Of a stretch of 64,000 nucleotides of DNA, positions 1-64,000 are shown one piece after another (position 1 is the stretch's first letter; the number at the start of each line of letters is the position of its first letter). Under the pieces are notes generated by a model, which searched no databases, was not told the origin of the DNA, and saw nothing but the letters and a program-made list of their open reading frames with translations. Origin of the DNA: an uncultured Clostridia bacterium (GTDB lineage: Bacteria; Bacillota; Clostridia; Oscillospirales; Acutalibacteraceae); contig CAMJMQ010000017.1 of the NCBI GenBank assembly GCA_946407065.1, forward strand, positions 1-64,000, read 5' to 3'. The position numbers and the translations under genes were made by a program.

Positions 1-250
1 GGGGCTTGCTCCCGCCGAAACCCTCCGACAAATCCCACCCATCCGCGAAGCAAATCAATTCCTCCGTAGGGTACGGCATTTATGACGTACCGCACGTTTG
101 GTTACGATGCTGCCCAACGCGGAGCATATCCCACTGTAGGGGTCGGCGCCTCGACGACCCGCAGAATGCCGGGCGTTACCATGATCGAAAACGTGAGATA
201 GAAAACACACGTTTCACCCACGCGGACGATCGATGATCGTCCCTACGGAA
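1..250. repeat. Dispersed GC-rich intergenic repeat units
   Basis: This stretch is built from units that recur elsewhere in the window: the TGTAGGGGTCGGCGCCTCGA unit reappears near 8495-8520, and the CCGTAGGGTACGGCATTTAT unit at 65-84 reappears, interrupted by an insertion, near 31211-31420. Open frames here are short and lack ribosome sites. I read it as non-coding repeat DNA. Confidence 0.6.
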
Positions 251-800
251 ACGCTCACCCCCTCAACGGACATTGCATTTCCACCTCGTCACATTGCCAA
301 ATATTTCTTTATCGACCCGCCAAAAATAATTTATATAATTCCATAGAAGAAGATAAATATTTTTTTCATATGCTATAATTACTAATAATTCATAAAAATC
401 ATGAAAATTATCGTTCAATTTAAAACAAGAAAGGGCATGACTCGACGATGACGATGGGCTACACCGGCAAGCGTAACGCAAACGGAACTCTATGTACAGC
501 TCACCCGCAAACGGCACATCGGCAACCTTTCTGTTTTGTCATGCCTGTTTTTATCAATTTCTCTTTTGAAAACTGACTCAGACGTAGGATACCTGCGCCT
601 GTGTTTATGTTTTGTTAAATCTTTGTTTTCCTTTGTTTGACCTTATTGATTGAAAAACGGAAATGTTATCGCGAACCGAATCAAGGCTCCCTTTGGGAAA
701 GGGAGCTGTCCCTGAACAGGGACTGAGGGATTGTATCGATTGACCGAGCGTCAGCGAGATACTTTTTCCGATAACATCTTTCAATTTTCAATTGACAAAG
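251..800. other. Non-coding upstream region of the large surface protein gene
   Basis: AT-rich DNA with no convincing gene. At about 680-735 it holds one palindromic repeat of the CTCCCTTTGGGAAAGGGAGC type, followed by AGCTGTCC...GGACTGAGGGATTGTA; the same type recurs near 54590-54640. Nothing else recognised; a leader RNA for the downstream gene cannot be excluded. Confidence 0.4.
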
Positions 801-924
801 GTCAATGCCTGATATTGTGAAAATATGCGGTCAGCGGGCAGACCCAAAAGAAAACGGTTTTCACAGAGATCTGTCATCATTTGGTGACGATCTCAACCTA
901 TTCATTAAAAGGAGGAATTCTATC

Positions 925-3900
925 ATGAAAACAATCAGACGGCCAATCAGTATTCTGCTTGCAGTGCTGATGGTCGTAGGCATGTTCACCATGGTGCCGA
1001 TTTCGGCAGGCGCAACCGTCTATACAGAAAACGAGATTGGCGAATATGTCACCACAGGCGACATTATCCATTTGCAGGGTGATTACATTGAGTTTGAGAC
1101 TTATTCTGTTGTTCTGAAGGGCGGCACCTACAAGGTTGCCGGCAGTAACGAAGTCGCTCAATCCGACATTCAGTTAGGTGAGGCATGGTCGGGCTCCGGT
1201 GTGACCGTTCATTCTGACGGTTTCCGTTACAACGGTACCAAGTATGTCCCTGTCGATGCGAACGGTTACGAGTCCGGTTCATGGCTTGTTCTTGACGTAA
1301 ATAATGATGACGGTGTAATAACATTCCGCGGAATGTGCGACTACTATCTTGCCGGCACAATGAACATGTGGGATACCAATGACGGCACCTATGAGCTCGC
1401 TAAGAACCCCGGCAACACCGACGAGTACATGCTGCTGGACTTTGCAGCCGATGCCAACACAGAGTTCAAGGTCGTTAGTGTCGGCGAATATATTGCTCCC
1501 ACTAATAACTTCACGCTCAATGAGGCCGGTACCTATGACATTTACTTCCGTCCTAACGGCGGCGGCAATACAGCCGACGGCTGGGTAGACGGCAAAGTAT
1601 TTGCTAACAATTTCCGTCCCGCTTCCTCTGCGACTTATGTTGCTCAGATCGGCGACACCAAGTACGAGACCCTCGATGCAGCTATCACTGCTGCTCAGGC
1701 TGGCGATACCGTTAAGCTGCTGGAAAATGTTACTCTTACCGAGGCTCTTGTCATTCCCGAAGGTAAGAACTTTACCCTCGACCTCAACGGTAAGGATATC
1801 ACCGGTAATGTTAACGACAAGTTAGTCCAGAACAATGGTACTGTTGTTGTTGATGATACCAGCGCAGCTCCCGGTCATATCTATAACACCAATATCGACA
1901 AGCAGGGCAATGCTGCTTTCGTCAACTACGGCACTGCTACCGTTAAGAACGGTTACTTCGGCGACAAGAACTCCGATATGACCGACGCTAACGATGTAAA
2001 CCGCGGCGCGGGCTTCCAGAACCAAGGCACTGCTGTGATCGACGGCGGCTACTTCACCGCTTGCGATAACTTCACTCCTGCAGAAACAGGTAACAACGGC
2101 TATGCTTACGCGATCATCAACTATGGCGATATCACCATCAACGATGCTACCGTATATGGTAAAAACAACGGTAACCTCGCGAATGACGCGGGTACCATGA
2201 CCGTAAACGGCGGTAACTTCTCACTTGTTAAGGGTGCTAAGAAGAACTATTACTCCATCTACAACGGTTCCGATAGTGCTAATTCCATTGTAAACGGCGG
2301 TACATTTACCAATACAACCGGTACAGCTCTGACCCATACCGGCGTAGGTACCACCGAGCTCAACGGCGGCAGCTTCACCTACACAAAGTTCGAGCAGAGC
2401 AAAACAGGTCATCCGACTGTTTCCGGCGGTACGTTCAACAAGGCTGTTCCCGAGGCATACTGCGCAGAGGGCTTCATCCCTGTAACTAACACCGACGGCA
2501 CCTACACCGTAGACGGCCCCTATGTTGCTAAGATCGGTACTACCGGTTACGCGACCCTCGCTGACGCGTTCGCGGCGGCAGTTGATGACGACACCATCAC
2601 TGTTCTTGCTAACAGCGCAGGCAACGGTATCAAGGTTACTCCCGCAGGCAAGTTTGCTACCAACGGTCTGACCGTTGACTTCGCTGGTCACACCTACACC
2701 GTAGACGGCGAGACTGTCGGTTCCACCGGCACCGAGACCAATGGCTTCCAGCTTCTGAAGAACAACAAGGTCACCTTCAAGAACGGTACCATTACCTCTG
2801 CAAAGGCGAAGATTCTGGTTCAGAACTACAGCGATCTCACGCTGGAGGGCATGACCCTGACCCTGAACAACCCGGACTACACTGAGGCTTACACCCTGTC
2901 CAACAACAACGGCAATATCGTCATCGACGGCACCACCATCAACGCGAACCCCGCAGGCGGCTTTGCGTTCGACGTTTGCCGCTTCTCCAGCTATCCGTCC
3001 GTTCACGTAAAGGTTACCGGCGAGAGCGTCATCAACGGCGACGTTGAGGTTTCTGCTTCTAAGGGACAGGCTAAGGATGGCTTCTCCCTGACCCTCGAGA
3101 GCGGCTCCATGAGCGGCGCTATCGTAGTCGACGCTTCTGCTCAGGCTCTGGTCGGCGAAGTTAACAAGGTCACCAAGAAAGATACCTTCGCTAAGGAAGC
3201 TCCCGAAGGCTTCAAGTGGGTTTCCAACGAAGATGGCACTTCTTCTCTCGCTCCGATCCCCTACGTTGCTAAGATCGGCAACGCTAAGTACGAGACCCTC
3301 GCTGACGCGTTCGCTGCGGCAGTTGACGGCGACACAATCACCCTGCTGGCTAATTGCGCAGGCAACGGTATCAAGGTTACTCCCGCCGGCAAGTTTGCTA
3401 CCGGTCTGACCGTTGACTTTGCAGGCTTCACCTACACCGTAGACGGCGAGACTGTCGGTTCCACCGGCACCGAGACCAACGGCTTCCAGCTTCTGAAGAA
3501 CAACAAGGTCACCTTCAAGAACGGTACCATTACCTCTGCAAAGGCGAAGATTCTGGTTCAGAACTACAGCGATCTCACGCTGGAGGGCATGACCCTGACC
3601 CTGAACAACCCGGACTACACTGAGGCTTACACCCTGTCCAACAACAACGGCAATATCGTCATCGACGGCACCACCATCAACGCGAACCCCGCAGGCGGCT
3701 TTGCGTTCGACGTTTGCCGCTTCTCCAGCTATCCGTCCGTTCACGTAAAGGTTACCGGCGAGAGCGTCATCAACGGCGACGTTGAGGTTTCTGCTTCTAA
3801 GGGACAGGCTAAGGATGGCTTCTCCCTGACCCTCGAGAGCGGCTCCATGAGCGGCGCTATCGTAGTCGACGCTTCTGCTCAGGCTCTGGTCGGCGAAGTT

Positions 3901-5613
3901 AACAAGGTCACCAAGAAAGATACCTTCGCTAAGGAAGCTCCCGAAGGCTTCAAGTGGGTTTCCAACGAAGATGGCACTTCTTCTCTCGCTCCGATCCCCT
4001 ATGTTGCTCAGATCGGCAACACCAAGTACGAGACCCTCGAGGCTGCATTCGCTGCAGCTGTAGACGGCGACACCATCACTGTTCTTGCTGACAGCGCAGG
4101 CAATGGTATCCAGGTTCTCAAAAATAAGTTTAAGACCAAAGGTCTGACTGTAGACTTCGACCATCATACCTATACCATGGACGGTGCGACAGTCGGTTCT
4201 CCCGGTACAGCAACACAGGCATTCCAGCTTCAGTATGGCAACAAGATCACCTTCAAGAATGGTACTCTCTATTCCGAAAAGGCGCTCTTCCTTGTTCAGA
4301 ACTACAGCAACCTGACGCTGGACGGCATGACGCTGACCCTGAACAACCCCAACTATGCTTATGGTTACACCCTGTCCAATAACTACGGCAACACCGTAAT
4401 CAAGGACACCACCATCAACGCGAACCCCGCAGGCAAATTCGCATTTGACGTATGCCGTGGCGGCGGTAGCAACGCTTATAAATACGTTCATGTTACCGTT
4501 ACCGACAACAGCGTCATCAACGGCAATGTTGAGGTTGACGCAAGAAACGGCGATCCTAGGGACGGCTTCTCCCTGAATCTGGAGAGCGGCACCCTGAACG
4601 GCGAGATCAAACTGACCGCTAACGCTGAGACTGCTATCGATAATAATCCTGACAACGCTTCTGTCAACAAGAAGAACACCTTCAATCAGGATCCCGCTGC
4701 AGGCTACAAGTGGAAGGACAACGGCGACGGCACCAGCACTCTGGTCAAGATTCCGAAACTCTTCGCTGGTAACGGTCTTGCCCTGCACGGTGATATCGGC
4801 GTGATCTTCTACCTCAATCCTGAAGCGGCAGGTTTCTCTCTCAATCAGGTTAGTAGTGTATCCGTAGACTTTGCTTGCGACAAGTACTCCGGTACTGTCA
4901 CAGAGTTCACGAAGGATGACGCTACAGGCTGCATCAAGGTTGCCTACTATGTTCCCGTTGCGTACATGGCAAGCGACATTATCGCTTCCAATGTTAAGAT
5001 TAACAACTTACCGGCGATTGGTACTGATACCTACAGCGTACAGACATATGCTCTGGATACCATCAACGATCCGAATGCTCCTGCTGCTCGTAAGACCCTG
5101 ATGAAGGAAATGCTCAACTACGGCGCAAAGGCAAAGGCAGTCTTCGAATCTCAGATGGCTAATCCGGAAGATGCTGTGTATGAAGAAATTCCCGATTACA
5201 CCAAGACAACTGTAACTGTTGATATGATCGACGACGCCATCGAGGGTGAAGCTACCGATATGTCCACAGTCACTCCCGAGCCCGGTGCTAAATTCTACGG
5301 ATCCAGCGTAATCTACCTGTCCGAGACCACTCTCAGAATGGTATTTGCAATTCCCGACGGCTCCGGTTCTAAGCTTCCTGAAAACGCCTACACCGGCCAT
5401 CAGGGTAAATGGTACCACTGGGTTGATAAGAAAGATATCCCTGCGGCTCAACTCCATAAACAGCAGACCTTTACAGTTGGCAATGCAACCTTCAACTATT
5501 CCGCACTCGATTATGCTAAGGCGGTGCTGAACAGCAACATGGATCAGGCGAACAAGGATCTTGTATCTGCAATGTACCTCTACAACCAGGCGGCAATCGC
5601 ATGCTTTGCTTGA
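925..5613 (+). CDS. Large secreted repetitive beta-helix-like surface protein
   Basis: Predicted 1562-aa exported protein. The ATG at 925 follows AAAGGAGG and opens a clear signal peptide (MKTIRRPISILLAVLMVVGM...SAGA); an upstream in-frame ATG at 805 would bury it. Residues about 30-230 resemble a beta-sandwich carbohydrate-binding-type segment (YYLAGTMNMWD...). Four modules follow, each opening with YVA(K/Q)IGxxKYETLxxA and rich in NGT/NGG turns, as in right-handed beta-helix surface proteins. Modules 2 and 3 are nearly identical in DNA. A C-terminal domain (about 1277-1562) starting LFAGNGLALHGDIGVIFYL and ending in a DYAKAVLN...AMYLYNQAA helix pair looks like a domain shared by Ruminococcus-type surface proteins. 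No LPXTG or dockerin is visible, so the anchoring is unknown; an adhesin or glycan-binding role is inference. Confidence 0.8.
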   Translation: MKTIRRPISILLAVLMVVGMFTMVPISAGATVYTENEIGEYVTTGDIIHLQGDYIEFETYSVVLKGGTYKVAGSNEVAQSDIQLGEAWSGSGVTVHSDGFRYNGTKYVPVDANGYESGSWLVLDVNNDDGVITFRGMCDYYLAGTMNMWDTNDGTYELAKNPGNTDEYMLLDFAADANTEFKVVSVGEYIAPTNNFTLNEAGTYDIYFRPNGGGNTADGWVDGKVFANNFRPASSATYVAQIGDTKYETLDAAITAAQAGDTVKLLENVTLTEALVIPEGKNFTLDLNGKDITGNVNDKLVQNNGTVVVDDTSAAPGHIYNTNIDKQGNAAFVNYGTATVKNGYFGDKNSDMTDANDVNRGAGFQNQGTAVIDGGYFTACDNFTPAETGNNGYAYAIINYGDITINDATVYGKNNGNLANDAGTMTVNGGNFSLVKGAKKNYYSIYNGSDSANSIVNGGTFTNTTGTALTHTGVGTTELNGGSFTYTKFEQSKTGHPTVSGGTFNKAVPEAYCAEGFIPVTNTDGTYTVDGPYVAKIGTTGYATLADAFAAAVDDDTITVLANSAGNGIKVTPAGKFATNGLTVDFAGHTYTVDGETVGSTGTETNGFQLLKNNKVTFKNGTITSAKAKILVQNYSDLTLEGMTLTLNNPDYTEAYTLSNNNGNIVIDGTTINANPAGGFAFDVCRFSSYPSVHVKVTGESVINGDVEVSASKGQAKDGFSLTLESGSMSGAIVVDASAQALVGEVNKVTKKDTFAKEAPEGFKWVSNEDGTSSLAPIPYVAKIGNAKYETLADAFAAAVDGDTITLLANCAGNGIKVTPAGKFATGLTVDFAGFTYTVDGETVGSTGTETNGFQLLKNNKVTFKNGTITSAKAKILVQNYSDLTLEGMTLTLNNPDYTEAYTLSNNNGNIVIDGTTINANPAGGFAFDVCRFSSYPSVHVKVTGESVINGDVEVSASKGQAKDGFSLTLESGSMSGAIVVDASAQALVGEVNKVTKKDTFAKEAPEGFKWVSNEDGTSSLAPIPYVAQIGNTKYETLEAAFAAAVDGDTITVLADSAGNGIQVLKNKFKTKGLTVDFDHHTYTMDGATVGSPGTATQAFQLQYGNKITFKNGTLYSEKALFLVQNYSNLTLDGMTLTLNNPNYAYGYTLSNNYGNTVIKDTTINANPAGKFAFDVCRGGGSNAYKYVHVTVTDNSVINGNVEVDARNGDPRDGFSLNLESGTLNGEIKLTANAETAIDNNPDNASVNKKNTFNQDPAAGYKWKDNGDGTSTLVKIPKLFAGNGLALHGDIGVIFYLNPEAAGFSLNQVSSVSVDFACDKYSGTVTEFTKDDATGCIKVAYYVPVAYMASDIIASNVKINNLPAIGTDTYSVQTYALDTINDPNAPAARKTLMKEMLNYGAKAKAVFESQMANPEDAVYEEIPDYTKTTVTVDMIDDAIEGEATDMSTVTPEPGAKFYGSSVIYLSETTLRMVFAIPDGSGSKLPENAYTGHQGKWYHWVDKKDIPAAQLHKQQTFTVGNATFNYSALDYAKAVLNSNMDQANKDLVSAMYLYNQAAIACFA
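2521..3996 (+). repeat. Two tandem 738-bp coding repeats, about 560 bp almost identical
   Basis: The DNA from 2701 to about 3258 recurs at 3439-3996 with one difference that I found (a silent T/C in GAGACCAAT versus GAGACCAAC). The period is 738 bp, 246 codons. The flanking module starts differ more, and the third copy (about 3997-4740) is clearly diverged, so the middle pair reflects recent duplication or gene conversion. Confidence 0.9.
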
Positions 5614-5635
5614 TTAGGAAAGGAATTGAAAAACG

Positions 5636-5794
5636 ATGAAGAAAGAAACCTATGAGCGTCTGTATATGGACGTGACTGAGTTCGATGCGGAGGATGTTAT
5701 TACCACTTCGGAAGAAACTATGCCCGACTTGATTTATGATGATAACCAAGGCGGCGCCGCAGGCGGAGTCGGATTCTTTGCCCCCGGTACGTAA
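5636..5794 (+). CDS. 52-aa acidic peptide with EDVITTS motif, possible RiPP-like precursor
   Basis: Starts 22 bases after the large surface gene, with AGGAAAGG upstream of the ATG. The peptide begins MKKETYERLYMDVTEFDAED, continues VITTSEE and ends in a glycine-rich tail (GGAAGGVGFFAPGT). It has no signal peptide or membrane segment. Short proteins of the form YE(R/K)PxLxVxEFDxEDVITTS are, as I recall, common and uncharacterised in Ruminococcaceae. A PqqD-like protein, the family that binds leader peptides of ribosomally made modified peptides, is encoded about 270 bases downstream, so a leader-plus-core precursor is a reasonable but unproven reading. No maturase is visible nearby. Confidence 0.6.
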   Translation: MKKETYERLYMDVTEFDAEDVITTSEETMPDLIYDDNQGGAAGGVGFFAPGT

Positions 5795-5864
5795 TCCTAC
5801 TGTTGATCAGAATAGTCTGATCGCAGATCGTACATCGAATAACGTAGAATAACAATGTTTATCT

Positions 5865-5901
5865 CGCCGCCGCTTTGAGTGTAGCGCTTGAAGCGGCGGC
5901 G
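5865..5901. terminator. Strong GC hairpin after the peptide gene
   Basis: CGCCGCCGCTT pairs perfectly with AAGCGGCGGCG across a 15-base loop. There is no T-run after it, so it may act as a partial terminator or RNA-stabilising hairpin between the peptide gene and the PqqD-like gene. Confidence 0.5.
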
Positions 5902-5937
5902 CAGATGATATACCGATATTCAATGAGAATCAGACAC

Positions 5938-5992
5938 AGGGCTTCCCCTCGGGGGGAAGCTGTCAGCGAAAGCTGACTGATGAGGGGCGGGC
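5938..5992. repeat. Palindromic intergenic repeat
   Basis: GGCTTCCCC/GGGGGAAGC inverted repeat followed by CTGTCAGCGAAAGCTGACTG and ATGAGGGGCGGG. It is the same architecture as the units near 680, 52490 and 54600: a flanking palindrome, an inner hairpin, then a GAGGG tail. Confidence 0.6.
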
Positions 5993-6066
5993 GTTTCCGC
6001 AATCACCCCGAGCTCATCCACCCACCCTGATTTTTATTGAATATCAGTATAAAGGATGTGCAAAAT

Positions 6067-6327
6067 TTGAAACTGAACGACAATTTTATCCGTCATGACG
6101 TCGACGGACAGACCCTGATCGTCCCCACCGGCAGCGCGGATTTTCACGGCTTGATCCAAGGGAACAAGACCCTCTCCGCAATCACCGAGTGCCTGACGCA
6201 GGATACGACAGAGGACAAGATCGTCGATGCCCTTTGCGCCCGTTTCGACGGCAGCAGAGAGGATATCAAAGCCGATGTGCATGAAGCGATCAAAAAGCTC
6301 AAAGCGATCGGCGCAATCGATGAATGA
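6067..6327 (+). CDS. PqqD-family protein (RiPP recognition element-like)
   Basis: 86-aa cytoplasmic protein. The TTG at 6067 sits 10 bases after AAAGGA and gives the typical family opening (MKLNDNFIRHDVDGQ); upstream GTG/TTG codons would add an unrelated extension. The core (LIVPTGSADFHGLIQGNKT...TAITECL-like helix, TTEDKIVDALCARFDG..., helix ending AIGAIDE) matches the PqqD winged-helix pattern, which binds precursor peptides and presents them to a modifying enzyme. It lies between a small EDVITTS peptide gene and a membrane protein gene. No radical-SAM, YcaO or protease gene is found in the window, so any partner enzyme must lie elsewhere, or this PqqD serves another function. Confidence 0.75.
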   Translation: MKLNDNFIRHDVDGQTLIVPTGSADFHGLIQGNKTLSAITECLTQDTTEDKIVDALCARFDGSREDIKADVHEAIKKLKAIGAIDE

Positions 6328-6362
6328 TCGCCACAATTATTACGAAGTAAGAAGGAATCATC

Positions 6363-7043
6363 ATGAGAGAATCACTTTTATACAACGATAAATTTCAGCT
6401 TTTCATCCGATTGTTAACTACGTTGTCATTTGGTTTGTACACGGCCTACCAGATTTACTTAACCGTAGTGATCGAAGCGAGCAGATACGGCAGAATGGTA
6501 ACGGATATCATTATGCTGGTGCTCACCATCAGCTCGATCTTGATGTTCTTTGACAACCGTAAAGCCGCTACCGCCCGCACGATACTGTTTGTGCTCGGTA
6601 TGCTGTTGCTGATCTTTGTCAAGATGATCAACATACCCTTCCTGTTCGGTAATCTGGATCCTTCCGAGCCTGTTTCCGTGATGAACTGCGCTGTGTTTGT
6701 GCTGTCTGAGCTCGGCGCGATCGGCTTGCTCGTCTATTACATCACCCTCATGAGCAGCAGCGAATTCCGCAAAAAGCAGGTGCTCCGTGTTGTATTGTCG
6801 CTTATCATTGCCGCGTTTTACCTCGCATGCCTGATCATGGAGCTGATTATGATCACAAAATACGGCGCGAATATCGACACAAGCCGTAAGCTCACCATCC
6901 TCAGCCGCTTCCTGTATTTCTTCGGCTTCGGCGGCACGGCGATCTGCCTGATGCTCCCCGCTCTGATGGTTGAGGTAGAGCACAAGCCGGGTGAATTTGT
7001 CTATTCGGAAGAAGATGACGACGAGATCGATTTAGTGATGTAG
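6363..7043 (+). CDS. Integral membrane protein, about six helices, function unknown
   Basis: 226 aa with hydrophobic segments at roughly 13-36, 45-62, 71-95, 105-129, 140-163 and 182-204, then a short acidic tail (SEEDDDEIDLVM). No family recognised. It follows the PqqD-like gene by 35 bases with GGAATCAT upstream of the ATG, so the two are probably co-transcribed. In the context of a peptide plus PqqD it could be an export or immunity component, but nothing in the sequence proves this. Confidence 0.7.
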   Translation: MRESLLYNDKFQLFIRLLTTLSFGLYTAYQIYLTVVIEASRYGRMVTDIIMLVLTISSILMFFDNRKAATARTILFVLGMLLLIFVKMINIPFLFGNLDPSEPVSVMNCAVFVLSELGAIGLLVYYITLMSSSEFRKKQVLRVVLSLIIAAFYLACLIMELIMITKYGANIDTSRKLTILSRFLYFFGFGGTAICLMLPALMVEVEHKPGEFVYSEEDDDEIDLVM

Positions 7044-7237
7044 GCGAAAAGGTAGGGGAGAGCTCCGCTCTTAAGTTAAGAAAGGCTCCGCGATCCTCAG
7101 GGAGCTGTCAGCGAGATACATTTTCTTGGCTTATGGCATTAGATTTGCTCCTCCCGCCGACAGATGCCGTGGGCAACGCCCACCGTCTCCGCCTTAAGAT
7201 AAGAAATAAAGAACAAGATTTTTTAGGAGGTACTGTA
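7044..7237. repeat. Partial intergenic repeat and leader of the dockerin gene
   Basis: Contains a degraded copy of the dispersed palindromic repeat (CTCCGCGATCCTCAGGGAGCTGTCAGCGAGATACA) and pieces such as CTCCCGCCGACAGATGCCGTGGGCAACGCCC. The downstream ribosome site is AGGAGG at 7225-7230. Confidence 0.4.
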
Positions 7238-7570
7238 ATGAAAAAAATCTGTGCTGTTATTTTAGCCGTATTATGTGTATTGTCTGTGATGAGCATGAGC
7301 CTTTCGGCATCTGCCATTACTATGTGGCGCCGTGGTGACGCTGATGCTGACGATGAAGTCACGATCACGGACGCGACTGTGATCCAGAGAAAGCTCGCTT
7401 TCATGGAAGTTGAAGAATTCAGGTCACAAGCCGCCGACGTTGATAAATCCGGTGAGGTGGATATCAGCGACGCGACATGGATCCAGCGTTTTCTCGCTCA
7501 ACAGGGTAATCCCAATAAAATTGACGAATTGTTCGATCCGTATGAATTACCCTTCATTCCCAAAAACTAA
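7238..7570 (+). CDS. Small secreted protein made of a type I dockerin-like module
   Basis: 110 aa. The ATG follows AGGAGGTACTGTA and opens a signal peptide (MKKICAVILAVLCVLSVMSM, cleavage near SASA). The mature part is almost entirely one dockerin-like pair of calcium-binding repeats: GDADADDEVTITDATVIQRK (about 33-52) and AADVDKSGEVDISDATWIQR (about 65-84). Dockerins bind cohesins and attach proteins to cell-surface or cellulosome-like scaffolds. There is no catalytic domain, so it may be an adaptor. The C-terminus YELPFIPKN matches the end of the next protein (YEMPFIPAK), an unusual shared tail. Confidence 0.8.
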   Translation: MKKICAVILAVLCVLSVMSMSLSASAITMWRRGDADADDEVTITDATVIQRKLAFMEVEEFRSQAADVDKSGEVDISDATWIQRFLAQQGNPNKIDELFDPYELPFIPKN

Positions 7571-7598
7571 TTAGCTCTCACTGAACTACGGAGGAATT

Positions 7599-8096
7599 AT
7601 GATAAAAAGAATCAGCTTGCTTTTGTTGGCGCTTTTGCTGAGCGTTTGTATGTTGACCGCCTGCGGCAAGAAACAAAAGGAAGAAGCTACGCCGGATACC
7701 GCATCGACCGCGGATACGGCAGAAACCAAGGCGACCGAGGCAAAATCCGAAAAAGCGACCCAATCCGGTCAGGACGCGGATGACAAAAAATCGGACGATG
7801 ATAAGAAATCCGACGACAAATCCTCGTCCTCCGCTCAAAGCAACAAACAATCGAACGATCAGGACGCGCAAACCGGCGGTCAGTCTAATGACATCGATAC
7901 CGGCTCCGATACCGGATCCGACAACAGCGGTTCCGATTCGGGGAGCGACGGCTCCTCTCAGTCGATGAACGACGGTGCACAGGACGGTTCATCCTCTAAG
8001 GGTGATTCCTCCAAGGGTGCTTCATCTAAATCGGAGCATTCGGCACCGTCATATGTCCCCGATGAATATGAAATGCCGTTCATTCCGGCGAAGTGA
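7599..8096 (+). CDS. Ser/Asp-rich lipoprotein with shared C-terminal PFIP motif
   Basis: 165 aa. Lipoprotein signal with lipobox LTAC (Cys about 22), then a highly charged low-complexity region rich in Lys, Asp, Ser, Gln and Gly (SDTGSDNSGSDSGSDG type) that is presumably disordered and spans the wall. It ends VPDEYEMPFIPAK, nearly the same as the tail of the dockerin protein 28 bases upstream, so the two are likely co-transcribed and may share a binding partner. A good ribosome site (GGAGG) precedes the ATG; a strong terminator follows. Function unknown. Confidence 0.75.
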   Translation: MIKRISLLLLALLLSVCMLTACGKKQKEEATPDTASTADTAETKATEAKSEKATQSGQDADDKKSDDDKKSDDKSSSSAQSNKQSNDQDAQTGGQSNDIDTGSDTGSDNSGSDSGSDGSSQSMNDGAQDGSSSKGDSSKGASSKSEHSAPSYVPDEYEMPFIPAK

Positions 8097-8120
8097 TTTT
8101 AGAAAGATCAATATGTGAGA

Positions 8121-8158
8121 ACAGCCTATAGCTGAAAATAGCTATAGGCTGTTTTTTT
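8121..8158 (+). terminator. Rho-independent terminator
   Basis: ACAGCCTATAGCT, GAAAAT loop region, AGCTATAGGCTGT, then seven T. It ends the dockerin/lipoprotein operon. Confidence 0.9.
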
Positions 8159-8179
8159 GTCCGGAAAACTTGATAAATT

Positions 8180-8815
8180 CATGTAGGAGTGGAGGCTCGA
8201 AAACGTGTGTCAAACAGCCGACCCCTACAAATCCTCTGCAACGTCTCTTGTAGGGCGGGGGTGCTCCCCGTTGGGGAGATGTCACGAAGTGACAGTGGGA
8301 GATTCCCCTGTTAGGGGAAATGTCCGCAAAGCGGACAAAAGGGTTGCCGTTCTCGCTGAGAGAAAGACGTCTCCGCCGAGGCTTGCTCCCGCCGAAACGT
8401 CTGTCAAGATGACATTATAATGCGAAGCAATTGAAACGCCCTACCGCGGGTCGTCGAGGGCGCCGACCCCTACAAATATATTGCAACGTCTACTGTAGGG
8501 GACGGCGCCTCGACGTCCCGAACCTATCCGCTAAATCTTACCCAACCGCGAAGCAGATCAAACGCCCTACCGCGGGAGCAGCAAGCCGCTCCCCTACAAA
8601 TCCACCGCAACGTCTATCGTAGGGCGGGGGTGCTCCCCGTTGGGGAGACGTCACGAAGTGACAGTGGGAAATTCCCCTGTTAGGGGAAATGTCCGCAAAG
8701 CGGACAAAAGGGTTGCCGTTCTCGCTTAGAGAAAGGCGTCTCCGCCGAGGAATGCTCCCGCCGAAATAGCAACTGAAAATTGAAAACTGAAGAATGAAGA
8801 TAGAAAAATACAAAA
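8180..8815. repeat. Block of dispersed intergenic repeats with two long copies
   Basis: Two copies of about 135 bp (about 8265-8400 and 8637-8770) share GTTGGGGAGA(T/C)GTCACGAAG, TGACAGTGGGA, ATTCCCCTGTTAGGGGAAAT, GTCCGCAAAGCGGAC and CGTCTCCGCCGAGG. Between them are CCCTACCGCGGG and TGTAGGGG(A)CGGCGCCTCGACG units. A related copy is at 52490-52620. The copies contain several small hairpins and no plausible gene. Confidence 0.8.
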
Positions 8816-8860
8816 CAATCCTGCCACATATGTGACAGGATTGTTTTGGTGGGAGAGGGT
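8814..8860. repeat. Hairpin followed by 14 bp identical to the tRNA-Tyr 3' end
   Basis: AAACAATCCTGCCACATA pairs with TGTGACAGGATTGTTT (a terminator-like hairpin). Directly after it, TGGTGGGAGAGGGT (8847-8860) equals the first 14 bases of the tRNA-Tyr gene as read on this strand (26268-26281). This may be one end of the mobile element lying between the two sites; a 14-bp match alone is weak. Confidence 0.35.
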
Positions 8861-8884
8861 TAGGCTTATGATGTCGGTACATAG

Positions 8885-9105
8885 TTACCCCCGCCTTCGG
8901 AGCGACACCGCTTATGAAAAGTCGCGCCTACGCTCTCCTTAAAAATGATTCACTGAATCATTTTTACCTTCGGTTCTTCGCACAGATAATCGGGGTCCCC
9001 ATAACGCCTGCGTTATGGGGAGAGGAGGAACCGCCACACAAGGTCAAGGCGTACCTACCGGATACGCCTACCGCGTACGGCGAGTGACGACGAGGCACAG
9101 TCGCC
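8885..9105 (-). repeat. Structured dispersed repeat (two modules)
   Basis: Read on the minus strand, 8885-8985 runs GCGAAGAACCGAAGGTAAAA, an AT hairpin, GGAGAGCGTAGGCGCGACTT and GCTCCGAAGGCGG. The same order occurs at about 56815-56920 with a different but still paired hairpin. The second module (about 8990-9095) has CCCCATAACGC/GCGTTATGGGG and recurs inverted near 31284-31385. Confidence 0.7.
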
Positions 9106-9135
9106 TTCGAATCAATCCTTTCCCACTAATGATAT

Positions 9136-9168
9136 TGAAAAAAGACGATATCAAAAGATATCGTCTTC
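9136..9168 (-). terminator. Rho-independent terminator of the recombinase operon
   Basis: AAGACGATATC, AAAA loop, GATATCGTCTT, with a run of A on the far side that becomes a T-run on the minus strand. The stem overlaps the stop codon of the recombinase gene. Confidence 0.85.
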
Positions 9169-10633
9169 ATTCATATGGTGGAGCAGAGGCAAGCAAATCC
9201 GAACTTTTGCTCAGTTCCTCTAAAGTCAATGTCCTTGCACCCTCGTTATAGTTAAAATAGAATTCAATTCTGTCATCATACAGTATAACAGAATTTACAA
9301 AACTGTCAACCAATCTTTTCCTTTGTTTGATCCTATCGGTATCGATATTTCTGAAGCGGTGCAGCCAGAATAGAATCTGTTCCTTAGTCAGAACAGGCTT
9401 TTTGATGTTTTCTTTTGCTATTTCAATCTGTAAATCTTGTTTTTGCTGTTCCAATTCTTCGAATCGGGTTTTGGTTGTCGGCGTGATAATTCCTTGTTCA
9501 ATCGCCGTCAGAAGATTACCCAAACTCTTTTCAGTTTCTGCTAATTGCTTCTTCAATAGAATCAAGGTATTACTTTCCTGATCTTGCAGACGATACACTC
9601 TGTCAGCAATCGCTTCGATCAAAGCATCATCAAAAACAACTCTCTTAACTTGCTTTATTACGATATCCTCAATCCAATCTTTTTTGACCGCCTTTTTATC
9701 GCAGCCATTCTTTCGCTTGGCGGTAATACACTTATAGTAGCGATAGGTGGTTTCATTACGACTGGTACCGCTTTCGCCCACCATAAAAGACATACATTTA
9801 CCGCAGTAGAGTTTGGTAGTAAGGATGTAATCAGCGTCTGCTTTGTATCTGGCAGGCGCTTTCTTGTTTTTCTTTATCTGCTGTTGGACACGCTCAAACA
9901 GATCCTTATCAACTATGGCGGGGATACCGTCAGGAATAACAATATCTCGGTATTTGTATTCGCCTATATATCTTCGATTAGAGAGTATATTGGATATCGT
10001 GTTGATTGTGAACTCTGTTCCTCGTGAATTCTTTACGCCTTTACGTTTAAATTCTGCGGCAATCTCTTTCATCGTGAAGCCTTCATCATACATTTGAAAT
10101 GCAATACAAACGTAAGGCGCCAAATCCGTATTGATTTGAAAATGATGATTATTATCAATTGTGAAACCGAAAGGAATAGTGCCTCCATTGAATTTACAGT
10201 TGTAAGCATTCTCAGTTTGACCTCTAATTACCTTTTCTGCAAGTTCTGCAGAATAATACTCAGCCATTCCCTCAAGCATTGCTTCGAGTAAAATGCCCTC
10301 TGGGTTTTCTGAAATCGCTTCAGTGGCGGAGATTACTCTGACTCCGTTTTGTTTCAAAATCATCTTATACTTTGCTGAATCAAAGCGGTTTCGCGCAAAT
10401 CGGTCAAGCTTCCAAACTATGATAACCTCAAATTCTTTTTTAGCGCTATCCTTAATCATGCGCTGAAAATCCGGACGGTTGTCAGTCTTTGCAGTCATAG
10501 CTCGATCAATATAAGTATCGATTATCTGAATCCCCTGTCGATCCGCATATGCTCTGCATTCGCGGATCTGTCCGTCAATGCTTTCCTCGCGTTGATTGTC
10601 AGAGGAGTATCTGGCGTAGATTATACCTTTCAA
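9167..10633 (-). CDS. Large serine recombinase (site-specific integrase/resolvase family)
   Basis: 488 aa. The N-terminal resolvase domain starts MKGIIYARYSSDNQ with the catalytic serine in YARYSSDNQ (about residue 10) and carries WKLDRFARNRFDS, which holds the conserved arginines. The middle 'recombinase' domain runs about 150-260 (ending NRRYIGEYKYRD). A zinc ribbon with CGKC and later CITAKRKNGC is at about 288-325, followed by a coiled coil and a C-terminal tail. These enzymes integrate and excise elements between short att sites. It is the last gene of a leftward operon with a reverse transcriptase and an excisionase-like protein and lies near one edge of the mobile region, so it is the likely integrase of the element. 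Confidence 0.92.
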   Translation of the reverse strand: MKGIIYARYSSDNQREESIDGQIRECRAYADRQGIQIIDTYIDRAMTAKTDNRPDFQRMIKDSAKKEFEVIIVWKLDRFARNRFDSAKYKMILKQNGVRVISATEAISENPEGILLEAMLEGMAEYYSAELAEKVIRGQTENAYNCKFNGGTIPFGFTIDNNHHFQINTDLAPYVCIAFQMYDEGFTMKEIAAEFKRKGVKNSRGTEFTINTISNILSNRRYIGEYKYRDIVIPDGIPAIVDKDLFERVQQQIKKNKKAPARYKADADYILTTKLYCGKCMSFMVGESGTSRNETTYRYYKCITAKRKNGCDKKAVKKDWIEDIVIKQVKRVVFDDALIEAIADRVYRLQDQESNTLILLKKQLAETEKSLGNLLTAIEQGIITPTTKTRFEELEQQKQDLQIEIAKENIKKPVLTKEQILFWLHRFRNIDTDRIKQRKRLVDSFVNSVILYDDRIEFYFNYNEGARTLTLEELSKSSDLLASAPPYE

Positions 10634-10653
10634 AACAACCTCCTAAAAGAGAA

Positions 10654-12204
10654 TTATCTACTTACATAAAAACTAAAATGATTATGCTTAAGCCTGTTAT
10701 AAAATGCGATATTTTGTTTTATCCCACTATTTCTTGAAAAACAATCTTCATCAATATAATCATGGAAATATAATTGATAGTATAGAATCCAAGAATTAGC
10801 CTTTGCGATCATTTGTCTTTTCGCTTTTTCTGTTAGTTTGTTATTATACTCTTCTAGTAATACTATTTTTGCTAAGTCATTGTTGCACATCGTTATTGCA
10901 TTTGTAATCTCGGATTTCAAGTATTTTTTTGTTAACTTAAACCTTAGATATATGAGCCATACAGCTTCTAGACTATTATCATTATCAATGTGATATTTGA
11001 TTTGCTTTTCAATTCTATTAATATCTTCTTGCGTAGTGATAAACGAACGTTTATGAGAAATAATCAATTCACATACTTTTACTAACGATCTGCTATCATT
11101 TGCCAAAATATCGTATAGATAGCTTAAAAAGATAGGTCTGTTAGTAATTGTTACGTTGTTATTAAGTGCTTTTACTAAAAACCTAATTGCTCCTTTAGTA
11201 CCATTTTCTTCTAATCTAAAAAAGCAATTAAAGAGTGCCATGATTTGTTGTTCAGACATCGGACGCGTTAGATGTTTAGTAACAATAGCTTCCAAATTGT
11301 CTATAACATAGTATGGAAAACCAATATACTTCGTTTTTTCATTATTAATTGATAAGTAGTATTTTCTAAAAATATTTGTAATTGTGTTCTGAGTCCTTTG
11401 TAATTCTTCTTCGTTATATATAAAGATTTCATAATCATCAACATACCTTACAAAGCGAATACCCTCTCGTTCGATTTCTTCATCAATTCTAGCAAAAAGA
11501 GCTTCTGAAATAAAACGCGATATTGAAATACCGGTTAACAAACCATTAGTCCTATCACCATTCATACATCTAATAGTTTTATCAAATTCTTGATATAAAG
11601 GATATGAAGCTGGAATTGCTGGATCACTTTGATTTGCTTTGAACAACTTGTATGCTTGCATAGTCCTTTCAAAACCAAGGTCAATACATGGCAATAAATG
11701 AGTGTATATGCTTTGATAACAATTTGAAATATCCAATTGAAGAATTCCCTTTGCTCCGCGCGCTCTGTTAATCTTGTCAATCACATTAGGAACATAGGTT
11801 GAAATAAAAGCGTTTTGATCGCCATCTGTTAATGTAACCCCTAAACCATAGGCACTTTCATGCCGTGTGAGTTCACCGTTTTTGTTTATTAATGGCGAAT
11901 AAGAATGAGTATCGACAGATTTCTCGATTAGCTTTCTAATCAAATCTTTATCTTTCATATATTTAACAACTTTTATGTATGAACAGAATTCAGGAATATA
12001 AATGATTCTCCTTTTTCCGTCTTCTGTAAAACGGCTCATATTAAAAGAATATGGTTCAACTAAATCGTTTTTGTCTCGAATCGAAAATGATAAAAAATCA
12101 ACTTCTTTTGATAGCTTAAATGAAGGCGGTAGATATTCAGAGAAAAAGCCCTCATATATGAATTCGTCAATTATTTTTGACATATTTGCTTCACTAATAT
12201 TCAT
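10654..12204 (-). CDS. Reverse transcriptase of the Abi/UG defence type
   Basis: 516 aa. RT motif A is LQLDISNCYQSIYTHLLPC (catalytic Asp about 158), a motif-B-like segment is NGLLTGISISRFISEALFAR, and motif C is FVRYVDDYEIF (YVDD about 254-257). The segment after about 330 is alpha-helical with no recognised catalytic domain, as in AbiA/AbiK and other UG reverse transcriptases that provide phage resistance. There is no X/maturase or HNH domain as in group II introns, and no room upstream for a retron RNA because an HTH gene lies 14 bases away. Lower GC than the flanking chromosome suggests transfer. Class within the UG/DRT groups cannot be assigned by eye. Confidence 0.8.
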   Translation of the reverse strand: MNISEANMSKIIDEFIYEGFFSEYLPPSFKLSKEVDFLSFSIRDKNDLVEPYSFNMSRFTEDGKRRIIYIPEFCSYIKVVKYMKDKDLIRKLIEKSVDTHSYSPLINKNGELTRHESAYGLGVTLTDGDQNAFISTYVPNVIDKINRARGAKGILQLDISNCYQSIYTHLLPCIDLGFERTMQAYKLFKANQSDPAIPASYPLYQEFDKTIRCMNGDRTNGLLTGISISRFISEALFARIDEEIEREGIRFVRYVDDYEIFIYNEEELQRTQNTITNIFRKYYLSINNEKTKYIGFPYYVIDNLEAIVTKHLTRPMSEQQIMALFNCFFRLEENGTKGAIRFLVKALNNNVTITNRPIFLSYLYDILANDSRSLVKVCELIISHKRSFITTQEDINRIEKQIKYHIDNDNSLEAVWLIYLRFKLTKKYLKSEITNAITMCNNDLAKIVLLEEYNNKLTEKAKRQMIAKANSWILYYQLYFHDYIDEDCFSRNSGIKQNIAFYNRLKHNHFSFYVSR

Positions 12205-12218
12205 GCGTGTAACCCCTT

Positions 12219-12407
12219 TTATAATTCACTTGATTTTCCACTTTTAATCCATTCATCTATTTCAGAAATTTTAAATTTCCAGTTTTTACCGACCTTATGT
12301 GCCGGCATATCTTTTGTTGCAATCCACCTAAGTACTGAATCTCTACTCACACCAAGATATTGCAGTATTTCAGGCATAGAGTAATAACGATCCTCAATTT
12401 CTTTCAT
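12219..12407 (-). CDS. Excisionase-like helix-turn-helix protein
   Basis: 62 aa from the ATG at 12407, which follows AGAGGTGG; a GTG nine bases upstream is less well placed. It has the HTH_17/Xis pattern YYSMPEILQYLGVSRDSVLR, then WI..DMPAHKVGKNWKFKISEIDEWI, typical of small excisionases and of DNA-binding regulators. It is the first gene of the operon with the reverse transcriptase and the serine recombinase. It may set the direction of recombination or regulate the operon. Confidence 0.8.
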   Translation of the reverse strand: MKEIEDRYYSMPEILQYLGVSRDSVLRWIATKDMPAHKVGKNWKFKISEIDEWIKSGKSSEL

Positions 12408-12427
12408 AAAAACCACCTCTGGTTACC

Positions 12428-12456
12428 AGTATAACTCTTGTTGCCGTATTAGTCAA
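12428..12456 (-). promoter_or_regulatory. Promoter of the HTH-RT-recombinase operon
   Basis: On the minus strand TTGACT, 17 bases, TATACT, placed about 20 bases before the HTH start region. It diverges from the methylase promoter 80 bases away. Confidence 0.75.
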
Positions 12457-12536
12457 GTTATTGTACGATATTGTATGATTTTGTAAGGAAAGAAATGTAG
12501 TCAATCTGTTATAAACAAAAATGATGAGAAAATTTG

Positions 12537-12565
12537 TTGACATTATTCTCGATTGAGAATATAAT
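12537..12565 (+). promoter_or_regulatory. Consensus promoter with palindromic operator, methylase operon
   Basis: TTGACA (12537-12542), 17 bases, TATAAT (12560-12565). The spacer is filled by ATTCTC-GATT-GAGAAT (12545-12560), a perfect 6-bp-arm inverted repeat. The first methylase begins with its own HTH, so autorepression is a natural inference. Confidence 0.8.
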
Positions 12566-12583
12566 GGCTTTGAGGTGTAAGCT

Positions 12584-15289
12584 ATGAGATTGATTTCAGC
12601 ACAGGAAGCAGCCAACAAATGGGGTATCACAAAAAGAAGAGTATTAACATTGTGCGCAACGAACAGAATTAAAGACGCCGAGCTTGTCGGTAATATTTGG
12701 GTATTACCGGCTGATGCAGAGAAACCTGAAGACGCTCGTATTAAACAACCTCTTGAATCAGATGATAGGGCTACTATAAAATCAGCGAGAAATTCACTAA
12801 AAAATGTTTGCCAATCTTCGATAAGAGTTTTACTTAGTAAAGGCTATACATTTTATGAAGCACGTAAAGTTTTTCTTGCGACCCTTTCAAAAGAGCTTTA
12901 TTCTCATTTTGCTAATAGTTCGAGTGAAATCCATATTCCTGACATCGGTCAATATTTTTTAGATTTCTTTGAGAGTGAAGGTTTACTTGGCACTTCAATC
13001 AGTATTGTTGGGAAAATCAAGAGTTATCTTTGTGAGTTTCAATCTTATTGTGAAGATGCTTTATCCTGGAGTTATCAATACATTAATTCTTTAGATAAAT
13101 TTGCTCCCTATGCGAGTACGCAGTTCTTTACAGAACGATATATGATCCATACGCTTCTTGATGCTTTGGAATTACACAAACAAAATAAAGTATTGGATCC
13201 CGCTTGCGGAGGCGGGAATTTTCTCGTGCTTTGTTTTGAGAAGATGATGAAAGAGTACTCAAAAGAGGAGTTATCTTTACAAGAAACAATTAAAAATGTA
13301 TTATTAAAGCTATATGGATATGATATCGATCCTTTGCTCGCAAAGGTTGCTTATATTAATCTAAAGCTTAAGATTATTTCTTTATATTCACAGAATAATC
13401 AGAGTATTACATTTAAAGAGTTTACTGAAATACATCCAAACATTTTTTATCCGTTGCACTCAACTGTATCAGGTGCATTGGATAAAGAGCCTGAAAAGCA
13501 GATCGTTGTAAAGGTTGGGGATAAAAAGAGATATAGTCTTGACTCAGTTTTTTATGAGACAGATACTATATTAACTAACCCTCCTTTTCAAACCGTAAAA
13601 GGAATGCCTGAGGACCTGAAAAACTTCTTGAAGAAATATTATCCAAGCTCTAAATGTGATATGTGCAATGCTTTTATCGAGTTTTCTTCTAACCTTGTTG
13701 CACAAGGCGGAAACGTCGGACTTGTCACACAGAATAGTTGGATGTATTTAGATAGTTTCTCGGATCTCAGAAAAACTCTTTTATCCTCAACAAGAATAGA
13801 AAAGATATGGGAATTAGGAGCCAACGCTTTCTATGATATCAGCGGTGAAAAAACAAATGTTGCGTTATTACGTTTTACAAAAGAAACACCTTCAGAGAAA
13901 GATACAATGGTTCTTTACTCCCTTAATCATCTACAGCAAAAGCATATAGAACAGCTGCTTCAAATGCAGCAGGCAGATAAATACTCTGTAACCGTGTTGC
14001 AGAAAGAGATAACAGGTAGCCGTTTTGATATGGTCAGCACCGAACACTTAAAAGTTATCCTTAACGACAGCAAACCATACAAAGAGTTTGCTACTCCAAT
14101 GCAAGGCACCTCAACGGGTAACTCAAAGGAGTTAATAGGGTTCTTTTGGGAACATCAAACCGATAAGGATTGGGTTATGGTAAGCAAAGGAGGAGGTTAT
14201 GAGCGTTGGCAGGGCTTGAATCATTATTCGGTAAAATGGGGAAACGATGGAGAATACATTAAAGCGACTAAAGGTTCTGCAATCAGAAATGCTGCATATT
14301 TTGAAGATACTCAATTAGTGTTCAGCGATACCGGTACCGCAGGTCTGAATGTAAGGTTATTAATGCCGAATCAGATATTTGTGGCATCTGGTCCGGGAAT
14401 ACGAATCTCAGAAGGTAAACCGCTGGCGCATTTAGCATTTTTGAATTCCCGTTTTGCATCATATTTTATCCGCTTGCTGACTCCAAAGCTCACGATAGCT
14501 GCAGGATATATCGCTAAATTGCCGGTACTCAAATCTCTGCTTTTTTCTGACACACTGGAGAATTATGCAAAACAAATACTCAAAGCAAAACGCAATCGTC
14601 TTAGTAAACGTGCTTGCAATTATGAATTTGAACCATTAAGAATATCAGATCTACTCCCACCGATTTCACAGACTGCATCGGAATGGTTTAGAGAAGATAT
14701 CGAAGATGAATGGTTGCAGCTTCAGTTTGAGGAAAGAATAGAAAAAGAGATTTCAGAAGCTTTTGGATTGACGTCAGAAGATACGTTTGCTATGGAACGA
14801 AAAATCGGTCACAAATCTATTTATGCTAACGAATCAGAAAAGGAAACCGTCTTAGAAATAGATAAAACATTATTAATAGTATTAAATTCGAACTGCAATA
14901 TAAAAAGAACGAAGCACAAAAAAGAAGAATTAGGCTGTGACGGAATAATTGAGTATCTGTCTCAAGCAACCGAAGTCTCTTGTCAAACAATTTACAATAC
15001 TCTGATCGGTTCAGATGCACAAAGCAGTAAGGTTATGAATAAATACAAAGATATGTATTTGCATTCTTTATTGTTGAGTGCTTTAGGTGTTCACGGAAAT
15101 CGTGTTGAATGCATTTCTGTTGAAAAGCTAAAAGAAATACATTTTGCATCTGAAGCTGATAGTAATACTTTTCTAACATGGATAAGAAATGATTTTAACG
15201 AAGTTCATTTTGATTCTTTATTCAAAAAGCCGGTGTATTACTATGATGAACTTTCCGATACTGTCAAATTGACGGAGAAACAAGTATGA
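12584..15289 (+). CDS. N6-adenine DNA methylase with N-terminal HTH domain
   Basis: 901 aa. Residues 1-55 are a helix-turn-helix domain (SAQEAANKWGITKRRVLTLC...VGNIWVLPADAEKP) of the kind usually found as a separate small protein. The methylase core has SAM motif I VLDPACGGGNF (203-213), a GYDIDP acidic loop (245-250) and catalytic NPPF (332-335), as in Eco57I-type enzymes. The C-terminal part (about 480-700) with AASGPGIRIS-type and GYIAKLPVL segments looks like a target-recognition region. It overlaps the next methylase gene by 4 bases. With the convergent PLD nuclease it forms a likely restriction-modification system. The fused HTH and palindromic promoter suggest self-regulation. Confidence 0.85.
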   Translation: MRLISAQEAANKWGITKRRVLTLCATNRIKDAELVGNIWVLPADAEKPEDARIKQPLESDDRATIKSARNSLKNVCQSSIRVLLSKGYTFYEARKVFLATLSKELYSHFANSSSEIHIPDIGQYFLDFFESEGLLGTSISIVGKIKSYLCEFQSYCEDALSWSYQYINSLDKFAPYASTQFFTERYMIHTLLDALELHKQNKVLDPACGGGNFLVLCFEKMMKEYSKEELSLQETIKNVLLKLYGYDIDPLLAKVAYINLKLKIISLYSQNNQSITFKEFTEIHPNIFYPLHSTVSGALDKEPEKQIVVKVGDKKRYSLDSVFYETDTILTNPPFQTVKGMPEDLKNFLKKYYPSSKCDMCNAFIEFSSNLVAQGGNVGLVTQNSWMYLDSFSDLRKTLLSSTRIEKIWELGANAFYDISGEKTNVALLRFTKETPSEKDTMVLYSLNHLQQKHIEQLLQMQQADKYSVTVLQKEITGSRFDMVSTEHLKVILNDSKPYKEFATPMQGTSTGNSKELIGFFWEHQTDKDWVMVSKGGGYERWQGLNHYSVKWGNDGEYIKATKGSAIRNAAYFEDTQLVFSDTGTAGLNVRLLMPNQIFVASGPGIRISEGKPLAHLAFLNSRFASYFIRLLTPKLTIAAGYIAKLPVLKSLLFSDTLENYAKQILKAKRNRLSKRACNYEFEPLRISDLLPPISQTASEWFREDIEDEWLQLQFEERIEKEISEAFGLTSEDTFAMERKIGHKSIYANESEKETVLEIDKTLLIVLNSNCNIKRTKHKKEELGCDGIIEYLSQATEVSCQTIYNTLIGSDAQSSKVMNKYKDMYLHSLLLSALGVHGNRVECISVEKLKEIHFASEADSNTFLTWIRNDFNEVHFDSLFKKPVYYYDELSDTVKLTEKQV

Positions 15290-17595
15290 AAGAAATCATT
15301 AGTATTATTGCTAATCAGTTGCTGAAAGGCATCAAAAACAAATATGGAGATAACTGCGAAAAAGTCACTGAGGTTAAGATATTTTGGTTTTATCAAAAGT
15401 ATCTGCTTTTTTCGATTGCTAATTCTAAAAGGTTGTTTGGCAAGGATAGTACGACTCTAATTCTTCTTACTAAAATGGCTGAATTCAAGTTAATCCCAAG
15501 CGGAATGATTGACTTTTATCTTTCAAATACCGATATCATTGATAACTTGATCGAAAGCAGTTCTCAACTATATGATTGTGATGATAATGAATTAGCCGAT
15601 TGTTATGAGAATCTGCTTAATATTGAACTTGCTTTGTCTAAAGATTCTATTTCCTTACAAATCGGAAAAAGTTCCCGAGATGCAACAGGTTCCTATTACA
15701 CTCCCAAAGATTTAGCATATGTGACTGCAAAAAAAGCATTGAATAGCATTTGCAACAGTACTGATTATTCTGACTTTCGAATTGCCGATTTGTCTTGCGG
15801 CTGCGGAGAGTTTTTTGAAGCATGCTATACAATTCTGAGCGAAGATAAAAAACTAACCCCCGAAACAATCGTTACCATGTTTAGGGGGATTGATGTCGAT
15901 CCTATCGCCTTGCAAATATGTATTTGCAGATTAATAAAAAAAGTTCAATTATCTGAGTGGGAAAGCATCATCAGCAATTTCAGGTTAGGAAATCCTTTGA
16001 TCTATACAAATAACGAGATTGGATTTATGGAGAGAATCAATTTGTTTGCCTTAGGCAGATTGTATGCTCCTCAAATGGGAATAGATATTGTTGAGGACGA
16101 TGCTTTTCGCAATATCGATTTAGTAATCGGAAATCCTCCTTGGGAAAAAATCAGATTTGAGGAGAGAAAGTTTTTCGCTCACATCTGTCCTGAAATAGCG
16201 GCGATCACAAAAAAGGACAGCAGGCAAAAAGCAATTAATGATCTGGAAAAGACATGGACTGATTTGTATTATTGGTCTCAGGACGTCCAGAACGATTATT
16301 CATTAATGACAGCAAAAACTTACCGTCATCCATTAATTCAGTTATCTGCTTGCGGCGAGTTAAATACATATGCTCTCTTTACCGAGTTGGCTAATAATCT
16401 GCTTTCAAAAAAAGGGATTTCGTCATTAGTATTGAAAAGCTCAATCGTTACCTCTCCTGTAAACAAGCCATTATTCTCGTTCTATTTAAATAACGGGCAA
16501 GTAAAGGAAATAAGCTTGTTCGAGAATAAAAGCAAGATCTTCAATATAGATTCAAGAGAAAGGTTTTGTGTTCTCACTACTTCCAAAGAGGAAAATCCGA
16601 GGTTTTCTTTTTCTGCCGGTCTTACAACAGTTGACGAGTATTTGGCGGATGATTTCATTACAGTTGAGCCGCAGGATATTAAGCTGATTAATCCATCCAC
16701 AGGAATGATACCTAATGTCAATAATACACGTCATATCTCATTCTTAATTCATGCGCACCGTCGGTTACCCGTCTTCGATTCTGTTTTTCCGGATTGTCAC
16801 TTTGGGCGATTAATTCATTTAACAGCTCATGCAAAGTATATTGATAGAACAGAATCCTCTGAGAATCTTCCTGTTTATGAAGGTAAGTTTTTGGAACAGT
16901 ATAACGCAAGATTCTCAACATTCGAGGGTATGTCAGAAGAAAAAAAGTATTCTGCAAAAGCTTCTGCAATAAAGAATCATGCATCAAATGATTGTCCTCC
17001 GTTTCCTCAAAGCAGATTCTTTGTTCATAAGTCTCTTTGGAATAAGTATTTGCAGCAATACCCATCGAAGTATTCTCTCTGCTGGAGAAGCTTAACATCG
17101 CCGACAAACTACAGAACGATGATTGCCATGATTCTGAATACCCAGCCGACCTGTCAATCGGTTCAAATGCTGCAAACCCGGGATTATCAAGAGTTAGTTT
17201 TGTTATTAGGTTTGTTCAATTCAAAACCGTTTGATTACTTTGTGAGATTGAAAATGCCCGGCTTAGATCTAACGCAGTCTGTTATACGGCAAATACCTGT
17301 TCCTTCCCAAGATGACTTTGACCGCGTATTAGATTATCGTGGAAATCATTGCGCAATAAAAAAGCATATTTTATCATATGTAGCATATCTTTTATCAAAG
17401 GAACCTACATTAGAAGATCTAATTGCTGAGATTAAGGCGAATGTATATCCTGTACCAAACAATATCAGCTTTTGTGCAGCCAGACAGTATATTGATGAAC
17501 TCTTTTTAAATGCTTACGGATTCAGCGAAAGAGAAAGCACTTATATTTTGAATAGCTTTTCATCTAAAAACACTCAGGGATGTCACGATGAATGA
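15286..17595 (+). CDS. Second N6-adenine DNA methylase
   Basis: 769 aa, ATGA-coupled to the preceding methylase. Residues about 136-140 (SYYTP) mark the entry to the methylase domain; SAM motif I is IADLSCGCGEF (about 166-176), followed by GIDVDP (201-206) and catalytic NPPW (283-286). The C-terminal half includes segments resembling specificity regions (RFFVHKSLWNKY, GLFNSKPFDYFVRLKMPGLDLTQSVIRQIPVP). Two different methylases in one system fit an asymmetric recognition site in which each strand needs its own enzyme, as in BfiI- and NgoFVII-type systems with PLD nucleases. It ends in a terminator shared with the convergent nuclease gene. Confidence 0.85.
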   Translation: MKEIISIIANQLLKGIKNKYGDNCEKVTEVKIFWFYQKYLLFSIANSKRLFGKDSTTLILLTKMAEFKLIPSGMIDFYLSNTDIIDNLIESSSQLYDCDDNELADCYENLLNIELALSKDSISLQIGKSSRDATGSYYTPKDLAYVTAKKALNSICNSTDYSDFRIADLSCGCGEFFEACYTILSEDKKLTPETIVTMFRGIDVDPIALQICICRLIKKVQLSEWESIISNFRLGNPLIYTNNEIGFMERINLFALGRLYAPQMGIDIVEDDAFRNIDLVIGNPPWEKIRFEERKFFAHICPEIAAITKKDSRQKAINDLEKTWTDLYYWSQDVQNDYSLMTAKTYRHPLIQLSACGELNTYALFTELANNLLSKKGISSLVLKSSIVTSPVNKPLFSFYLNNGQVKEISLFENKSKIFNIDSRERFCVLTTSKEENPRFSFSAGLTTVDEYLADDFITVEPQDIKLINPSTGMIPNVNNTRHISFLIHAHRRLPVFDSVFPDCHFGRLIHLTAHAKYIDRTESSENLPVYEGKFLEQYNARFSTFEGMSEEKKYSAKASAIKNHASNDCPPFPQSRFFVHKSLWNKYLQQYPSKYSLCWRSLTSPTNYRTMIAMILNTQPTCQSVQMLQTRDYQELVLLLGLFNSKPFDYFVRLKMPGLDLTQSVIRQIPVPSQDDFDRVLDYRGNHCAIKKHILSYVAYLLSKEPTLEDLIAEIKANVYPVPNNISFCAARQYIDELFLNAYGFSERESTYILNSFSSKNTQGCHDE

Positions 17596-17610
17596 CATCC
17601 CTGAGTGTTT
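17568..17610. terminator. Bidirectional terminator between methylase and nuclease genes
   Basis: AAACACTCAGGGATGTCA pairs with TGACATCCCTGAGTGTTT, 18 bp perfect. The stem covers the last codons and stops of both convergent genes. Confidence 0.85.
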
Positions 17611-18862
17611 ATCTTAATAATCCATATTTCTTTGAACGAGCATTAATACCGTTGGTAGCAACTACGTAACTGTTTGCTGAGATCGTATCTAATTCATCTT
17701 CGGGGACAGAAGACATAACATAGTAATCGGTTGTGATTTTTTCGAATACAAGGATCTTGTGCTGCAGCCAGTTAAGACCTTCTATAAGGTGAATTTTGTA
17801 TTGATTATCAGCGTCCGAACCCTTTAGCTGGATTCTCCATGATCCGTTATCAGGAGCGAACTTGATAGTGCACGGAGAATAATCAACGCCGTTATAATTG
17901 ACGGTAATATCCTTGACAACGCCTGCGCTTTCAGGATCAATATCGAAAAATGCAACGCCGCCCAAGATTGTGTTATTGTTATTGGTTTCATATCTTGAAT
18001 TGGCTGCGCTTCCGCTTACTATCATACCTAATTTCGATAAATCCAGTATATTCCTTGATCCACCTGTCATAGCACGGGTCTCAAACCAAATTCTTTCAGT
18101 TTCATTTGTTTCTTCGATTGTTTGAAGTCCGTGAACAGCTGTATCGTTTGTTGCAACCGCTCTGCGCCTATCGGTATGCGAATTCTCTTCGTGTGCAGTA
18201 TCGTTATGCCGATTTGCAAGATGCGGGATTCTAATACCTCTTAATGTGCCAAATGCGTTTTGTCTCTGACGAGTGTTTTGCGGAGCTTGATTGGTATTAT
18301 GTTCTATAGCGAGGCGAATCTCTCTTCGCAGATAATCATCAGTCAGCAGAGCGTCGATTTGGTTTTGGTTATCAATCAGCAATGTACAGTTGTCAGCGTT
18401 TTGCTGAAATCTGTTTATCATCTGATTGAAATTGTCTAAAATCGGTGATTGATTATCAGTAATATCGTAGCAAATACAGGATTCTATGTTAGTCCACAAA
18501 CCTCCGCCTGTAAAATTATTGGATCCGACTGCTATCCAAGAATGATGATCATTATTCAATACATACATTTTTGAATGAAATGTTGTTGAGTTGCTTTCTG
18601 AATGGATGATATATAACCTATCACATAAGTTAAATAGATTTAATACTGCTTCATAAGAAGTTCCATGAGAGTCAACGCCTATATATGCTTCTATTTCTCC
18701 TCCACGCTGCTTGAATTGCTCTAATGCAGGTTTCATTCGTAATACGCCGCTATTCTTTGCAAAAGCAGACACAATAACACATCTGTTATACTCGCCGTTA
18801 AGCTTTTCAATCAGAATGTCACCAAGCTGTCCATTAAACGGTTGGTTAATAAGCTCTCCCAT
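17609..18862 (-). CDS. PLD-family restriction endonuclease (NgoFVII/BfiI-like)
   Basis: 417 aa; the ATG follows TTGGAGG. The N-terminal domain carries a single phospholipase-D-type site: FHSKMYVL (His about 96, Lys 98) followed by WIAVGSNNFTGGGL (Asn114/115, Gly119). One such motif per chain means the active site forms at a dimer interface, as in BfiI. Residues about 190-240 are polar linker. The C-terminal domain contains GGSRNILDLSKLG and a WxxHKILVFEK segment, consistent with a B3/EcoRII-N-like DNA-recognition fold. It faces two adenine methylases, so it is the likely cutting subunit. Its own leftward promoter allows control apart from the methylases. Confidence 0.85.
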   Translation of the reverse strand: MGELINQPFNGQLGDILIEKLNGEYNRCVIVSAFAKNSGVLRMKPALEQFKQRGGEIEAYIGVDSHGTSYEAVLNLFNLCDRLYIIHSESNSTTFHSKMYVLNNDHHSWIAVGSNNFTGGGLWTNIESCICYDITDNQSPILDNFNQMINRFQQNADNCTLLIDNQNQIDALLTDDYLRREIRLAIEHNTNQAPQNTRQRQNAFGTLRGIRIPHLANRHNDTAHEENSHTDRRRAVATNDTAVHGLQTIEETNETERIWFETRAMTGGSRNILDLSKLGMIVSGSAANSRYETNNNNTILGGVAFFDIDPESAGVVKDITVNYNGVDYSPCTIKFAPDNGSWRIQLKGSDADNQYKIHLIEGLNWLQHKILVFEKITTDYYVMSSVPEDELDTISANSYVVATNGINARSKKYGLLR

Positions 18863-18888
18863 TATAAAACCTCCAATCTATATTGCTA

Positions 18889-18917
18889 TTATACAGATTT
18901 GCAGCGCTTTGGTCAAT
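18889..18917 (-). promoter_or_regulatory. Promoter of the PLD nuclease gene
   Basis: Minus strand TTGACC (18912-18917), 17-base spacer, TATAAT (18889-18894). Confidence 0.8.
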
Positions 18918-19011
18918 GCTTTTTAGTGGGTAATAGAGAATATGATTTTGGTAGTGGACTTGATGAAAAAACTGTGGTATTGTCTGTTGCTTGGAAAGGC
19001 AGGTGAGAGAA

Positions 19012-19284
19012 ATGACCACACTTGAGAATCTTTATTACGGCAATATAATACCACATGAGTTTGCGATTGTTCGCGGCAGTGAATATGATGTCACAAACAA
19101 ATTGCTTGTTCGGCACGAGGAAGAACTGACCTCAACACTAACAGAGCAGCAGAAGGAAGTATTCTGCAAGTTTAAGGACAATCAAACAGAATTGTTAAGC
19201 CTCGGTGAACGCGACGCGTTTATCCGAGGCTTTTCGTTAGCTGTAAGATTGATGACAGAAGCACTGAACAGCGAGAAAACCTGA
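19012..19284 (+). CDS. Small DUF6809-like protein of mobile elements
   Basis: 90 aa. The ATG at 19012 follows AGGTGAGAGA; an upstream ATG at 18991 lacks such a site. The sequence opens with the pattern (TTLENLYYGNIIP) that I associate with DUF6809, a family of short acidic helical proteins on clostridial mobilizable elements; function unknown. Its stop overlaps the start of the next small open frame (TGATGA). Confidence 0.65.
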   Translation: MTTLENLYYGNIIPHEFAIVRGSEYDVTNKLLVRHEEELTSTLTEQQKEVFCKFKDNQTELLSLGERDAFIRGFSLAVRLMTEALNSEKT

Positions 19285-19430
19285 TGAGCCGTGTTTCGTC
19301 CCGTGTTGCGCGAAAGAAAGAATCGGGTATGTACCCGATCTCTCCAAACAAACGCGACACAGACGATTTGTCGCGGTTTGTGAGCCCTAATAAACGCCGC
19401 CTGACAAGTGTCGGGCGGCGCTGCTTTTAG
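19284..19430 (+). CDS. 48-aa Arg/Lys-rich small protein, translationally coupled
   Basis: The ATG at 19284 overlaps the TGA of the preceding gene (TGATGA), a hallmark of translational coupling. The product (MSRVSSRVARKKESGMYPIS..., with FVSPNKRRLTSVGRRCF at the end) is strongly basic, and no family is recognised. Its 3' end forms one arm of a terminator and slightly overlaps the end of the convergent gene. It could be a real small DNA- or RNA-binding protein or a chance frame. Confidence 0.4.
   Translation: MSRVSSRVARKKESGMYPISPNKRDTDDLSRFVSPNKRRLTSVGRRCF
19395..19429. terminator. Bidirectional terminator
   Basis: CGCCGCCTGACA, AGT loop, TGTCGGGCGGCG, then CTGCTTTT on the plus strand and GTTTATT on the minus strand, between convergent genes. 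Confidence 0.75.
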
Positions 19431-20428
19431 TCAGGGTCGTTATCGTCGAGCTCATGAACAACGCTCAGGTATTCATCATCTGAGATTTCTTGTTTTATCC
19501 ATTGCTGTTTCGCTTTCTGTGCTTTTTCAAGCCAAATACGATAATCGTTACGATTGACATGGGGAGTAGTCAGATGATGGTGAACAGAACGGATGGAACG
19601 CTGATAGTTCCTCTCAACCGCCTTGTCGTAATCCTCAAACCCGAACAGAGTTGATTGCAGTTTCATGCGGTTCTTTGGACCGATCTCACAGCATTTCTTT
19701 TTACTGCCCGGCTGTTTGTTGCTGCAGTAATTCGTTCTCTTTTTTGTTTTTGCTAAAAACAGTCTTCCGCAGTTCTGACAGGTGCAGATATTTGGACTTA
19801 GCAGAATCAATCTGACTAACAAATAGTTAAGATAGTTTGCAGCTGACTCAAATAAATAACCTTTGGATAATACCACCTTGTTTTCCTTTGCCTTTTCTTC
19901 ATTAACAAAGCAAAGCTCTTGATAAGCATTATCTAAAAAGCTGTTATCAATCTTTAAGATTTTCGCCGGCTTTTCTTCAAGCGGACAATCCAAATCTGCG
20001 TAGATCATCATTAATACCTTGGCATTTTGAAAGGCGTAGCCAAACTCTCTATAGGTTTTTCTCTGTGCCTCAATCGCTTTTTCATACCCTTTTCTGTCAT
20101 CGGGAGAAGGCTTTTCTATTCCGGAAAGCTCGGCTTCAAGCAATAGCCCAAGAACTTCATTTATGGATTTTATTATCTTCACAACCTGTAAATTCTCTTC
20201 AAATATCCGATCGGCTCTTGTTGGTGAAAACCTTTTATTGACTACACTTTCATTATTAACACTGTTCAATGCAATCTGTATCGCGTCACTGTCTATTCTT
20301 ACAAGATTTATCAGTTCTCCGGCATAGCTGTTCGAATAAAGCTTTGTTGTGGTTTCTCCATGATGATAATTGAGCGTAAATTTCAGTTTACCTCGCGTAA
20401 GCAGGTTTAATCCGTTTTTATCTAACAA
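19427..20428 (-). CDS. DUF6076-like zinc-binding protein of mobile elements
   Basis: 333 aa, soluble. A zinc-binding segment lies at about 220-255: CTCQNCGRLFLAKTKKRTNYC, then CCEIGPKNRM. This C-x2-C...C...C(REIGP-like) arrangement is what I recall for DUF6076, often found next to replication and mobilization genes in clostridial elements. The N-terminal half is helical with no recognised motif. It is divergent from the RepA-like ATPase gene. A DNA-binding regulatory role is plausible but unproven. Confidence 0.6.
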   Translation of the reverse strand: MLDKNGLNLLTRGKLKFTLNYHHGETTTKLYSNSYAGELINLVRIDSDAIQIALNSVNNESVVNKRFSPTRADRIFEENLQVVKIIKSINEVLGLLLEAELSGIEKPSPDDRKGYEKAIEAQRKTYREFGYAFQNAKVLMMIYADLDCPLEEKPAKILKIDNSFLDNAYQELCFVNEEKAKENKVVLSKGYLFESAANYLNYLLVRLILLSPNICTCQNCGRLFLAKTKKRTNYCSNKQPGSKKKCCEIGPKNRMKLQSTLFGFEDYDKAVERNYQRSIRSVHHHLTTPHVNRNDYRIWLEKAQKAKQQWIKQEISDDEYLSVVHELDDNDPD

Positions 20429-20605
20429 AAAACCACATCCTCTCTGATGGTTAGGAATGAAACTCTGCGTATAACAAGAGTTTCATCGCAGATATACTTT
20501 TATATTTTTATTTGGTAGAATTATAGCATAACGATCGTTAATTACCAATAGCTATAGGCACTACAATTGAATAATACTGTCCAGATAACGAAAGAAGGTG
20601 AAACT

Positions 20606-21631
20606 ATGTATGACGATCTTAATGATGGTCTTTATTCTAAGAAGCTGTTTAATTCCATAGACGGAGAAACCTTACTTGAAATGGATCTGCCGAAAACGAA
20701 ATACGTGATCAGAGATCTGCTGCCGCAGGGCCTCGCTATCATCGGCGGCTCCCCTAAGGTTGGCAAGTCATGGTTGATGCTCGACTGGTGTGTGCGCATC
20801 GCAAAGGGGGAGAAGATTTGGAACTACCCGACAGTGCAGGGAACGACGCTCTATCTAAGTTTGGAGGATAACAGCTCGCGTCTGCAGGAACGGTTGCTGA
20901 CGGTAACGGAAAGCGCCCCTGCCAATGTTCACTTCGTTACCTTCTGCTGTTCTCTTGACAACGGTCTTGACGAGCAGATCAAAAACTTTGTCACGGATCA
21001 CCCCGATACAGTTTTGATCGTCATTGATACGTTCCAGATGATTCGCGGCACGGGCAGTGGGGTCAGCTATGCTTCCGATTACAATGAGATTGAGATTATC
21101 AAGAAGCTCGCAGATGAATTGAAGATCACCATTCTGCTTGTACATCATCTGCGCAAGCAGGGTGACAGCGATCCGTTCAATATGATCTCAGGTACTAACG
21201 GTTTGGCAGGCGGCGCGGATACAATGTTCGTTCTTGATAAGAGCAAGCGGTGTTCCTCCAACGCTACGCTGTACTGTTCGGGACGGGATATAGAGGACAG
21301 AGAGATTGAACTCAGATTTGATAAGGACAGCTGTGCATGGAAATTCGTTTCCGACAGCTCTGAAAACCCGGAAATGCTGCTACCGATTGAGATGCAGAAG
21401 CTGATTGAGATGATGAAGGATATTTCTTTCTTCTCAGGCAGTAACGCCGAATTTCTCGAAAGGTACCAATCCTATTCAGGGAGTGAAATCAAAGCCAATG
21501 CCCTGAAGAGAATGATGAATCGATGGCACTCTGAGTTGGAGGAGGATAGCGGCGTTTATTTTGAGTCCTGCAAACGGAATAACACGCGAGTTATCGATAT
21601 CACCTATGAGCCGCCTGACAGCGAAGCGTAA
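20606..21631 (+). CDS. RepA/DnaB-like hexameric ATPase (AAA_25), element replication
   Basis: 341 aa from the ATG at 20606, preceded by GAAGGTG; an upstream TTG at 20567 is less likely. Walker A is GGSPKVGKSW (about 45-54), Walker B is VLIVIDTFQM, followed by a VHHLRKQGD sensor region and SGTNGLAGGADTMFVL, the RecA-fold signature of plasmid RepA helicases such as RSF1010 RepA. The C-terminal 90 residues look like a winged-helix domain. It sits upstream of mobC and the relaxase and probably drives replication of the element during or after transfer. Confidence 0.8.
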   Translation: MYDDLNDGLYSKKLFNSIDGETLLEMDLPKTKYVIRDLLPQGLAIIGGSPKVGKSWLMLDWCVRIAKGEKIWNYPTVQGTTLYLSLEDNSSRLQERLLTVTESAPANVHFVTFCCSLDNGLDEQIKNFVTDHPDTVLIVIDTFQMIRGTGSGVSYASDYNEIEIIKKLADELKITILLVHHLRKQGDSDPFNMISGTNGLAGGADTMFVLDKSKRCSSNATLYCSGRDIEDREIELRFDKDSCAWKFVSDSSENPEMLLPIEMQKLIEMMKDISFFSGSNAEFLERYQSYSGSEIKANALKRMMNRWHSELEEDSGVYFESCKRNNTRVIDITYEPPDSEA

Positions 21632-21983
21632 AAAGGTACGGTAAGTACGATATGTACGGTATTATTTCGCTCCCAAAAATATCGTCTTTACTGTCCATAT
21701 CGTCCGTGGCTGTATTTGCCTACGTTTTCGTAGTGCCGGCATTTAGTGTGGCATCAAAAACGAGAATGGGACACGCCGTATGAGCCAGCCGCGGACAAAC
21801 TCATCGATGTATAAAGCAAGAGAAAACATAGTATACAAATTTAAAGAATAGCCGTATAGGATGGAGTGTAAGAATAAGCGCAGACTCGTCTGCGGCCAGC
21901 ATCGCATTCGTCTGGACGCGAAGCGCCCGCCGATGCAGCTGGGCGGGACACCCGCACCCGTCTTTACGGCAGAAAGGAAACCT
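21632..21983 (+). other. Non-coding region upstream of mobC, candidate oriT
   Basis: About 350 bases with no good gene. It contains GC-rich stretches with inverted-repeat potential (GCGCAGACTCGTCTGCGGCC; AAGCGCCCGCCGATGCAGCT and GGGCGGGACACCCGCACCCG) immediately before mobC. Origins of transfer usually lie next to mobC/relaxase genes, so this is the best oriT candidate, by position only. Confidence 0.4.
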
Positions 21984-22298
21984 ATGAAAGATAGAAAAAT
22001 GAGCATCCGAATCTCAGATGAAGATTTGCGAACACTTCATCACAAAGCGGAACAGGCAAAACTAACACTGACCGAATACATTACTCAATGCGGTATCGAC
22101 AAACAGATTTTTGTGATTGACGGCTTAGACGAGTTGATTTGTCAGCTGAAAGCCATCGGCAGAAACCTCAATCAGCTGACGGTACTCGGTAACATGGGCA
22201 AGGTAAATACTATCAATCTCCAAAAGCTGACCGATGAATACGCCGCCCTTAATCAGACTCTCACAGAGTTGCTTGACAGAAAGAGGTGGTCGGCATAG
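21984..22298 (+). CDS. mobC: MobC-like relaxosome accessory protein
   Basis: 104 aa; start chosen at the ATG after AGAAAGGAAACC. A ribbon-helix-helix-like N-terminus (KDRKMSIRISDEDLRTLHHKA) is followed by LTLTEYITQCGI and the MobC signature ELICQLKAIGRNLNQLTVLGN. MobC proteins bind oriT and help the relaxase melt and nick it. The gene overlaps the relaxase gene start by 13 bases, as is usual. Confidence 0.85.
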   Translation: MKDRKMSIRISDEDLRTLHHKAEQAKLTLTEYITQCGIDKQIFVIDGLDELICQLKAIGRNLNQLTVLGNMGKVNTINLQKLTDEYAALNQTLTELLDRKRWSA

Positions 22299-23653
22299 CA
22301 GTCGTCACATTCATTGCGCGAAACAAAACACAGACCCGTCAAGGTCTGTGGGGGCTGATTCACTACTGCACAAAGGACAGGAAAACCATGCATAACGGAA
22401 AGCGGCTCGTCAGCGGAGTCAACTGTGTGGCGCAGTCGGCATTCAACGAGATGATGAATACCAAGCTGCGGTACCGTAAGACAAACGGCAGGATGTATTA
22501 TCACCTCATGCAGTCATTCCACCCGGACGAGCAGCTGACGCCTAAAACAGCACATAGAATTGCTTTGAGGTTTGCGGAAGAAAACTTCCCAGGCTTTGAG
22601 GTGCTGGTCGCTACTCATATAGACCGAGGTCACATTCATTCGCATTTTGTTCTCAACTCTGTAAACGCAGAAACGGGTTACAAATATCATTCTGATAACA
22701 ATGAAATCCAGCGCTTGCGTGATGCCTCGGATAAATTATGCATGGAATACGGATTATCTGTGATTGTGCCCAAGAGCAAAAGGGTCAAAGGAATGTCAAC
22801 GAGCGAGTATCATGTTGCCGAAAAGGGAGAAAGCTGGAAACTGGATTTAGCAATGTCGATTGACGAAGTGATGAAATATGCCGTCAGCAAAGAGCATTTC
22901 ATTCGGCTGATGGAGATGGAAGGCTACGAGGTGAACTGGAAAGATACACGCAAGTATGTCACCTACACTTGTCCGAACGGAATGAGATGCAGGGATATCA
23001 GACTTCATGAAGAGAAATATTTAAAGGAGGTTATGGAAGATGAATTCCGAATCAGAAAGAAAATCACCGAGCGAACTGAAGGCTCAAATGAAGATGAATA
23101 TGGACAGGGCAGCCCAAATAACAAGCTTTATGGCCGTGCCGGAGAGATCATGGAAAGCTCTGATCGATACCCAAACAGCACAGATCGGCATTCTCAATTT
23201 GATACTCGATCAGATGAAGGACATGACAACATGGAAAGATATCACGGATTTGCAGGAGGAACAAATGAAGCTGATGACCGCTCATACGAAGGAGACCGAG
23301 CAGATGTTAATGGAGTTTCAGGAGATTCTTCAGGAGCAGGCGGAGAAAATGCAAGAGGCGACAGCGACCACGGCGGAGAACTTCCAATCACAGGTTGGGA
23401 AGATGAGCGAGAGTTTCTTACAGCAGCTCTCCTCAGCGGAGGAAATGACGAAACGGAGTTTGCGGAAGATGATCATGGTTTCGCTTATTCCGACTATCCT
23501 GCTGATCATCTGGGAATTGATTCGGCATATGTGGCTGCTGACATGATAAACATCATCGATAACGACAGCCATACCGAGGACTGTACCACGATAAAGCAGC
23601 CGCCCAAGAACAAAAAGAATAACCAATCCAACGGATTCAATATGAGCATGTAA
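22286..23653 (+). CDS. MOBP-type relaxase (mobilization nuclease)
   Basis: 455 aa, GTG start inside the end of mobC with GAAAGAG upstream. The relaxase domain occupies about 1-250: catalytic Tyr candidates lie near HYC (about 27) and YYHLMQSF (about 72-79); the metal-binding histidine motif is HIDRGHIHSHFVLNSV (about 112-127). It nicks oriT and pilots the strand into the recipient using another element's conjugation machinery. From about residue 252 the sequence becomes acidic and low-complexity (EGSNEDEYGQGS..., DRSYEGDRADVNGVSGDSS), precisely where a second gene runs in another frame (23040-23546). This tail is probably constrained by the overlapping gene. Confidence 0.88.
   Translation: MVGIAVVTFIARNKTQTRQGLWGLIHYCTKDRKTMHNGKRLVSGVNCVAQSAFNEMMNTKLRYRKTNGRMYYHLMQSFHPDEQLTPKTAHRIALRFAEENFPGFEVLVATHIDRGHIHSHFVLNSVNAETGYKYHSDNNEIQRLRDASDKLCMEYGLSVIVPKSKRVKGMSTSEYHVAEKGESWKLDLAMSIDEVMKYAVSKEHFIRLMEMEGYEVNWKDTRKYVTYTCPNGMRCRDIRLHEEKYLKEVMEDEFRIRKKITERTEGSNEDEYGQGSPNNKLYGRAGEIMESSDRYPNSTDRHSQFDTRSDEGHDNMERYHGFAGGTNEADDRSYEGDRADVNGVSGDSSGAGGENARGDSDHGGELPITGWEDEREFLTAALLSGGNDETEFAEDDHGFAYSDYPADHLGIDSAYVAADMINIIDNDSHTEDCTTIKQPPKNKKNNQSNGFNMSM
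23040..23546 (+). CDS. Coiled-coil membrane protein overprinted within the relaxase gene
   Basis: 168 aa in the +1 frame relative to the relaxase and entirely inside it. The ATG follows AAAGGAGG with 10 bases between. The product is a long amphipathic helix (QTAQIGILNLILDQMKDMTT..., EEQMKLMTAHTKETEQM..., EEMTKRSLRKM) ending in a transmembrane segment (MVSLIPTILLIIWELI). This is protein-like, while the relaxase frame over the same bases is low-complexity. The arrangement recalls RSF1010 mobB, which is nested out of frame in mobA and is membrane-associated. It probably helps dock the relaxosome to the membrane or the coupling protein. Confidence 0.75.
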   Translation: MNSESERKSPSELKAQMKMNMDRAAQITSFMAVPERSWKALIDTQTAQIGILNLILDQMKDMTTWKDITDLQEEQMKLMTAHTKETEQMLMEFQEILQEQAEKMQEATATTAENFQSQVGKMSESFLQQLSSAEEMTKRSLRKMIMVSLIPTILLIIWELIRHMWLLT

Positions 23654-23689
23654 GGAGGATGATAGCAAAAATAGAAACAGTGATGTCTT

Positions 23690-23836
23690 ATGGCATCGAA
23701 GAAAACTGAGATTCCAAAGCATGAAATTGACACGCTTGCAAAGGAATTCCTTCCTGAAATCTTAGCCTTCTTTGAAACTGAAGAAGGCAAAAAAGAATTT
23801 GAGGAATGGAAACACAAAACACTTAAGAATGAATAG
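23690..23836 (+). CDS. 48-aa acidic helical protein after the relaxase
   Basis: The ATG at 23690 lies some 30 bases after AAGGAGG, so translation efficiency is uncertain. The product MASKKTEIPKHEIDTLAKEF... ends EFEEWKHKTLKNE; it is soluble, helical and charged. Short proteins of this look are common downstream of mobilization relaxases in clostridial elements, but I cannot name the family. Confidence 0.5.
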   Translation: MASKKTEIPKHEIDTLAKEFLPEILAFFETEEGKKEFEEWKHKTLKNE

Positions 23837-23840
23837 CTGA

Positions 23841-23881
23841 TATGTGGCACAGATATATTTTTTACTAATCTGTGCCACATA
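23841..23881. terminator. Perfect 14-bp inverted repeat after the mobilization genes
   Basis: TATGTGGCACAGAT and ATCTGTGCCACATA with a 13-base loop containing TATTTTTTA. No T-run follows on the plus strand; possible terminator or protein-binding site. Confidence 0.55.
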
Positions 23882-23982
23882 CCTTGTGAATAGATGTTGG
23901 AGAAATAGACTTTTGAGATGTAAATCGCTTGATAAGCCCTTAAGTCCTTAAGCATTATTTGTCCCGTTTATTGGACATTATT

Positions 23983-23994
23983 TATTGTACAATA
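23983..23994. promoter_or_regulatory. 12-bp palindrome upstream of the GHKL gene
   Basis: TATTGTACAATA is a perfect palindrome about 130 bases before the GHKL coding start and includes a TACAAT -10-like hexamer. It could be an operator; no -35 at standard spacing is clear. Confidence 0.35.
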
Positions 23995-24115
23995 GAAGTA
24001 TGAGAGGAACAAAAAGAGAAAGGAGAAGAATAAAACCATAAAAATGAGTGATGAAAGATTGCAAAATATTGAAAAATGTTTTAAACTCATTTATAATACA
24101 AATGAGGTGAATGCT

Positions 24116-26143
24116 ATGCCCAGCGTTTTACGAGTAAACTTTAGTGGTTTGTTAAAAGAACTGTCTCTGCCGGAGTACAAATCATTATGGCCGATTTTTG
24201 AAGCTGTAGTTAATTCTATCCAATCAATTAATGAATTAGGCGACAGTTTCAAAGGCGAAATATCTATCAATGCTATTCGAAATCAAGGTTCTTTTACTGA
24301 TGTTCAAAATGCACCTTATTGTGAGTTTGTAATAACCGATAATGGTCCTGGCTTCAATGAGCAAAACTACAACTCTTTTTTGGAAGCGTATAGTTCTCTA
24401 AAGGTCGCTAAAGGATGTAAAGGATTAGGCCGTTTTTTGTGGCTTAAGGCATTTGAAAAAGTTGTAATTGAAAGTGTTTATATTGAGAATAATAATTGCT
24501 ATAAAAGACAATTTGAATTCTCAGAAGATAGCTTTATTACCCCTGAAGAAAACACAGTGAAAATTGAAAAAGCCGATCCATATACAAAAGTTCGCCTTGT
24601 GGGGTATAGAAAAAAGTATCAAAAGAATTGCAGTATATCGGTTGAACCTATTGCCAAAAAGATAATTGAGCATTGTATGATGTATTTTATCTCTGACAAC
24701 TGTCCACAGATTGTCCTTTCAGATGATATAGATTCAATCAATATAAATGATTATTTCGAAGCCAATATTAAAGATTCTTTACATCAAGATAAAATTGAAA
24801 TACAGGAGCAGTCTTTTTCGATATATCATATCCAAATGAGGGATAATGCCACAAGACATGAATTGCATCTGTGTGCTAGTGATAGAGAAGTGGAATCAAT
24901 TGATCTATCAAAAAAGATCCACGACTTGAACACAAAACTAACTGATACCGATGGAAACGATTATTACTATGTAGGTTATATTACAGGAGAATATCTCGAT
25001 ACTAATGTAAACTCAAACAGAACGGCGTTTTATATAGACAAAGAAAAAAGTCTTACTAATCCAATCACCAAAGAAGATTTATATAATGCAGCAATAAAAT
25101 TCATAGAGTTATACTTAGGTGATGATCTAAAAAACGTAAGGCAGAAGAAAGAAGATCATATTCAACATTTTGTTAACCTTAAAAAGCCACAGTATAAATT
25201 CTTATTAAATGCTAAGCCAAGTATTATCGAAGATATACCCAACGGGCTAAAAGACGATGATTTAGAATTAGAACTCCATAAACAAAGTCAAAAATGGGAA
25301 AGAGAATTAAAAGAAATTGGCAAGAAGATTGAACAAGAAAGCAAAGAGAAAATCAGTAGTATTGGTGATTACGATGATATTTTTGATAAGTATTGTTCTG
25401 GAGTAACTGATCTTAGCAGGGCAAGTCTATCAGAATATGTAATACGTAGAAAGACCATTTTAGACTTACTGGAAAAAGCATTAGAATGGGATGATGATAA
25501 AAAATACAAAAAAGAAGAAATTATCCATTCTTTGATTTGTCCTATGAAGCATTCCTCAAACGATATTCCTTTTGACGAGATGAATTTATGGATTATCGAC
25601 GAGAGACTATCTTTCCATAATTATCTTGCTTCCGATCAGGAGTTAAAATCCATTCCGGTTATTGATTCAAATTCGTCTGACAGAATAGATATTGCGATTT
25701 TTGATCAAGCACTGTCATTCTCTATTGAAAAAGATCATTTTAATAATATCACAATAATTGAATTGAAAAGGCCAAATCGAAATAATTATTCAGCAAACGG
25801 AAAGGATAACGACCCGATTGAGCAAGTGTTACGTTATGTGAAGCTTATTAGAGAGGGAAAAGCAAAGCTTGCAAACGGAAGAGGTTTTGGAAATGTAGAA
25901 AACACTCCTTTTTATTGTTATATCATCGCTGATCTTACATCTACGTTGATTGACAGAGCTGATACTTTAGGATATACTAAAACACCTGATGGAGAAGGTT
26001 ATTTTGGTTATAATCCTAATAGAAATGCTTATGTTGAAATTATTTCGTACTCTAAATTGTTGGATGATGCAAAAAAGAGTAATCAAGTGCTTTTTGATAA
26101 ACTCTTCAATCCTAAATCATCAGAAATAAAACACCAATATTAA
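24116..26143 (+). CDS. GHKL ATPase fused to a PD-(D/E)xK-like nuclease domain
   Basis: 675 aa from the ATG at 24116, preceded by GAGGTGA; an in-frame ATG at 24044 (24 aa longer) has only a distant ribosome site. The N-terminal HSP90/MutL/MORC-type ATPase has an N-box EAVVNSIQS (29-37), G1 DNGPGF (75-80) and G2 KGLGRF (102-107). A helical middle follows. The C-terminal region has DRIDIAIFD (about 521), IIELKRP about 25 residues later, and DPIEQVLRYVK, giving the D...ExK...QxxxY pattern of RecB-like PD-(D/E)xK nucleases. An ATP-gated nuclease suits anti-phage or anti-plasmid defence, and it lies in an element with other defence genes. No named defence system assigned. Confidence 0.7.
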   Translation: MPSVLRVNFSGLLKELSLPEYKSLWPIFEAVVNSIQSINELGDSFKGEISINAIRNQGSFTDVQNAPYCEFVITDNGPGFNEQNYNSFLEAYSSLKVAKGCKGLGRFLWLKAFEKVVIESVYIENNNCYKRQFEFSEDSFITPEENTVKIEKADPYTKVRLVGYRKKYQKNCSISVEPIAKKIIEHCMMYFISDNCPQIVLSDDIDSININDYFEANIKDSLHQDKIEIQEQSFSIYHIQMRDNATRHELHLCASDREVESIDLSKKIHDLNTKLTDTDGNDYYYVGYITGEYLDTNVNSNRTAFYIDKEKSLTNPITKEDLYNAAIKFIELYLGDDLKNVRQKKEDHIQHFVNLKKPQYKFLLNAKPSIIEDIPNGLKDDDLELELHKQSQKWERELKEIGKKIEQESKEKISSIGDYDDIFDKYCSGVTDLSRASLSEYVIRRKTILDLLEKALEWDDDKKYKKEEIIHSLICPMKHSSNDIPFDEMNLWIIDERLSFHNYLASDQELKSIPVIDSNSSDRIDIAIFDQALSFSIEKDHFNNITIIELKRPNRNNYSANGKDNDPIEQVLRYVKLIREGKAKLANGRGFGNVENTPFYCYIIADLTSTLIDRADTLGYTKTPDGEGYFGYNPNRNAYVEIISYSKLLDDAKKSNQVLFDKLFNPKSSEIKHQY

Positions 26144-26145
26144 TA

Positions 26146-26182
26146 AACCGCCGAAGCGACAATTATAACGCTTCGGCGGTAT
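26146..26182 (+). terminator. Terminator after the GHKL gene
   Basis: ACCGCCGAAGCG, nine-base loop, CGCTTCGGCGGT, then ATTCGTTTATT. Confidence 0.8.
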
Positions 26183-26215
26183 TCGTTTATTGCTCCTTTA
26201 AGTAGCTACATAAAA

Positions 26216-26258
26216 CCAAAAATCCGAACGTTTCACCAATCAGTAAAAAGTTCGGATT
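26216..26258 (-). terminator. Terminator of the tRNA-Thr/tRNA-Tyr unit
   Basis: AATCCGAAC and GTTCGGATT around a loop; on the minus strand the distal arm runs into TTTTT. Confidence 0.7.
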
Positions 26259-26267
26259 ATTTGAGTC

Positions 26268-26352
26268 TGGTGGGAGAGGGTGGATTCGAACCACCGAAGT
26301 CACTGACAACAGATTTACAGTCTGCCCCCTTTGGCCACTCGGGAACTCTCCC
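26268..26352 (-). tRNA. tRNA-Tyr (GTA)
   Basis: 85 nt with encoded CCA. Acceptor GGGAGAG/CTCTCCC, anticodon GTA within CTGTAAATC, long variable arm (class II, as for bacterial tRNA-Tyr), T-loop GGTTCGAATCC. Its 3' end forms the boundary of the mobile region: 14 bases of it are repeated at 8847-8860. Confidence 0.95.
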
Positions 26353-26361
26353 ATATTTGAT

Positions 26362-26437
26362 TGGAGCTGGTGGACGGACTCGAACCCCCGACCTGCTGAT
26401 TACAAATCAGCTGCTCTACCAACTGAGCTACACCAGC
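26362..26437 (-). tRNA. tRNA-Thr (TGT)
   Basis: 76 nt with encoded CCA. Acceptor GCTGGTG/CACCAGC, D-arm AGCTCAGTTGGTAGAGC, anticodon loop TTTGTAA giving TGT, T-loop GGTTCGAGTCC. Co-transcribed with tRNA-Tyr 9 bases downstream. Confidence 0.95.
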
Positions 26438-26654
26438 ATTTTAACCGGCACCTTTTTTCGTGCTCAAATATAATATCATAACGGAACGCTTTTGTCAACA
26501 GTTTTTGCGAAAATCCAAGAATTTTTCATGTCGTCACTTGTGATGCCTCTGAGATGACGATGATAAAAAATCATTTGTGAATTATCTTTGCGGTACTTGA
26601 TTATTCGGCGGAGTTTGTGTATAATAAACCTGTTCGGTTTTGCTGAACATATAT

Positions 26655-26731
26655 CCGCCCGTGGCGCAGCTGGATAACGCAACGGATTCCGATTCCGGAG
26701 AACGGGAGTTCAAATCTCTTCGGGCGGGCCA
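26655..26731 (+). tRNA. tRNA-Arg (CCG)
   Basis: 77 nt with encoded CCA. Acceptor CCGCCCG/CGGGCGG, anticodon loop TTCCGAT giving CCG, T-arm GAGTTCAAATCTC. A terminator hairpin follows directly. Confidence 0.88.
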
Positions 26732-26734
26732 TAG

Positions 26735-26771
26735 AAAACACTCGTGGATACTTCCACGGGTGTTTTTATAT
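26735..26771 (+). terminator. Terminator of tRNA-Arg
   Basis: AAACACTCGTGGA, short loop, TCCACGGGTGTTT followed by TTATATT. Confidence 0.8.
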
Positions 26772-26801
26772 TATAACCTATTATTTTGGCGGTATTATAC
26801 A

Positions 26802-26847
26802 AAAAGTCCGCGAATCCTTATTTTTCAAGGGTTTACGGACTTTGTTT
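26802..26847. terminator. Bidirectional terminator between tRNA-Arg and the ABC operon
   Basis: AAAGTCCGCGAATCCTT pairs with AAGGGTTTACGGACTTT with minor mismatches; A-rich before and TTTTTA after, suiting both strands. Confidence 0.7.
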
Positions 26848-26858
26848 TTATGTTTTCT

Positions 26859-27512
26859 TTACAGATCTACCCGGATAAACCGTTTTTGCGCAACGCGGCA
26901 GGAAAGCAGGGTGCCGGCGGCGTAGATGAGCGCGGCGATGGCGAGGATGCCGAGCTGCAGCCCCAGGCGTTCGCCGCCGGGGGTGTTGAAAAACGCCAGC
27001 CCCGGAAAGAAGTGCAGCGCCTCCCCGGCGAAAACCAGCAGCAGCGTGGCAATGCCGAACCGCAGGAAGGGCATGCCGATCTTGTAGCCGGTTTTGAAGA
27101 AGCCCGTGATGAAAATGCCGTTGAAGGCGGCGTAGATGAGCAGCACAAAGGCAAGAAAGAGGGGAGTGGCGTTCATCAGCGCGTTGCCCACATAGGGCGC
27201 CGCACTGGCAAGAACCGTCATGCGCAGGGCGGTGAGCACCGCCATCAGCGCGAAGCCGATGAGCTGGATGAAGCAGGTGAAGACATATTTCGCCGAAACA
27301 CAGTCCGTTTTTTTCACCGGCAGCAAAACAGTGTAAAGCGTGTCGTTCGCCTCTCTCGCGTTCTGAAAGGAGTGGAACACGCCGAAGCAGACGAAGAACG
27401 CCCCCATCAGGATGGGATATCCGGGCAGCAGCGTCATCAGCGTCGCAGCCAGAAAAATCCACGACAGCGGCGACGCCGCCAGCCGGATCTCTTTACTCAG
27501 CAGCTTTTTCAT
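26859..27512 (-). CDS. ABC-2 type transporter permease
   Basis: 217 aa from MKKLLSKEIRL, preceded by AAAAGGAGAG. Six hydrophobic segments: about 15-40 (two close helices), 78-98, 105-130, 143-163 and 185-205. It lies downstream of, and overlaps by 20 bases, the ATPase gene 27493-28233, so the two form an exporter of the YhcG/BcrAB kind. The whole unit is visibly more GC-rich than its neighbours, which points to acquisition. Substrate unknown; drug, bacteriocin or lipid export are possible. Confidence 0.82.
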   Translation of the reverse strand: MKKLLSKEIRLAASPLSWIFLAATLMTLLPGYPILMGAFFVCFGVFHSFQNAREANDTLYTVLLPVKKTDCVSAKYVFTCFIQLIGFALMAVLTALRMTVLASAAPYVGNALMNATPLFLAFVLLIYAAFNGIFITGFFKTGYKIGMPFLRFGIATLLLVFAGEALHFFPGLAFFNTPGGERLGLQLGILAIAALIYAAGTLLSCRVAQKRFIRVDL

Positions 27513-28233
27513 ACAGACTCTCCTTTTCAAAATGCACCATGATTTCGTCCAGCGTGTTTCCGCAGCCCGTTTCTTTGCAGCGGGAGAGGAACGCCGCCAT
27601 CGGCTCACTCGCGATCAGCTTTCCTTTGGCGATATAGGTGATGTCGTCCGCGCACTTTTCCAGGTCGGAGGTGATGTGCGTGGAGAATAAAATGGCGATC
27701 CCCTGATCCCGCAGGAAACGAAAGGTGTCCAGCAGCTCCTCGCGGGAAACGGGGTCCAGCCCGCTGGTGGGCTCATCCAGCAGCAGCAACCGCGCCCCGT
27801 GCGAAAGTGCCAGGGTCAGGTTCAGCTTCACCCGCATGCCCTCGCTCAGCTCTCCGGGCGTTTTTTCCGCGTCCAGCGAGAACAGATCCATATAGCGGCG
27901 GCAGGCGTCGTCGTCCCAGTTGTCATAAAAGGTTTTTGTAACATCCAGCAGCTTTCGGATGGGCTTGCGCTTGTAGTAGTCCACAGCGCCGCCGGCAAAG
28001 CCGATCTGCTGCTTCACTTCCCGCTCGTGTCCGGCAAACTCCCTGCCGAAATAGCGGATCTCTCCGGCGTCCGGGTGTACGATGCCGAGAATAGACTTGA
28101 GCGTGGTGGTTTTTCCCGCACCGTTGCGACCGATGAAGCCCATGATGCTGCCCTCACGCACGGAAAACGAAACGTCCGACAGCGTAAACTTCGGGTATTT
28201 TTTGCAAAGCTCCCGCACCTCAAGTACGTTCAT
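27493..28233 (-). CDS. ABC transporter ATP-binding protein
   Basis: 246 aa. Walker A GRNGAGKT (35-42), signature LSEGM (129-133; a glutamate variant of LSGGQ), Walker B LLLLDEP (149-155), D-loop SGLD and H-loop FSTHI. The insert VDYYKRKPIRKLLDVTKTFYDNWD resembles YtrB/YhcG-type ATPases of GntR-regulated Firmicutes exporters. It overlaps the upstream AbrB-like gene by ATGA and the permease by 20 bases, so all three are one operon. Confidence 0.92.
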   Translation of the reverse strand: MNVLEVRELCKKYPKFTLSDVSFSVREGSIMGFIGRNGAGKTTTLKSILGIVHPDAGEIRYFGREFAGHEREVKQQIGFAGGAVDYYKRKPIRKLLDVTKTFYDNWDDDACRRYMDLFSLDAEKTPGELSEGMRVKLNLTLALSHGARLLLLDEPTSGLDPVSREELLDTFRFLRDQGIAILFSTHITSDLEKCADDITYIAKGKLIASEPMAAFLSRCKETGCGNTLDEIMVHFEKESLYEKAAE

Positions 28234-28454
28234 TCCTCTTCCTCCTCCGTTTCGTCAGCGCCGAACACCAGTGCGCCCAGCTGTGTAAAGGTGGATTTCG
28301 GCGGGCTGGCGATCCCCTTCGTCCGGTCTCCCAGCAGCAGCAGCGTATCCCCCGGCGCGATGCCGAAGATCTCCCGCGCCTCCTTCGGGATCACGATCTG
28401 TCCCTTCGCGCCGACCGTGACGCTCCACGCGTATTTGCCCTTTGGCCTTCTCAT
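28230..28454 (-). CDS. AbrB/SpoVT-type transcriptional regulator
   Basis: 74 aa. The swapped-hairpin DNA-binding domain is clear: WSVTVGAKGQIVIPKEAREIF, then GIAPGDTLLLLGD. The acidic tail ends ETEEEEE. It is the first gene of the exporter operon, in the position usually held by a GntR repressor. A GATTTGT-TAT-ACAAATC palindrome overlaps the operon promoter and is its probable binding site. Confidence 0.85.
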   Translation of the reverse strand: MRRPKGKYAWSVTVGAKGQIVIPKEAREIFGIAPGDTLLLLGDRTKGIASPPKSTFTQLGALVFGADETEEEEE

Positions 28455-28484
28455 AATACCAATCCCTTTCGATATGATTTGTGC

Positions 28485-28527
28485 GATTTGTTATACAAAT
28501 CATACTACACGGATTAGCGTTTGTCAA
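28485..28527 (-). promoter_or_regulatory. Promoter and operator of the ABC exporter operon
   Basis: Minus strand TTGACA (28522-28527), 17 bases, TATGAT (28499-28504). The palindrome GATTTGT-TAT-ACAAATC (28485-28501) overlaps the -10 and the start of transcription. Confidence 0.75.
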
Positions 28528-28584
28528 GCCCCGACACAGGGGCGGCGCTTATAATCTCACTCCTAACTAATCTTCATCTCCCTC

Positions 28585-28613
28585 TTGCCGTAGACAGGAT
28601 TATGTGTTACAAT
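28585..28613 (+). promoter_or_regulatory. Probable promoter of the DUF2079 gene
   Basis: TTGCCG, 17 bases, TACAAT, about 95 bases before the coding start. Confidence 0.55.
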
Positions 28614-28707
28614 GTAAAATGATTTAATAGGGTCAAGAGGAAGAGGGCGATGGAAACCCTTTCAACTGCTGACCCGAATCAGACAAACAACAAAAGGAGA
28701 GGATTGG

Positions 28708-30546
28708 ATGGGCAAACAACCAAAATCCCCTGAGAAAACGGTTGAAAAGAAGAATTTCCCGTTGTTTGACAAGCTCACCGAGCGCCATCTGTCGCTCGAG
28801 CGCATCGTCGCGGCGCTGATGTCATCGGTGCTGATGGCGTATATCTACGCGCTCTTGTCGCACGGTGATTTCACCAATCTCAGCGCTTATTACAACAGTA
28901 TCAGCTTCGTCGGATTCTTTGCGATCACGATACTCGGCTTTGCGGCGCTGGTCGGTGTGACATGGCTGTCAAAGAACAAGTATATCATTCCGTGGGCGCT
29001 GATGCTCACGGCGATCGCGGTATCAGTGCTGTTCGCGGCGAACTACAAGGACGGCGGCGCGCTGTTCTGCGTCGGTATCGGCGTGGTGGATCTGATCATC
29101 GTGCTGTGGCAGGTGCGCGGCGACAAGCTCGGCATTGCGGGCATCGCCGTCAGCCGCAAGGTGGCGCTGATCGTAGCCGCGGTGCTGTTCGCTGTGACCA
29201 CCTTCGTGTTCGGCTACTTGACGTCGATCAAATACCGCACCTATACGAATTTCGCGTTCGATTTCGGCATCTTTGCCCAGATGTATGAGCGAATGGCGGT
29301 GAGCTTCTCGCCGAGCACTACGGTTGAGCGCTCGCATATGATGTCGCATTTCGGCGTGCATTTCTCACCGATTTTCTACCTCTTCCTGCCGGGGTACTAT
29401 ATTTTCCGCAGTCCGATCTATCTGTTCTATGTGCAGAGCGCGTCGGTGGCGGCAGGCGTGTTTGCAGTCTATCTGATCTGTGGCAAGCTGGGCTTCTCGG
29501 GTAAGCTGACCCTCGCCCTCGAGCTGATGTACGCCTTCTATCCCTGTCTGTTCAACGGTACTTTCTATGATTTCCACGAAAATAAATTTTTGACCACCAT
29601 CATCCTGTTCCTGTTCTACTTCATCCTGTGCAAGAACACGATCTGGGAGTTCGTCTTTGCTCTTATGCTGTTGATGGTCAAGGAGGACGCGGCGATCTAT
29701 CTGATCGCGATCGCGTTCTTTATGATGATCAACCGCAAGGAGATCCTGCGCGGCGGCATCATGTTGGGCATGGCGGTCGTCTACTTCCTGATCGCGCAAA
29801 AGATCGTGGCGGCAGTCGGCGGCGAGGGCGTCATGATCAGTCGACTGGGCGACTACTTTATCAACGGTGAGCAGGGCTTCTTCTCCGTATTCAAGTCCGT
29901 GTTCTTCGATATGGGCTTCCTCATCAAGCAGATGTTCACGGTCGAAAAGCTGCCGTTCATCCTCTGGATGCTCGCGCCGGTGGCATTCGCTCCCTTTGCG
30001 ACCGGGAAGATCAGCTCCCTGATCCTGCTGTTCCCGATCATCCCGATCAACCTCATGCAGAGCTGGAAATACCAGTATGATGTGGATTACCAGTACACCT
30101 ACGGTGTGGCGGCGCTGATTCTGATGAGTGCGATCTTTGTCATTGCTAAGCTCAAGACGGATCCCAAGCGCATTGTGGTGCTCACCTCACTGTGCCTGTG
30201 CGCGGTGATGACAGCGTCATTGGTTTATCCCAAGGCCGTCAACGTGACCGGCTATCTCAAGAATTCTTCTTCCTCCTGTCAGCAGGTGGACGAGCTGATC
30301 GAGAGCGTGCCCACCGACGCGACCGTCACGGCGACGCACAGTCTGGTGCCGCATTTGTACAAGGTGGAGTGGCTCTACACGATGCCCGATTACTATACAC
30401 AAAAGCGTGATAAGCCAGTAGATACCGACTATTTCGTGATCGATACGCGCTACTCCGATATCGCAAACGACATGAAGGCGGTTATGGGTGATAATTATAC
30501 GCTGGTCAAGTCGGCGGGCTTTGCCGAGCTGTATCAGCATAAATAA
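28708..30546 (+). CDS. DUF2079 polytopic membrane protein (GT-C-like)
   Basis: 612 aa with about 11-13 membrane helices. After a charged N-terminus, two-helix pairs lead to the family signature: YTNFAFDFGIFAQMYERM, then HMMSHFGVHFSPIFYLFLP and FYDFHENKF. DUF2079 proteins resemble GT-C glycosyltransferases (acidic residue in the first outer loop) and are thought to act on lipid-linked sugars at the outer face. The C-terminal soluble part (SVPTDATVTATHSLVPHLY...) matches the usual ending. A lipoprotein gene follows 11 bases downstream. Confidence 0.85.
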   Translation: MGKQPKSPEKTVEKKNFPLFDKLTERHLSLERIVAALMSSVLMAYIYALLSHGDFTNLSAYYNSISFVGFFAITILGFAALVGVTWLSKNKYIIPWALMLTAIAVSVLFAANYKDGGALFCVGIGVVDLIIVLWQVRGDKLGIAGIAVSRKVALIVAAVLFAVTTFVFGYLTSIKYRTYTNFAFDFGIFAQMYERMAVSFSPSTTVERSHMMSHFGVHFSPIFYLFLPGYYIFRSPIYLFYVQSASVAAGVFAVYLICGKLGFSGKLTLALELMYAFYPCLFNGTFYDFHENKFLTTIILFLFYFILCKNTIWEFVFALMLLMVKEDAAIYLIAIAFFMMINRKEILRGGIMLGMAVVYFLIAQKIVAAVGGEGVMISRLGDYFINGEQGFFSVFKSVFFDMGFLIKQMFTVEKLPFILWMLAPVAFAPFATGKISSLILLFPIIPINLMQSWKYQYDVDYQYTYGVAALILMSAIFVIAKLKTDPKRIVVLTSLCLCAVMTASLVYPKAVNVTGYLKNSSSSCQQVDELIESVPTDATVTATHSLVPHLYKVEWLYTMPDYYTQKRDKPVDTDYFVIDTRYSDIANDMKAVMGDNYTLVKSAGFAELYQHK

Positions 30547-30557
30547 CGGGGGATATG

Positions 30558-31028
30558 ATGAAACGAATTCTATTGATCGCGGCGGCAGTGCTGCTGATGA
30601 TCCTGACAGCGGCATGCGGTAAGGGCAACTCGTCCTCCGCTCCGGCGACAACGGCGCCGCAGCCGGCGACCGACGCGCCGTATATCGACACCCAGCTCAG
30701 CGAGCCGGAATGGACCTATGCCGAGGGTACGCTGCAATTGCTCGGCGGTGATAGCACGGCTTTGGCAACAGGCAAGGATGAGATCCTGTACTTCGCGATC
30801 GTGATGAACAAGGATGGCTCTCAGGAGTTGCGCTTCAAGCTCAGTGACACTGTCGCGACGAAGCTGAAGAATCAAAGCGCCGACGCTACCTATACCATGA
30901 CGCTCAACGATGAAACGATCGGCACCGCAACGCTGAACAGCGACGGCACCGAGGCGATCATCACCAAAGAGAACACCGTCGGCGATATCACACAGGTCGC
31001 CTCCAAAATCAGAGGTCTGGCGCAGTAA
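30558..31028 (+). CDS. Small lipoprotein, function unknown
   Basis: 156 aa from the ATG at 30558; an adjacent ATG at 30555 is too close to the GGGGG ribosome site. Lipobox LTAAC (Cys about 20), Thr/Pro-rich linker, then a compact soluble domain of about 110 residues with predicted beta strands (ILYFAIVMNKDGSQELRFKL, YTMTLNDETIGTATLNSDG). Looks like a SecDF-P1-type or head-like small domain, not identified. Ends at a terminator and is probably co-transcribed with the DUF2079 gene. Confidence 0.7.
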   Translation: MKRILLIAAAVLLMILTAACGKGNSSSAPATTAPQPATDAPYIDTQLSEPEWTYAEGTLQLLGGDSTALATGKDEILYFAIVMNKDGSQELRFKLSDTVATKLKNQSADATYTMTLNDETIGTATLNSDGTEAIITKENTVGDITQVASKIRGLAQ

Positions 31029-31072
31029 GGGCAGAAGAATAATTCTATATCAGAAAAATAATTACATTCTGT

Positions 31073-31106
31073 AACACCGATTGCTCATAGGGCAGTCGGT
31101 GTTTTT
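31073..31106 (+). terminator. Rho-independent terminator
   Basis: AACACCGATTGC, short loop, GGCAGTCGGTGTT followed by TTTT. Confidence 0.85.
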
Positions 31107-31129
31107 GCGTGAAAATATCATGGTGAAAT

Positions 31130-31440
31130 GTACATTGTAGGGGATGACGCTTGCGACATCCCGTAACCTTTCCGTCAGATGAATTGAAAATGCGGAGCGA
31201 ATCTATCCTTCCGTAGGGTATGGCATTTTGAGAAGTTGTCTAAATCTATGATTTGGTATACAACTCCCATGCAACAGCGCTCCATCGTCGTCGCGCGCTT
31301 TACTCGGTAGGCATATCCGGTTGGTATGCCTTGACCTCGCATTGCGGCTCCTCCTCTCCCCATAACTCGGGGAGTTATGGGGACCCTGTGTTCGCGATTG
31401 GCTAAGCGCCACTGTATGACGTACCGAACCTATCGCTATC
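31130..31440. repeat. Intergenic repeats with nested insertion element
   Basis: TGTAGGGGATGACGC and CCGTAGGGTATGGCATTT units as at 1-250. Between CCGTAGGGTATGGCATTT and ATGACGTACCG, which are contiguous at 65-91, lies an extra segment of about 187 bp (31229-31415) that begins TGAGAAGTTG and ends GCGCCACTGT. Its middle holds an inverted copy of the 8990-9095 module. Confidence 0.75.
31229..31415. mobile_element. MITE-like small insertion (about 187 bp, nested)
   Basis: Begins TGAGAAGTTGTCTAAATC and ends GATTGGCTAAGCGCCACTGT, matching the 50816-50910 element at both ends (ACAACTCCCATGCAACAGCG is shared exactly). The empty site CCGTAGGGTACGGCATTTAT is at 65-84. The extra internal 100 bp contain CCCCATAACTC/GAGTTATGGGG and TACCAACCGGATATGCCTAC (read on the minus strand), a module also found at 8990-9095. 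Confidence 0.75.
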
Positions 31441-31460
31441 ATCAAAAAATGGATTTACAC

Positions 31461-31508
31461 TTGACAGGCTAACGATTGTTAGCTATAATAAGGCTAATAA
31501 CTATTAGC
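31461..31508 (+). promoter_or_regulatory. Consensus promoter with two operators for the TetR gene
   Basis: TTGACA (31461-31466), 17 bases, TATAAT (31484-31489). The spacer is GCTAAC-GATT-GTTAGC (31468-31483), and a second palindrome, GCTAAT-AACT-ATTAGC (31493-31508), follows the -10. Both match what a TetR dimer would bind, giving tight autorepression. Confidence 0.85.
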
Positions 31509-31526
31509 TGATGATGGGAGGATCCT

Positions 31527-32114
31527 ATGTCAACAAAGGACAGAATACTGGATGAGGCGCTGACGCTGTTCTCCGAGAACGGCTACGACGGTACCGGTGT
31601 GGAGCAGATCGCCGAGAAGGTCGGCATCAAGGCGCCGTCGCTCTACAAGCATTTTAAGGGCAAAGAGGACATAATGAACGCGCTCATCGACAATGCCGAA
31701 GCGCGATATGAAGAATCCTTCGGCTCGGAGCGGCACATCGGAACGCTCCCCGAGAGCAGGGAGGAATTCGTCCGTGTAACAATGGAAAGGATCCTGTTCA
31801 CCATGCACGATACGGTGATCCGCAAGATCCGTAAATTCTTAGTGCAGGAGCAATTCCGCAACGCCAGACTTGCCGCCATCACCACCCGCCATCAGCTCGA
31901 GGGCGTGCAGCGGATGTACACAAAGATCATCGAGGGCATGATGGAAAAGGGGCTGTTCGTCAAGGATGATCCCGCGCTGCTCGCCGATGAACTGACGGCG
32001 CCGGTCGTTTTGCTGATCGCCAAAGCGGACAGACAACCGCAGACAGAGCAGGAGATCACAGAGAGCATCGAGCGCCACATCCGCCACTTTTGCGATGTGT
32101 ATATGACTGAATGA
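31527..32114 (+). CDS. TetR-family transcriptional regulator
   Basis: 195 aa. N-terminal HTH: KDRILDEALTLFSENGYDGTGVEQIAEKVGIKAPSLYKHFKGKEDI split over residues 4-48 (helix 3 KAPSLYKHF). The C-terminal helical ligand domain is not assigned. Ribosome site GGGAGGATCC. It heads the rightward gene array and is preceded by two palindromes placed to repress its own promoter; the VOC protein and reductase just downstream are probable co-regulated genes. Confidence 0.9.
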   Translation: MSTKDRILDEALTLFSENGYDGTGVEQIAEKVGIKAPSLYKHFKGKEDIMNALIDNAEARYEESFGSERHIGTLPESREEFVRVTMERILFTMHDTVIRKIRKFLVQEQFRNARLAAITTRHQLEGVQRMYTKIIEGMMEKGLFVKDDPALLADELTAPVVLLIAKADRQPQTEQEITESIERHIRHFCDVYMTE

Positions 32115-32129
32115 ATTTGGAGGTAAGCT

Positions 32130-32552
32130 ATGCGATTAGACGGTTTTGGATTATTGGTAAATGATATGGGCAGAATGATCCGTTTTTACAGGGATGTGCT
32201 CGGCTTTGAGATAAAAGAGGCTGAGGACACGAAAAACGTGTATCTTGTCAAGGACGGAGCATTGTTCCTGCTCTATGGCAGAAAAGACTTTGAAAAAATG
32301 ACAAGCCGAAAATATGACTATGTCAAAGGTCTTAACGGTCACTTTGAGCTGGCGCTGTATGTCGATACCTTTGATGAAGTCGACGCTTCCTTCAAAGCGG
32401 CTGTTGAAAACGGTGCCGAACCCGTGTTGGAACCGACGACTGAGCCTTGGGGACAACGCACCTGTTATATCGCCGACCCGGAATGCAACCTGATAGAGAT
32501 CGGCTCTTGGGATAAGCCGTATGAAACAAAAGATCAAGACGATAAGCATTGA
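32130..32552 (+). CDS. Glyoxalase/bleomycin-resistance (VOC) superfamily protein
   Basis: 140 aa with the two beta-alpha-beta-beta-beta units of the VOC fold: GFGLLVNDMGRMIRFYRDVL at the N-terminus, and YVDTFDEVDASFKAAVENGAEPV then CYIADPECNLIEIG at the C-terminus. Metal-ligand positions are E/H-type (FELALYV and LIEIG). Could be a lyase, dioxygenase-like enzyme or drug-binding protein. Starts 15 bases after the TetR gene. Confidence 0.85.
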   Translation: MRLDGFGLLVNDMGRMIRFYRDVLGFEIKEAEDTKNVYLVKDGALFLLYGRKDFEKMTSRKYDYVKGLNGHFELALYVDTFDEVDASFKAAVENGAEPVLEPTTEPWGQRTCYIADPECNLIEIGSWDKPYETKDQDDKH

Positions 32553-32566
32553 TATAAGGTGAGAAA

Positions 32567-33286
32567 ATGAAAATGGTCATCATTCACGGTCAGAGTCACA
32601 CAGGCTCGACCTGTCATATCGCGCGTATACTTGCGGACAAAATCGGCGGAGAAATATCTGAATTCTTTTTACCGAAGGATTTCGGTGAATTTTGTTGTGG
32701 ATGTACGCGTTGCTTTAAAGAAAGCGAAACAAAATGTCCGCATTATGACAAGCTCGCCACTATCACGCAGGCGATCGATGCAGCGGATGTTATTATCCTC
32801 GCAAGTCCCGTCTATGTCTATCACGCAACGGGAGCGATGAAAGCGCTTTTGGATCATTATGGCTGGCGTTGGATGGTTCACCGTCCTGAGGAAAGTATGT
32901 TTAAAAAGCAGGGTGTGTGCATTTCCACAGCCGCGGGCGGCGGCATGAGATCCACCAATAAGGATATGGCAGACAGCTTGTTTTTCTGGGGTGTCGCTAA
33001 GATATACAAATTCGGGATCGGCGTCGCCGCAATTGATTGGAACAAAGTGTCTGAAAAGAAAAAACAGAGAATCAACAGAGAAACAGATTCTATCGCGAAA
33101 AGAATACATCGACATAAAAGCAGCGTAAAGCCCGGGCTGAAAACCAAAGGCTTCTTTTGGATGATGCACCTCATGCAGAAAAACGGTTGGAATGAGGCGG
33201 ATGCGCGCTATTGGAAAGAGAAAGGCTGGACAGGTAAGGTACGTCCTTGGAAAAAAGGTGAATCGTATGACAGTAAAAACAAATGA
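32567..33286 (+). CDS. Flavodoxin-like NAD(P)H-dependent oxidoreductase
   Basis: 239 aa. N-terminal flavodoxin fold with FMN-phosphate loop IIHGQSHTGSTCHIA (about 4-18), a CCGCTRCF cysteine cluster (about 43-50) of the iron-sulfur flavoprotein type, and ASPVYVYHATGAMKALLDHY (about 84-103) contacting the flavin. The C-terminal 80 residues are basic and helical. Likely an FMN-dependent quinone/nitro-reductase-like enzyme. It follows the VOC gene by 14 bases and precedes, overlapping by 20 bases, a GNAT gene. Confidence 0.85.
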   Translation: MKMVIIHGQSHTGSTCHIARILADKIGGEISEFFLPKDFGEFCCGCTRCFKESETKCPHYDKLATITQAIDAADVIILASPVYVYHATGAMKALLDHYGWRWMVHRPEESMFKKQGVCISTAAGGGMRSTNKDMADSLFFWGVAKIYKFGIGVAAIDWNKVSEKKKQRINRETDSIAKRIHRHKSSVKPGLKTKGFFWMMHLMQKNGWNEADARYWKEKGWTGKVRPWKKGESYDSKNK

Positions 33287-33686
33287 ATTATCAGCTGAAT
33301 TATTCCTGCGGCTCTACACTTCCGTCGGTTGGGAACCGCCCGGGATCGAGCAGGTGCAGAAAGCGCTGGAGAACACGACTGCGACCTTTACCGCATACGA
33401 TGGCAATACGCCTGTCGGCATGGTACGACTAATCGGCGACGGCGGTATGTCGTTCTACATCAAGGATTTCGCCGTCGTGCCCGCATATCAGTCAAAGGGC
33501 GTCGGCGCACTGTTGCTAAATGCCTTGGAGGACTGTATCAAAGAAACCATCGCGCCCGATTGGGCGGTCAGTCTGGAGCTGATCAGCTCAAAGAAAGCGG
33601 TGGACTTCTATCAAAAACACGGCTTCGAGGAACGCCCCTGTGATTGGGATGGACCGGGTATGTTCAAGATGATACGGAATAAATGA
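33267..33686 (+). CDS. GNAT N-acetyltransferase
   Basis: 139 aa from the ATG at 33267 after AAAGGTGAATCGT; the upstream in-frame ATG would add residues overlapping the reductase. Typical GNAT core: GMVRLIGDGGMSFYIKDFAV (beta4), acetyl-CoA loop VPAYQSKGVGALLLNALED, and the C-terminal AVDFYQKHGFEERP. Acceptor unknown. First of six acetyltransferases in this array. Confidence 0.88.
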   Translation: MTVKTNELSAELFLRLYTSVGWEPPGIEQVQKALENTTATFTAYDGNTPVGMVRLIGDGGMSFYIKDFAVVPAYQSKGVGALLLNALEDCIKETIAPDWAVSLELISSKKAVDFYQKHGFEERPCDWDGPGMFKMIRNK

Positions 33687-33705
33687 AAAAGCACAGTGAT
33701 ACAGA

Positions 33706-34119
33706 ATGTTATTGGAATCAAAGCTGACGATCTTTTTTGACGAGCCGTTTTGGGTGGGCGTGTTCGAGGAGTTGGACGGCGATAAGCTTTCTGCTTGCAA
33801 AGTAGTATTCGGAGCCGAGCCGACAGACGCGGAGGTCTATGCGTTCGTTCTAAAGCATTATGATCATTTACGATTCAGCACACCCATAAAAGCTGAAATC
33901 AAACAGAAAGCCGACAATCCGAAACGCCGTCAGCGAAACGCGCAGAAGCAGCTCGAAAAATCGGGCGTCGGCACCAAGTCGCAGCAGGCACTCCAAAAGC
34001 AGTATGAAGAAAACAAGCTTGAACGCAAGCAGCGATCCCGCGAGCAGAGAGAAGCCGAAAAGCGGCGGTTGTTCGAGTTGAAACAGCAAAAGCGCAAGGA
34101 AAAGCACAGAGGACATTAG
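33706..34119 (+). CDS. yjdF: YjdF-family protein (DUF2992)
   Basis: 137 aa. The N-terminal half (KLTIFFDEPFWVGVFEEL, ACKVVFGAEPTDAEVYAFVL) is the YjdF domain; the C-terminal half is a long Lys/Arg/Gln-rich helix (KQLEKSGVGTKSQQALQKQY, EENKLERKQRSREQREAEKR). In many Firmicutes yjdF sits behind a riboswitch that binds azaaromatic compounds and is thought to respond to toxic heterocycles. Only 20 bases separate it from the upstream gene, so no such riboswitch can fit here. Confidence 0.85.
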   Translation: MLLESKLTIFFDEPFWVGVFEELDGDKLSACKVVFGAEPTDAEVYAFVLKHYDHLRFSTPIKAEIKQKADNPKRRQRNAQKQLEKSGVGTKSQQALQKQYEENKLERKQRSREQREAEKRRLFELKQQKRKEKHRGH

Positions 34120-34121
34120 TG

Positions 34122-34628
34122 ATGATACAATTAAGACCATACGAACCACGCGATGCCTACACAATCATTTCATGGATCGGCGACGAGGTCGCTTTCCGGA
34201 AATGGTGTGCAGACAGATATAAAACCTATCCGATCACAGCGGACGATATGAACCGGCAATATGACGCAGCGGATCATGACCGCTTCTTTCCGATGACGGC
34301 GTATGATGAAAACGGTATCGTCGGACATCTGATCCTGCGTTATACGGATGAAGAAATGCATACCCTCAGATTCGGATTCATCATTATTGACAATAAAAGG
34401 CGCGGTCGAGGCATTGGCAGACAAATGCTCAGATTGGCGATTCGATATGCTTTTGAGGAGATGAAAGCGGATAAGATTACCTTGGGCGTGTTTGAGAACA
34501 ATCCGTCCGCATACCGCTGTTACCGCTCGGTCGGGTTCCGTGAAAGTGAAACTGATAAGACTGAGTACTACCGTGTCTTTGATGAGGAATGGAAATGCCT
34601 TGAAATGGAATTATGGCGAACTTCATAA
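34122..34628 (+). CDS. GNAT N-acetyltransferase
   Basis: 168 aa, starting directly after the YjdF stop (ATTAGTGATG). GNAT core: HTLRFGFIIIDNKRRGRGIGRQMLR holds the acetyl-CoA loop (RGRGIG), followed by KITLGVFENNPSAYRCYRSVGF. The pattern is close to RimJ/RimL-like or YjaB-like small acetyltransferases. Substrate unknown. Confidence 0.88.
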   Translation: MIQLRPYEPRDAYTIISWIGDEVAFRKWCADRYKTYPITADDMNRQYDAADHDRFFPMTAYDENGIVGHLILRYTDEEMHTLRFGFIIIDNKRRGRGIGRQMLRLAIRYAFEEMKADKITLGVFENNPSAYRCYRSVGFRESETDKTEYYRVFDEEWKCLEMELWRTS

Positions 34629-35095
34629 CAATCATTAGGATATTGTGCAGCCTCGCGCTGCTGTTCTGTATGCCGCTGTCGCCGCCGTTCTATGCGCTTT
34701 ACACAGCCGCAGGATCATCCGATATATTTGACGGATGGATCGCGCGGAAGACGAATACCGCAACAAAATTCGGCGCGAAGCTCGACACCCTTGCCGATAT
34801 CGTTTTTGCCGCGGTCGTATTGATTAAGCTCCTGCCAATCCTTGCGCTACCTGTGTGGATAATCGTGTGGGTCAGTGTGATCGCGCTGATCAAGCTCATC
34901 AATATCGTAATCGGATTCGTCCGCAATCACACGCTGACAGCGGTTCATTCCGTTATCAATAAGGTCACGGGAACGTTGGTGTTTATCCTGCCTTTTACAC
35001 TGACGATCATCAACATACGATACTCCGCTGTTTTTGTCTGCGCAGTCGCAACAGTCGCGGCGATAATGGAAAGCTATACCGTATTAGTAATATAA
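34613..35095 (+). CDS. CDP-alcohol phosphatidyltransferase
   Basis: 160 aa with five to six membrane segments. The family motif D-x2-D-G-x2-A-R-x8-G-x3-D-x3-D is complete: DIFDGWIARKTNTATKF, then GAKLDTLAD (about 37-62). It transfers a phospho-alcohol or phosphatidyl group from a CDP-linked donor to make phospholipids. It is somewhat short but intact, and overlaps the previous GNAT gene by 16 bases. The exact alcohol (glycerol-phosphate, inositol, other) cannot be read from the motif. Confidence 0.88.
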   Translation: MANFITIIRILCSLALLFCMPLSPPFYALYTAAGSSDIFDGWIARKTNTATKFGAKLDTLADIVFAAVVLIKLLPILALPVWIIVWVSVIALIKLINIVIGFVRNHTLTAVHSVINKVTGTLVFILPFTLTIINIRYSAVFVCAVATVAAIMESYTVLVI

Positions 35096-35116
35096 ATCAA
35101 AATTCAGAGGTACCTT

Positions 35117-35674
35117 ATGAATATTTATGAAACCTGTCCGACATTGGAAAGTGAAAGATTTATACTCAGATTATTTGAAGATTATGATGGTGATGATTTG
35201 TTAGCAGTATACAGCGATAAAAACGCGCTGCCGTTCTTTAACAGTGATAATTGTGACGGTGATAATTTCTACTATCCGACAAAAGAAAGAATGGCGGAGG
35301 CGATCGCCTTTTGGCGTATGTCCTATGAAAACGGTTGGTTTGCGAGACTTTCGATTGTTGATAAAGCAACAGCAAGTGTTATCGGAACGGTTGAATGTTG
35401 CAAAAGAGTGTCGGATGACGCATTTAACAATATGGGGATTCTAAGAGTCGATGTGAGAAGCGACTATGAAGAAGAAAATGTATTATATGATCTTTTTTCG
35501 CTTATTACACCAAAACTTGATGAAATGTTAGGCTGTCAAGGTGTTCTGACAAAAGTTCCGATATACGCCGTAGAAAGAATCAAAGCGATCAAAAAAGTCG
35601 GCTTTACAAAATCAGAACATCTGCTGATTGGAAAAACCGGTTATGCCTATGACGGATATTGGACGATCGAATAG
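35117..35674 (+). CDS. GNAT-family acetyltransferase (RimJ/RimL-like)
   Basis: 185 aa. N-terminus ETCPTLESERFILRLFEDYD is the RimJ/RimL-type opening (LxSERLxLR). Middle GWFARLSIVDKATASVIGTV gives the substrate strand; GILRVDVRSDYEEENVLYDL occupies the position of the acetyl-CoA loop but lacks the usual RGxG, so binding may differ. Ends AIKKVGFTKSEHLLI..., the last strand. Substrate unknown. Confidence 0.8.
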   Translation: MNIYETCPTLESERFILRLFEDYDGDDLLAVYSDKNALPFFNSDNCDGDNFYYPTKERMAEAIAFWRMSYENGWFARLSIVDKATASVIGTVECCKRVSDDAFNNMGILRVDVRSDYEEENVLYDLFSLITPKLDEMLGCQGVLTKVPIYAVERIKAIKKVGFTKSEHLLIGKTGYAYDGYWTIE

Positions 35675-35692
35675 TCAGTTGGGAGAAGTGAG

Positions 35693-36163
35693 ATGGTTAT
35701 TGTCAAAGCAGAAGCAAATCAAGTAGAAAAAATCGTGGATATGTCTGTCAGAGCTTTTGAAACAGATGTAAATGTCGGCGGAGCAAAAGGTGATTGTCCG
35801 CTCGGATTTGATTCGGTAGAATGGCATAAACAAATGGCTCGGGAGGGGCATTTGTATCAGGCAATGATAGATAATGATTTGGTCGGTGCAGCCATACTAT
35901 TCCCGGATGAAACCAAAAACAGCGTGTACATTGGCAGAATATTTATTGATAGCATCTATCATAGAAAAGGTTACGGAATTCGTTTGATGGAATGCATAGA
36001 AAAGAATTTCCCGTGCGCTGCTGAGTTTGATCTGGATACCCCAAGTTGGAATGAACGGACAAATGCTTTTTACAAAAGATTAGGCTATCGTGTCATAAAG
36101 ATTGAGGACGGATTCGTCTTTTACCGGAAAAAGAACAGAAAAAGCGTACAGATGCAAAGATAG
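35693..36163 (+). CDS. GNAT N-acetyltransferase, copy 1 of a recent duplication
   Basis: 156 aa. GNAT core: NSVYIGRIFIDSIYHRKGYG (acetyl-CoA loop HRKGYG), LMECIEKNFPCAAEFDLDTP and NAFYKRLGYRVIKIEDGFVF. Nearly the same protein is encoded at 40453-40941, about ten differences over the first 148 residues, and the homology begins 18 bases upstream of the ATG (CAGTTGGGAGAAG). Ribosome site GGGAGAAG. Confidence 0.88.
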   Translation: MVIVKAEANQVEKIVDMSVRAFETDVNVGGAKGDCPLGFDSVEWHKQMAREGHLYQAMIDNDLVGAAILFPDETKNSVYIGRIFIDSIYHRKGYGIRLMECIEKNFPCAAEFDLDTPSWNERTNAFYKRLGYRVIKIEDGFVFYRKKNRKSVQMQR

Positions 36164-36208
36164 GTTTTATCTCCAAATGGACGGCAGAAGCACGAAAGGA
36201 ACATCATA

Positions 36209-36832
36209 ATGCCAAAAGAAATTGATCCGAAAGACAGTCCGAGAGCGACAGCGTATGAGCTGTGGATGAAAGCGCCGAATCCGATGGTGACTTTTTTCAA
36301 GACGCTCGATGTTACCAATCTGCTTACAGTCAGCAGAAAAAGAAATATGAAATACAATATGCTGCTTTGTTTTTGCGTTGCTAAAGCTGCAATCGGTATT
36401 GATGAGTTTTACACGCTCCCTGTCGGCGAAAAGCTACTGCAATACGACAAAATTGCCGTCAGCGTGATTGTGAAGAACAAGCGCGGAGAGATCAATTCCT
36501 GCGATATTCCTTACGCGGCTGATTTGGAAACATTCAATCAAAGTTATCTGGAAAACACCGCATGGGTCGCCGAGAATTGCGATAACAAAGATCTGTCAGA
36601 CAACGGTATGGTCATCGGCACATCGGCGATCATCGAGACCGAGCTTGACGGCATCGTCGGTATGAACAGCGGTATCTTCAACAATCCCTTCATCAGCTGG
36701 GGCAGATACCGCAAGAAAGAATTAAGGGTCGAGCTGCCGATCTCGTTCCAATTCCACCACACGCAGATGGACGGCTCTCACGCGGGAAGTTTCTTAGAAA
36801 AGCTACAAAATGTAATGAACGAAATGAAGTAA
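36209..36832 (+). CDS. Chloramphenicol acetyltransferase-like protein (CatA family)
   Basis: 207 aa, the usual CAT size. The catalytic histidine motif appears as FHHTQMDGSHAGSFLEKLQ (HHxxxDG, about 183-189). Other CAT landmarks: ITRKRNMKYNMLLCF-like segment near 45-57 and the VGMNSGIFNNPFISWGRY stretch near 152-169, which corresponds to the strand containing PWxxF in true CATs. Whether it acetylates chloramphenicol is uncertain; xenobiotic acetyltransferases of this group vary. Flanked by GNAT genes. Confidence 0.85.
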   Translation: MPKEIDPKDSPRATAYELWMKAPNPMVTFFKTLDVTNLLTVSRKRNMKYNMLLCFCVAKAAIGIDEFYTLPVGEKLLQYDKIAVSVIVKNKRGEINSCDIPYAADLETFNQSYLENTAWVAENCDNKDLSDNGMVIGTSAIIETELDGIVGMNSGIFNNPFISWGRYRKKELRVELPISFQFHHTQMDGSHAGSFLEKLQNVMNEMK

Positions 36833-36846
36833 GAGGAGATGATACG

Positions 36847-37716
36847 ATGAAATTCAAAAACTACAACAGCAAAGACTATGAAGCGGTCTGTGATTTTCTG
36901 ATCGAGCTGAACCGTGACAATCAAAACCACATCAACTGGAACTGGGGACGGTTCGAGTGGATGATGGAGCATCCTGAGTTCGACAAAAGCATGATGGGTT
37001 CTTTCGGGCTTTGGAATGACGGCGAAAAGGTCGTCGGTGCGGCGATCTACGATATGTATTTCGGCGAGGCGTTTGTCGGTGCTCTGCCCGCATACAGCAC
37101 GCTTTATCCGGAAATCCTCGCCTATGCTTATCGTGAGTTGAAAGATGAAAACGGTCTCGGAATCGCGATTTGCGACACTTGTACCGATGAAATCAACATG
37201 GCGAAATCGGCCGGGTTTGCGCTTGCCGAGCAGACGGAGACTGTGATGTTGCTCGATTTCGATAGGGAGCTTCTTATCGATCTGCCCCGCGGTTTACATT
37301 TTGCACAGCTTGACCCTGTAAAGGAACCGTACGCGTTCCAATGGCTTTTGTGGCAAGGCTTTGATCATGGAACCGATAAGGCGGAATTTGAACGGCAGGA
37401 ACAGATCATCCCGCAGGATCGTCCACACCTGAATCCGTATCTCAGCGTAGCGGCAAAGAACAGTGACGGAGAATATGTTTCTTACTGCTGCTTGTGGTAC
37501 TCCGATAAGACCGACTACGCCTATGTCGAGCCGGTTTGTACCATCCCTGCATATAGAGGGAAAGGCGTTGCGAAAGCGGTGATCTTCGAAGCGCTGAATC
37601 GCGCGAAAGCCCTCGGCGCGAAGAAAGCGTATGTTCTGTCCGATATGCCGTTTTATGAGAAGCTCGGATTCCGAAAGGACAAGCAGTTCACTTTCTATTG
37701 GAAAAGAGGCAATTAA
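36847..37716 (+). CDS. GNAT acetyltransferase with two GNAT-like halves
   Basis: 289 aa. The N-terminal half (about 1-140) is a degenerate GNAT fold (KFKNYNSKDYEAVCDFLIEL, VGAAIYDMYFGEAFVGAL). The C-terminal half has the working signature YAYVEPVCTIPAYRGKGVAK (YRGKGV acetyl-CoA loop), then AVIFEALNRAKALGAKKAYV and MPFYEKLGFRKDKQF. Fifteen bases after the CatA-like gene with GAGGAGATGATACG upstream. Substrate unknown. Confidence 0.85.
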   Translation: MKFKNYNSKDYEAVCDFLIELNRDNQNHINWNWGRFEWMMEHPEFDKSMMGSFGLWNDGEKVVGAAIYDMYFGEAFVGALPAYSTLYPEILAYAYRELKDENGLGIAICDTCTDEINMAKSAGFALAEQTETVMLLDFDRELLIDLPRGLHFAQLDPVKEPYAFQWLLWQGFDHGTDKAEFERQEQIIPQDRPHLNPYLSVAAKNSDGEYVSYCCLWYSDKTDYAYVEPVCTIPAYRGKGVAKAVIFEALNRAKALGAKKAYVLSDMPFYEKLGFRKDKQFTFYWKRGN

Positions 37717-37717
37717 T

Positions 37718-38254
37718 ATGAACAACATAACTGTTAACAATGTAACATACAACGTGATTAAGCTGCTCGGCAAGGGCAAAGGCGGCTATTCCTACCTTGC
37801 AGAACGTGACGGCAGGCAGTACGTTGTCAAGCAGACTCATCACGAGCCGTGCGACTACTACACCTTCGGCAACAAAATCGAAGCGGAACAAAACGACTAT
37901 CGACGGCTGACGGATGCGCGAATCCGAATCCCGAAAATGCTTGATATTGATATCAAAAACGAGCGAATCGTCAAGGAATATATCGACGGCGATACGATTT
38001 TTGAAATGGTAAAAAATGGCTGTTCCGTTGCAGCGTATTTACCGCAAGTCCGTGAAATGGCGGCGCTTGCGAAAAACGCAGGACTGAATATTGATTACTT
38101 CCCGACAAACTTTGTCGTTCAGGGCGGCTTGCTTTACTATATTGACTATGAGTGCAACGGCTATATGGAAGAATGGAGCTTTGAAAACTGGGGCGTCAAA
38201 TATTGGTCGAGAACGCCTGAATTTGAAGCGTATTTAAACCAAAATCAGCACTGA
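37718..38254 (+). CDS. Protein kinase-like fold protein
   Basis: 178 aa from the ATG at 37718, two bases after the GNAT stop, with AAAAGAGG upstream. Glycine-rich loop LGKGKGGYSYLAERDG (about 16-31), lysine in QYVVKQTHH (about 33-41), hinge IVKEYIDGDTIFEMV, and a catalytic-loop equivalent IDYFPTNFVVQ then LYYIDYECNGYMEEW. The HxD is replaced by IDY-F-P-T-N, and DYE takes the place of DFG. Too short for a full Ser/Thr kinase; resembles the small RIO/APH-like kinases seen in Firmicutes. Could phosphorylate a small molecule. Confidence 0.7.
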   Translation: MNNITVNNVTYNVIKLLGKGKGGYSYLAERDGRQYVVKQTHHEPCDYYTFGNKIEAEQNDYRRLTDARIRIPKMLDIDIKNERIVKEYIDGDTIFEMVKNGCSVAAYLPQVREMAALAKNAGLNIDYFPTNFVVQGGLLYYIDYECNGYMEEWSFENWGVKYWSRTPEFEAYLNQNQH

Positions 38255-38348
38255 CACGCATCGTGTCATCTATGTGACGGAGCGTTTCTTTCCTTTTAGC
38301 TCAATCTATGTTACTTTCAAATTAACCAATTTGAAAGGACTGATTGAT

Positions 38349-39011
38349 TTGAAAAGGAATTTGCCATTGGGTATCGGATCGTTAATCGTCTTTGTACTGT
38401 GGACGATATTGATCCTGTTCGTCGATGTGCAGGCAGTGGGACCGAACGGGTCGAAGGTAGGATTTGCGACTTTTAACACATGGTTTCATCAGCTGACAGG
38501 CGTACACATGACGCTGTATACCGTCACGGACTGGCTCGGATTAGTGCCGATCGCCGTGTGCCTGTGCTTCGGCGGCTTAGGACTCTGTCAGCTTATCAAA
38601 AGAAGAAGTCTGTTCAAGGTCGACGCGGATATCCTGCTCTTAGGCGGCTATTACATTCTGGTGATTATCGGTTATCTGTTCTTTGAGATGGTACCGATCA
38701 ATTACCGCCCGATCCTGATCGACGGATGCTTGGAAGCGTCCTATCCGTCCTCGACAACGCTTCTGGTGCTGTCCGTTATGCCAACGTTGGTGTTTCAGAT
38801 CAAGCGCCGAAGTCACAGCAAAATCATCAAAAAGGTTGTGATTGGCTTTGCTGTGATTTTCTCAATGTTGATGGCCATCGGCAGACTGATCTCGGGCGTT
38901 CACTGGGCAACGGACATCATCGGCGCTGTCCTGTTGAGCTTCGGCTTATTCAAGCTCTACCAAAGCGCGGTGACCGCAACAGATATGAGGAACAAACATG
39001 GAGTTCAATGA
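38349..39011 (+). CDS. PAP2-family membrane phosphatase-like protein
   Basis: 220 aa from the TTG at 38349, nine bases after AAAGGA; an ATG at 38274 (25 aa longer) lacks a ribosome site and a sensible N-terminus. Six membrane segments. PAP2 motifs: ASYPSSTTLLVLSVMPT (the PSGH motif as PSST) and GRLISGVHWATDIIGAVLL (SRxxxxxHxxxD as GVHWATD). The histidine normally found in PSGH is replaced, so activity may be altered. Acts on lipid or isoprenoid phosphates at the membrane in related proteins. It overlaps the XRE gene by 14 bases. Confidence 0.8.
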   Translation: MKRNLPLGIGSLIVFVLWTILILFVDVQAVGPNGSKVGFATFNTWFHQLTGVHMTLYTVTDWLGLVPIAVCLCFGGLGLCQLIKRRSLFKVDADILLLGGYYILVIIGYLFFEMVPINYRPILIDGCLEASYPSSTTLLVLSVMPTLVFQIKRRSHSKIIKKVVIGFAVIFSMLMAIGRLISGVHWATDIIGAVLLSFGLFKLYQSAVTATDMRNKHGVQ

Positions 39012-39594
39012 AAAACTACAGCAATTGAGAAAAAGCAAAGGACTGACGCAGGAGGAACTGGCGCAGGCGATCTTTGTGTCCAGAACCGCCGTGTCAAAAT
39101 GGGAGTCCGGCAGAGGTTACCCGAATATCGAATCACTCAAGACGCTTGCCGAATTCTTCTCTGTGACCGTTGACGAGCTGTTGTCTACGGATGAGATCAT
39201 CACCGCGGCAGAGGAAGAAAAACAGGAGTTGATCGGAAAATACACCACCCTGTTATGCCATGTATTGGATGTATTCACGGCTTTACTGCTGTTCATTCCT
39301 GTTTTCGGCAACGGCGCGGACAAGCGATCGGTCGCTTTGTTTGCGCTGAGCGAAACACCGCTTTGGATCAAGATCGTATCTGCTGTAATTATCGGTCTGA
39401 CCGTCTTGAACGGCGTCTGCGGACTGATCATCAGCCGATTGGATAAGCCGCTGTGGAGCAAGCACCGATCGATAACAGGAATCGCTTTATCGGTTACCGC
39501 GTGCTTGCTGTTTATGATCACCCGACAGCCCTATGCAGGCGTATTCTGCTTTGCGATTTTGGTGATCAAGGGTTGCTTAAGGAGAAAAGTATGA
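38998..39594 (+). CDS. XRE-family regulator with C-terminal membrane segments
   Basis: 198 aa. N-terminal HTH_3: FNEKLQQLRKSKGLTQEELA, then QAIFVSRTAVSKWESGRGYP, continuing to SLKTLAEFFSVTVDELL. The remaining 130 residues hold about four hydrophobic helices (HVLDVFTALLLFIPVF, WIKIVSAVIIGLTVLNGV, ITGIALSVTACLLFMI, GVFCFAILVIKGC). Membrane-bound XRE regulators of this shape are common in clostridia. Ends ATGA-coupled with the methyltransferase gene. Confidence 0.88.
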   Translation: MEFNEKLQQLRKSKGLTQEELAQAIFVSRTAVSKWESGRGYPNIESLKTLAEFFSVTVDELLSTDEIITAAEEEKQELIGKYTTLLCHVLDVFTALLLFIPVFGNGADKRSVALFALSETPLWIKIVSAVIIGLTVLNGVCGLIISRLDKPLWSKHRSITGIALSVTACLLFMITRQPYAGVFCFAILVIKGCLRRKV

Positions 39595-40310
39595 ATTATC
39601 CACTGAGTGAAAAATATATGACTGCCGAATTGATGAAAAAGATCATGGGGCCGAACCCTGTTAAGCTCGAAGAGGAGCTCTTGACGGATCATCAAATCCC
39701 CAAAGACGCGATCGTCTGTGACCTCGGCAGCGGTCAGGGGTTGACGAGCGCGTTTCTGGTAAAGGAATACGGCTTTACGGTCTATGCCGCCGACCTGTGG
39801 AGCGATCCGGAGGAGAACCGTCGGTTCTTTACCTCGATGGGGCTGAGTGAATCGCAGATCATCCCCGTCAAGGCGGATGCAGAAAATTTGCCGTTTGATA
39901 GGGAATATTTCGACGCGGTCGTGTCGACGGATTCATATAACTATTTCGGGCGCGATCCCGCCTATCTTGACAGCAAGCTATTGCCTTTCGTAAAGCCCGG
40001 CGGCTACATCTACATCACTGTCCCCGGGATGAAAAAGGACTGTCATGATGACCTGCCGCCGGAGCTGCTTTTGTCATGGACGCCCGAACAGCTTGATTAT
40101 CTGCACGACGTTTCCTATTGGAAGCATATCGTCGAAGGGTGCAAGGGTGCTCAGGTGCTGGAAGTATCCGAGATGGCGTCAAACGACGAGGTCTGGGCTG
40201 ACTGGCTCAAACAGGAGAACGAATACGCCGTCGGCGATCGCAAGGCGATAGAAGCAGGCGGCGGAAAATATCTGAATTTTATCAAGATCGTTTTGAGAAA
40301 GAGGGGATAA
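39591..40310 (+). CDS. SAM-dependent methyltransferase (UbiE/Methyltransf_11 type)
   Basis: 239 aa, ATG overlapping the previous stop. SAM-binding motif I VCDLGSGQGLTSAFL (about 42-56), acidic YAADLW (65-70), motif II-like FDAVVSTDSYNYFG and post-II VKPGGYIYITVPG. The substrate is probably a small molecule. The next gene begins three bases after the stop but is truncated. Confidence 0.88.
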   Translation: MNYPLSEKYMTAELMKKIMGPNPVKLEEELLTDHQIPKDAIVCDLGSGQGLTSAFLVKEYGFTVYAADLWSDPEENRRFFTSMGLSESQIIPVKADAENLPFDREYFDAVVSTDSYNYFGRDPAYLDSKLLPFVKPGGYIYITVPGMKKDCHDDLPPELLLSWTPEQLDYLHDVSYWKHIVEGCKGAQVLEVSEMASNDEVWADWLKQENEYAVGDRKAIEAGGGKYLNFIKIVLRKRG

Positions 40311-40313
40311 GAT

Positions 40314-40433
40314 GTGAAAATTTTGGTCATCAACGGCAGCCCCAAGAAAGAGAAAAGCGACACCATGCACATCACACGCGCCTTTGTGGACGGGATGAAT
40401 GCAGAGTACACATTAATAAAACGGAAGTTGTAA
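40314..40433 (+). pseudogene. Truncated NADPH-dependent FMN reductase fragment
   Basis: Only the first strand and phosphate loop of a flavodoxin-fold reductase remain: MKILVINGSPKKEKSDTMHI, then TRAFVDGMNAEYT, before an unrelated tail and a stop (39 codons, GTG start). Full proteins of this family are around 180-280 aa. The break falls directly before CAGTTGGGAGAAG, the first bases of the duplicated GNAT unit, so the duplication event removed or displaced the rest of the gene. Confidence 0.75.
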
Positions 40434-40452
40434 GACAGTTGGGAGAAGCGGG

Positions 40453-40941
40453 ATGGTTATTGTCAAAGCAGAAGCAAATCAGGTAGAAAAAATCGTAGAT
40501 ATGTCTATCAGAGCTTTTGAAACAGATGTAAATGTCGGCGGAGCAAAAGGTGATTGTCCGCCCGGATTTGATTCGGTAGAATGGCATAAACAAATGGCTC
40601 GGGAAGGACATTTGTATCGGGCAATGATAAGAAAAGATTTGGTCGGTGCAGCCATACTATTCCCGGATGAAACCAAAAACAGCGTGTACATTGGCAGAAT
40701 ATTTATTGATAGCATCTATCATAGAAAAGGTTACGGAATTCGTCTGATGGAATGCATAGAGAAGAGTTTCCCATGCGCTGCTGAGTTTGATCTGGATACC
40801 CCGTGTTGGAATGAGCGGACAAATGCTTTTTACAAAAGATTAGGCTATCGTGTCATAAAGGTTGAGGATGGATTCGTCTTTTATCAGAAAAAGCGAACCC
40901 AATATCGTTCAGATACTGACGATAATCATATCGAACGTTGA
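40453..40941 (+). CDS. GNAT N-acetyltransferase, copy 2 of a recent duplication
   Basis: 162 aa, close copy of the protein at 35693-36163 with the same acetyl-CoA loop HRKGYG. The DNA match runs from 40436 (CAGTTGGGAGAAG) to about 40895, then the C-terminal tails diverge (KKRTQYRSDTDDNHIER here). The offset between copies is about 4760 bp. Its insertion point lies inside a former FMN reductase gene. Both copies look intact. Confidence 0.88.
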   Translation: MVIVKAEANQVEKIVDMSIRAFETDVNVGGAKGDCPPGFDSVEWHKQMAREGHLYRAMIRKDLVGAAILFPDETKNSVYIGRIFIDSIYHRKGYGIRLMECIEKSFPCAAEFDLDTPCWNERTNAFYKRLGYRVIKVEDGFVFYQKKRTQYRSDTDDNHIER

Positions 40942-41016
40942 AACAGGTTATCAGCAACAAGCGGTTGCTTTTCATCGTATTGTTTCTATGTTATCATACC
41001 ATCAGGAGGTGTTTAT

Positions 41017-41793
41017 ATGGACACAAAGGAAGTATTATTTGAACTCAGAACAAAGAACGGCTTATCGCAGGACGAGCTTGCCGAGAAGGTGTTTGTGACC
41101 CGTCAGGCGGTCTCGCGCTGGGAGAACGGCGAGACCGTGCCGAATACCGATACCCTGAAGCTGTTGTCAAAGCTCTTCGGCGTATCGATCAACACCCTGC
41201 TCGGCGCACCGCGTCAGCTGATCTGCCAGTGTTGCGGAATGCCGCTTGAGGATGATATCATCGGCAGAGATCGGGACGGCTCACTGAATGAGGATTACTG
41301 CAAATGGTGCTATGCCGACGGGCAGTACACCTACAGCGATATGGACGAGCTGATCGACGTTTGTATCCCTCACATGGTCAAAGAGGGCTTTTCCGAGGAG
41401 CAGGCGCGTGCCTACATGAAAGAGGCACTGCCCCGGCTCGACTACTGGAAACGGTATGACGAGCTCAGTGACAACGGACAGTTTGACGCGTTCAAGCAGA
41501 AGCTGATCGATGAGATCAACGCTCTTTCTGTCGAGGGCATGCCGAAGGTCGAAAAGCTGAACGCCCTCGTCGGCAAGTACGTCAACCTCGCATACCGCCT
41601 GCCGAACGGTACGACAGCAAAATTCCTCGACGATGATACCACCTATCTCGGTACGCAGCTCGCATCGGAAGTTGGCGAACAAGTGAGTTCGGAACGGTGC
41701 TTCGGCGTCCTCGCCGGTATGGATTTTATCCTGATCTGCACCTATGGCGCGGACGGAGCTGATCCGGAGCTCGTGCTGTATCAAAAGAGATGA
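41017..41793 (+). CDS. XRE regulator with zinc ribbon and C-terminal sensor-like domain
   Basis: 258 aa; ATG after CAGGAGGTGTTTAT. HTH_3 at 1-60 (LFELRTKNGLSQDELAEKVF, VTRQAVSRWENGETVPNTDT). A putative zinc ribbon follows: ICQCCGMPLEDD (Cys about 69, 71, 72) and DYCKWCYADGQYTY (Cys about 93, 96). Then a helical segment, and a C-terminal beta-rich domain of about 75 residues (FGVLAGMDFILICTYGADGA) of unknown role. This HTH plus zinc-ribbon combination is known in clostridial regulators. Last gene of the rightward array. Confidence 0.82.
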   Translation: MDTKEVLFELRTKNGLSQDELAEKVFVTRQAVSRWENGETVPNTDTLKLLSKLFGVSINTLLGAPRQLICQCCGMPLEDDIIGRDRDGSLNEDYCKWCYADGQYTYSDMDELIDVCIPHMVKEGFSEEQARAYMKEALPRLDYWKRYDELSDNGQFDAFKQKLIDEINALSVEGMPKVEKLNALVGKYVNLAYRLPNGTTAKFLDDDTTYLGTQLASEVGEQVSSERCFGVLAGMDFILICTYGADGADPELVLYQKR

Positions 41794-41811
41794 ATCGCAA
41801 ATAAACAGACA

Positions 41812-41849
41812 AAGCCTCCCGCGTCGATCGCATGACGCGGGAGGCTTTA
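41812..41849. terminator. Bidirectional terminator
   Basis: AAAGCCTCCCGCGTC, loop GATCGCAT, GACGCGGGAGGCTTT, between convergent genes. Confidence 0.9.
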
Positions 41850-41874
41850 TGATGGTAACGCTTACGTTGTCAGT

Positions 41875-44208
41875 TTATTCTATAGATGTTCCGATCGCGT
41901 AGGGGGTGGGGATCCCGGTGAGGTAGCGGCAGATGAAGGTCGCGTCGATGATCTCGATCTCACCGTTGCCGTCAACATCGGCATTCATCATCGTTTCGGG
42001 ATCGATATTGACCTTGCTGCCGGCACAGTAACGCTGGATCAGCGTCGCGTCGCTGATGGTGACCTCTCCGTCGCCGTCCGTGTCACCGCAGATCGCTAAA
42101 TCGACCTCGGCGCCTGTCGCGATGATGTAGACGCTGAAATGGGTCGTTTTAAAGCTGAGGTATCCATCCTGATAAACCGCGTTCATATCGGTCAGACTGC
42201 CGTCGGCTTCTTTGCGATATACCTTAGCGTCGGGATCATCACACGGGATCTTGACGGTGACAACATGTTCGGGCTGAACCGCTTCACTGTCTTTCTTCAA
42301 ACCGATATCGTAGGCGTTGATCATTTCAACGGTTTTGGGCAACGCGGTCTTGTCAAATGTATCGGTGATATCCTCAACACTCAACTCCTGTCCCTCTGCC
42401 ACACTGACGCTTACACCGCATGTATCGGTGACGTCCGTGAGCGGAACAAAAGAGAAATGATTGACAAATCCGGGACCGAACATCTTCTTGGCGTCCGGGC
42501 TTTCAAACTGTCTGATAAATCTTTCTGCCTCAGTGCCCGGATAACCGTACATCGTTACATCAAAGTATAAGGTTCTCTGTTCTTGCCATGAGCCTACATA
42601 TACTGTTGTTTTGCCAAAACTGGCGGTAATCGATTCGACCGATTTGGGAATTGTCACACTTTTGAGATCAGTGCAGTTGTAGAATCCTGTGATATCACGC
42701 AGACCATCCGGGAAAATGATCGTCTTCAAGGTCGTTTGGTCATTAAAGCCTTCCACCTTTGTTGTACCGGGTCGAATCTCGACTGTCTCGGGACAGATGC
42801 CCTTATAGTCCATCGCTGATGTGCCCCAATATAGTACGCCGTCCGGCTGATCGTTGTACCAGATACCCTCAAAATCAGTTTCTTCAAACGCTGTTTTAGC
42901 GACATATTCGATGGATGAGGGAAGCGTAAAGTCAGTTAATCCGGTGCATCCGGCGAACGTATCATCCTCTATTCCCGTTATTGAATCGGGGAGCTTGACG
43001 ATTGTCAGACCGGTGCATCCCTTAAAAGCGCCTTCACCGATCTCTGTCACCGAGTCGGGAATGACGATCTCTGTCAGTCCGGTACATCCGGAGAAAGCGC
43101 CGGCTCCGATTGAGGTCACCGATTCGGGAATAACGATTTTTGTCAGACCGGTACATCTGCTGAAAGCATAATCCTCGATCTTAGTCACTGCGTCGGGGAT
43201 CGTAATGCTCGTCAAACCGGTGCATCCCTCAAAAGCGCCTTCACCGATCTCTGTCACCGAGTCGGGAATGACAATCTCTGTCAGTCCGGTACATCTGCTG
43301 AAAGCATAATCCCCGATCTCAGTCACTGCGTCGGGGATCGTAATGCTCGTCAAAGCGGTGCAATAATTGAATGTGCGATCTTTTATTGTTGTGATGGAAG
43401 AGGGAATATTGATCTCTGTCAAACCGGTGCATCCGCTAAAAGCGCCGGATCCGATTGAGGTCACCGAGTCGGGGAGCTTGACGCTTTTCAGGTTCTCATT
43501 GTCCTCAAACGCGTTATCCGCGATCTTGACGACGGGCAGACTATCGATGGCAGCCGGAATCTCAAGATCACTTTCATTGCCGGCGTAGCCGGTGATATCC
43601 AAGCAGGTAGGATCGATATCCATCTCGCCTTGGGCGTTCAGGTAACGGTGATAGCGGTACAGAAAGCCGCCATCCAAATCCTCCAAATCCCAGTGAGGCA
43701 CTAACGCTGATTTGGAAGGATCGATCTCGTACGGACGGGTTTCTCCGTTGCAGTAAGCGACATGACCGAGGCAGTCGGTGGTGAAGTACAGATCATGGGT
43801 CTGCTCTATCCATTTGATGCCGGATATGTGAATAAAAGAGATCTTATACTTTACACCTTCGGTAAACGTGTAACCCAATTTTGCTGCGGGGTCGATCTCA
43901 TACATGCCGCTCACACCTTTGGTGGCAGTGCCGATGGGTTTTTTCGTGCCCCAACCAAATGGTGTTGTGGGATTGGCTTCGGTGCCAAAGTCGCCGTCGT
44001 AGATATAGAAAGCGACCTTATCCTTGGCGCCCATCTCCCAGCCGGTGCCGTTCACATCGAAATAGATCTTGTTCGGCTCGGGTGTAAAGCCCTCGGGCGC
44101 GGTGTAGCCGGTCTCCTCAGCCGAAACGCTCAGGGTCGCGGTGGGGATGACGCTCAGCGCGAGGATCAGCGCTAAGACGATCGATAGTATTTTTCTGTTG
44201 TTGCTCAT
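41875..44208 (-). CDS. Secreted BspA-like leucine-rich repeat protein with dockerin
   Basis: 777 aa from the ATG at 44208, which follows AAGGAGG. Signal peptide (KILSIVLALILALSVIPTAT, cleavage near SVSA). Residues about 30-200 form a beta-rich, possibly carbohydrate-binding domain. About 9-10 LRR_5 repeats of the form IPDSVTEIGEGAFEGCTGLT span roughly 220-470, with a degenerate continuation. The C-terminus is a type I dockerin: GDTDGDGEVTISDATLIQRY and NADVDGNGEIEIIDATFICR, then YLTGIPTPYAIG. It should attach through a cohesin to a surface scaffold and bind host or food ligands. No catalytic domain. Confidence 0.9.
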   Translation of the reverse strand: MSNNRKILSIVLALILALSVIPTATLSVSAEETGYTAPEGFTPEPNKIYFDVNGTGWEMGAKDKVAFYIYDGDFGTEANPTTPFGWGTKKPIGTATKGVSGMYEIDPAAKLGYTFTEGVKYKISFIHISGIKWIEQTHDLYFTTDCLGHVAYCNGETRPYEIDPSKSALVPHWDLEDLDGGFLYRYHRYLNAQGEMDIDPTCLDITGYAGNESDLEIPAAIDSLPVVKIADNAFEDNENLKSVKLPDSVTSIGSGAFSGCTGLTEINIPSSITTIKDRTFNYCTALTSITIPDAVTEIGDYAFSRCTGLTEIVIPDSVTEIGEGAFEGCTGLTSITIPDAVTKIEDYAFSRCTGLTKIVIPESVTSIGAGAFSGCTGLTEIVIPDSVTEIGEGAFKGCTGLTIVKLPDSITGIEDDTFAGCTGLTDFTLPSSIEYVAKTAFEETDFEGIWYNDQPDGVLYWGTSAMDYKGICPETVEIRPGTTKVEGFNDQTTLKTIIFPDGLRDITGFYNCTDLKSVTIPKSVESITASFGKTTVYVGSWQEQRTLYFDVTMYGYPGTEAERFIRQFESPDAKKMFGPGFVNHFSFVPLTDVTDTCGVSVSVAEGQELSVEDITDTFDKTALPKTVEMINAYDIGLKKDSEAVQPEHVVTVKIPCDDPDAKVYRKEADGSLTDMNAVYQDGYLSFKTTHFSVYIIATGAEVDLAICGDTDGDGEVTISDATLIQRYCAGSKVNIDPETMMNADVDGNGEIEIIDATFICRYLTGIPTPYAIGTSIE

Positions 44209-44233
44209 AAAAGCCTCCTTGTTTTGTATCATT

Positions 44234-44487
44234 CCGTCAAGAAAAGGTTTTGTTCACGCGATAAAAGGAGTTTTCTCAGCGGAATGCTTCTTCTTTGTTT
44301 GCTGCCTTGCAGCCGCCCGGGGGGGAAGTGCCTGTTGTGCGATTATCCGTTTTATGATCGTCCTTTCCGTCCGGGCGGGCGGCGGTTGAGTATGATACCC
44401 GCGTTATGTCAACGACATCTTACGGATATCCGTATACACTAAAATCGCAAAAACTGATGGATTTACGATTTTTGGTCAGCAAATTGT
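44234..44487. other. Short non-coding gap
   Basis: No gene. AAATCG...CGATTT near 44449-44479 could form a weak terminator for the lipoprotein gene to its right. Promoter elements for the LRR gene are not obvious. Confidence 0.3.
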
Positions 44488-45810
44488 TTATTTGAAGAAA
44501 TAGTAATTCTTGCCGGCGATGAAATAATCGTCATAGAGCCTCAGATCCGTTTGCTCGGTCAGCGGGATGCGGAAGCATTCCTTGCCGGTGTTATCATAGA
44601 CCGCGATCTGCGTGCCCTCGGAATTAGCGAAGTGATCCTTTGTAAAGCTCGATTCAACGCCCAGCTTCATCGGGTCGAACTGATCCTTGCCGTCTTTGTC
44701 GACATAGGTGATGTAGCTGCTGCCGTCATTCATGACCAGCGGCGTCACGCCCGAGTCGGAGAAATTGCCCCTGCGGATCACGTTGGGCAGATAGGCGGTG
44801 ATCTCGGCGACCTTCTCACCGCTCAGGTCATAATACACGCCGTCGACCACGCCGATGTCATCAATGATATAGGTGTGGTAGCTGTCCTTGCAATTAAACT
44901 TCTGGATCTCAAGGGTATGGACGTCCATGATGCCCAGTCCGTGGAGGGTTGACAGCTCCACCCAGACCTTGCCGTTCTCGGCGACGATCCTGTGAGGAGT
45001 GGTGCTGACGGAATCGGTCTCATTGCCGATGCAGTTGACGTCGTTTTTGACGGAGCTGCATTTGCCGCTCTTGCTGTCGAATACATTGCCGTCGAGCGGT
45101 TCATAAAAGACGCCGTCGCACAAATGCTCCCATTCTCTTTCCGGTGTAAAATCGACGGAATAGAATTCGGAGATCTCCTTACCGTTTTTATCGATCATGC
45201 CCAGCGAGTGACCGCCGGTCTTTTTGCCGTCCTTAAAGCCCTTGCTGAAGCGGTGGACTAAGAAGCCGCCGTCGCCGTAAGCGAGGATCTCCTCATAGTC
45301 GTCCTCCTTGTATTCCTTTGTCTGATACAGGGTGTTGCCGTCCTTATCGATGATGAAGAAATCCTTACCGCTGTTGTAACAGCTCACGCCGTCTTGGAAC
45401 GGCAGGGGGATATCGGTCTCATAAGAGGAGGAGTCGGTCTTGAAGATCACTTTACCCTCCTTGCTGACGACCTTGATCTGACCCTCATGGATGACCCATG
45501 CCAGTCCCTCGGAGAACGGATTGACATAATCAAAGGAGGCGGAGCTCAAGTCTAGGATCGTCCTGTCGCTTTCTTTCTTGCTCTTGTCGTCCTGTGCTTT
45601 CGCCTCTGTCGCCTTTTGCGATTCGCTCTTGTCGTCCTTTGGCTGCGAGGCAGTCTTGCTGTCGTCAGCGGGCTGAGACTGCACCTGTGCGGCGGCCTCG
45701 GCGGGTGTCGCTTCCTCGGCAGATCCGGTCTTTTTGCCCGCACAGGCGGCGAGGGATGCGATCATCACGACCGCGAGGAGGAGTGCGGATAATCTATGGA
45801 GCTTGTTCAT
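44488..45810 (-). CDS. WG-repeat-like lipoprotein, paralogue B
   Basis: 440 aa from the ATG at 45810 (AAAGGAATG upstream). Lipobox SLAAC (Cys about 23), then a charged low-complexity linker rich in Lys, Asp, Ser and Gln, and a repetitive domain whose units resemble WG/beta-propeller repeats: FSEGLAWVIHEGQIKVVSKEG, IDKDGNTLYQ, GMIDKNGKEISEF. Ends in IAGKNYYFFK. It is a tandem paralogue of the next gene (45854-47116) and lies in the operon led by the membrane-linked sigma factor. Role unknown; a surface sensor or binding protein is possible. Confidence 0.8.
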   Translation of the reverse strand: MNKLHRLSALLLAVVMIASLAACAGKKTGSAEEATPAEAAAQVQSQPADDSKTASQPKDDKSESQKATEAKAQDDKSKKESDRTILDLSSASFDYVNPFSEGLAWVIHEGQIKVVSKEGKVIFKTDSSSYETDIPLPFQDGVSCYNSGKDFFIIDKDGNTLYQTKEYKEDDYEEILAYGDGGFLVHRFSKGFKDGKKTGGHSLGMIDKNGKEISEFYSVDFTPEREWEHLCDGVFYEPLDGNVFDSKSGKCSSVKNDVNCIGNETDSVSTTPHRIVAENGKVWVELSTLHGLGIMDVHTLEIQKFNCKDSYHTYIIDDIGVVDGVYYDLSGEKVAEITAYLPNVIRRGNFSDSGVTPLVMNDGSSYITYVDKDGKDQFDPMKLGVESSFTKDHFANSEGTQIAVYDNTGKECFRIPLTEQTDLRLYDDYFIAGKNYYFFK

Positions 45811-45853
45811 CAAAAACATTCCTTTCTCGTGTTTTGTCTTTCGTTATCGGGGA

Positions 45854-47116
45854 TTATTGGAAGAAGTAGTATTTTCCGCCGATGATCGCGTAATCGTTAT
45901 CCAAGGCGTCTACCGAGCGAACATTGGCGTTATCGACATTGTCAATTCGGTGAACCTCTTTACCGTTACTGTCATAAATGATCACCGTGTTGCTGTCTTT
46001 CTCCGTTATCGCGAATTGATCCCCGTGGATACAATTCTGCGCTTCAAACTTACCGGTGGTGATCTTCTTGGGTTCAAACAGCTGTTCACCGCTTTTATTC
46101 ACATAGGTGAGATAGGTATCACCGTTCGAATCCTGTATCTCCAGATACGCGTTGCCCGCTTCGGTGAATTCACCCCTGTCGATTACCTGATCCTGATAGA
46201 GATCCACCTTGGCGATCTCCTCACCGTTCAGATCATAGTAAACGCCGTCACAGACGCAGATCGTGCCGAACACTGCACTGGGAGAATCATTTTGAATGGA
46301 GTAGGAGATTTTTTTGCCGATCTCTCCGCTGCGAAGATCAAAAGCAGCAATGTACCATCCCCTGGGCGAGTCCTCACTGATGGGGATCCACATTTTACCG
46401 TTTTGCGGGGTTGGCTGAATGTCGTTTCTGCCATTAAAGCTCATAAACCCCCAATTCTGATTTTTATCCTGTCTATGGTCAATATACGTTCCGGCTGAAA
46501 CGTCATATACCTTATATACTTCGTCAACGTTTACAAAGAGACCGTCACCTGCGTAGCTCCACTTTGATTGGAGAAAGCCATTCGTATCATCGGGCGTGAC
46601 GGTTTGGAAGGCGCCGGTTTCCTTGCCGTCCCTATCGATGGCGCCGAGTGAATACTCATCCTTGTTGAAGCCGGTGGAATGTCTGAGGGTCAGGAAATTT
46701 CCGTCACCGTAAGCGAGGATCCGCTCAAAATCCTCCTCGGTATTCGATTTGGTCTGATACAAGATCTTACCCTCTTTGTCGATGATGGAATAGTCGTTGT
46801 TATCCTGGAACCAGCTTACGCCATCCTTGAAGTCGGCACAACTATCGTATACCTTGAATTCACTTTGATAGATGATGTTTCCCTCTTTGTCGATCACCGT
46901 TGAGCTACCCAGATTTGTTACCCACGCAAGTCCCTCCGAAAAACGGGAGGCATTCTCAAACTCTGTAGTAGCAAGATCGAGCTTTTTGTCTGATGCAACT
47001 GTAGGTTCCTGGGCGTTTGAAGTCGGAGTGCCTGCGGGCTGCTTGGCGCAAGCCGCGAGGGATACGGTCATCACGACCGCGAGGATCAGGGCGAATAATT
47101 TGTTTGTTGTTTTCAT
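45854..47116 (-). CDS. WG-repeat-like lipoprotein, paralogue A
   Basis: 420 aa; the ATG at 47116 follows AAAGGAAAACTATC. Lipobox SLAAC, a short linker (without the long charged stretch of its neighbour), then the same repeat type: FSEGLAWVTNLGSSTVIDKEG, IIDKEGKILYQTK, GAIDRDGKETGAF. C-terminus YAIIGGKYYFFQ matches the IAGKNYYFFK end of the downstream paralogue. Gene order sigma factor, paralogue A, paralogue B suggests co-transcription and a shared process at the membrane. Confidence 0.8.
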   Translation of the reverse strand: MKTTNKLFALILAVVMTVSLAACAKQPAGTPTSNAQEPTVASDKKLDLATTEFENASRFSEGLAWVTNLGSSTVIDKEGNIIYQSEFKVYDSCADFKDGVSWFQDNNDYSIIDKEGKILYQTKSNTEEDFERILAYGDGNFLTLRHSTGFNKDEYSLGAIDRDGKETGAFQTVTPDDTNGFLQSKWSYAGDGLFVNVDEVYKVYDVSAGTYIDHRQDKNQNWGFMSFNGRNDIQPTPQNGKMWIPISEDSPRGWYIAAFDLRSGEIGKKISYSIQNDSPSAVFGTICVCDGVYYDLNGEEIAKVDLYQDQVIDRGEFTEAGNAYLEIQDSNGDTYLTYVNKSGEQLFEPKKITTGKFEAQNCIHGDQFAITEKDSNTVIIYDSNGKEVHRIDNVDNANVRSVDALDNDYAIIGGKYYFFQ

Positions 47117-47213
47117 GATAGTTTTCCTTTCATATCTGTTTTTTGCGTTTCGCATTATATAGACGTCGCATTATTTGTTTTGGTTTAATTGATTTTGGTT
47201 TAATTTGATTTTT

Positions 47214-49220
47214 TTATTCGGCAACTCGAAAAGCAACTCTGCTACCGTAGACTATGTATGCTACATCCATCGTATCACCATCGGGATGTTGGAAGAGCGT
47301 GTTGATACTGTCCATATCCACCTTCGGGACAGATGAGGTTGGCAGCCCCTTCGGGTAATAAACAAATGTGCTTCCATCATAATCGGCGTTCTCACTTTTT
47401 ACAACAAAGGAATATATGCCGTTTCCCATATCGGTCAGGTCTGTGACAGTGCCGACAGGAGAGAACCCCTCGCCCATAATGAAACGGTTCAGTTGTCCGT
47501 TGCCGGTGATCTCGATCATACTCCCCTCACTGTTGGCGCGACCGCTCAGATACGTGTTCGCGATAGTGGATAACATCTCCTTCTCAGAAGCGGGCTTTGT
47601 GCCGTTATCGGCTGAAGTTGCCATGTTTTTATAAACGTATCCCCTGAGGTATTCAATTGCTTGGGCATAGGTCATGGCGAGATCGTCCAGGTTGCTGAGC
47701 TGCTTGAGGGTCGCGTCATCCTCTGAGTACTGAATTTCCTCTCTGTTATCCATCACCAATCTGCTGGCAGTACCGATAAGCCGATCCTTTGCTTGCTCAA
47801 ATTTCTCCTGAGATACTTCCGCATCATTGATGGTAAAGCTGCTCGGACGGGCATCATTAAGAGAATACCTTCCGGACATGATTAGTGTTTTTTTTAGCTT
47901 GCCGGAATCATCGGGATCAAAACGGAAAAAGTCGTATATTTCCGTTTCTTTTCCTCCGTTGACTGATTCGGCATAGAGCGTATCGTTGGAGGCGAAAAGG
48001 AAATAACGCGTACCGTGTGAAACTCTATCAGCAAACTTCTCGTCATAATAGATTTCAGATACGCTGCCATCCTTGTAGCTTTCGATACAGAGTGTTCCGT
48101 TCGCTTCTCTGAGTTGTTTTATATATAACATCTCGGGCGTGTCGTCGCCGACAAGATCAATGAATGCAATCGGACGGAGGACAACGCCCTGATCAATATA
48201 CTTGTTGGGATAATTGGTATAGTCCTTTATCTGTGTTTCGTCGTCAATAAGGACCCTCAGATAATCGCTGTACGCCTTATTGTAATCAGGCGCCGTCGGT
48301 GCCTCGGCATTTTCCCGCGTTTCGTCCGCTTGCTCAGCAATTACAGCGGAGGACGCGGGCGCTGTGGGCTCCTGCGGCTTGATCAGCTGAGAGATTCCGA
48401 ACGCCGCCCCGCCGATGAGGGCGATTCCGGCGATCGCGCCGATGGCGATCTTCGCGCCGAGCGACAGCCCTGTTTTGGCGACGGCAGTAGTCGCGGCGGT
48501 GCCTGCCGCAGAAGCGGCCGCGGCTCCGGCGATCGACTGATGGATCGCGCCCCAGACGCGCAGCGCCGCTTCGGGCGAGAGCGCTTGAGAGCGGACAAAG
48601 CCGTTGAACATGGGGCCGAACGGCAACAGTACCGCGCCGTAGAACTTCTCGCCCGACTTGCGCTCTTGCTCCTCGATCTCGGTCTTGATGGCTTTTCTCG
48701 CGAGGAAGAGGCGAGATTTGACGGTGCCCTCGGAGCACTCCATGATCTGCGCGATCTCCTCAACGCTCATATCGTTATAATAGTATAGCAGGATGGTGTC
48801 GCGCTGTACGACGGACAGCTCCTCGATGATCCTGCGCAGCCGCGCGGACAGATCGTCACGCTCGGCGTATTCCTGCGGCAGCAGAAGATCGGACTCCAAC
48901 TGGAGCATCTCGCCGTTCTCTCCTTCGTCATCGACAGAGAGATCGGGGCGCTTTTTGCGCAGCATCGACTTGGACTCATTGAGCGCGATCCGCTGCAGCC
49001 AGGTGTTGAACGCCTTAGGATCGTTGAGCTTCGCGATATTCTGCCACGCCTTGATGAAGGTGAGCTGCAGGATATCCTCTGTGTCGGCGCTATTCTTCAC
49101 CGTCATCATGATGAGCGCGTAGATCTTGTCGTAATACAACTGATAGAGTTCTTCAAACGCGTTGGTGTCGCTGTTCTGTGCGGCAAGCACTAACGCTTCT
49201 TCGTGTTGATTGATAGGCAT
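47214..49220 (-). CDS. ECF-type sigma factor fused to a membrane-anchored outer domain
   Basis: 668 aa. Residues about 15-175 are a standard ECF sigma factor: region 2 FEELYQLYYDKIYALIMMTV and TEDILQLTFIKAWQNIAKL; region 4 LSVVQRDTILLYYYNDMSVE and CSEGTVKSRLFLARKAIKTE. A linker follows, then one transmembrane helix (LGAKIAIGAIAGIALIGGAAFG, about 253-275) and roughly 390 residues that should lie outside the cell. ECF factors are normally about 180 aa and controlled by a separate membrane anti-sigma protein; here both seem to be in one chain. Ribosome site AAAGGAGAAG. Two paralogous lipoprotein genes follow and may be its regulon. Confidence 0.85.
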   Translation of the reverse strand: MPINQHEEALVLAAQNSDTNAFEELYQLYYDKIYALIMMTVKNSADTEDILQLTFIKAWQNIAKLNDPKAFNTWLQRIALNESKSMLRKKRPDLSVDDEGENGEMLQLESDLLLPQEYAERDDLSARLRRIIEELSVVQRDTILLYYYNDMSVEEIAQIMECSEGTVKSRLFLARKAIKTEIEEQERKSGEKFYGAVLLPFGPMFNGFVRSQALSPEAALRVWGAIHQSIAGAAAASAAGTAATTAVAKTGLSLGAKIAIGAIAGIALIGGAAFGISQLIKPQEPTAPASSAVIAEQADETRENAEAPTAPDYNKAYSDYLRVLIDDETQIKDYTNYPNKYIDQGVVLRPIAFIDLVGDDTPEMLYIKQLREANGTLCIESYKDGSVSEIYYDEKFADRVSHGTRYFLFASNDTLYAESVNGGKETEIYDFFRFDPDDSGKLKKTLIMSGRYSLNDARPSSFTINDAEVSQEKFEQAKDRLIGTASRLVMDNREEIQYSEDDATLKQLSNLDDLAMTYAQAIEYLRGYVYKNMATSADNGTKPASEKEMLSTIANTYLSGRANSEGSMIEITGNGQLNRFIMGEGFSPVGTVTDLTDMGNGIYSFVVKSENADYDGSTFVYYPKGLPTSSVPKVDMDSINTLFQHPDGDTMDVAYIVYGSRVAFRVAE

Positions 49221-49552
49221 AATGCTTCTCCTTTGCTTTTGATTTCACTATATAGACGCATCGCGTCAACGATCGGTTTAATATTTTTGAAATTTTTTTA
49301 AAAACGCGGATGACGACAGCGAAAACCGTTCAAAAAGCGCTGTCGTTCTTTTCTTTTATCGTTATTTCATACACCGATCCGATAAGAATGTGACAAACAT
49401 GATGCAATTTTTACTACTTTTGGATGATTCCACAAAATAGCTGTCGTGCGTTTGTGAAAAATGCTAAGCCGTTCATGAGTGTTCTCAGTTGTAGCAGGAA
49501 AGGAATATTTGCCGCCGAATCATCAACCGCTTTTCATGCGGGGTATTTGTTG
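49221..49552. other. Non-coding gap
   Basis: No gene seen. AT-rich; presumably contains the leftward promoter of the sigma factor operon. Confidence 0.3.
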
Positions 49553-49587
49553 CGAAAAAAAACGGCATAGCAAGCGCTACGCCGTTA
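49553..49587 (-). terminator. Rho-independent terminator
   Basis: On the minus strand AACGGCGTAGC, GCTT loop, GCTATGCCGTT followed by seven T. It ends the acetyltransferase gene. Confidence 0.85.
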
Positions 49588-49623
49588 ATACTGTATGGTG
49601 ATGGTTGACAGTGGCTACCGGTG

Positions 49624-50232
49624 TTACCGATAATCATCCACGTCGAATTTTCTGTCTTTATAGTAGCAGTCGATGTCTTCGTCGGTGATGGCTCTGAGTA
49701 CGCGACAGGGGTTGCCGACCGCGACGACACCTGCAGGGATATCCTTGGTGACCACGGAGCCGGAGCCGATGACGGAGCCCGCGCCGATGGTGACGCCGGG
49801 ATTGATGACCACATTCGCGCCGATCCACACATCGTCCCCGATCGTGATGGGGAAGGCATACTCGTACTTTTTGCGTGAGAGGGGATGGATCGGGTGGCCT
49901 GCCGTGGTGATGCAGACGTTCGGGCCGATCAGCACCCGGTCGCCGATGGTGACCTTGGCGCAGTCCAGCACGCTGAGATTGTAGTTGGCATAAAAGCCCT
50001 CGCCGACCTCGATGTTGTAGCCGTAATCACACCGAAACGGCGGCTCGATGAAAAAGTGCTCCTTATGCTTGCCGAGCAGCTCGCCCACGAGCTTGGTGAT
50101 CTCGTCGGGATCATAGCCGTCCGCCTCGTTAATTTTCTTACAAAGAATTTTAGCCCTGATACGATCCTCAAATAAGCCGTCCTGAAACGAGTCATACGGC
50201 AGTCCGCTGAGCATGCGTTCCTTTTGGTTCAT
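49624..50232 (-). CDS. maa: Maltose/galactoside O-acetyltransferase-like hexapeptide protein
   Basis: 202 aa; ATG follows ACGGAGGAACACC. N-terminal maltose-acetyltransferase motif MNQKERMLSGLPYDSFQDGL, then the left-handed beta-helix: FFIEPPFRCDYGYNIEVGEG, CVTIGDRVLIGPNVCITTAG-like coils, catalytic His in TAGHPIHP, GDDVWIGANVVINPGVTIGA and VIGSGSVVTKDIPAGVVAVG NP. Transfers acetyl from acetyl-CoA to a sugar hydroxyl, possibly to detoxify excess sugar. Monocistronic with its own terminator. Confidence 0.9.
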   Translation of the reverse strand: MNQKERMLSGLPYDSFQDGLFEDRIRAKILCKKINEADGYDPDEITKLVGELLGKHKEHFFIEPPFRCDYGYNIEVGEGFYANYNLSVLDCAKVTIGDRVLIGPNVCITTAGHPIHPLSRKKYEYAFPITIGDDVWIGANVVINPGVTIGAGSVIGSGSVVTKDIPAGVVAVGNPCRVLRAITDEDIDCYYKDRKFDVDDYR

Positions 50233-50421
50233 GGTGTTCCTCCGTGGTAGTATTGTCGATAGGTGAATTGGTTGGATTCCACATTCGCCCCGCTTTGTCT
50301 ATCGATTGTCATTGCGAAGGGCAAAGCCCTGTGGCTATCTCAACCGATTATTCGTCTTGATTATAGCAGGAAAGGGTAGTGCGGTCAAGGATAAGACTGA
50401 CTGTATCTTGCGGAGTAAAAC

Positions 50422-50815
50422 AAAACGCCCTACCGCGGGTCGTCGGACACGCGTGTTCAAATGCCATACCCTGTTTTGCTCTGTACGCTTCATTTCCTTA
50501 ACCGACGTTGTTCATTATCCAACGCCCTGCCGCGGGAGCACCAAGGCGCTCCCCTACAAATCCTATGCAACGTCTACTGTAGGGGAGGGGCTTGCCCCTC
50601 CCGAAACCTTTCCGATCAACGCCATCCAAATGCGGAGCAGATCAAAACGCCCTACCGCGGGTCGTCGGACACGCGTGTTCAAATGCCATACCCTGTTTTG
50701 CTCTGTACGCTTCATTTCCTTAACCGACGTTGTTCATTATCCAACGCCCTGCCGCGGGAGCACCAAGGCGCTCCCCTACAAATCCTATGCAACGTCTACT
50801 GTAGGGGAGGGGCTT
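50422..50815. repeat. Tandem duplication, 222-bp period, of intergenic repeats
   Basis: The segment from AAAACGCCCTACCGCGGGTC at 50422 recurs from 50644 with no difference I could find over about 170 bases, ending TGTAGGGGAGGGGCTT. A third, diverged start is at about 50962 (AAAACGCCCTGCTGCGGGGC). Reading frames spanning it repeat accordingly and are not genes. Confidence 0.9.
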
Positions 50816-50910
50816 TGAGGAGTTGTCCAAATCTTTGATTTGGTTTACAACTCCCATGCAACAGCGCTCCAAGAACAGGCATAGCCTGTGATTGGCTAAG
50901 CGCCACTGCT
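50816..50910. mobile_element. MITE-like small insertion (about 95 bp)
   Basis: Begins TGAGGAGTTGTCC and ends GGCTAAGCGCCACTGCT. It interrupts the repeat copy at GAGGGGCTT / GCTCCTCCCG; the uninterrupted form GAGGGGCTTGCCCCTCCCG is present 222 bp upstream. Internal hairpin: AGTTGTCCAAATC and GATTTGGTTTACAACT. A second, longer copy is at 31229-31415, also with an empty site in this window. Confidence 0.75.
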
Positions 50911-51052
50911 GCTCCTCCCGAAACCTTTCCGAGCAACGCCATCCAAATGCGGAGCAGATCAAAACGCCCTGCTGCGGGGCGTCATAAATGTCGCCCCCTA
51001 CAAATCCGCTGCAGCGTTTTCCGAATTGACGGAAGCCGTCGAAAAGAAACAC

Positions 51053-51081
51053 TTGCTTTTATCAAAGCCGTATGTTATAAT
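51053..51081 (+). promoter_or_regulatory. Promoter of the SRP RNA gene
   Basis: TTGCTT (51053-51058), 17 bases, TATAAT (51076-51081); the RNA would start about seven bases later. Confidence 0.75.
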
Positions 51082-51087
51082 AACACT

Positions 51088-51263
51088 GTTCGCAAGCCGT
51101 CCACGGTGTGGATAAGCGAGCGACAGGCCCTGTACGATTCCCGGCCATGAATCATGTCAGGCGCGGAAGCGAGCAGCATTAAGTGTTCTCGGGGATGCGA
51201 TGCAGTAAGTCTGTCGTTCACTTATCAACATCATTCAGCCACTATGGCTGCGGCTTGCGTTTT
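51088..51263 (+). ncRNA. ffs: Signal recognition particle RNA (SRP RNA)
   Basis: The universal domain IV is recognisable: CATGTCAGGCGCGGAAGCGAG followed by CAGCATTAAG, matching the GTCAGGxxxGGAAGxxAGCA tetraloop and internal-loop consensus that binds Ffh. The 5' GCAAGCCG pairs with 3' CGGCTTGC, closing a molecule of about 175 nt that ends in TTTT. A consensus promoter lies at the right distance. This length is between the short (about 100 nt) and Bacillus-type (about 270 nt) forms; ends are estimated. Confidence 0.85.
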
Positions 51264-51313
51264 CTATATCGTTTTGTTGCCTTGATGGGATGATTGCGAA
51301 AGGGAGGTTCCTG

Positions 51314-52405
51314 ATGAAGAAAAAAAGAGTGAAATATGTTGATATGGTAAAAGGACTGGCGATCGTGGGGATTGCCGTCTATCACATCATCGCTCCCGGC
51401 GTGCTCAAAAGCATTCTATCGGGAATGTCATGTGTTTTGTTTTTTGCTTTTTTCCTTTTCTCCGGCTATTTTTATCAACCCGGAAAAACAAGCATCAAGA
51501 ACGGAATCGCCGCCCGTGCGAAATCACTTCTTGTTCCCTTTTTTACCTATTCCGTTTCATTCTGGTTCGTCGGAAGCGCCGTCCTGATCCTCAAGGGGAA
51601 AGAGACGGTCATGGACGCGCTGTGCTGTATCAGAAACTTTTTTGCGGGTTCTATCTGGAACAGAGTCATACAGGACTTTTTTGGCTGGGAGTATCATTCC
51701 CTCGGAAAGAATTATCCCTTCCTTGCCGATTTCTGGTTCCTTCCCGCTATGTTTATCGCAAGCATACTGTTTATCCTTTTGGTCGAGAAGCTCAGCAAAT
51801 CCCTGATCCCTCAGATCGTAACGGTGGCGGCTTTACTGACCGTAACAGGAGTGCTGAGAGCCTTTGGGATCAGCCTTCCTTATAATCTTCAAATGATTCC
51901 TTACTGGACGGCGATCATCCTTCTCGGGCAGATCGCACGAAATGTGAATATCTTTGACAAATTGTCGGGCGCCGCCGCATGGGTGACGGGAATCGTGAGC
52001 GCTGTCGTACCGATCGGAATAGCGGCTTACTTTACACTCGGCGCGAAAATGTTCCGCGGTGAGTTTGATAAACCGGAGCCTGTCATGATGATAGTGGTAT
52101 TTTTGCTTGGCTGTATCGGTACCTATGGCGTTACTTTGGTCTGCAAGCAGATCGAAGACAGTGGTGTGAAGGTCGATAAACCGGCGTATCTCGGCTCCCA
52201 TTCCATCTACCTGTATATGTACCATGTGTTTATTGCCTGGATCATCTGTATGATCACGGGCTTCTCGATGAGATATGATCCGGAAAATGTCACCGGCGAG
52301 CAGCTTGCGATCAGCATTGTTTTGGCGATAGTCAGTATCGCTCTTTCGATCCTGATCAGCGTTTGCGCCGACAAGATCAAAAGCAAAAGGGCTGTCAAAG
52401 GCTGA
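51314..52405 (+). CDS. Acyltransferase-3 family membrane protein
   Basis: 363 aa from the ATG at 51314 after AAAGGGAGG. About ten membrane helices. N-terminal motif YVDMVKGLAIVGIAVYHII (the family's RxxDxxRGxAxxxVxxxH region with D10 and H22) and FFAFFLFSGYFYQP match acyltransferase family 3, which O-acylates surface sugars or related compounds. WHMYMYHVFIAW-like C-terminal helix (SIYLYMYHVFIAWII) fits. Substrate unknown. Single gene between the SRP RNA and repeats. Confidence 0.85.
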   Translation: MKKKRVKYVDMVKGLAIVGIAVYHIIAPGVLKSILSGMSCVLFFAFFLFSGYFYQPGKTSIKNGIAARAKSLLVPFFTYSVSFWFVGSAVLILKGKETVMDALCCIRNFFAGSIWNRVIQDFFGWEYHSLGKNYPFLADFWFLPAMFIASILFILLVEKLSKSLIPQIVTVAALLTVTGVLRAFGISLPYNLQMIPYWTAIILLGQIARNVNIFDKLSGAAAWVTGIVSAVVPIGIAAYFTLGAKMFRGEFDKPEPVMMIVVFLLGCIGTYGVTLVCKQIEDSGVKVDKPAYLGSHSIYLYMYHVFIAWIICMITGFSMRYDPENVTGEQLAISIVLAIVSIALSILISVCADKIKSKRAVKG

Positions 52406-52439
52406 TTAATCTAACCACAACCCGCATTTCGATCCATTA

Positions 52440-52735
52440 TCAATTTGTTATCCCGAACAGCCAAAGGCTCCCTTTCCTAAGGTACCCCCGTTGGGGGAAT
52501 GTCCGAAGGACAAGGGGAGATTCCCCTGTTAGGGGAAATGTCCGCAGAGCGGACAAAAGGGTCGGCTGTCTTCGCAGAAGAAGCCGTTTCCGGCGAGGAA
52601 GCTGTCACGAAGTGACTGAGGGTTGACATGTATTGATCGACAGACGGAAGAAACGATCTTGTGTCGAAGGCGCACCTCACTCAGTACCACCGAACTTTAT
52701 GCGCTATGCGTGCTTTATTTGCAGCGCAAACTTTA
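52440..52735. repeat. Intergenic palindromic repeat block upstream of dnaX
   Basis: CCCCGTTGGGGGAATGTCCG, GAAGGACAAGGGGAG, ATTCCCCTGTTAGGGGAAAT, GTCCGCAGAGCGGAC, then GAAGCTGTCACGAAGTGACTGAGGG. It shares the middle units with the 8265-8400 and 8637-8770 copies. No gene. Confidence 0.75.
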
Positions 52736-52755
52736 TTCCATAAAGGAGGGATATG

Positions 52756-54582
52756 ATGGCATATCAGGTTTTATATCGCAAATACCGCCCCAAGTCCTTT
52801 GACGACGTTTACGGACAGGACCATGTGACGCAGACTTTGCGTAATGAGCTGCGCCTCGGTCGCGTCCATCACGCCTATCTGTTCACCGGCTCACGCGGTA
52901 CGGGCAAGACCACCTGCGCCAAGATCCTCTCCAAGGCGGTCAACTGCCTCGATCTGCACGACGGCGATCCCTGCGGTGTTTGCGCCAACTGCGTCGGCAT
53001 CGACAGCGGTGAGATTCTCGATGTGGTCGAGATGGACGCCGCCTCCAACCGCGGTATCGACGATATCCGCGCCATCATCGACGAGGTCGCCTTTGCGCCT
53101 GCACGCGCCAAATACCGCGTCTACATCATCGACGAGGTGCACATGCTCTCGCGCGATGCGTGGAACGCGTTGTTGAAAACGCTGGAGGAACCGCCCGCTC
53201 ATGTCGTGTTCATCCTCGCGACCACCGAGGTCAACAAGATCCCCGAGACCATCCTCTCGCGCTGTCAGCGCTTTGATTTTCACCGCATCAGCCCCACCGA
53301 TATCTCCGCGCGGCTGCATGAGATCGCCGACAGGGAGAATATCAGTCTGACCGACGAAGCGGCGCTGTTGATCGCCGTGATCGCCGACGGCGCGATGCGT
53401 GACGCGATCTCGCTTTTAGACCGCTGTATCGGCATTTCGTCGGACGTCACCGCCGAGGTTGTTCGTGCGGCGGCAGGCTTAGCGGCTCAGGGACAGCTCT
53501 TTGAGATTGCCAACTGTACCATCAACAAAAACGTCAAACGGGCGCTCGAGATCATCGACGCCTTGTATAAGGACAGCAAGGATATGGCTTCACTCTGCGA
53601 AGAATTGCAGAGCCATTTTCGCTCGCTGATGCTGATAAAAACGGTCAGCAAGCCGCGTGAGCTGGTCGTGATGAGCGACCGCGAGTTCGACGCGGCAGTC
53701 GCCGAGGCGGCGTATCTCTCACTGCCCGATATCCTCTACGACATGGATGTGCTGGCACGGGCACGCTCCGCCATGCGCGACAGTGTATCGCCGCGCACGG
53801 AGCTGGAGATGGCGCTCGTCAAGCTCTGCGCTCCCGAACTGGATCAGACGGACGAGGCACTTTTTGCGCGCGTCACCGCACTGGAAAAGGCGGTCAAGCT
53901 CCTGCAAAACGCACCCGCGACACCCGCAGGTGTTGTGGCGCCGATTCCTCAGGCGGCGCCTGTTACTGCTGTACAAATGACTGCTACTGTGCAGACAAAT
54001 CCCGAGCCGGTACAACCGACTCCCGAACCGATCACTGAATCCGAATCGGATCAGTCAAAGACAGATAGGGAAGAGGCTCCCGCACCTCAGCCGGAGGAAG
54101 CAAAACAGCCTGATCCCGCACCCGAGCAAAAGCCTGTTGAGCCTGCAAAACCTGTTCAACCCGCTCCGCCTGCATCGGATCCCAAACCCGAACAGCAAGC
54201 ACCCGCTCAGCCTACCCAGCCGCAGCGGCAGAAGGTCGACATGGAGGCGCTGTATTATAACGCGAAGCCCTTTGAGATGTGGCAGGATGTCGTATCGAAC
54301 CTGCGGCATTATTCGCGTGCGATAGCCGCCGCGTTTGAGGACACCAACGCCTATGTCAGCGGCGATTACCTCTTGATCGAGACCAATCATGAGATTGCCT
54401 TTGAGCTCCTCAAAAAATCCGCCCAGCGTGAAGAGATCCGCAAGGCGGTGCAGGAGATCACCGGCAAGGTCTATAAGCTCGGGCCGTATAAGCTCCCTGA
54501 GAAAAAGGTGAGCAAGGACGACGTGCTCGACAGCTTCATCAACCGACTCAAATCCTCCGGCGTCAACGTCACGGAGGAATGA
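52756..54582 (+). CDS. dnaX: DNA polymerase III subunits gamma and tau
   Basis: 608 aa; ATG at 52756 (MAYQVLYRKYRPKSF) after AAAGGAGGGATATG, with an adjacent ATG at 52753. Walker A GSRGTGKTT (about 45-53), zinc site Cys64, Cys73, Cys76 and Cys79 (GDPCGVCANC), Walker B/DEVH IIDEVHMLSRDAWNALL, sensor ILATTEVNKIPETILSRCQRFDF. The AAA+ core is followed by a clamp-loader oligomerisation domain, a long Pro/Glu/Gln-rich linker (about 395-500) and a C-terminal tau-type domain ending NVTEE. It loads the sliding clamp and organises the replisome. Canonical neighbours ebfC and recR follow. Confidence 0.97.
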   Translation: MAYQVLYRKYRPKSFDDVYGQDHVTQTLRNELRLGRVHHAYLFTGSRGTGKTTCAKILSKAVNCLDLHDGDPCGVCANCVGIDSGEILDVVEMDAASNRGIDDIRAIIDEVAFAPARAKYRVYIIDEVHMLSRDAWNALLKTLEEPPAHVVFILATTEVNKIPETILSRCQRFDFHRISPTDISARLHEIADRENISLTDEAALLIAVIADGAMRDAISLLDRCIGISSDVTAEVVRAAAGLAAQGQLFEIANCTINKNVKRALEIIDALYKDSKDMASLCEELQSHFRSLMLIKTVSKPRELVVMSDREFDAAVAEAAYLSLPDILYDMDVLARARSAMRDSVSPRTELEMALVKLCAPELDQTDEALFARVTALEKAVKLLQNAPATPAGVVAPIPQAAPVTAVQMTATVQTNPEPVQPTPEPITESESDQSKTDREEAPAPQPEEAKQPDPAPEQKPVEPAKPVQPAPPASDPKPEQQAPAQPTQPQRQKVDMEALYYNAKPFEMWQDVVSNLRHYSRAIAAAFEDTNAYVSGDYLLIETNHEIAFELLKKSAQREEIRKAVQEITGKVYKLGPYKLPEKKVSKDDVLDSFINRLKSSGVNVTEE

Positions 54583-54589
54583 TTGCCTA

Positions 54590-54775
54590 AGGCTCCCTTT
54601 GGTAAAGGGAGCTGTCGACGAATGTCGACTGAGGGATTGTATGAATTGAGCGTAAGCGACAAACCGAATCATAAGGTTGCCGTGATAATCGGCGATTGAT
54701 GCAATCCCTCCGACCAATTCGATAAATCGAATTGCCCACCTCCCTTTACCAAAGGGAGGCACCTATTACACCGAA
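54590..54775. repeat. Pair of palindromic repeats between dnaX and ebfC
   Basis: GGCTCCCTTTGGTAAAGGGA then AGCTGTCGACGAATGTCGACTGAGGGATTGTA, and on the far side its near-mirror: GCAATCCCTCCGACCAATTC, GATAAATCGAATT, GCCCACCTCCCTTTACCAAAGGGAGGC. The two halves face each other, so the whole forms a large inverted structure. Confidence 0.75.
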
Positions 54776-54787
54776 AGGAAGATCAAT

Positions 54788-55147
54788 ATGAAAGCAAGAT
54801 TACCCCAGGGCTACGGCGGTGGCGGCGCCGGAAATCTCCAGCAGCTCGCGCGTCAGGCGCAGAAGATGCAGGATCAGATGGAAGCGGCTACCGAAGAGCT
54901 GAACGCAAAGGAATACACCGCGTCCTCAGGCGGCGGCATGGTGACCGTCACCATCTCCGGTGAGCTCGAGATCAAGAAGATGGAGATTTCGCCCGACGTC
55001 GTCGATCCCGACGATATCGAAATGCTGCAGGATCTCGTGACCGCCGCGGTCAACGAGGCGATCCGCAACGCCAATACCGATAAGGAAGAGACCATGAACA
55101 GTATCTCCGGCGGTATGAATCTCGGCGGACTGGGCGGCTTGTTCTGA
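54788..55147 (+). CDS. ebfC: YbaB/EbfC nucleoid-associated protein
   Basis: 119 aa. QQLARQAQKMQDQMEAATEE (first helix) and GGGMVTVTISGELEIKKMEI (beta hairpin), SPDVVDPDDIEMLQDLVTAA then VNEAIRNANTDKEE. Gly-rich tails at both ends. Dimeric DNA-binding protein; the dnaX-ebfC-recR order is conserved across bacteria. Stop overlaps the recR start (TGATGG). Confidence 0.95.
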   Translation: MKARLPQGYGGGGAGNLQQLARQAQKMQDQMEAATEELNAKEYTASSGGGMVTVTISGELEIKKMEISPDVVDPDDIEMLQDLVTAAVNEAIRNANTDKEETMNSISGGMNLGGLGGLF

Positions 55148-55746
55148 TGGCATATCATGTAGCGCCGCTGCAACGGCTCGTTGAGCAATTCGAACGCCTG
55201 CCCGGTATCGGTAGCAAGACGGCGCAGCGACTGGCGTACTTTGTGCTGAATATGTCCGACGAGAGAGCGAAGGAGTTCTCCGACGCGATCCAAGAGGCGC
55301 ACAAGACTATCCGCCGCTGTGAGATCTGCTGTAACTTCTCCGATCAGGAGCGCTGTCCGATCTGCCGCAATGACGCGCGTGACAAGAGCGTGATCTGCGT
55401 GGTGGAAACGCCGCGTGACGCGATCGCCATCGAGGGTACGGGCGAGTACAAGGGCACCTATCATGTGCTCCACGGCGTGATCTCTCCGCTGAGCGGTATC
55501 GGTCCCGATCAGCTTTGTATCAAGGAGCTTTTGTCGCGGCTGAATAACGGCGAAGTGAGTGAGGTCATCATGGCGACCAACCCCACCGTTGAGGGTGAGG
55601 CGACTGCCATGTATCTCACAAGGCTTCTAAAACCGCTTGGTGTCAAGATCACGCGCCTTGCCTACGGCATCCCCGTGGGCGGCGATCTGGAATATGCCGA
55701 CGATGTGACCCTCGCCAGAGCGCTTGAGGGCAGGAGTGAGCTGTGA
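55147..55746 (+). CDS. recR: Recombination mediator protein RecR
   Basis: 199 aa, full length. HhH motif LPGIGSKTAQRLAYFVL (about 16-32), C4 zinc finger CEICCNFSDQERCPIC (about 58-73), Toprim domain VICVVETPRDAIAIEGTGEY through VIMATNPTVEGEATAMYLTR. Works with RecO and RecF to load RecA on gapped DNA. Coupled by overlap to both ebfC and smpB. Confidence 0.97.
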   Translation: MAYHVAPLQRLVEQFERLPGIGSKTAQRLAYFVLNMSDERAKEFSDAIQEAHKTIRRCEICCNFSDQERCPICRNDARDKSVICVVETPRDAIAIEGTGEYKGTYHVLHGVISPLSGIGPDQLCIKELLSRLNNGEVSEVIMATNPTVEGEATAMYLTRLLKPLGVKITRLAYGIPVGGDLEYADDVTLARALEGRSEL

Positions 55747-56204
55747 TGGATAATATCAAGATCATCGCCAATAATAAAAAGGCGTATCACGACTATTTTA
55801 TCCTCGAAAAGTACGAGGCGGGCATTGAGCTCGCGGGTACCGAGGTCAAATCCCTGCGACAGGGTCGCTGTAACCTCAAGGACAGCTGGTGCAGTATCGT
55901 CAAAGGTGAGCTCTTCGTCAATGGCATGCACATCAGCCCCTATGAGCACGGCAATATCTGGAGCAAGGATCCCATGCGCGTTAGAAAGCTCCTTATGCAC
56001 AAGCGTGAGATCAACAAGCTCTTCGGCACTTTGCAGCAGCAGGGACTGTCGCTGATCCCTCTCTCGGCGTATTTCAAGGGCAGTGTCGTCAAATTAGAGC
56101 TCGGACTCTGCAAGGGCAAAAAGCTCTATGACAAGCGTGAGGACGCCGCCAGAAAGAGCGCCAAGCGCGACATCGACCGCGCGATGAAGGAGCAGAACAG
56201 GTAA
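55746..56204 (+). CDS. smpB: SsrA-binding protein SmpB
   Basis: 152 aa from the ATG at 55746 overlapping the recR stop (TGATGG). Conserved IIANNKKAYHDYFILEKYEA, GIELAGTEVKSLRQGRCNLK, GMHISPYEHGNIW and the C-terminal basic tail (KRDIDRAMKEQNR) that enters the decoding site. Partner of tmRNA in ribosome rescue, whose gene lies 170 bases downstream. Confidence 0.97.
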   Translation: MDNIKIIANNKKAYHDYFILEKYEAGIELAGTEVKSLRQGRCNLKDSWCSIVKGELFVNGMHISPYEHGNIWSKDPMRVRKLLMHKREINKLFGTLQQQGLSLIPLSAYFKGSVVKLELGLCKGKKLYDKREDAARKSAKRDIDRAMKEQNR

Positions 56205-56372
56205 AACTGAAAGCTGAAAACTGAAGACTGAAAAATGAATAATTGAGGGAAACGCTGACGCGTTTTGGATCAGCAGTAGCTGATTTATTAATCGGGTGAG
56301 GGTGTCCCTCCCTTCATTATTCAGCTTTCAATATTCATTATTCATTGCAACGGATTAATCCGTTGCCTACAT

Positions 56373-56713
56373 GGGGATGTAATGGCTTCGACGGGGACGG
56401 CGAAGCTTGGTAAGCGAGTAGCGGTGAGGCGCCGCTTTAAAAGCCTCAACTTCAAAACAAACGACAACAATAAAGTTGCTTTAGCTGCTTAATGCAGCTC
56501 GTCTGCCCGGGAGTACCGCGCCCCGGGACAAGGCGTCGACAGCGGTTTCTGTGAACAGCCCACGCCTTTAAGCTGTCACACATCAAAGGCTACCGAAGCG
56601 CATAGCCTGTTATTGGGCGCTGCGTCGGGGGAATCCTAAAACAATAACTGCACTCGGAGAAAACCTTGTGGAACTGTTTTCGGACGTGGGTTCGATTCCC
56701 ACCATCTCCACCA
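56373..56713 (+). ncRNA. ssrA: Transfer-messenger RNA (tmRNA)
   Basis: 341 nt with encoded CCA. The 5' end GGGGATGTAATGGCTTCGAC pairs with the 3' CATCTCC; T-arm GTGGGTTCGATTCCCAC. The tag frame reads (T)NDNNKVALAA then TAA at 56490-56492, a normal ALAA-type proteolysis tag. The pseudoknots after the tag include GCCCGGGAGTACCGCGCCCCGGGAC-type pairing. Its 3' end seems to be an integration hot spot: three partial copies of the end lie downstream. Confidence 0.97.
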
Positions 56714-56715
56714 TT

Positions 56716-56760
56716 GATAGAGGCGTGGGGTATCGTCAAGATACCCCACGCCTCTATCAT
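56716..56760. terminator. tmRNA terminator hairpin
   Basis: TGATAGAGGCGTGGGGTATC, loop GTCAA, GATACCCCACGCCTCTATCA: a perfect 20-bp stem directly after the tmRNA. Confidence 0.8.
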
Positions 56761-56773
56761 TAGACCGACCAGT

Positions 56774-56848
56774 GGAGATGGTGGGAATCGAAGGCGACCG
56801 TGCCGAGGTTCGAGCCGCGCGAAGAACCGAAGGTAAAAACAGTCCGGT
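56774..56848 (+). repeat. Direct repeat copy 1, contains inverted tmRNA 3' end
   Basis: 75 bases from GGAGATGGTGGGAATCGAAG to AACAGTCCGGT, identical to 59326-59400. The first 19 bases are the reverse complement of the tmRNA T-arm and 3' acceptor (56692-56710). The inner part GCGAAGAACCGAAGGTAAAA belongs to the structured repeat also at 8885-8985. A further tmRNA-end copy (CACCATCTCCACCAT) is at 56938-56952. Confidence 0.85.
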
Positions 56849-57066
56849 GGACTGTTTTTAGGGAGAGCGTAGGCGCGACTTGTGATAGAAGGTGACGCTC
56901 CGAAGGCGGGGCAGTAGTTACCGACAAATAAAGCGTACACCATCTCCACCATATCAAGACCATACCGTTGATACAATGTCAGTGGTGTTGTTTTTTTGCT
57001 TATCTAAGACATTTTTAGACATATTGCTCCCCAGCATTATGAATAATCGTCCGAAACAGAGGTAAG

Positions 57067-57111
57067 AAAAACCACCCTTTTTGCTTGGTTCAGCATTGAG
57101 GGTGGTTTTGT
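57067..57111 (-). terminator. Terminator downstream of the restriction gene
   Basis: AAAACCACCCT and AGGGTGGTTTT with an internal loop; on the minus strand followed by TTTTTC. It probably ends the leftward GmrSD-like gene. The stretch 57112-57290 shows no convincing gene. Confidence 0.65.
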
Positions 57112-57291
57112 TGATTAACTCCGGTCGTTGAATTATTACTCCGGTCGTTGAGCTCGTACGTCGATAATGGTGAGACCTCTTTTCTTTGCCTTTTGATAAT
57201 CTACATAAAGGAGAGCTATACAGCCAAGGCTTGATTTCTCCTCCATAAGAATTCGGTAAATCTGTCGGCTATCGTGCTCGTGGCAAATCTA

Positions 57292-58977
57292 CTAATTGAT
57301 TCCTTCAGTAGGTATTGTATCATCCTGATCAATTACATCAAGCTTTGGATTGAAAATGATCTTATTTTTTAGTTCTTTTTGAATTCGCTTTATGCGCTTT
57401 TCAAAAAACTTTTCATAATCATCTGACATGATACCAAACTCGTCCTTCTCGTTATAAGAAATGAGATGTGTTTGCATCGTTTCTTCAATATTATTGTTTT
57501 CTTTAGCAAAAGTATTCATATAAATATACGGTGCTTTAGCACGTATTTCATTTTTGTTAAGGTGACTGTCAACAATTGTAATATTAGCGACATGGTTCAC
57601 CTGAGCGCTCGGAATAGATGGATGCGCCTTTTCCATATATTTCTTCGGGAAAAAGTGGTGATAATTCTTACTGTTGCCTTGTGCAAGCCATGCATTATCA
57701 ATAGTAACTTTTAAATCTGTTTTGAACGAACGAGGATTTTTAGATGCTAAAATGCAAAGAACTCCTTTCGCAAAAGCGCTGCTTGTTGAGAATCCTCCAA
57801 TTAGCTTTATGGTATCAAAAGACAAATCTATTCCTTTATCGTAAACAGGTTTTAAATTATTAAGAATTGGCACAATTACGTTGTCGATATCTTGAGAGAC
57901 TTTGCTTACCATTCCCTCGCCAAATCGAGAGCCAATGACACAGCGCCAAAAATAATCCTGCAAATATTCCTGAGCTTCACCTGATGGATTAGTAGGATGA
58001 AATCTGAAATAATAGACAAATGGAACAATAAGCACATCATAAGGAAGTAGTTTCGATACAACAGCACCATATGCATTTTTAATGTAATCAATGGCAGCGT
58101 TAAATGCAACAGACACTTTTGGCCATTCATCGATGAATTTATCCTTATTTAGTGCGAGGATATCCTTACCAGAAATAGTTTTATTTATACACGCACAAAC
58201 AGCTTGAAGCACTGTGGTATCAGGAAGTGTGTCATAACCACTTGCTTTCCATTCTTCTACCTGTTCTTCTCTTTTTGATAGTAGATCAAAGTCGCGCGAC
58301 TCGTCATACATTTTTGCGCACATAATTTCAAAAACAGAAAGAGCCTTACCCGATGTGTTTAAACGTGTAAAAACTTCGGTTGCAACATTGATGGTCGCAT
58401 CTTCAAGATCTATTTTTGAAAACCGATACTGTCCATTTAATAACTTTCTGTAATCGTCTATTTTCTTTATATATGCTCCATATTTTTCGACCAATGGCAG
58501 TATATCAGAAGACACTAGGCTGGACAATGAGATAGAAGAATCCGGATTTAACACTTCTGCGTCCGGTGTCGCATAGACAATCCTATCATCGTCCTCTGCT
58601 GTTAGATCTACAGTTATCGAACTGTAGTCCTCTGTTGTCCCGTTTCCGAGATCAACAGCACATCCTTTAACGCTAACATAGAGGCTGGTAATTCGCTGCT
58701 GTCCGTCAAGAACGTAATAGACATAATCAGAATCGGGAGGATTGGGAATAACAACTGAGCCAATCTCTCTCATACTTTTTAATCGCTCTTTAGTTTTCCA
58801 AATGATAAACGAACCAATTGGGTAGTTATGAAAAATACTATCTAATAAACTGGCGGTTTGCTCTTTTGTCCACACGAATGCTCGCTGAAAGCGAGGGATT
58901 AATAATTCGCTACTTTCGATTTTTGAAATAATATCATTTAATAAAAAATCACCGGGTACAGCTTTCATTGTTATCAC
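57292..58977 (-). CDS. GmrSD-like type IV restriction protein (DUF262-DUF1524)
   Basis: 561 aa, single chain. N-terminal DUF262 (ParB/GmrS-like): IPRFQRAFVWTKEQTASLLD (about 27-46), PIGSFIIW (53-60), VLDGQQRITSLY (89-100) with the DGQQR nucleotide-binding motif. C-terminal DUF1524 (GmrD-like HNH): NYHHFFPKKYME (about 437-448) and NHVANITIVDSHLNKNEI. In GmrSD these domains use NTP to cut glucosylated or otherwise modified phage DNA. AT-rich compared with the smpB region. It lies alone between two 75-bp direct repeats next to the tmRNA, so it looks like cargo of an integrated segment. Confidence 0.88.
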   Translation of the reverse strand: MITMKAVPGDFLLNDIISKIESSELLIPRFQRAFVWTKEQTASLLDSIFHNYPIGSFIIWKTKERLKSMREIGSVVIPNPPDSDYVYYVLDGQQRITSLYVSVKGCAVDLGNGTTEDYSSITVDLTAEDDDRIVYATPDAEVLNPDSSISLSSLVSSDILPLVEKYGAYIKKIDDYRKLLNGQYRFSKIDLEDATINVATEVFTRLNTSGKALSVFEIMCAKMYDESRDFDLLSKREEQVEEWKASGYDTLPDTTVLQAVCACINKTISGKDILALNKDKFIDEWPKVSVAFNAAIDYIKNAYGAVVSKLLPYDVLIVPFVYYFRFHPTNPSGEAQEYLQDYFWRCVIGSRFGEGMVSKVSQDIDNVIVPILNNLKPVYDKGIDLSFDTIKLIGGFSTSSAFAKGVLCILASKNPRSFKTDLKVTIDNAWLAQGNSKNYHHFFPKKYMEKAHPSIPSAQVNHVANITIVDSHLNKNEIRAKAPYIYMNTFAKENNNIEETMQTHLISYNEKDEFGIMSDDYEKFFEKRIKRIQKELKNKIIFNPKLDVIDQDDTIPTEGIN

Positions 58978-59325
58978 TCCTTTAATATTATTATACCATT
59001 ATATTACTATTACACAATAGGAACAACTATATTTTTGTACAAAATATAGTTGTCAGTAAAAGTGAAAGTAAGAGGAATGAAACGATAAGATTTTTCAAAA
59101 TAATCAACGCAACGTAAGCCTTATTCCATGTTTACTTCGATTAGAATTACATATATGATGACGCCCCAAAAGGAAATGTTCGCTTATCAAAAAATGTGTT
59201 CGCTTCGACTTCTTTTTTGTTCGCTTTTTTTGAAAAGCCTAAATTGTATTATTTCTTTAGTCTTAACACATTGATTTTAGGGGGTACCTTTTTGGTACCC
59301 CCTAAAATCTTTATACAAGCAAAGA
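58978..59325. other. AT-rich non-coding region with a perfect hairpin
   Basis: No gene supported. GATTTTAGGGGGTACC, TTTTT, GGTACCCCCTAAAATC (59273-59309) is a perfect 16-bp hairpin just before the second direct repeat. A promoter for the leftward restriction gene should lie near 58985-59040. Confidence 0.45.
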
Positions 59326-59400
59326 GGAGATGGTGGGAATCGAAGGCGACCGTGCCGAGGTTCGAGCCGCGCGAAGAACCGAAGGTAAAAACAGTCCGGT
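59326..59400 (+). repeat. Direct repeat copy 2, contains inverted tmRNA 3' end
   Basis: Same 75 bases as 56774-56848. The structured repeat is cut short here after AACAGTCCGGT, whereas copy 1 continues into the second arm of its hairpin. It lies about 80 bases from the end of the recombinase gene. Confidence 0.85.
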
Positions 59401-59480
59401 CGTACACTATCGATAAGGATGGAGCTATAAGATGGCTCTGTAAGTGATCTTTTATCCCTTGACAGCACAGCTTTTATCGG

Positions 59481-61090
59481 CTATGCTGTCTTTTTTAGTT
59501 TTTCTTTACGCTCGCGCTGTTCTCTGAGGGACTCTTGTAAACCTTCTTCCATCTCTTCGGGAGTGAATTCTTTGAAGATGCCGACTCCGTTGTAATAGAT
59601 GTCTACAATCTGATACCGCTTATTGTCCAGATAGCGCGCTTCATGCACGACGATCTTATCAATGAATTCATGTACCAGTTCCGGTGTCAGTTCTTTAGGT
59701 TCCATGATCTTCTTTACTTTTTGTACGAACTTTTGGACACTCACCGTCTTATCGATCTCAGTCGAAAGATAATGCTCCAATTCCGTCACATTTTCACGAA
59801 GAGCCTTTTGCTCGTCCTCATAGGTGTCAGACAGCGTATTGAATCTCTCGTCATTCAGCTTTCCGCTGACGTTGTCTTCATAGAGCCGCTGGATCAGTTT
59901 ATCTATTTCAGTGATTCGATTTTTCGCTTTGTCGAGTTCGCGTTGCTTCGATTGCAATTCTCTTTGCTTCTCTGCGTTGTAACAATCTATCTGCTTTTTA
60001 ACAAACTCGCTCTCAAAAAACTGAATATTCAGAAATACACGCCTCAGATTTTCGAGTACAATTTCTTTAAGCGCAGCTTCACGGATATAGTGCATAGAGC
60101 ATTGTTGCCGATTCATGATGTATCGTGAGCAGGCAAAGCTCGGTTTATCATATTTCGCACATTCACGAGAGCGAAAGTACATTTTTGAACCGCACTCTCC
60201 GCAGAATACCATTCCCGAAAAGATACTGATGATTCCGCGCCTGTCAGGTCGATGCTTGTTCTTTCTAAGGTTCTGAACAATCGCAAAGGTTTCTCGATCG
60301 ATAATGGCAGGATGGGTGTTCTCAAAAATCACCCAATCTTCCTTTGGCCGATCTACTCGCTTCTTGTTCTTGAAGGATTTGGTAGTGCTCCTGAAATTGA
60401 CGGTATCTCCGCAATACTCCTGCCGACTGAGAACTTTAGAAATCATAGCACAACACCAGTGATTCGACGCTTCCGGTGTGGAAGAGCATTTTCTTCCGAT
60501 ACTGTTCCAGTATTCCGTCGGCGTCATGATCTGTTCACGGCTGAGTTGTCTGGCGATCTGTTCGGGTCCGAGCCCGGAGATACACATACTAAAGATGCGT
60601 CTGACGATCTCGGCGGCAGGCTCATCGATGATCCACTTGTTTTTGTCATCTGGATCTTTCATGTATCCGTATGGAGGATTTGAAGTCAGCGGCTTGCCGG
60701 ATTTACCCTTACTTTGAAATACCTTGCGGACTTTGTCGCTTGTGTTCTTAGCGTGCCATTCGTTGAAGAGGTCTTGCATCGGGACAAGATCGCTGATGCC
60801 ATCCTTGGTGTCGATGTTATCCATGATGGCGATGTATCGGATACCCATGCGGTCGAAATCCTCTTCCATCAGCGAACCGACAACCAACCTGTTTCTGCCG
60901 AGTCGGGAATGATCCTTGACGATCAGCGTTCCGATCTTTCCTTCCTCGCCAAGCTGCATGATCTCATTGAATGCGGGACGATTGAAGTTGGTGCCGGAGT
61001 AACCATCATCGATGAATACTCTTGTATTAGTGAAGCCGTTCTCAGCGGCGTACTTTTCAAGAATATCCTGTTGAGACGAGTTTTGTCAAG
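59481..61090 (-). pseudogene. Serine recombinase lacking its catalytic N-terminus
   Basis: The open frame begins after an in-frame TGA near 61092 and reads QQDILEKYAAENGFTNTRVF, IDDGYSGTNFNRPAFNEIMQ, then LIVKDHSRLGRNRL, the recombinase domain (PYGYMKDPDDKNKW...), a CGECGSKM zinc ribbon and a coiled coil. A typical TndX/Tn4451-like recombinase has about 40-50 residues before this with the catalytic Ser in a YxRLSxxD motif; these are absent. The first ATG in frame (60959) is even further in. Hence it is probably inactive, the 5' end having been lost at about 61085. Its position beside the direct repeats suggests it once mobilised this segment. Confidence 0.8.
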
Positions 61091-61133
61091 GGTATTTTCT
61101 ACCAAAGTTGTAATTCCTATTTCGTATAAAACT

Positions 61134-61177
61134 ACAAAACCGCCGATAGTCTTTCAAATGAGTCTATCGGCGGTTTA
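61134..61177. terminator. Inverted repeat, probable terminator
   Basis: AAACCGCCGATAG, loop, CTATCGGCGGTTT followed by AAATGT; on the minus strand it is followed by TTTGTAGTTTTAT. Confidence 0.6.
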
Positions 61178-61179
61178 AA

Positions 61180-61526
61180 TGTATATTCGATTGTAATAGA
61201 GTAATATATTTTTAGAACATATTCTATTCATCTTTAAGATGACTCGCATTGTAAATACTGAACTTGTAACGTTACGATCAAACGATACATCGCCATAGTA
61301 CTTATCTGCAATCCATTTAATACTCTCGATTCCGTACCTGTGAGGTGCGGATTTTTAAAAATTTTTACCATTTCGTTGTAACGTTCTTTGAATATTAGAC
61401 TCTTATTAAAGGTAAAGCTTATGTCTATGTTGGATTTGGCAGTATAAGTGGAATTAATCAACCGCTAACGGTAGTATTGATATTTTGATGGGTTTCGACC
61501 AAAACGCTTTTGCATCTGGCGATTAG
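61180..61526. other. Non-coding region, no gene recognised
   Basis: AT-rich. A 75-codon leftward frame (61234-61461) has no ribosome site or family resemblance. Nothing else seen. Confidence 0.35.
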
Positions 61527-61555
61527 TTGAAAAACAAAGGTTGTTATGATAGAAT
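61527..61555 (+). promoter_or_regulatory. Promoter of the SmpA/OmlA-like lipoprotein gene
   Basis: TTGAAA (61527-61532), 17 bases, TAGAAT (61550-61555), about 48 bases before the ATG. Confidence 0.65.
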
Positions 61556-61602
61556 ATAAAAGAATGTATATTTATATCAGCTAATTTGGAAAGGAGCTTA
61601 CT

Positions 61603-61986
61603 ATGAAAAGAATCGTTTTGATCATACTGTGCGTGCTTCTGTGCTTTTCTGTTTGTGGGTGCGCGTTCGGCGATAGGAAGTTTTCAACCGAAAAATGGAT
61701 ACAAACAGAAGACGGACAAAAACATCATTACATAAAAGACCTAAAAGATAATTACAATCTCATTGGCATGACGTCGCAGGAAGTAAGAGAATTATTGGGA
61801 GAGCCATATGATGAAAAGGTAAAAGGGCAAGTTGGCTTTGAAGAGTATTCTACACATGACGACAGAACAGATATGATTTTTTACTATCGGCTTCGAGAAG
61901 ATATTATAAGCGGCTGGGAAATCTATTTAATCAGATTTAAAAATAATGTTGTGTTTGAAACGGAAACAGGCGTTGAGGATTGGTGA
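61603..61986 (+). CDS. Small lipoprotein with SmpA/OmlA (BLIP-like) fold
   Basis: 127 aa. Lipobox SVCGC (Cys about 20). The segment NLIGMTSQEVRELLGEPYD is the classical SmpA/OmlA/BLIP helix motif (GMTxxEVxxLLGxP). Ends with strands FYYRLREDI and WEIYLIRFKNNVVFE. Ribosome site GGAAAGGAG. In Gram-positives these are extracellular binding or inhibitor proteins. It precedes the probable toxin/immunity genes. Confidence 0.8.
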   Translation: MKRIVLIILCVLLCFSVCGCAFGDRKFSTEKWIQTEDGQKHHYIKDLKDNYNLIGMTSQEVRELLGEPYDEKVKGQVGFEEYSTHDDRTDMIFYYRLREDIISGWEIYLIRFKNNVVFETETGVEDW

Positions 61987-62029
61987 TTAGTGAATATACT
62001 ATGTACATCATTAATGGGGAGCGAAAACT

Positions 62030-62218
62030 ATGATAACAAGTTTCTCAGGAAGAAACTGGAATGGAATAAAAATAAAACCTAGTGACATTTCAGGTAAACA
62101 GTTACAACTAGTCGTACCAAATATTGATTTATCTGCTTCGCAAATTGAAGCTATTAATAATTCTATAAAATATGCGGCTACAAAAGACATTAAAATAATA
62201 TTAACTGTGGGGATATAA
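62030..62218 (+). CDS. 62-aa protein resembling the end of a polymorphic toxin
   Basis: MITSFSGRNWNGIKIKPSDI..., then LVVPNIDLSASQIEAINNSI and KYAATKDIKIILTVGI. The last third (Q-x-E/A-I-x-x-x-I-x-Y-A-x-x-x-x-I-x-I-x-x-T-V) resembles the C-terminal end of contact-dependent toxin domains whose last strand is a hydrophobic TV(V/I). It is too short to be a whole toxin and lacks a secretion module, so it is either a detached remnant or a cassette. It has a start codon and GGGGAG upstream; two bases separate it from the next gene. Confidence 0.45.
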   Translation: MITSFSGRNWNGIKIKPSDISGKQLQLVVPNIDLSASQIEAINNSIKYAATKDIKIILTVGI

Positions 62219-62220
62219 TA

Positions 62221-63135
62221 ATGAAATTAATAAGTACATCAATTTATTTTAATGATAAAGAAGGCTATATTGTTACATCAGATACTACCATAGAAAAAAC
62301 GTTGCTACATACAGTAGTGAATCCGGCAATAACAATTGAATCTGATTGTACAGTTGATGAGCTGGGTCATGCGATAAAAAAAGGTTTAGAAAAATCTGAA
62401 AATTCAAAACCGATCAATCGAATTGATGCAAACAACTATAAATTCTGGCATTTAAGTAAGTATAAGAGCTTTTCTGCCTTCAGTAAGAAATACAGTTGTA
62501 TAGAGATAATAAAAAAGAAAGATAAGTATGAGATAGCAGAATGTATACGTGACCGTGACGGAAGCTATTTGGATTCAAGTGAAAGTAATGATAAAAGATA
62601 CTTGTCAATAAACTCAACTGGTACCGATATAGCAAAAGTTATTATAAATATTCTGTCAAAGAAAACAAAAATAACAGAAGATCGATTCGAGTCATTTAAA
62701 ACTGTAAATGAAAATTGTGTTAGTTTTATAAAACCAGCTAATGGATTTATTGACATAGGGGATGGACATACTGATGCATATAAAACTTTTATTTTTGAAA
62801 GCGATGCGAAAAGCTATATTAGTTTTGTCATAGACAGTGGATTTTGTTCTTTTAGCGATGAAGATATACGAAAAAGATGGTCGGAGATTTACGGCGAATT
62901 ATCAGATTATCATTATACAGAGTTGAATCATCCGACATTAAAAAAATCAGTTACTGCACATGTTGATGGTCGCGAGATAAAATCATTGTTTTACAAAGAT
63001 AACGAGAGTTATCTGGAAGTGCATATTGAAATGAACTTATCTGAAAAAAAAGACGAAAAGGAAATAATCAAAAGAGAATTTGATAAAGTTGTAAATTCTA
63101 TTGTTTTAAAAAGCTATAATTCAAAGGTGAGGTGA
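62221..63135 (+). CDS. Putative immunity-type protein of a toxin cassette
   Basis: 304 aa, cytoplasmic, AT-rich gene beginning two bases after the 62-aa frame. The middle segment FWHLSKYKSFSAFSKKYSCI, EIIKKKDKYEIAECIRDRDG, SYLDSS resembles CdiI-type immunity proteins (a K-x-F/W-x-x-F strand pair followed by a PxxRDGxGY-like stretch). The first and last parts are not recognised. A toxin-tail/immunity order fits, but assignment is by pattern only. Confidence 0.5.
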   Translation: MKLISTSIYFNDKEGYIVTSDTTIEKTLLHTVVNPAITIESDCTVDELGHAIKKGLEKSENSKPINRIDANNYKFWHLSKYKSFSAFSKKYSCIEIIKKKDKYEIAECIRDRDGSYLDSSESNDKRYLSINSTGTDIAKVIINILSKKTKITEDRFESFKTVNENCVSFIKPANGFIDIGDGHTDAYKTFIFESDAKSYISFVIDSGFCSFSDEDIRKRWSEIYGELSDYHYTELNHPTLKKSVTAHVDGREIKSLFYKDNESYLEVHIEMNLSEKKDEKEIIKREFDKVVNSIVLKSYNSKVR

Positions 63136-63183
63136 TTATAGTAATTATTATATAAGCTGAATCTTGACAGGAGATAGAAGAAT

Positions 63184-63606
63184 ATGAAAAAAAACTTTGA
63201 AGATGCTTTTATGGAATTACAATCAGAATATGTATCGTTATGTTTAGAGCTATTAGGTAACACAGTTGAAAAAGTATACATATATTTATCCATAGAAGAT
63301 AAAAGTCAATTGTTTAATGTTTTTGTAAAAAAATCGAATACAATACAAACATTAAACCAGGTAGTAAGTGATCGGGCTTTGCTCATGCGGTTTTTGAAGC
63401 TTGGTACAGATGATATTGAAAAAATAAAATCTTTATGCAAACAATATAAAGTTTCCACTCCCACTGAGTTGAAAATGACTTATGATGTGAAAACAGGTGG
63501 ATATATTGCTGACTATCAGTATAAGCCTGTTTGTACCGATATTTCCTCAGGAGAGGTTTTTATGAAGTGGGTTTCTTTAGAAAGAGAAATGTTATCTGCG
63601 AACTAA
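63184..63606 (+). CDS. YezG-like (DUF600) immunity protein
   Basis: 140 aa with AGGAGAT upstream of the ATG. The pattern VEKVYIYLSIEDKSQLFNVF followed near the end by STPTELKMTYDVKTGGYIAD and YQYKPV...EVFMKWVSLERE matches my memory of DUF600/YezG proteins, which neutralise secreted nucleases of the YeeF/LXG type. Placed after another probable immunity gene, which is typical of a stack of orphan immunity genes behind polymorphic toxins. Confidence 0.6.
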   Translation: MKKNFEDAFMELQSEYVSLCLELLGNTVEKVYIYLSIEDKSQLFNVFVKKSNTIQTLNQVVSDRALLMRFLKLGTDDIEKIKSLCKQYKVSTPTELKMTYDVKTGGYIADYQYKPVCTDISSGEVFMKWVSLEREMLSAN

Positions 63607-63670
63607 TTATTTACTGGTTTTGAAAAGCATCTATGATGGAGTGTTTTTCTCCGTTACCAGTTGCCTTGAC

Positions 63671-63700
63671 TGCAAGCTCGACTCCCACAGTCAAGGCATT
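63671..63700. terminator. Inverted repeat after the immunity gene
   Basis: GCCTTGACT and AGTCAAGGC around a 12-base loop, then ATTGTT. Weak terminator or recombination scar. Confidence 0.35.
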
Positions 63701-63715
63701 GTTATGGTCAGTATG

Positions 63716-63993
63716 TAAAACATCACAAGTCAGAGGGTAGAAACGGGAAACCTTAGTAAGACAAATAGGCTGGATGTAGGAAAATGTTCTCTTCTTGGCA
63801 GAGCAAAAGAAATTGTCACAGGTTTTATTGGCGCGGGAATGGGAGCCATAATTGCCTCAAAGCTGATAGGAGTCGCTGTAACGGCGCCGCTTGTCAGTTT
63901 AAACTCGACCATAACGCGGTGGCAACTTGTTTTGCTATTGGAAGTGTGTTGGAAAAACACCATGAACGGATTCGTGGCGGGAAGTATATAGGT
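63716..63993 (+). pseudogene. Fragment with glycine-rich hydrophobic segment, toxin-like remnant
   Basis: A 92-codon frame from an in-frame TAA with no early start codon reads SKTNRLDVGKCSLLGRAKEI, VTGFIGAGMGAIIASKLIGV, AVTAPLVSLNSTIT, then an out-of-register tail. Such glycine-rich hydrophobic pieces precede the toxic domain in polymorphic toxins. With no start and a degraded end it looks like a remnant. The window ends seven bases after its stop. Confidence 0.35.
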
Positions 63994-64000
63994 CATGCTT

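Follow-up and report, generated by a model that had tools for sequence, protein, structure and literature searches.

The closest described relatives of the locus presented here are the Linear Polyphosphorylated Peptides (LPP; PMC13381572, Nat Commun, 20 May 2026). According to the main text of that paper, the LPP gene set consists of an RRE, SpI, an NTP transferase, an HprK-like kinase and an ABC exporter. Such RREs recognise a leader at the N-terminus of the peptide, and in LppB the leader is fixed by N33 and D70. Deletion of the NTP transferase in the heterologous host led to no change, and the biological role of LPP is stated there to be unknown. The terms Clostridia, Ruminococc, Oscillospir, Lachnospir, dockerin and S-layer are all absent from this main text.

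In the present study, a stretch of 64,000 nucleotides from an uncultured Clostridia bacterium (the window) was analysed. The setting is Ruminococcus-type bacteria of the rumen. The original prediction listed a peptide, a PqqD/RRE protein, a six-helix membrane protein, and a dockerin protein and a lipoprotein with a shared tail; all of these genes are real (Table 1). It also knew of no described system with such a composition, a statement that is superseded by the LPP family as far as the main text of PMC13381572 describes it. The system is probably a variant of this peptide-modification family, first published in 2026. On balance, we regard it as rather probable from the sequence evidence that the locus encodes an LPP-like RiPP system which is coupled to a surface protein and works partly in trans. 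Gene order, most families, linkage and conservation are supported at sequence level; from these we infer modification and function.

Table 1. Features of the locus, with positions in the window.
Feature	Position	Strand	Remarks
Large exported surface protein	925..5613	+	ORF, RBS, ATG 925, 1562 aa
surfC, last 285 aa of the surface protein	4756-5613	+	uncharacterised C-terminal domain
EDVITTS peptide, 52 aa, putative RiPP precursor	5636..5794	+	leader-like N-terminus (about residues 1-25), variable core
GC-rich hairpin 3' of the peptide gene	5865..5901	+	without T-run, recurs in relatives
PqqD-family RiPP recognition element (RRE), 86 aa	6067..6327	+	PF05402, TTG start
Six-helix membrane protein TM6, 226 aa	6363..7043	+	acidic tail, ends in EIDLVM
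Exported dockerin protein	7238..7570	+	PF00404 E 2.8e-8; C-terminus DPYELPFIPKN
Lipoprotein, low-complexity Ser/Asp/Lys stalk	7599..8096	+	lipobox by eye; C-terminus DEYEMPFIPAK
Stem-loop, then seven T	8123..8150	+	likely end of transcription unit

The assignment of the RRE to the PqqD family holds in the profile search, where it matches PF05402 with E 1.9e-9 (38.1 bits, cut-off 23.4). Its start was set at the TTG because most of the listed homologues are 86 aa long and their alignment to the query begins there. The closest protein in the PDB is TbiB1 (5v1u, E 7.3e-7), and TfuB1 was also found (6jx3, E 0.0072). N33 and D70 are invariant in 12 aligned RREs and are aligned with an N and a D of TfuB1; the numbering is taken from LppB, which itself lies outside the alignment, and the cross-check runs through TfuB1 only. 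With dN/dS values of about 0.04 against L112 and about 0.12 against L114, the window RRE is, judged by its substitutions, under purifying selection.

Linkage was counted with custom profiles seeded with Pfam-confirmed proteins, which returned 75 RRE loci, or 74 after L186 was dropped. An EDVITTS peptide is encoded on the same strand within 3 kb upstream of the RRE in 33 of the 74 loci from named genomes, and the predicted linkage of the PqqD homologue to the peptide across relatives is thus real. The other 41 loci are without a peptide in these 3 kb, for some of them owing to contig ends. Both genes (RRE at E<=1e-12) occur in 38 of 148 genomes, the RRE only in 3, the peptide only in 29 and neither in 78; within 90 genomes of the same genus the respective numbers are 37, 3, 22 and 28 (p 1.2e-6). 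These co-occurrence counts and the p value, like the counts for surfC below, carry no correction for kinship between genomes. The 29 genomes with a peptide and without a close RRE count against our main reading.

The peptide is also tied to surface proteins. Its gene starts 22 bp past the stop of the surface-protein gene, with a AGGAAAGGA stretch preceding the ATG. In loci fetched with surfC alone, the peptide gene follows the surfC gene in 24 of 28 cases, with a gap of 11-23 bp; this count is based on 30 loci, one per genome and two of them without room, out of roughly 100 matches listed for 41 genomes. Another count (36 of 39 with peptide) is biased, and we take 24 of 28 as the fair figure because the loci of the former had been pre-selected through the RRE or the peptide. 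Peptide and surfC occur together in 40 of the 148 genomes, the peptide only in 27, surfC only in one and neither in 80; within the genus, these numbers are 40, 19, 1 and 30. Of 30 surfC members, 29 are without a Pfam match at E<=0.001, and the PDB gave nothing below E 0.07. This pairing at 11-23 bp is absent from the main text of PMC13381572.

Among 30 chosen EDVITTS peptides, D20, I22 and S25 are invariant in the alignment. Of 70 peptides, 64 have a Ser directly after the leader and 59 a Y with a hydrophobic residue at +5. YxxP is present in just two of 70, and this scarcity counts against the main reading. Ser25 appears from the alignment to be the likeliest kinase target; its invariance is compatible with a phosphorylated product, and we read nothing more into it. 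This genome encodes seven such peptides, and up to 11 per genome were found among the genomes examined. A profile built from the 30 peptides matched at least 3807 proteins at E<=10 in a candidate set capped at 5000, and by such matches the family looks large; none of the NCBIfam models fits it.

No peptidase, nucleotidyltransferase, kinase or exporter genes were found in the window operon. As had been predicted, no maturase was found near the peptide: searches of its contig (C17) for the radical-SAM, NTP_transf_5 and lasso-B2 families gave no match. The operon of relatives often contains a SipW/S26-like peptidase, sometimes fused to NTP_transf_5, as in L067, where a single ORF matches S24/S26 (E 1.3e-5) and NTP_transf_5 (E 2.2e-41). 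An S26 gene lies within 1.5 kb downstream of the RRE in 43 of 72 loci and overlaps the RRE stop in 42 of these. An NTP_transf_5-like gene within 4 kb was counted in 31 of 66 loci, including L122 with an ORF of a mere 141 aa (30 of 65 if ORFs below 250 aa are left out and a slightly different room rule is applied). Either of the two is near the RRE in 48 of 66 loci, and TM6 is present in 22 of 66. In deeper relatives, genes for a P-loop kinase-like protein and for an ABC exporter are added. The P-loop proteins, of 243-264 aa, are encoded directly before the RRE in G037, G039, G107 and deeper loci; in the close loci inspected, no kinase-like gene was seen beside the RRE. The complete series is found in G037, with genes for surface protein, peptide, tailed dockerin, tailed lipoprotein, P-loop kinase-like protein, RRE, S26 and NTP_transf_5; G107, from another family, has a shorter form of it, and in L167 an ABC exporter lies within the cluster. 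The kinase-like proteins match no Pfam family at E<=0.01 and have no PDB relative, and the label 'HprK-like' is applied by analogy, from the SGTGKST P-loop, the gene position and the gene set given in the main text of the LPP paper.

Alternatively, RRE and S26 peptidase might perform leader-guided cutting without modification and release a small protein which serves the co-made surface protein as subunit or chaperone, while kinase and nucleotidyltransferase have other substrates. This reading agrees with the surfC pairing, with peptide genes which adjoin large exported-protein genes even where no RRE is next to them (one on C31 and three copies on C20 of this genome), and with a core type that varies with the kind of protein encoded upstream, WF-ending cores being paired in six cases with short upstream proteins that end in a GWG..F.P motif. 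However, the nucleotidyltransferase-like genes near so many RREs, one of them in a single ORF with the peptidase, the P-loop genes that deeper relatives have immediately upstream of the RRE and the regular Ser after the leader argue against it, and we consider it unlikely.

In the genome studied here, open copies of the processing genes are found unlinked to the locus: S26 on C14 and on C10, with Ser24, His62 and Asp77 invariant in nine of nine aligned sequences, NTP_transf_5 twice on C1, ABC on C10 and a P-loop kinase-like gene on C4. Another kinase-like gene on C10 (L006 8423-9094) was dropped as a candidate for the kinase, its P-loop being missing, and no precursor for the C10 cassette was recognised among the small ORFs there. 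The suggestion of the original prediction that the enzyme acts in trans therefore fits, since many syntenic relatives carry processing genes at the gap and unlinked open copies exist here. Ten TM6 loci are without S26 or NTP_transf_5 (the window, L112, L113, L114, L118, L119, L121, L124, L125 and L130). An RRE-S26 pair is present on a different contig of the same genome for five of them; none was seen for L118, L119, L124, L125 and L130, which counts against the main reading. The missing enzymes in the window and nine further loci would also agree with a decaying operon that has lost its peptidase and nucleotidyltransferase and retains the RRE as a leftover. This we regard as distinctly unlikely, in view of the low dN/dS values and of an arrangement conserved between the window and both L112 and L114, where the ORFs for TM6, dockerin and lipoprotein are open.

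The radical-SAM partner that was expected for a PqqD protein did not materialise: none of the 22 radical-SAM matches of this genome lies on C17. The strong RiPP-type families among these 22 proteins are the SCIFF maturase and one ACGX-system protein (25 of 70 NCBIfam families listed). Although these two exist, a radical-SAM or lasso-type maturase acting in trans on the peptide is extremely improbable: the 52-aa peptide of the window contains no Cys, the lasso B2 family has no match in the genome, and no radical-SAM match was found within 10 kb of any of the seven peptides. A lasso peptide is unlikely too, with no PF13471 match in the genome and with cores which apparently have no ring-forming acceptor at the position that we take to be required for it.

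The YE[LM]PFIP tail shared by the C-termini of dockerin and lipoprotein is real. Coding matches to PFIP listed in this genome number 33, compared with 10 for a control pattern. Inspection of 31 of them (without C35 and C37) revealed a credible ORF with PFIP near its end only for the dockerin, the lipoprotein and one EDVITTS peptide on C31; the remaining terminal matches follow stretches of at most 49 codons. An 'ELP' motif is common to the peptide cores and both exported proteins and tends to agree within a locus. Near RREs, 45 of 551 ORFs on the RRE strand have a tail, compared with 3 of 677 on the opposite strand, which served as control. Two tailed proteins are present in 14 loci, a number obtained with the export filter dropped (three under stricter filters for export, length and motif). 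The tail class is identical in 10 of the 14 (permutation p 7.5e-5) and the first residue in 13, and shared descent may explain part of this match because the permutation ignores relatedness. Strand bias and matching classes are what speaks for an RRE that serves the ELPFIP-type tags of dockerin and lipoprotein, instead of or besides the peptide. However, the tailed proteins resemble cargo of the Sec or lipoprotein pathway, for which another exit route is expected, and the known ligands of such RREs are N-terminal leaders (PMC13381572, main text). Furthermore, the tailed dockerin of L119 is on the strand opposite the RRE, and no more than 31 of the 75 loci, counting the window, have a tail, with a few of the 45 tailed ORFs looking accidental (L135, L166). 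We consider such a role very unlikely, and the suggested handling of the tail by the RRE is unsupported. The dockerin protein has no further Pfam domain above cut-off, and three cohesin matches were found in this genome.

TM6 matches no Pfam family above cut-off. Its AlphaFold model consists of six long helices (mean pLDDT 83.9), and a Foldseek search for a family by fold gave none of 287 matches at E<=0.001. The CGCCGCCG-type hairpin was found in 15 of 17 folded intergenic regions, which had been selected from among the peptide-RRE loci. In its alignment 93.3% of 374 cells are paired, compared with 34-57% when slid. Column shuffles reach the paired percentage in 143 of 500 cases and the covariation score in 46 of 500, and the outer eight pairs are set by the search pattern; therefore, we claim a recurring hairpin and not covariation. 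It is a putative element of processing or attenuation, possibly. Comparison of the intergenic repeat with known RNAs gave whalefall-1 as the only match; at 18.7 bits, below the gathering score of 37, it was rejected. The stem-loop at the end of the locus folds directly with -17.2 kcal/mol over 8111-8150 and is missing from the list of an automated scan.

Combining these observations in the LPP-like reading, the leader-bearing peptide probably has two partners, an adaptor which binds its leader and a peptidase which trims it and whose gene lies elsewhere in the genome. Surface protein and peptide are likely made from one message, probably with translational coupling, and the hairpin would separate the downstream genes. 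The RRE likely binds the leader at the N-terminus of the peptide (at Y6, at hydrophobic position 11 and along the next strand), by analogy with LppB and lasso B1 proteins, and the SipW/S26-type peptidase from C14 or C10 likely cuts near the ITTS junction. Plausibly, Ser25 would then be modified by the HprK-like kinase (the P-loop copy on C4) and subsequently by the two NTP_transf_5 enzymes, and the core would exit by the ABC exporter of C10 or by another route. As a conjecture, the core works outside with the co-made surface protein, its ELP-type tail being a docking motif common to dockerin and lipoprotein. More specifically, the mature core might be a working part of a cell-surface assembly, with each surfC protein having its own peptide and with an ELP[FVL] tag on peptide, dockerin and lipid-anchored stalk recognised by one shared receptor or crosslinker, which might be TM6 or surfC; we regard this extended version as doubtful. 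If true, it would mean a RiPP-based tagging of surface architecture, not an antimicrobial, and a dockerin tag for cohesin scaffolds.

Here, LPP-like precursors are connected, gene for gene, with exported proteins of a recognisable class, and also with two exported proteins whose tail matches. These ties point to a possible role of such peptides at the cell surface. A further suggestion is that an RRE can function without its enzymes nearby; RiPP mining based on clusters would then miss such systems.

Compared with LPP as presented in the main text of PMC13381572, the window shares the discrete PqqD-fold RRE with N33 and D70, and relatives' operons or other contigs of this genome provide the Ser/His/Asp SipW/S26 peptidase, the NTP transferase, the P-loop kinase-like protein and the ABC protein. 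Alike are also the short precursors with conserved N-terminus, variable C-terminus and Ser after the leader, and a lasso B2 not found. In contrast to LPP, S26, NTP transferase, HprK-like kinase and MsbA-like ABC exporter are outside the window's operon, the precursor is tied to a large surface protein, peptidase and nucleotidyltransferase are fused in relatives, TM6, tailed dockerin, tailed lipoprotein and hairpin are added, and the host belongs to the Clostridia. The leaders here mostly have no proline of the YxxP type, unlike the LPP motif YxxPx[VL]; together with the surfC linkage, the ELP motif and the hairpin after the peptide, this goes beyond that main text. Lasso peptides of the paeninodin type likewise combine a B1-type RRE with kinase and nucleotidyltransferase partners (as described in the parts of PMC7533575 and PMC13381572 that concern them), but their PF13471 B2 peptidase is replaced here by S26. 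PQQ and radical-SAM/SPASM RiPPs have the PqqD fold and its leader-binding role in common with our locus, which differs in the missing linked radical-SAM gene; against the PQQ PqqD model, the RRE scores 18.5 bits (cut-off 46). Finally, a dockerin encoded in the operon is reminiscent of cellulosomal dockerin-cohesin assemblies, whereas here it bears a C-terminal tail common to a lipoprotein and to peptides.

The cluster that the original prediction had outlined (peptide, PqqD protein, six-helix membrane protein, dockerin and lipoprotein) was found complete and in that order on contig C17 (65,881 bases; the window covers 1-64000) of a 2.71-Mb genome assembled in 56 contigs. Its second member is indeed of the PqqD family: Pfam assigns PqqD with E 1.9e-9 (dockerin: E 2.8e-8), and a comparison of the profile of this RiPP recognition element (RRE) with solved structures gave two relatives, both lasso B1 proteins (TbiB1, E 7.3e-7; TfuB1, E 0.0072). 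Between the window RRE and those of two fetched loci, dN and dS amount to 0.005 and 0.133 (L112) and to 0.14 and 1.16 (L114). The low dN against dS indicates that the RRE is kept by selection, though its enzyme would sit outside the operon.

Features of the operon and of the adjoining sequence in the window
Feature	Position	Strand	Details
Exported surface protein	925-5613	+	1562 aa, ATG start; 22-bp gap follows
EDVITTS peptide	5636-5794	+	52 aa; 272-bp gap with strong hairpin follows
Hairpin	5865-5901		in peptide-RRE gap
GC-rich intergenic repeat	5930-6000		sub-threshold whalefall-1 match, 18.7 bits
RRE	6067-6327	+	TTG start
Six-helix protein (TM6)	6363-7043	+	194-bp gap follows
Dockerin	7238-7570	+	ends DPYELPFIPKN
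Lipoprotein	7599-8096	+	ends DEYEMPFIPAK; stem-loop with T-run follows at 3' end of run
Stretches seemingly similar to 5930-6000 repeat	around 8190-8760		by eye
Recombinase, reverse transcriptase, HTH genes	9167-12416	-	in a row
Two methyltransferase-like genes	12584-17595	+	adjoining

Thirty chosen EDVITTS peptides align to the consensus MxKExYERLxLDVTEFDxEDVITTSG with a free C-terminus, D20, I22 and S25 being invariant in 30/30. No NCBIfam model fits (best E 0.049, in one of the 30 members), and the window peptide had no Pfam match up to E 1. Of the 5000 candidates of the profile search, at least 3807 matched at E≤10, and matches at E≤0.001 occur in 67 of 148 related genomes, with a maximum of 11 per genome. 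The genome under study has seven; three are tandem copies on contig C20 (L111), where an identical 48-aa peptide follows each of three tandem large surface proteins.

The peptide is tied to surfC, the uncharacterised C-terminal domain of the surface protein. For 41 of the 60 distinct peptides, the upstream ORF is 100 aa or longer and ends no more than 30 bp away, and 32 of these 41 proteins carry surfC. As a fair test, the search was started from surfC alone (the window's last 285 aa, 148 genomes, E≤1e-8), which matched in 41 genomes. Among the 30 loci returned, 28 with at least 200 bp behind the gene were counted: an EDVITTS peptide lies 11-23 bp after the stop in 24, and none was found behind the gene in four (L277, L285, L288, L289). 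No Pfam family matched surfC in 29/30 members, and the PDB gave nothing with E under 0.07.

By a pattern of our own, ten of the 60 distinct peptides are of a second kind, with cores ending in WF (L150, L184, L202, L208, L212, L214) or similarly (L138, L175, L203, and L110 on contig C4 of the same genome as the window). Six of the ten follow an ORF of 124-288 aa with a GWG..F.P motif at its end; no such ORF was found for the other four. TM6-like genes lie near these peptides in L110, L138, L150, L175 and L184. The kind of peptide core seems to follow the kind of partner protein.

A scan of the RRE profile against 84,980 species, one genome each, yielded 75 loci; their titles name Ruminococcus, other Clostridia or Bacillota, and many come from ruminants. 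Neighbours were counted with our own profiles (seeds Pfam-confirmed for the SipW/S26-like peptidase, S26, and the nucleotidyltransferase, NTP_transf_5); after removal of a fragment (L186) 74 loci remained, and the denominators are 74, 72 or 66 by test. The proposed neighbourhood comparison of PqqD homologues revealed an EDVITTS peptide no more than 3 kb upstream of the RRE in 33/74 loci and TM6 nearby in 22/66. S26 follows within 1.5 kb downstream in 43/72 loci, overlapping the RRE stop in 42, and an NTP_transf_5-like gene lies within 4 kb in 31/66 (in L122 only a 141-aa ORF); one or the other is near the RRE in 48/66. Absences in relatives are soft, because these are mostly MAGs with broken contigs. 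Ser24, His62 and Asp77 are invariant in 9/9 aligned S26 proteins, both copies of the window's genome included, and in L067 one ORF contains both the S26 and the NTP_transf_5 domain.

Three loci (L167, L172, L182) share the order P-loop kinase-like gene, RRE, S26, a 565-582-aa protein and NTP_transf_5-like gene; Pfam identifies the 565-582-aa protein of L167, the one scanned of the three, as an ABC exporter. The kinase-like gene product is a predicted kinase, judged from its SGTGKST P-loop and its position rather than by a family score. In genome G037 (L259) a single run comprises surface protein, peptide, dockerin (VDLPFIPAN) and lipoprotein (VELPFVPAE), followed by P-loop kinase-like gene, RRE, S26 and NTP_transf_5. 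G107, a genome from a different family of the same taxonomic order, has surfC, a YxxP-type peptide, lipoprotein (VELPFVPFD), P-loop kinase-like gene, RRE and S26.

The two exported proteins were said to have a common C-terminal tail, and this was confirmed. The motif [EDN][LMIVF]P[FVLI], sought in the last ten residues of ORFs of 85-320 aa no more than 6 kb from an RRE, occurs in 45/551 ORFs on the RRE strand versus 3/677 on the opposite strand; the latter include a dockerin-like ORF of L119 with the tail YELPFIPA. At least one tailed ORF is present in 31/75 loci, the window counted. Where two are present (14 loci), the tail class (FI/FI, VV/VV, LV/LV) is identical in 10 (permutation p 7.5e-5) and the first tail residue is common in 13 (p 1.4e-4), kinship being ignored in both tests. 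In the genome, among the 31 of 33 PFIP matches inspected, a credible ORF ends in PFIP only for the window dockerin, the window lipoprotein and a peptide on C31. In peptide cores, [EDN][LMIV]P was found in 31/70 versus 8.4 in shuffled ones (31 reached in 0/5000 shuffles, kinship ignored); the window core, ending GGVGFFAPGT, is without the motif.

The hairpin CGCCGCCG...CGGCGGCG has a single match in the window, where 0.00 were expected, and the genome has one site; 27 distinct strings were found across the fetched loci, some representing one site on opposite strands. It is present in 15/17 chosen peptide-RRE gaps; L139 and L140 carry a different hairpin. Pairing reaches 93.3% of cells versus 34-57% when slid; column shuffles were not beaten. 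As it has no T-run, it is taken for a processing or attenuation element.

Downstream on the opposite strand, a serine recombinase (Pfam), a reverse transcriptase (nearest PADLOC model RT_UG31, E 1.8e-118) and, by our reading, a 65-aa excisionase-like HTH protein form a candidate DRT defence gene travelling with a recombinase. The methyltransferase-like pair, PglX/type IIG-like by PADLOC, is possibly a restriction-modification unit.

Action of the enzyme in trans, as suggested originally, is partly supported. TM6 stands without S26 or NTP_transf_5 at ten loci; five of them (window, L112, L113, L114, L121) have an RRE-S26 pair elsewhere in their own genome, on a different contig, and none was seen among the fetched loci for L118, L119, L124, L125 and L130. 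The window's genome encodes RRE-S26-CotH on C14, RRE-S26-kinase-like-ABC on C10 (the kinase-like gene without P-loop), two NTP_transf_5 genes on C1 and one P-loop kinase-like gene on C4. Since kinase-like genes of the C4 kind occur in 103/148 genomes, the C4 copy may lie outside the EDVITTS/RRE system. The best explanation, probable to a modest degree, is a surface-protein-coupled RiPP system resembling that of the Linear Polyphosphorylated Peptides (LPP) and working partly in trans.

The C14 trio (L005, 9652-12029; also L154 and L164) consists of RRE, S26 and an exported dockerin-bearing CotH-kinase protein, and adjoins an alpha/beta hydrolase. CotH scores E 1.4e-34 in L005, with BLAST identities of 68% and 60% in the matching stretches L102 and L091; L155, L157, L159 and L180 have a protein of similar size at this position. 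The exported CotH kinase encoded beside the RRE may be relevant to phosphorylation. On C10 (L006, 6665-16405), RRE, S26, kinase-like gene and ABC exporter are divergent from a 1944-aa protein, and no precursor was recognised among the small ORFs. The radical SAM set of this genome (L015-L036) includes one ACGX-system radical SAM/SPASM protein and a SCIFF maturase.

The literature searched, with most subscription journals and all preprints outside its scope, contained no paper on the EDVITTS string or PF14907 and, among the papers listed, none on an arrangement of RRE, NTP transferase, peptidase and dockerin; a term search in PMC12710340 gave no match. Still, the view that no system of this composition has been described has to be given up: as described in PMC13381572, LPP genes encode the RRE LppB, the SpI-like peptidase LppS, the HprK-like kinase LppK, the NTP transferase LppN and the MsbA-like exporter LppD. 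According to the same paper, the precursor leader YxxPxVLxHQxIxFETxxS is fixed by N33 and D70 of LppB, cleavage occurs after T-1 and Ser3 is polyphosphorylated. N33 and D70 are invariant in 12/12 aligned RREs, an equivalence drawn from equal numbering and from the N and D aligning in TfuB1, with LppB itself outside the alignment. As in the LPP leader, Y is kept together with a hydrophobic residue at +5 in 59/70 EDVITTS leaders, whereas YxxP is found in only 2/70. Because the former is kept and the latter is rare, we describe the system as working like the LPP system, without filing it as a member.
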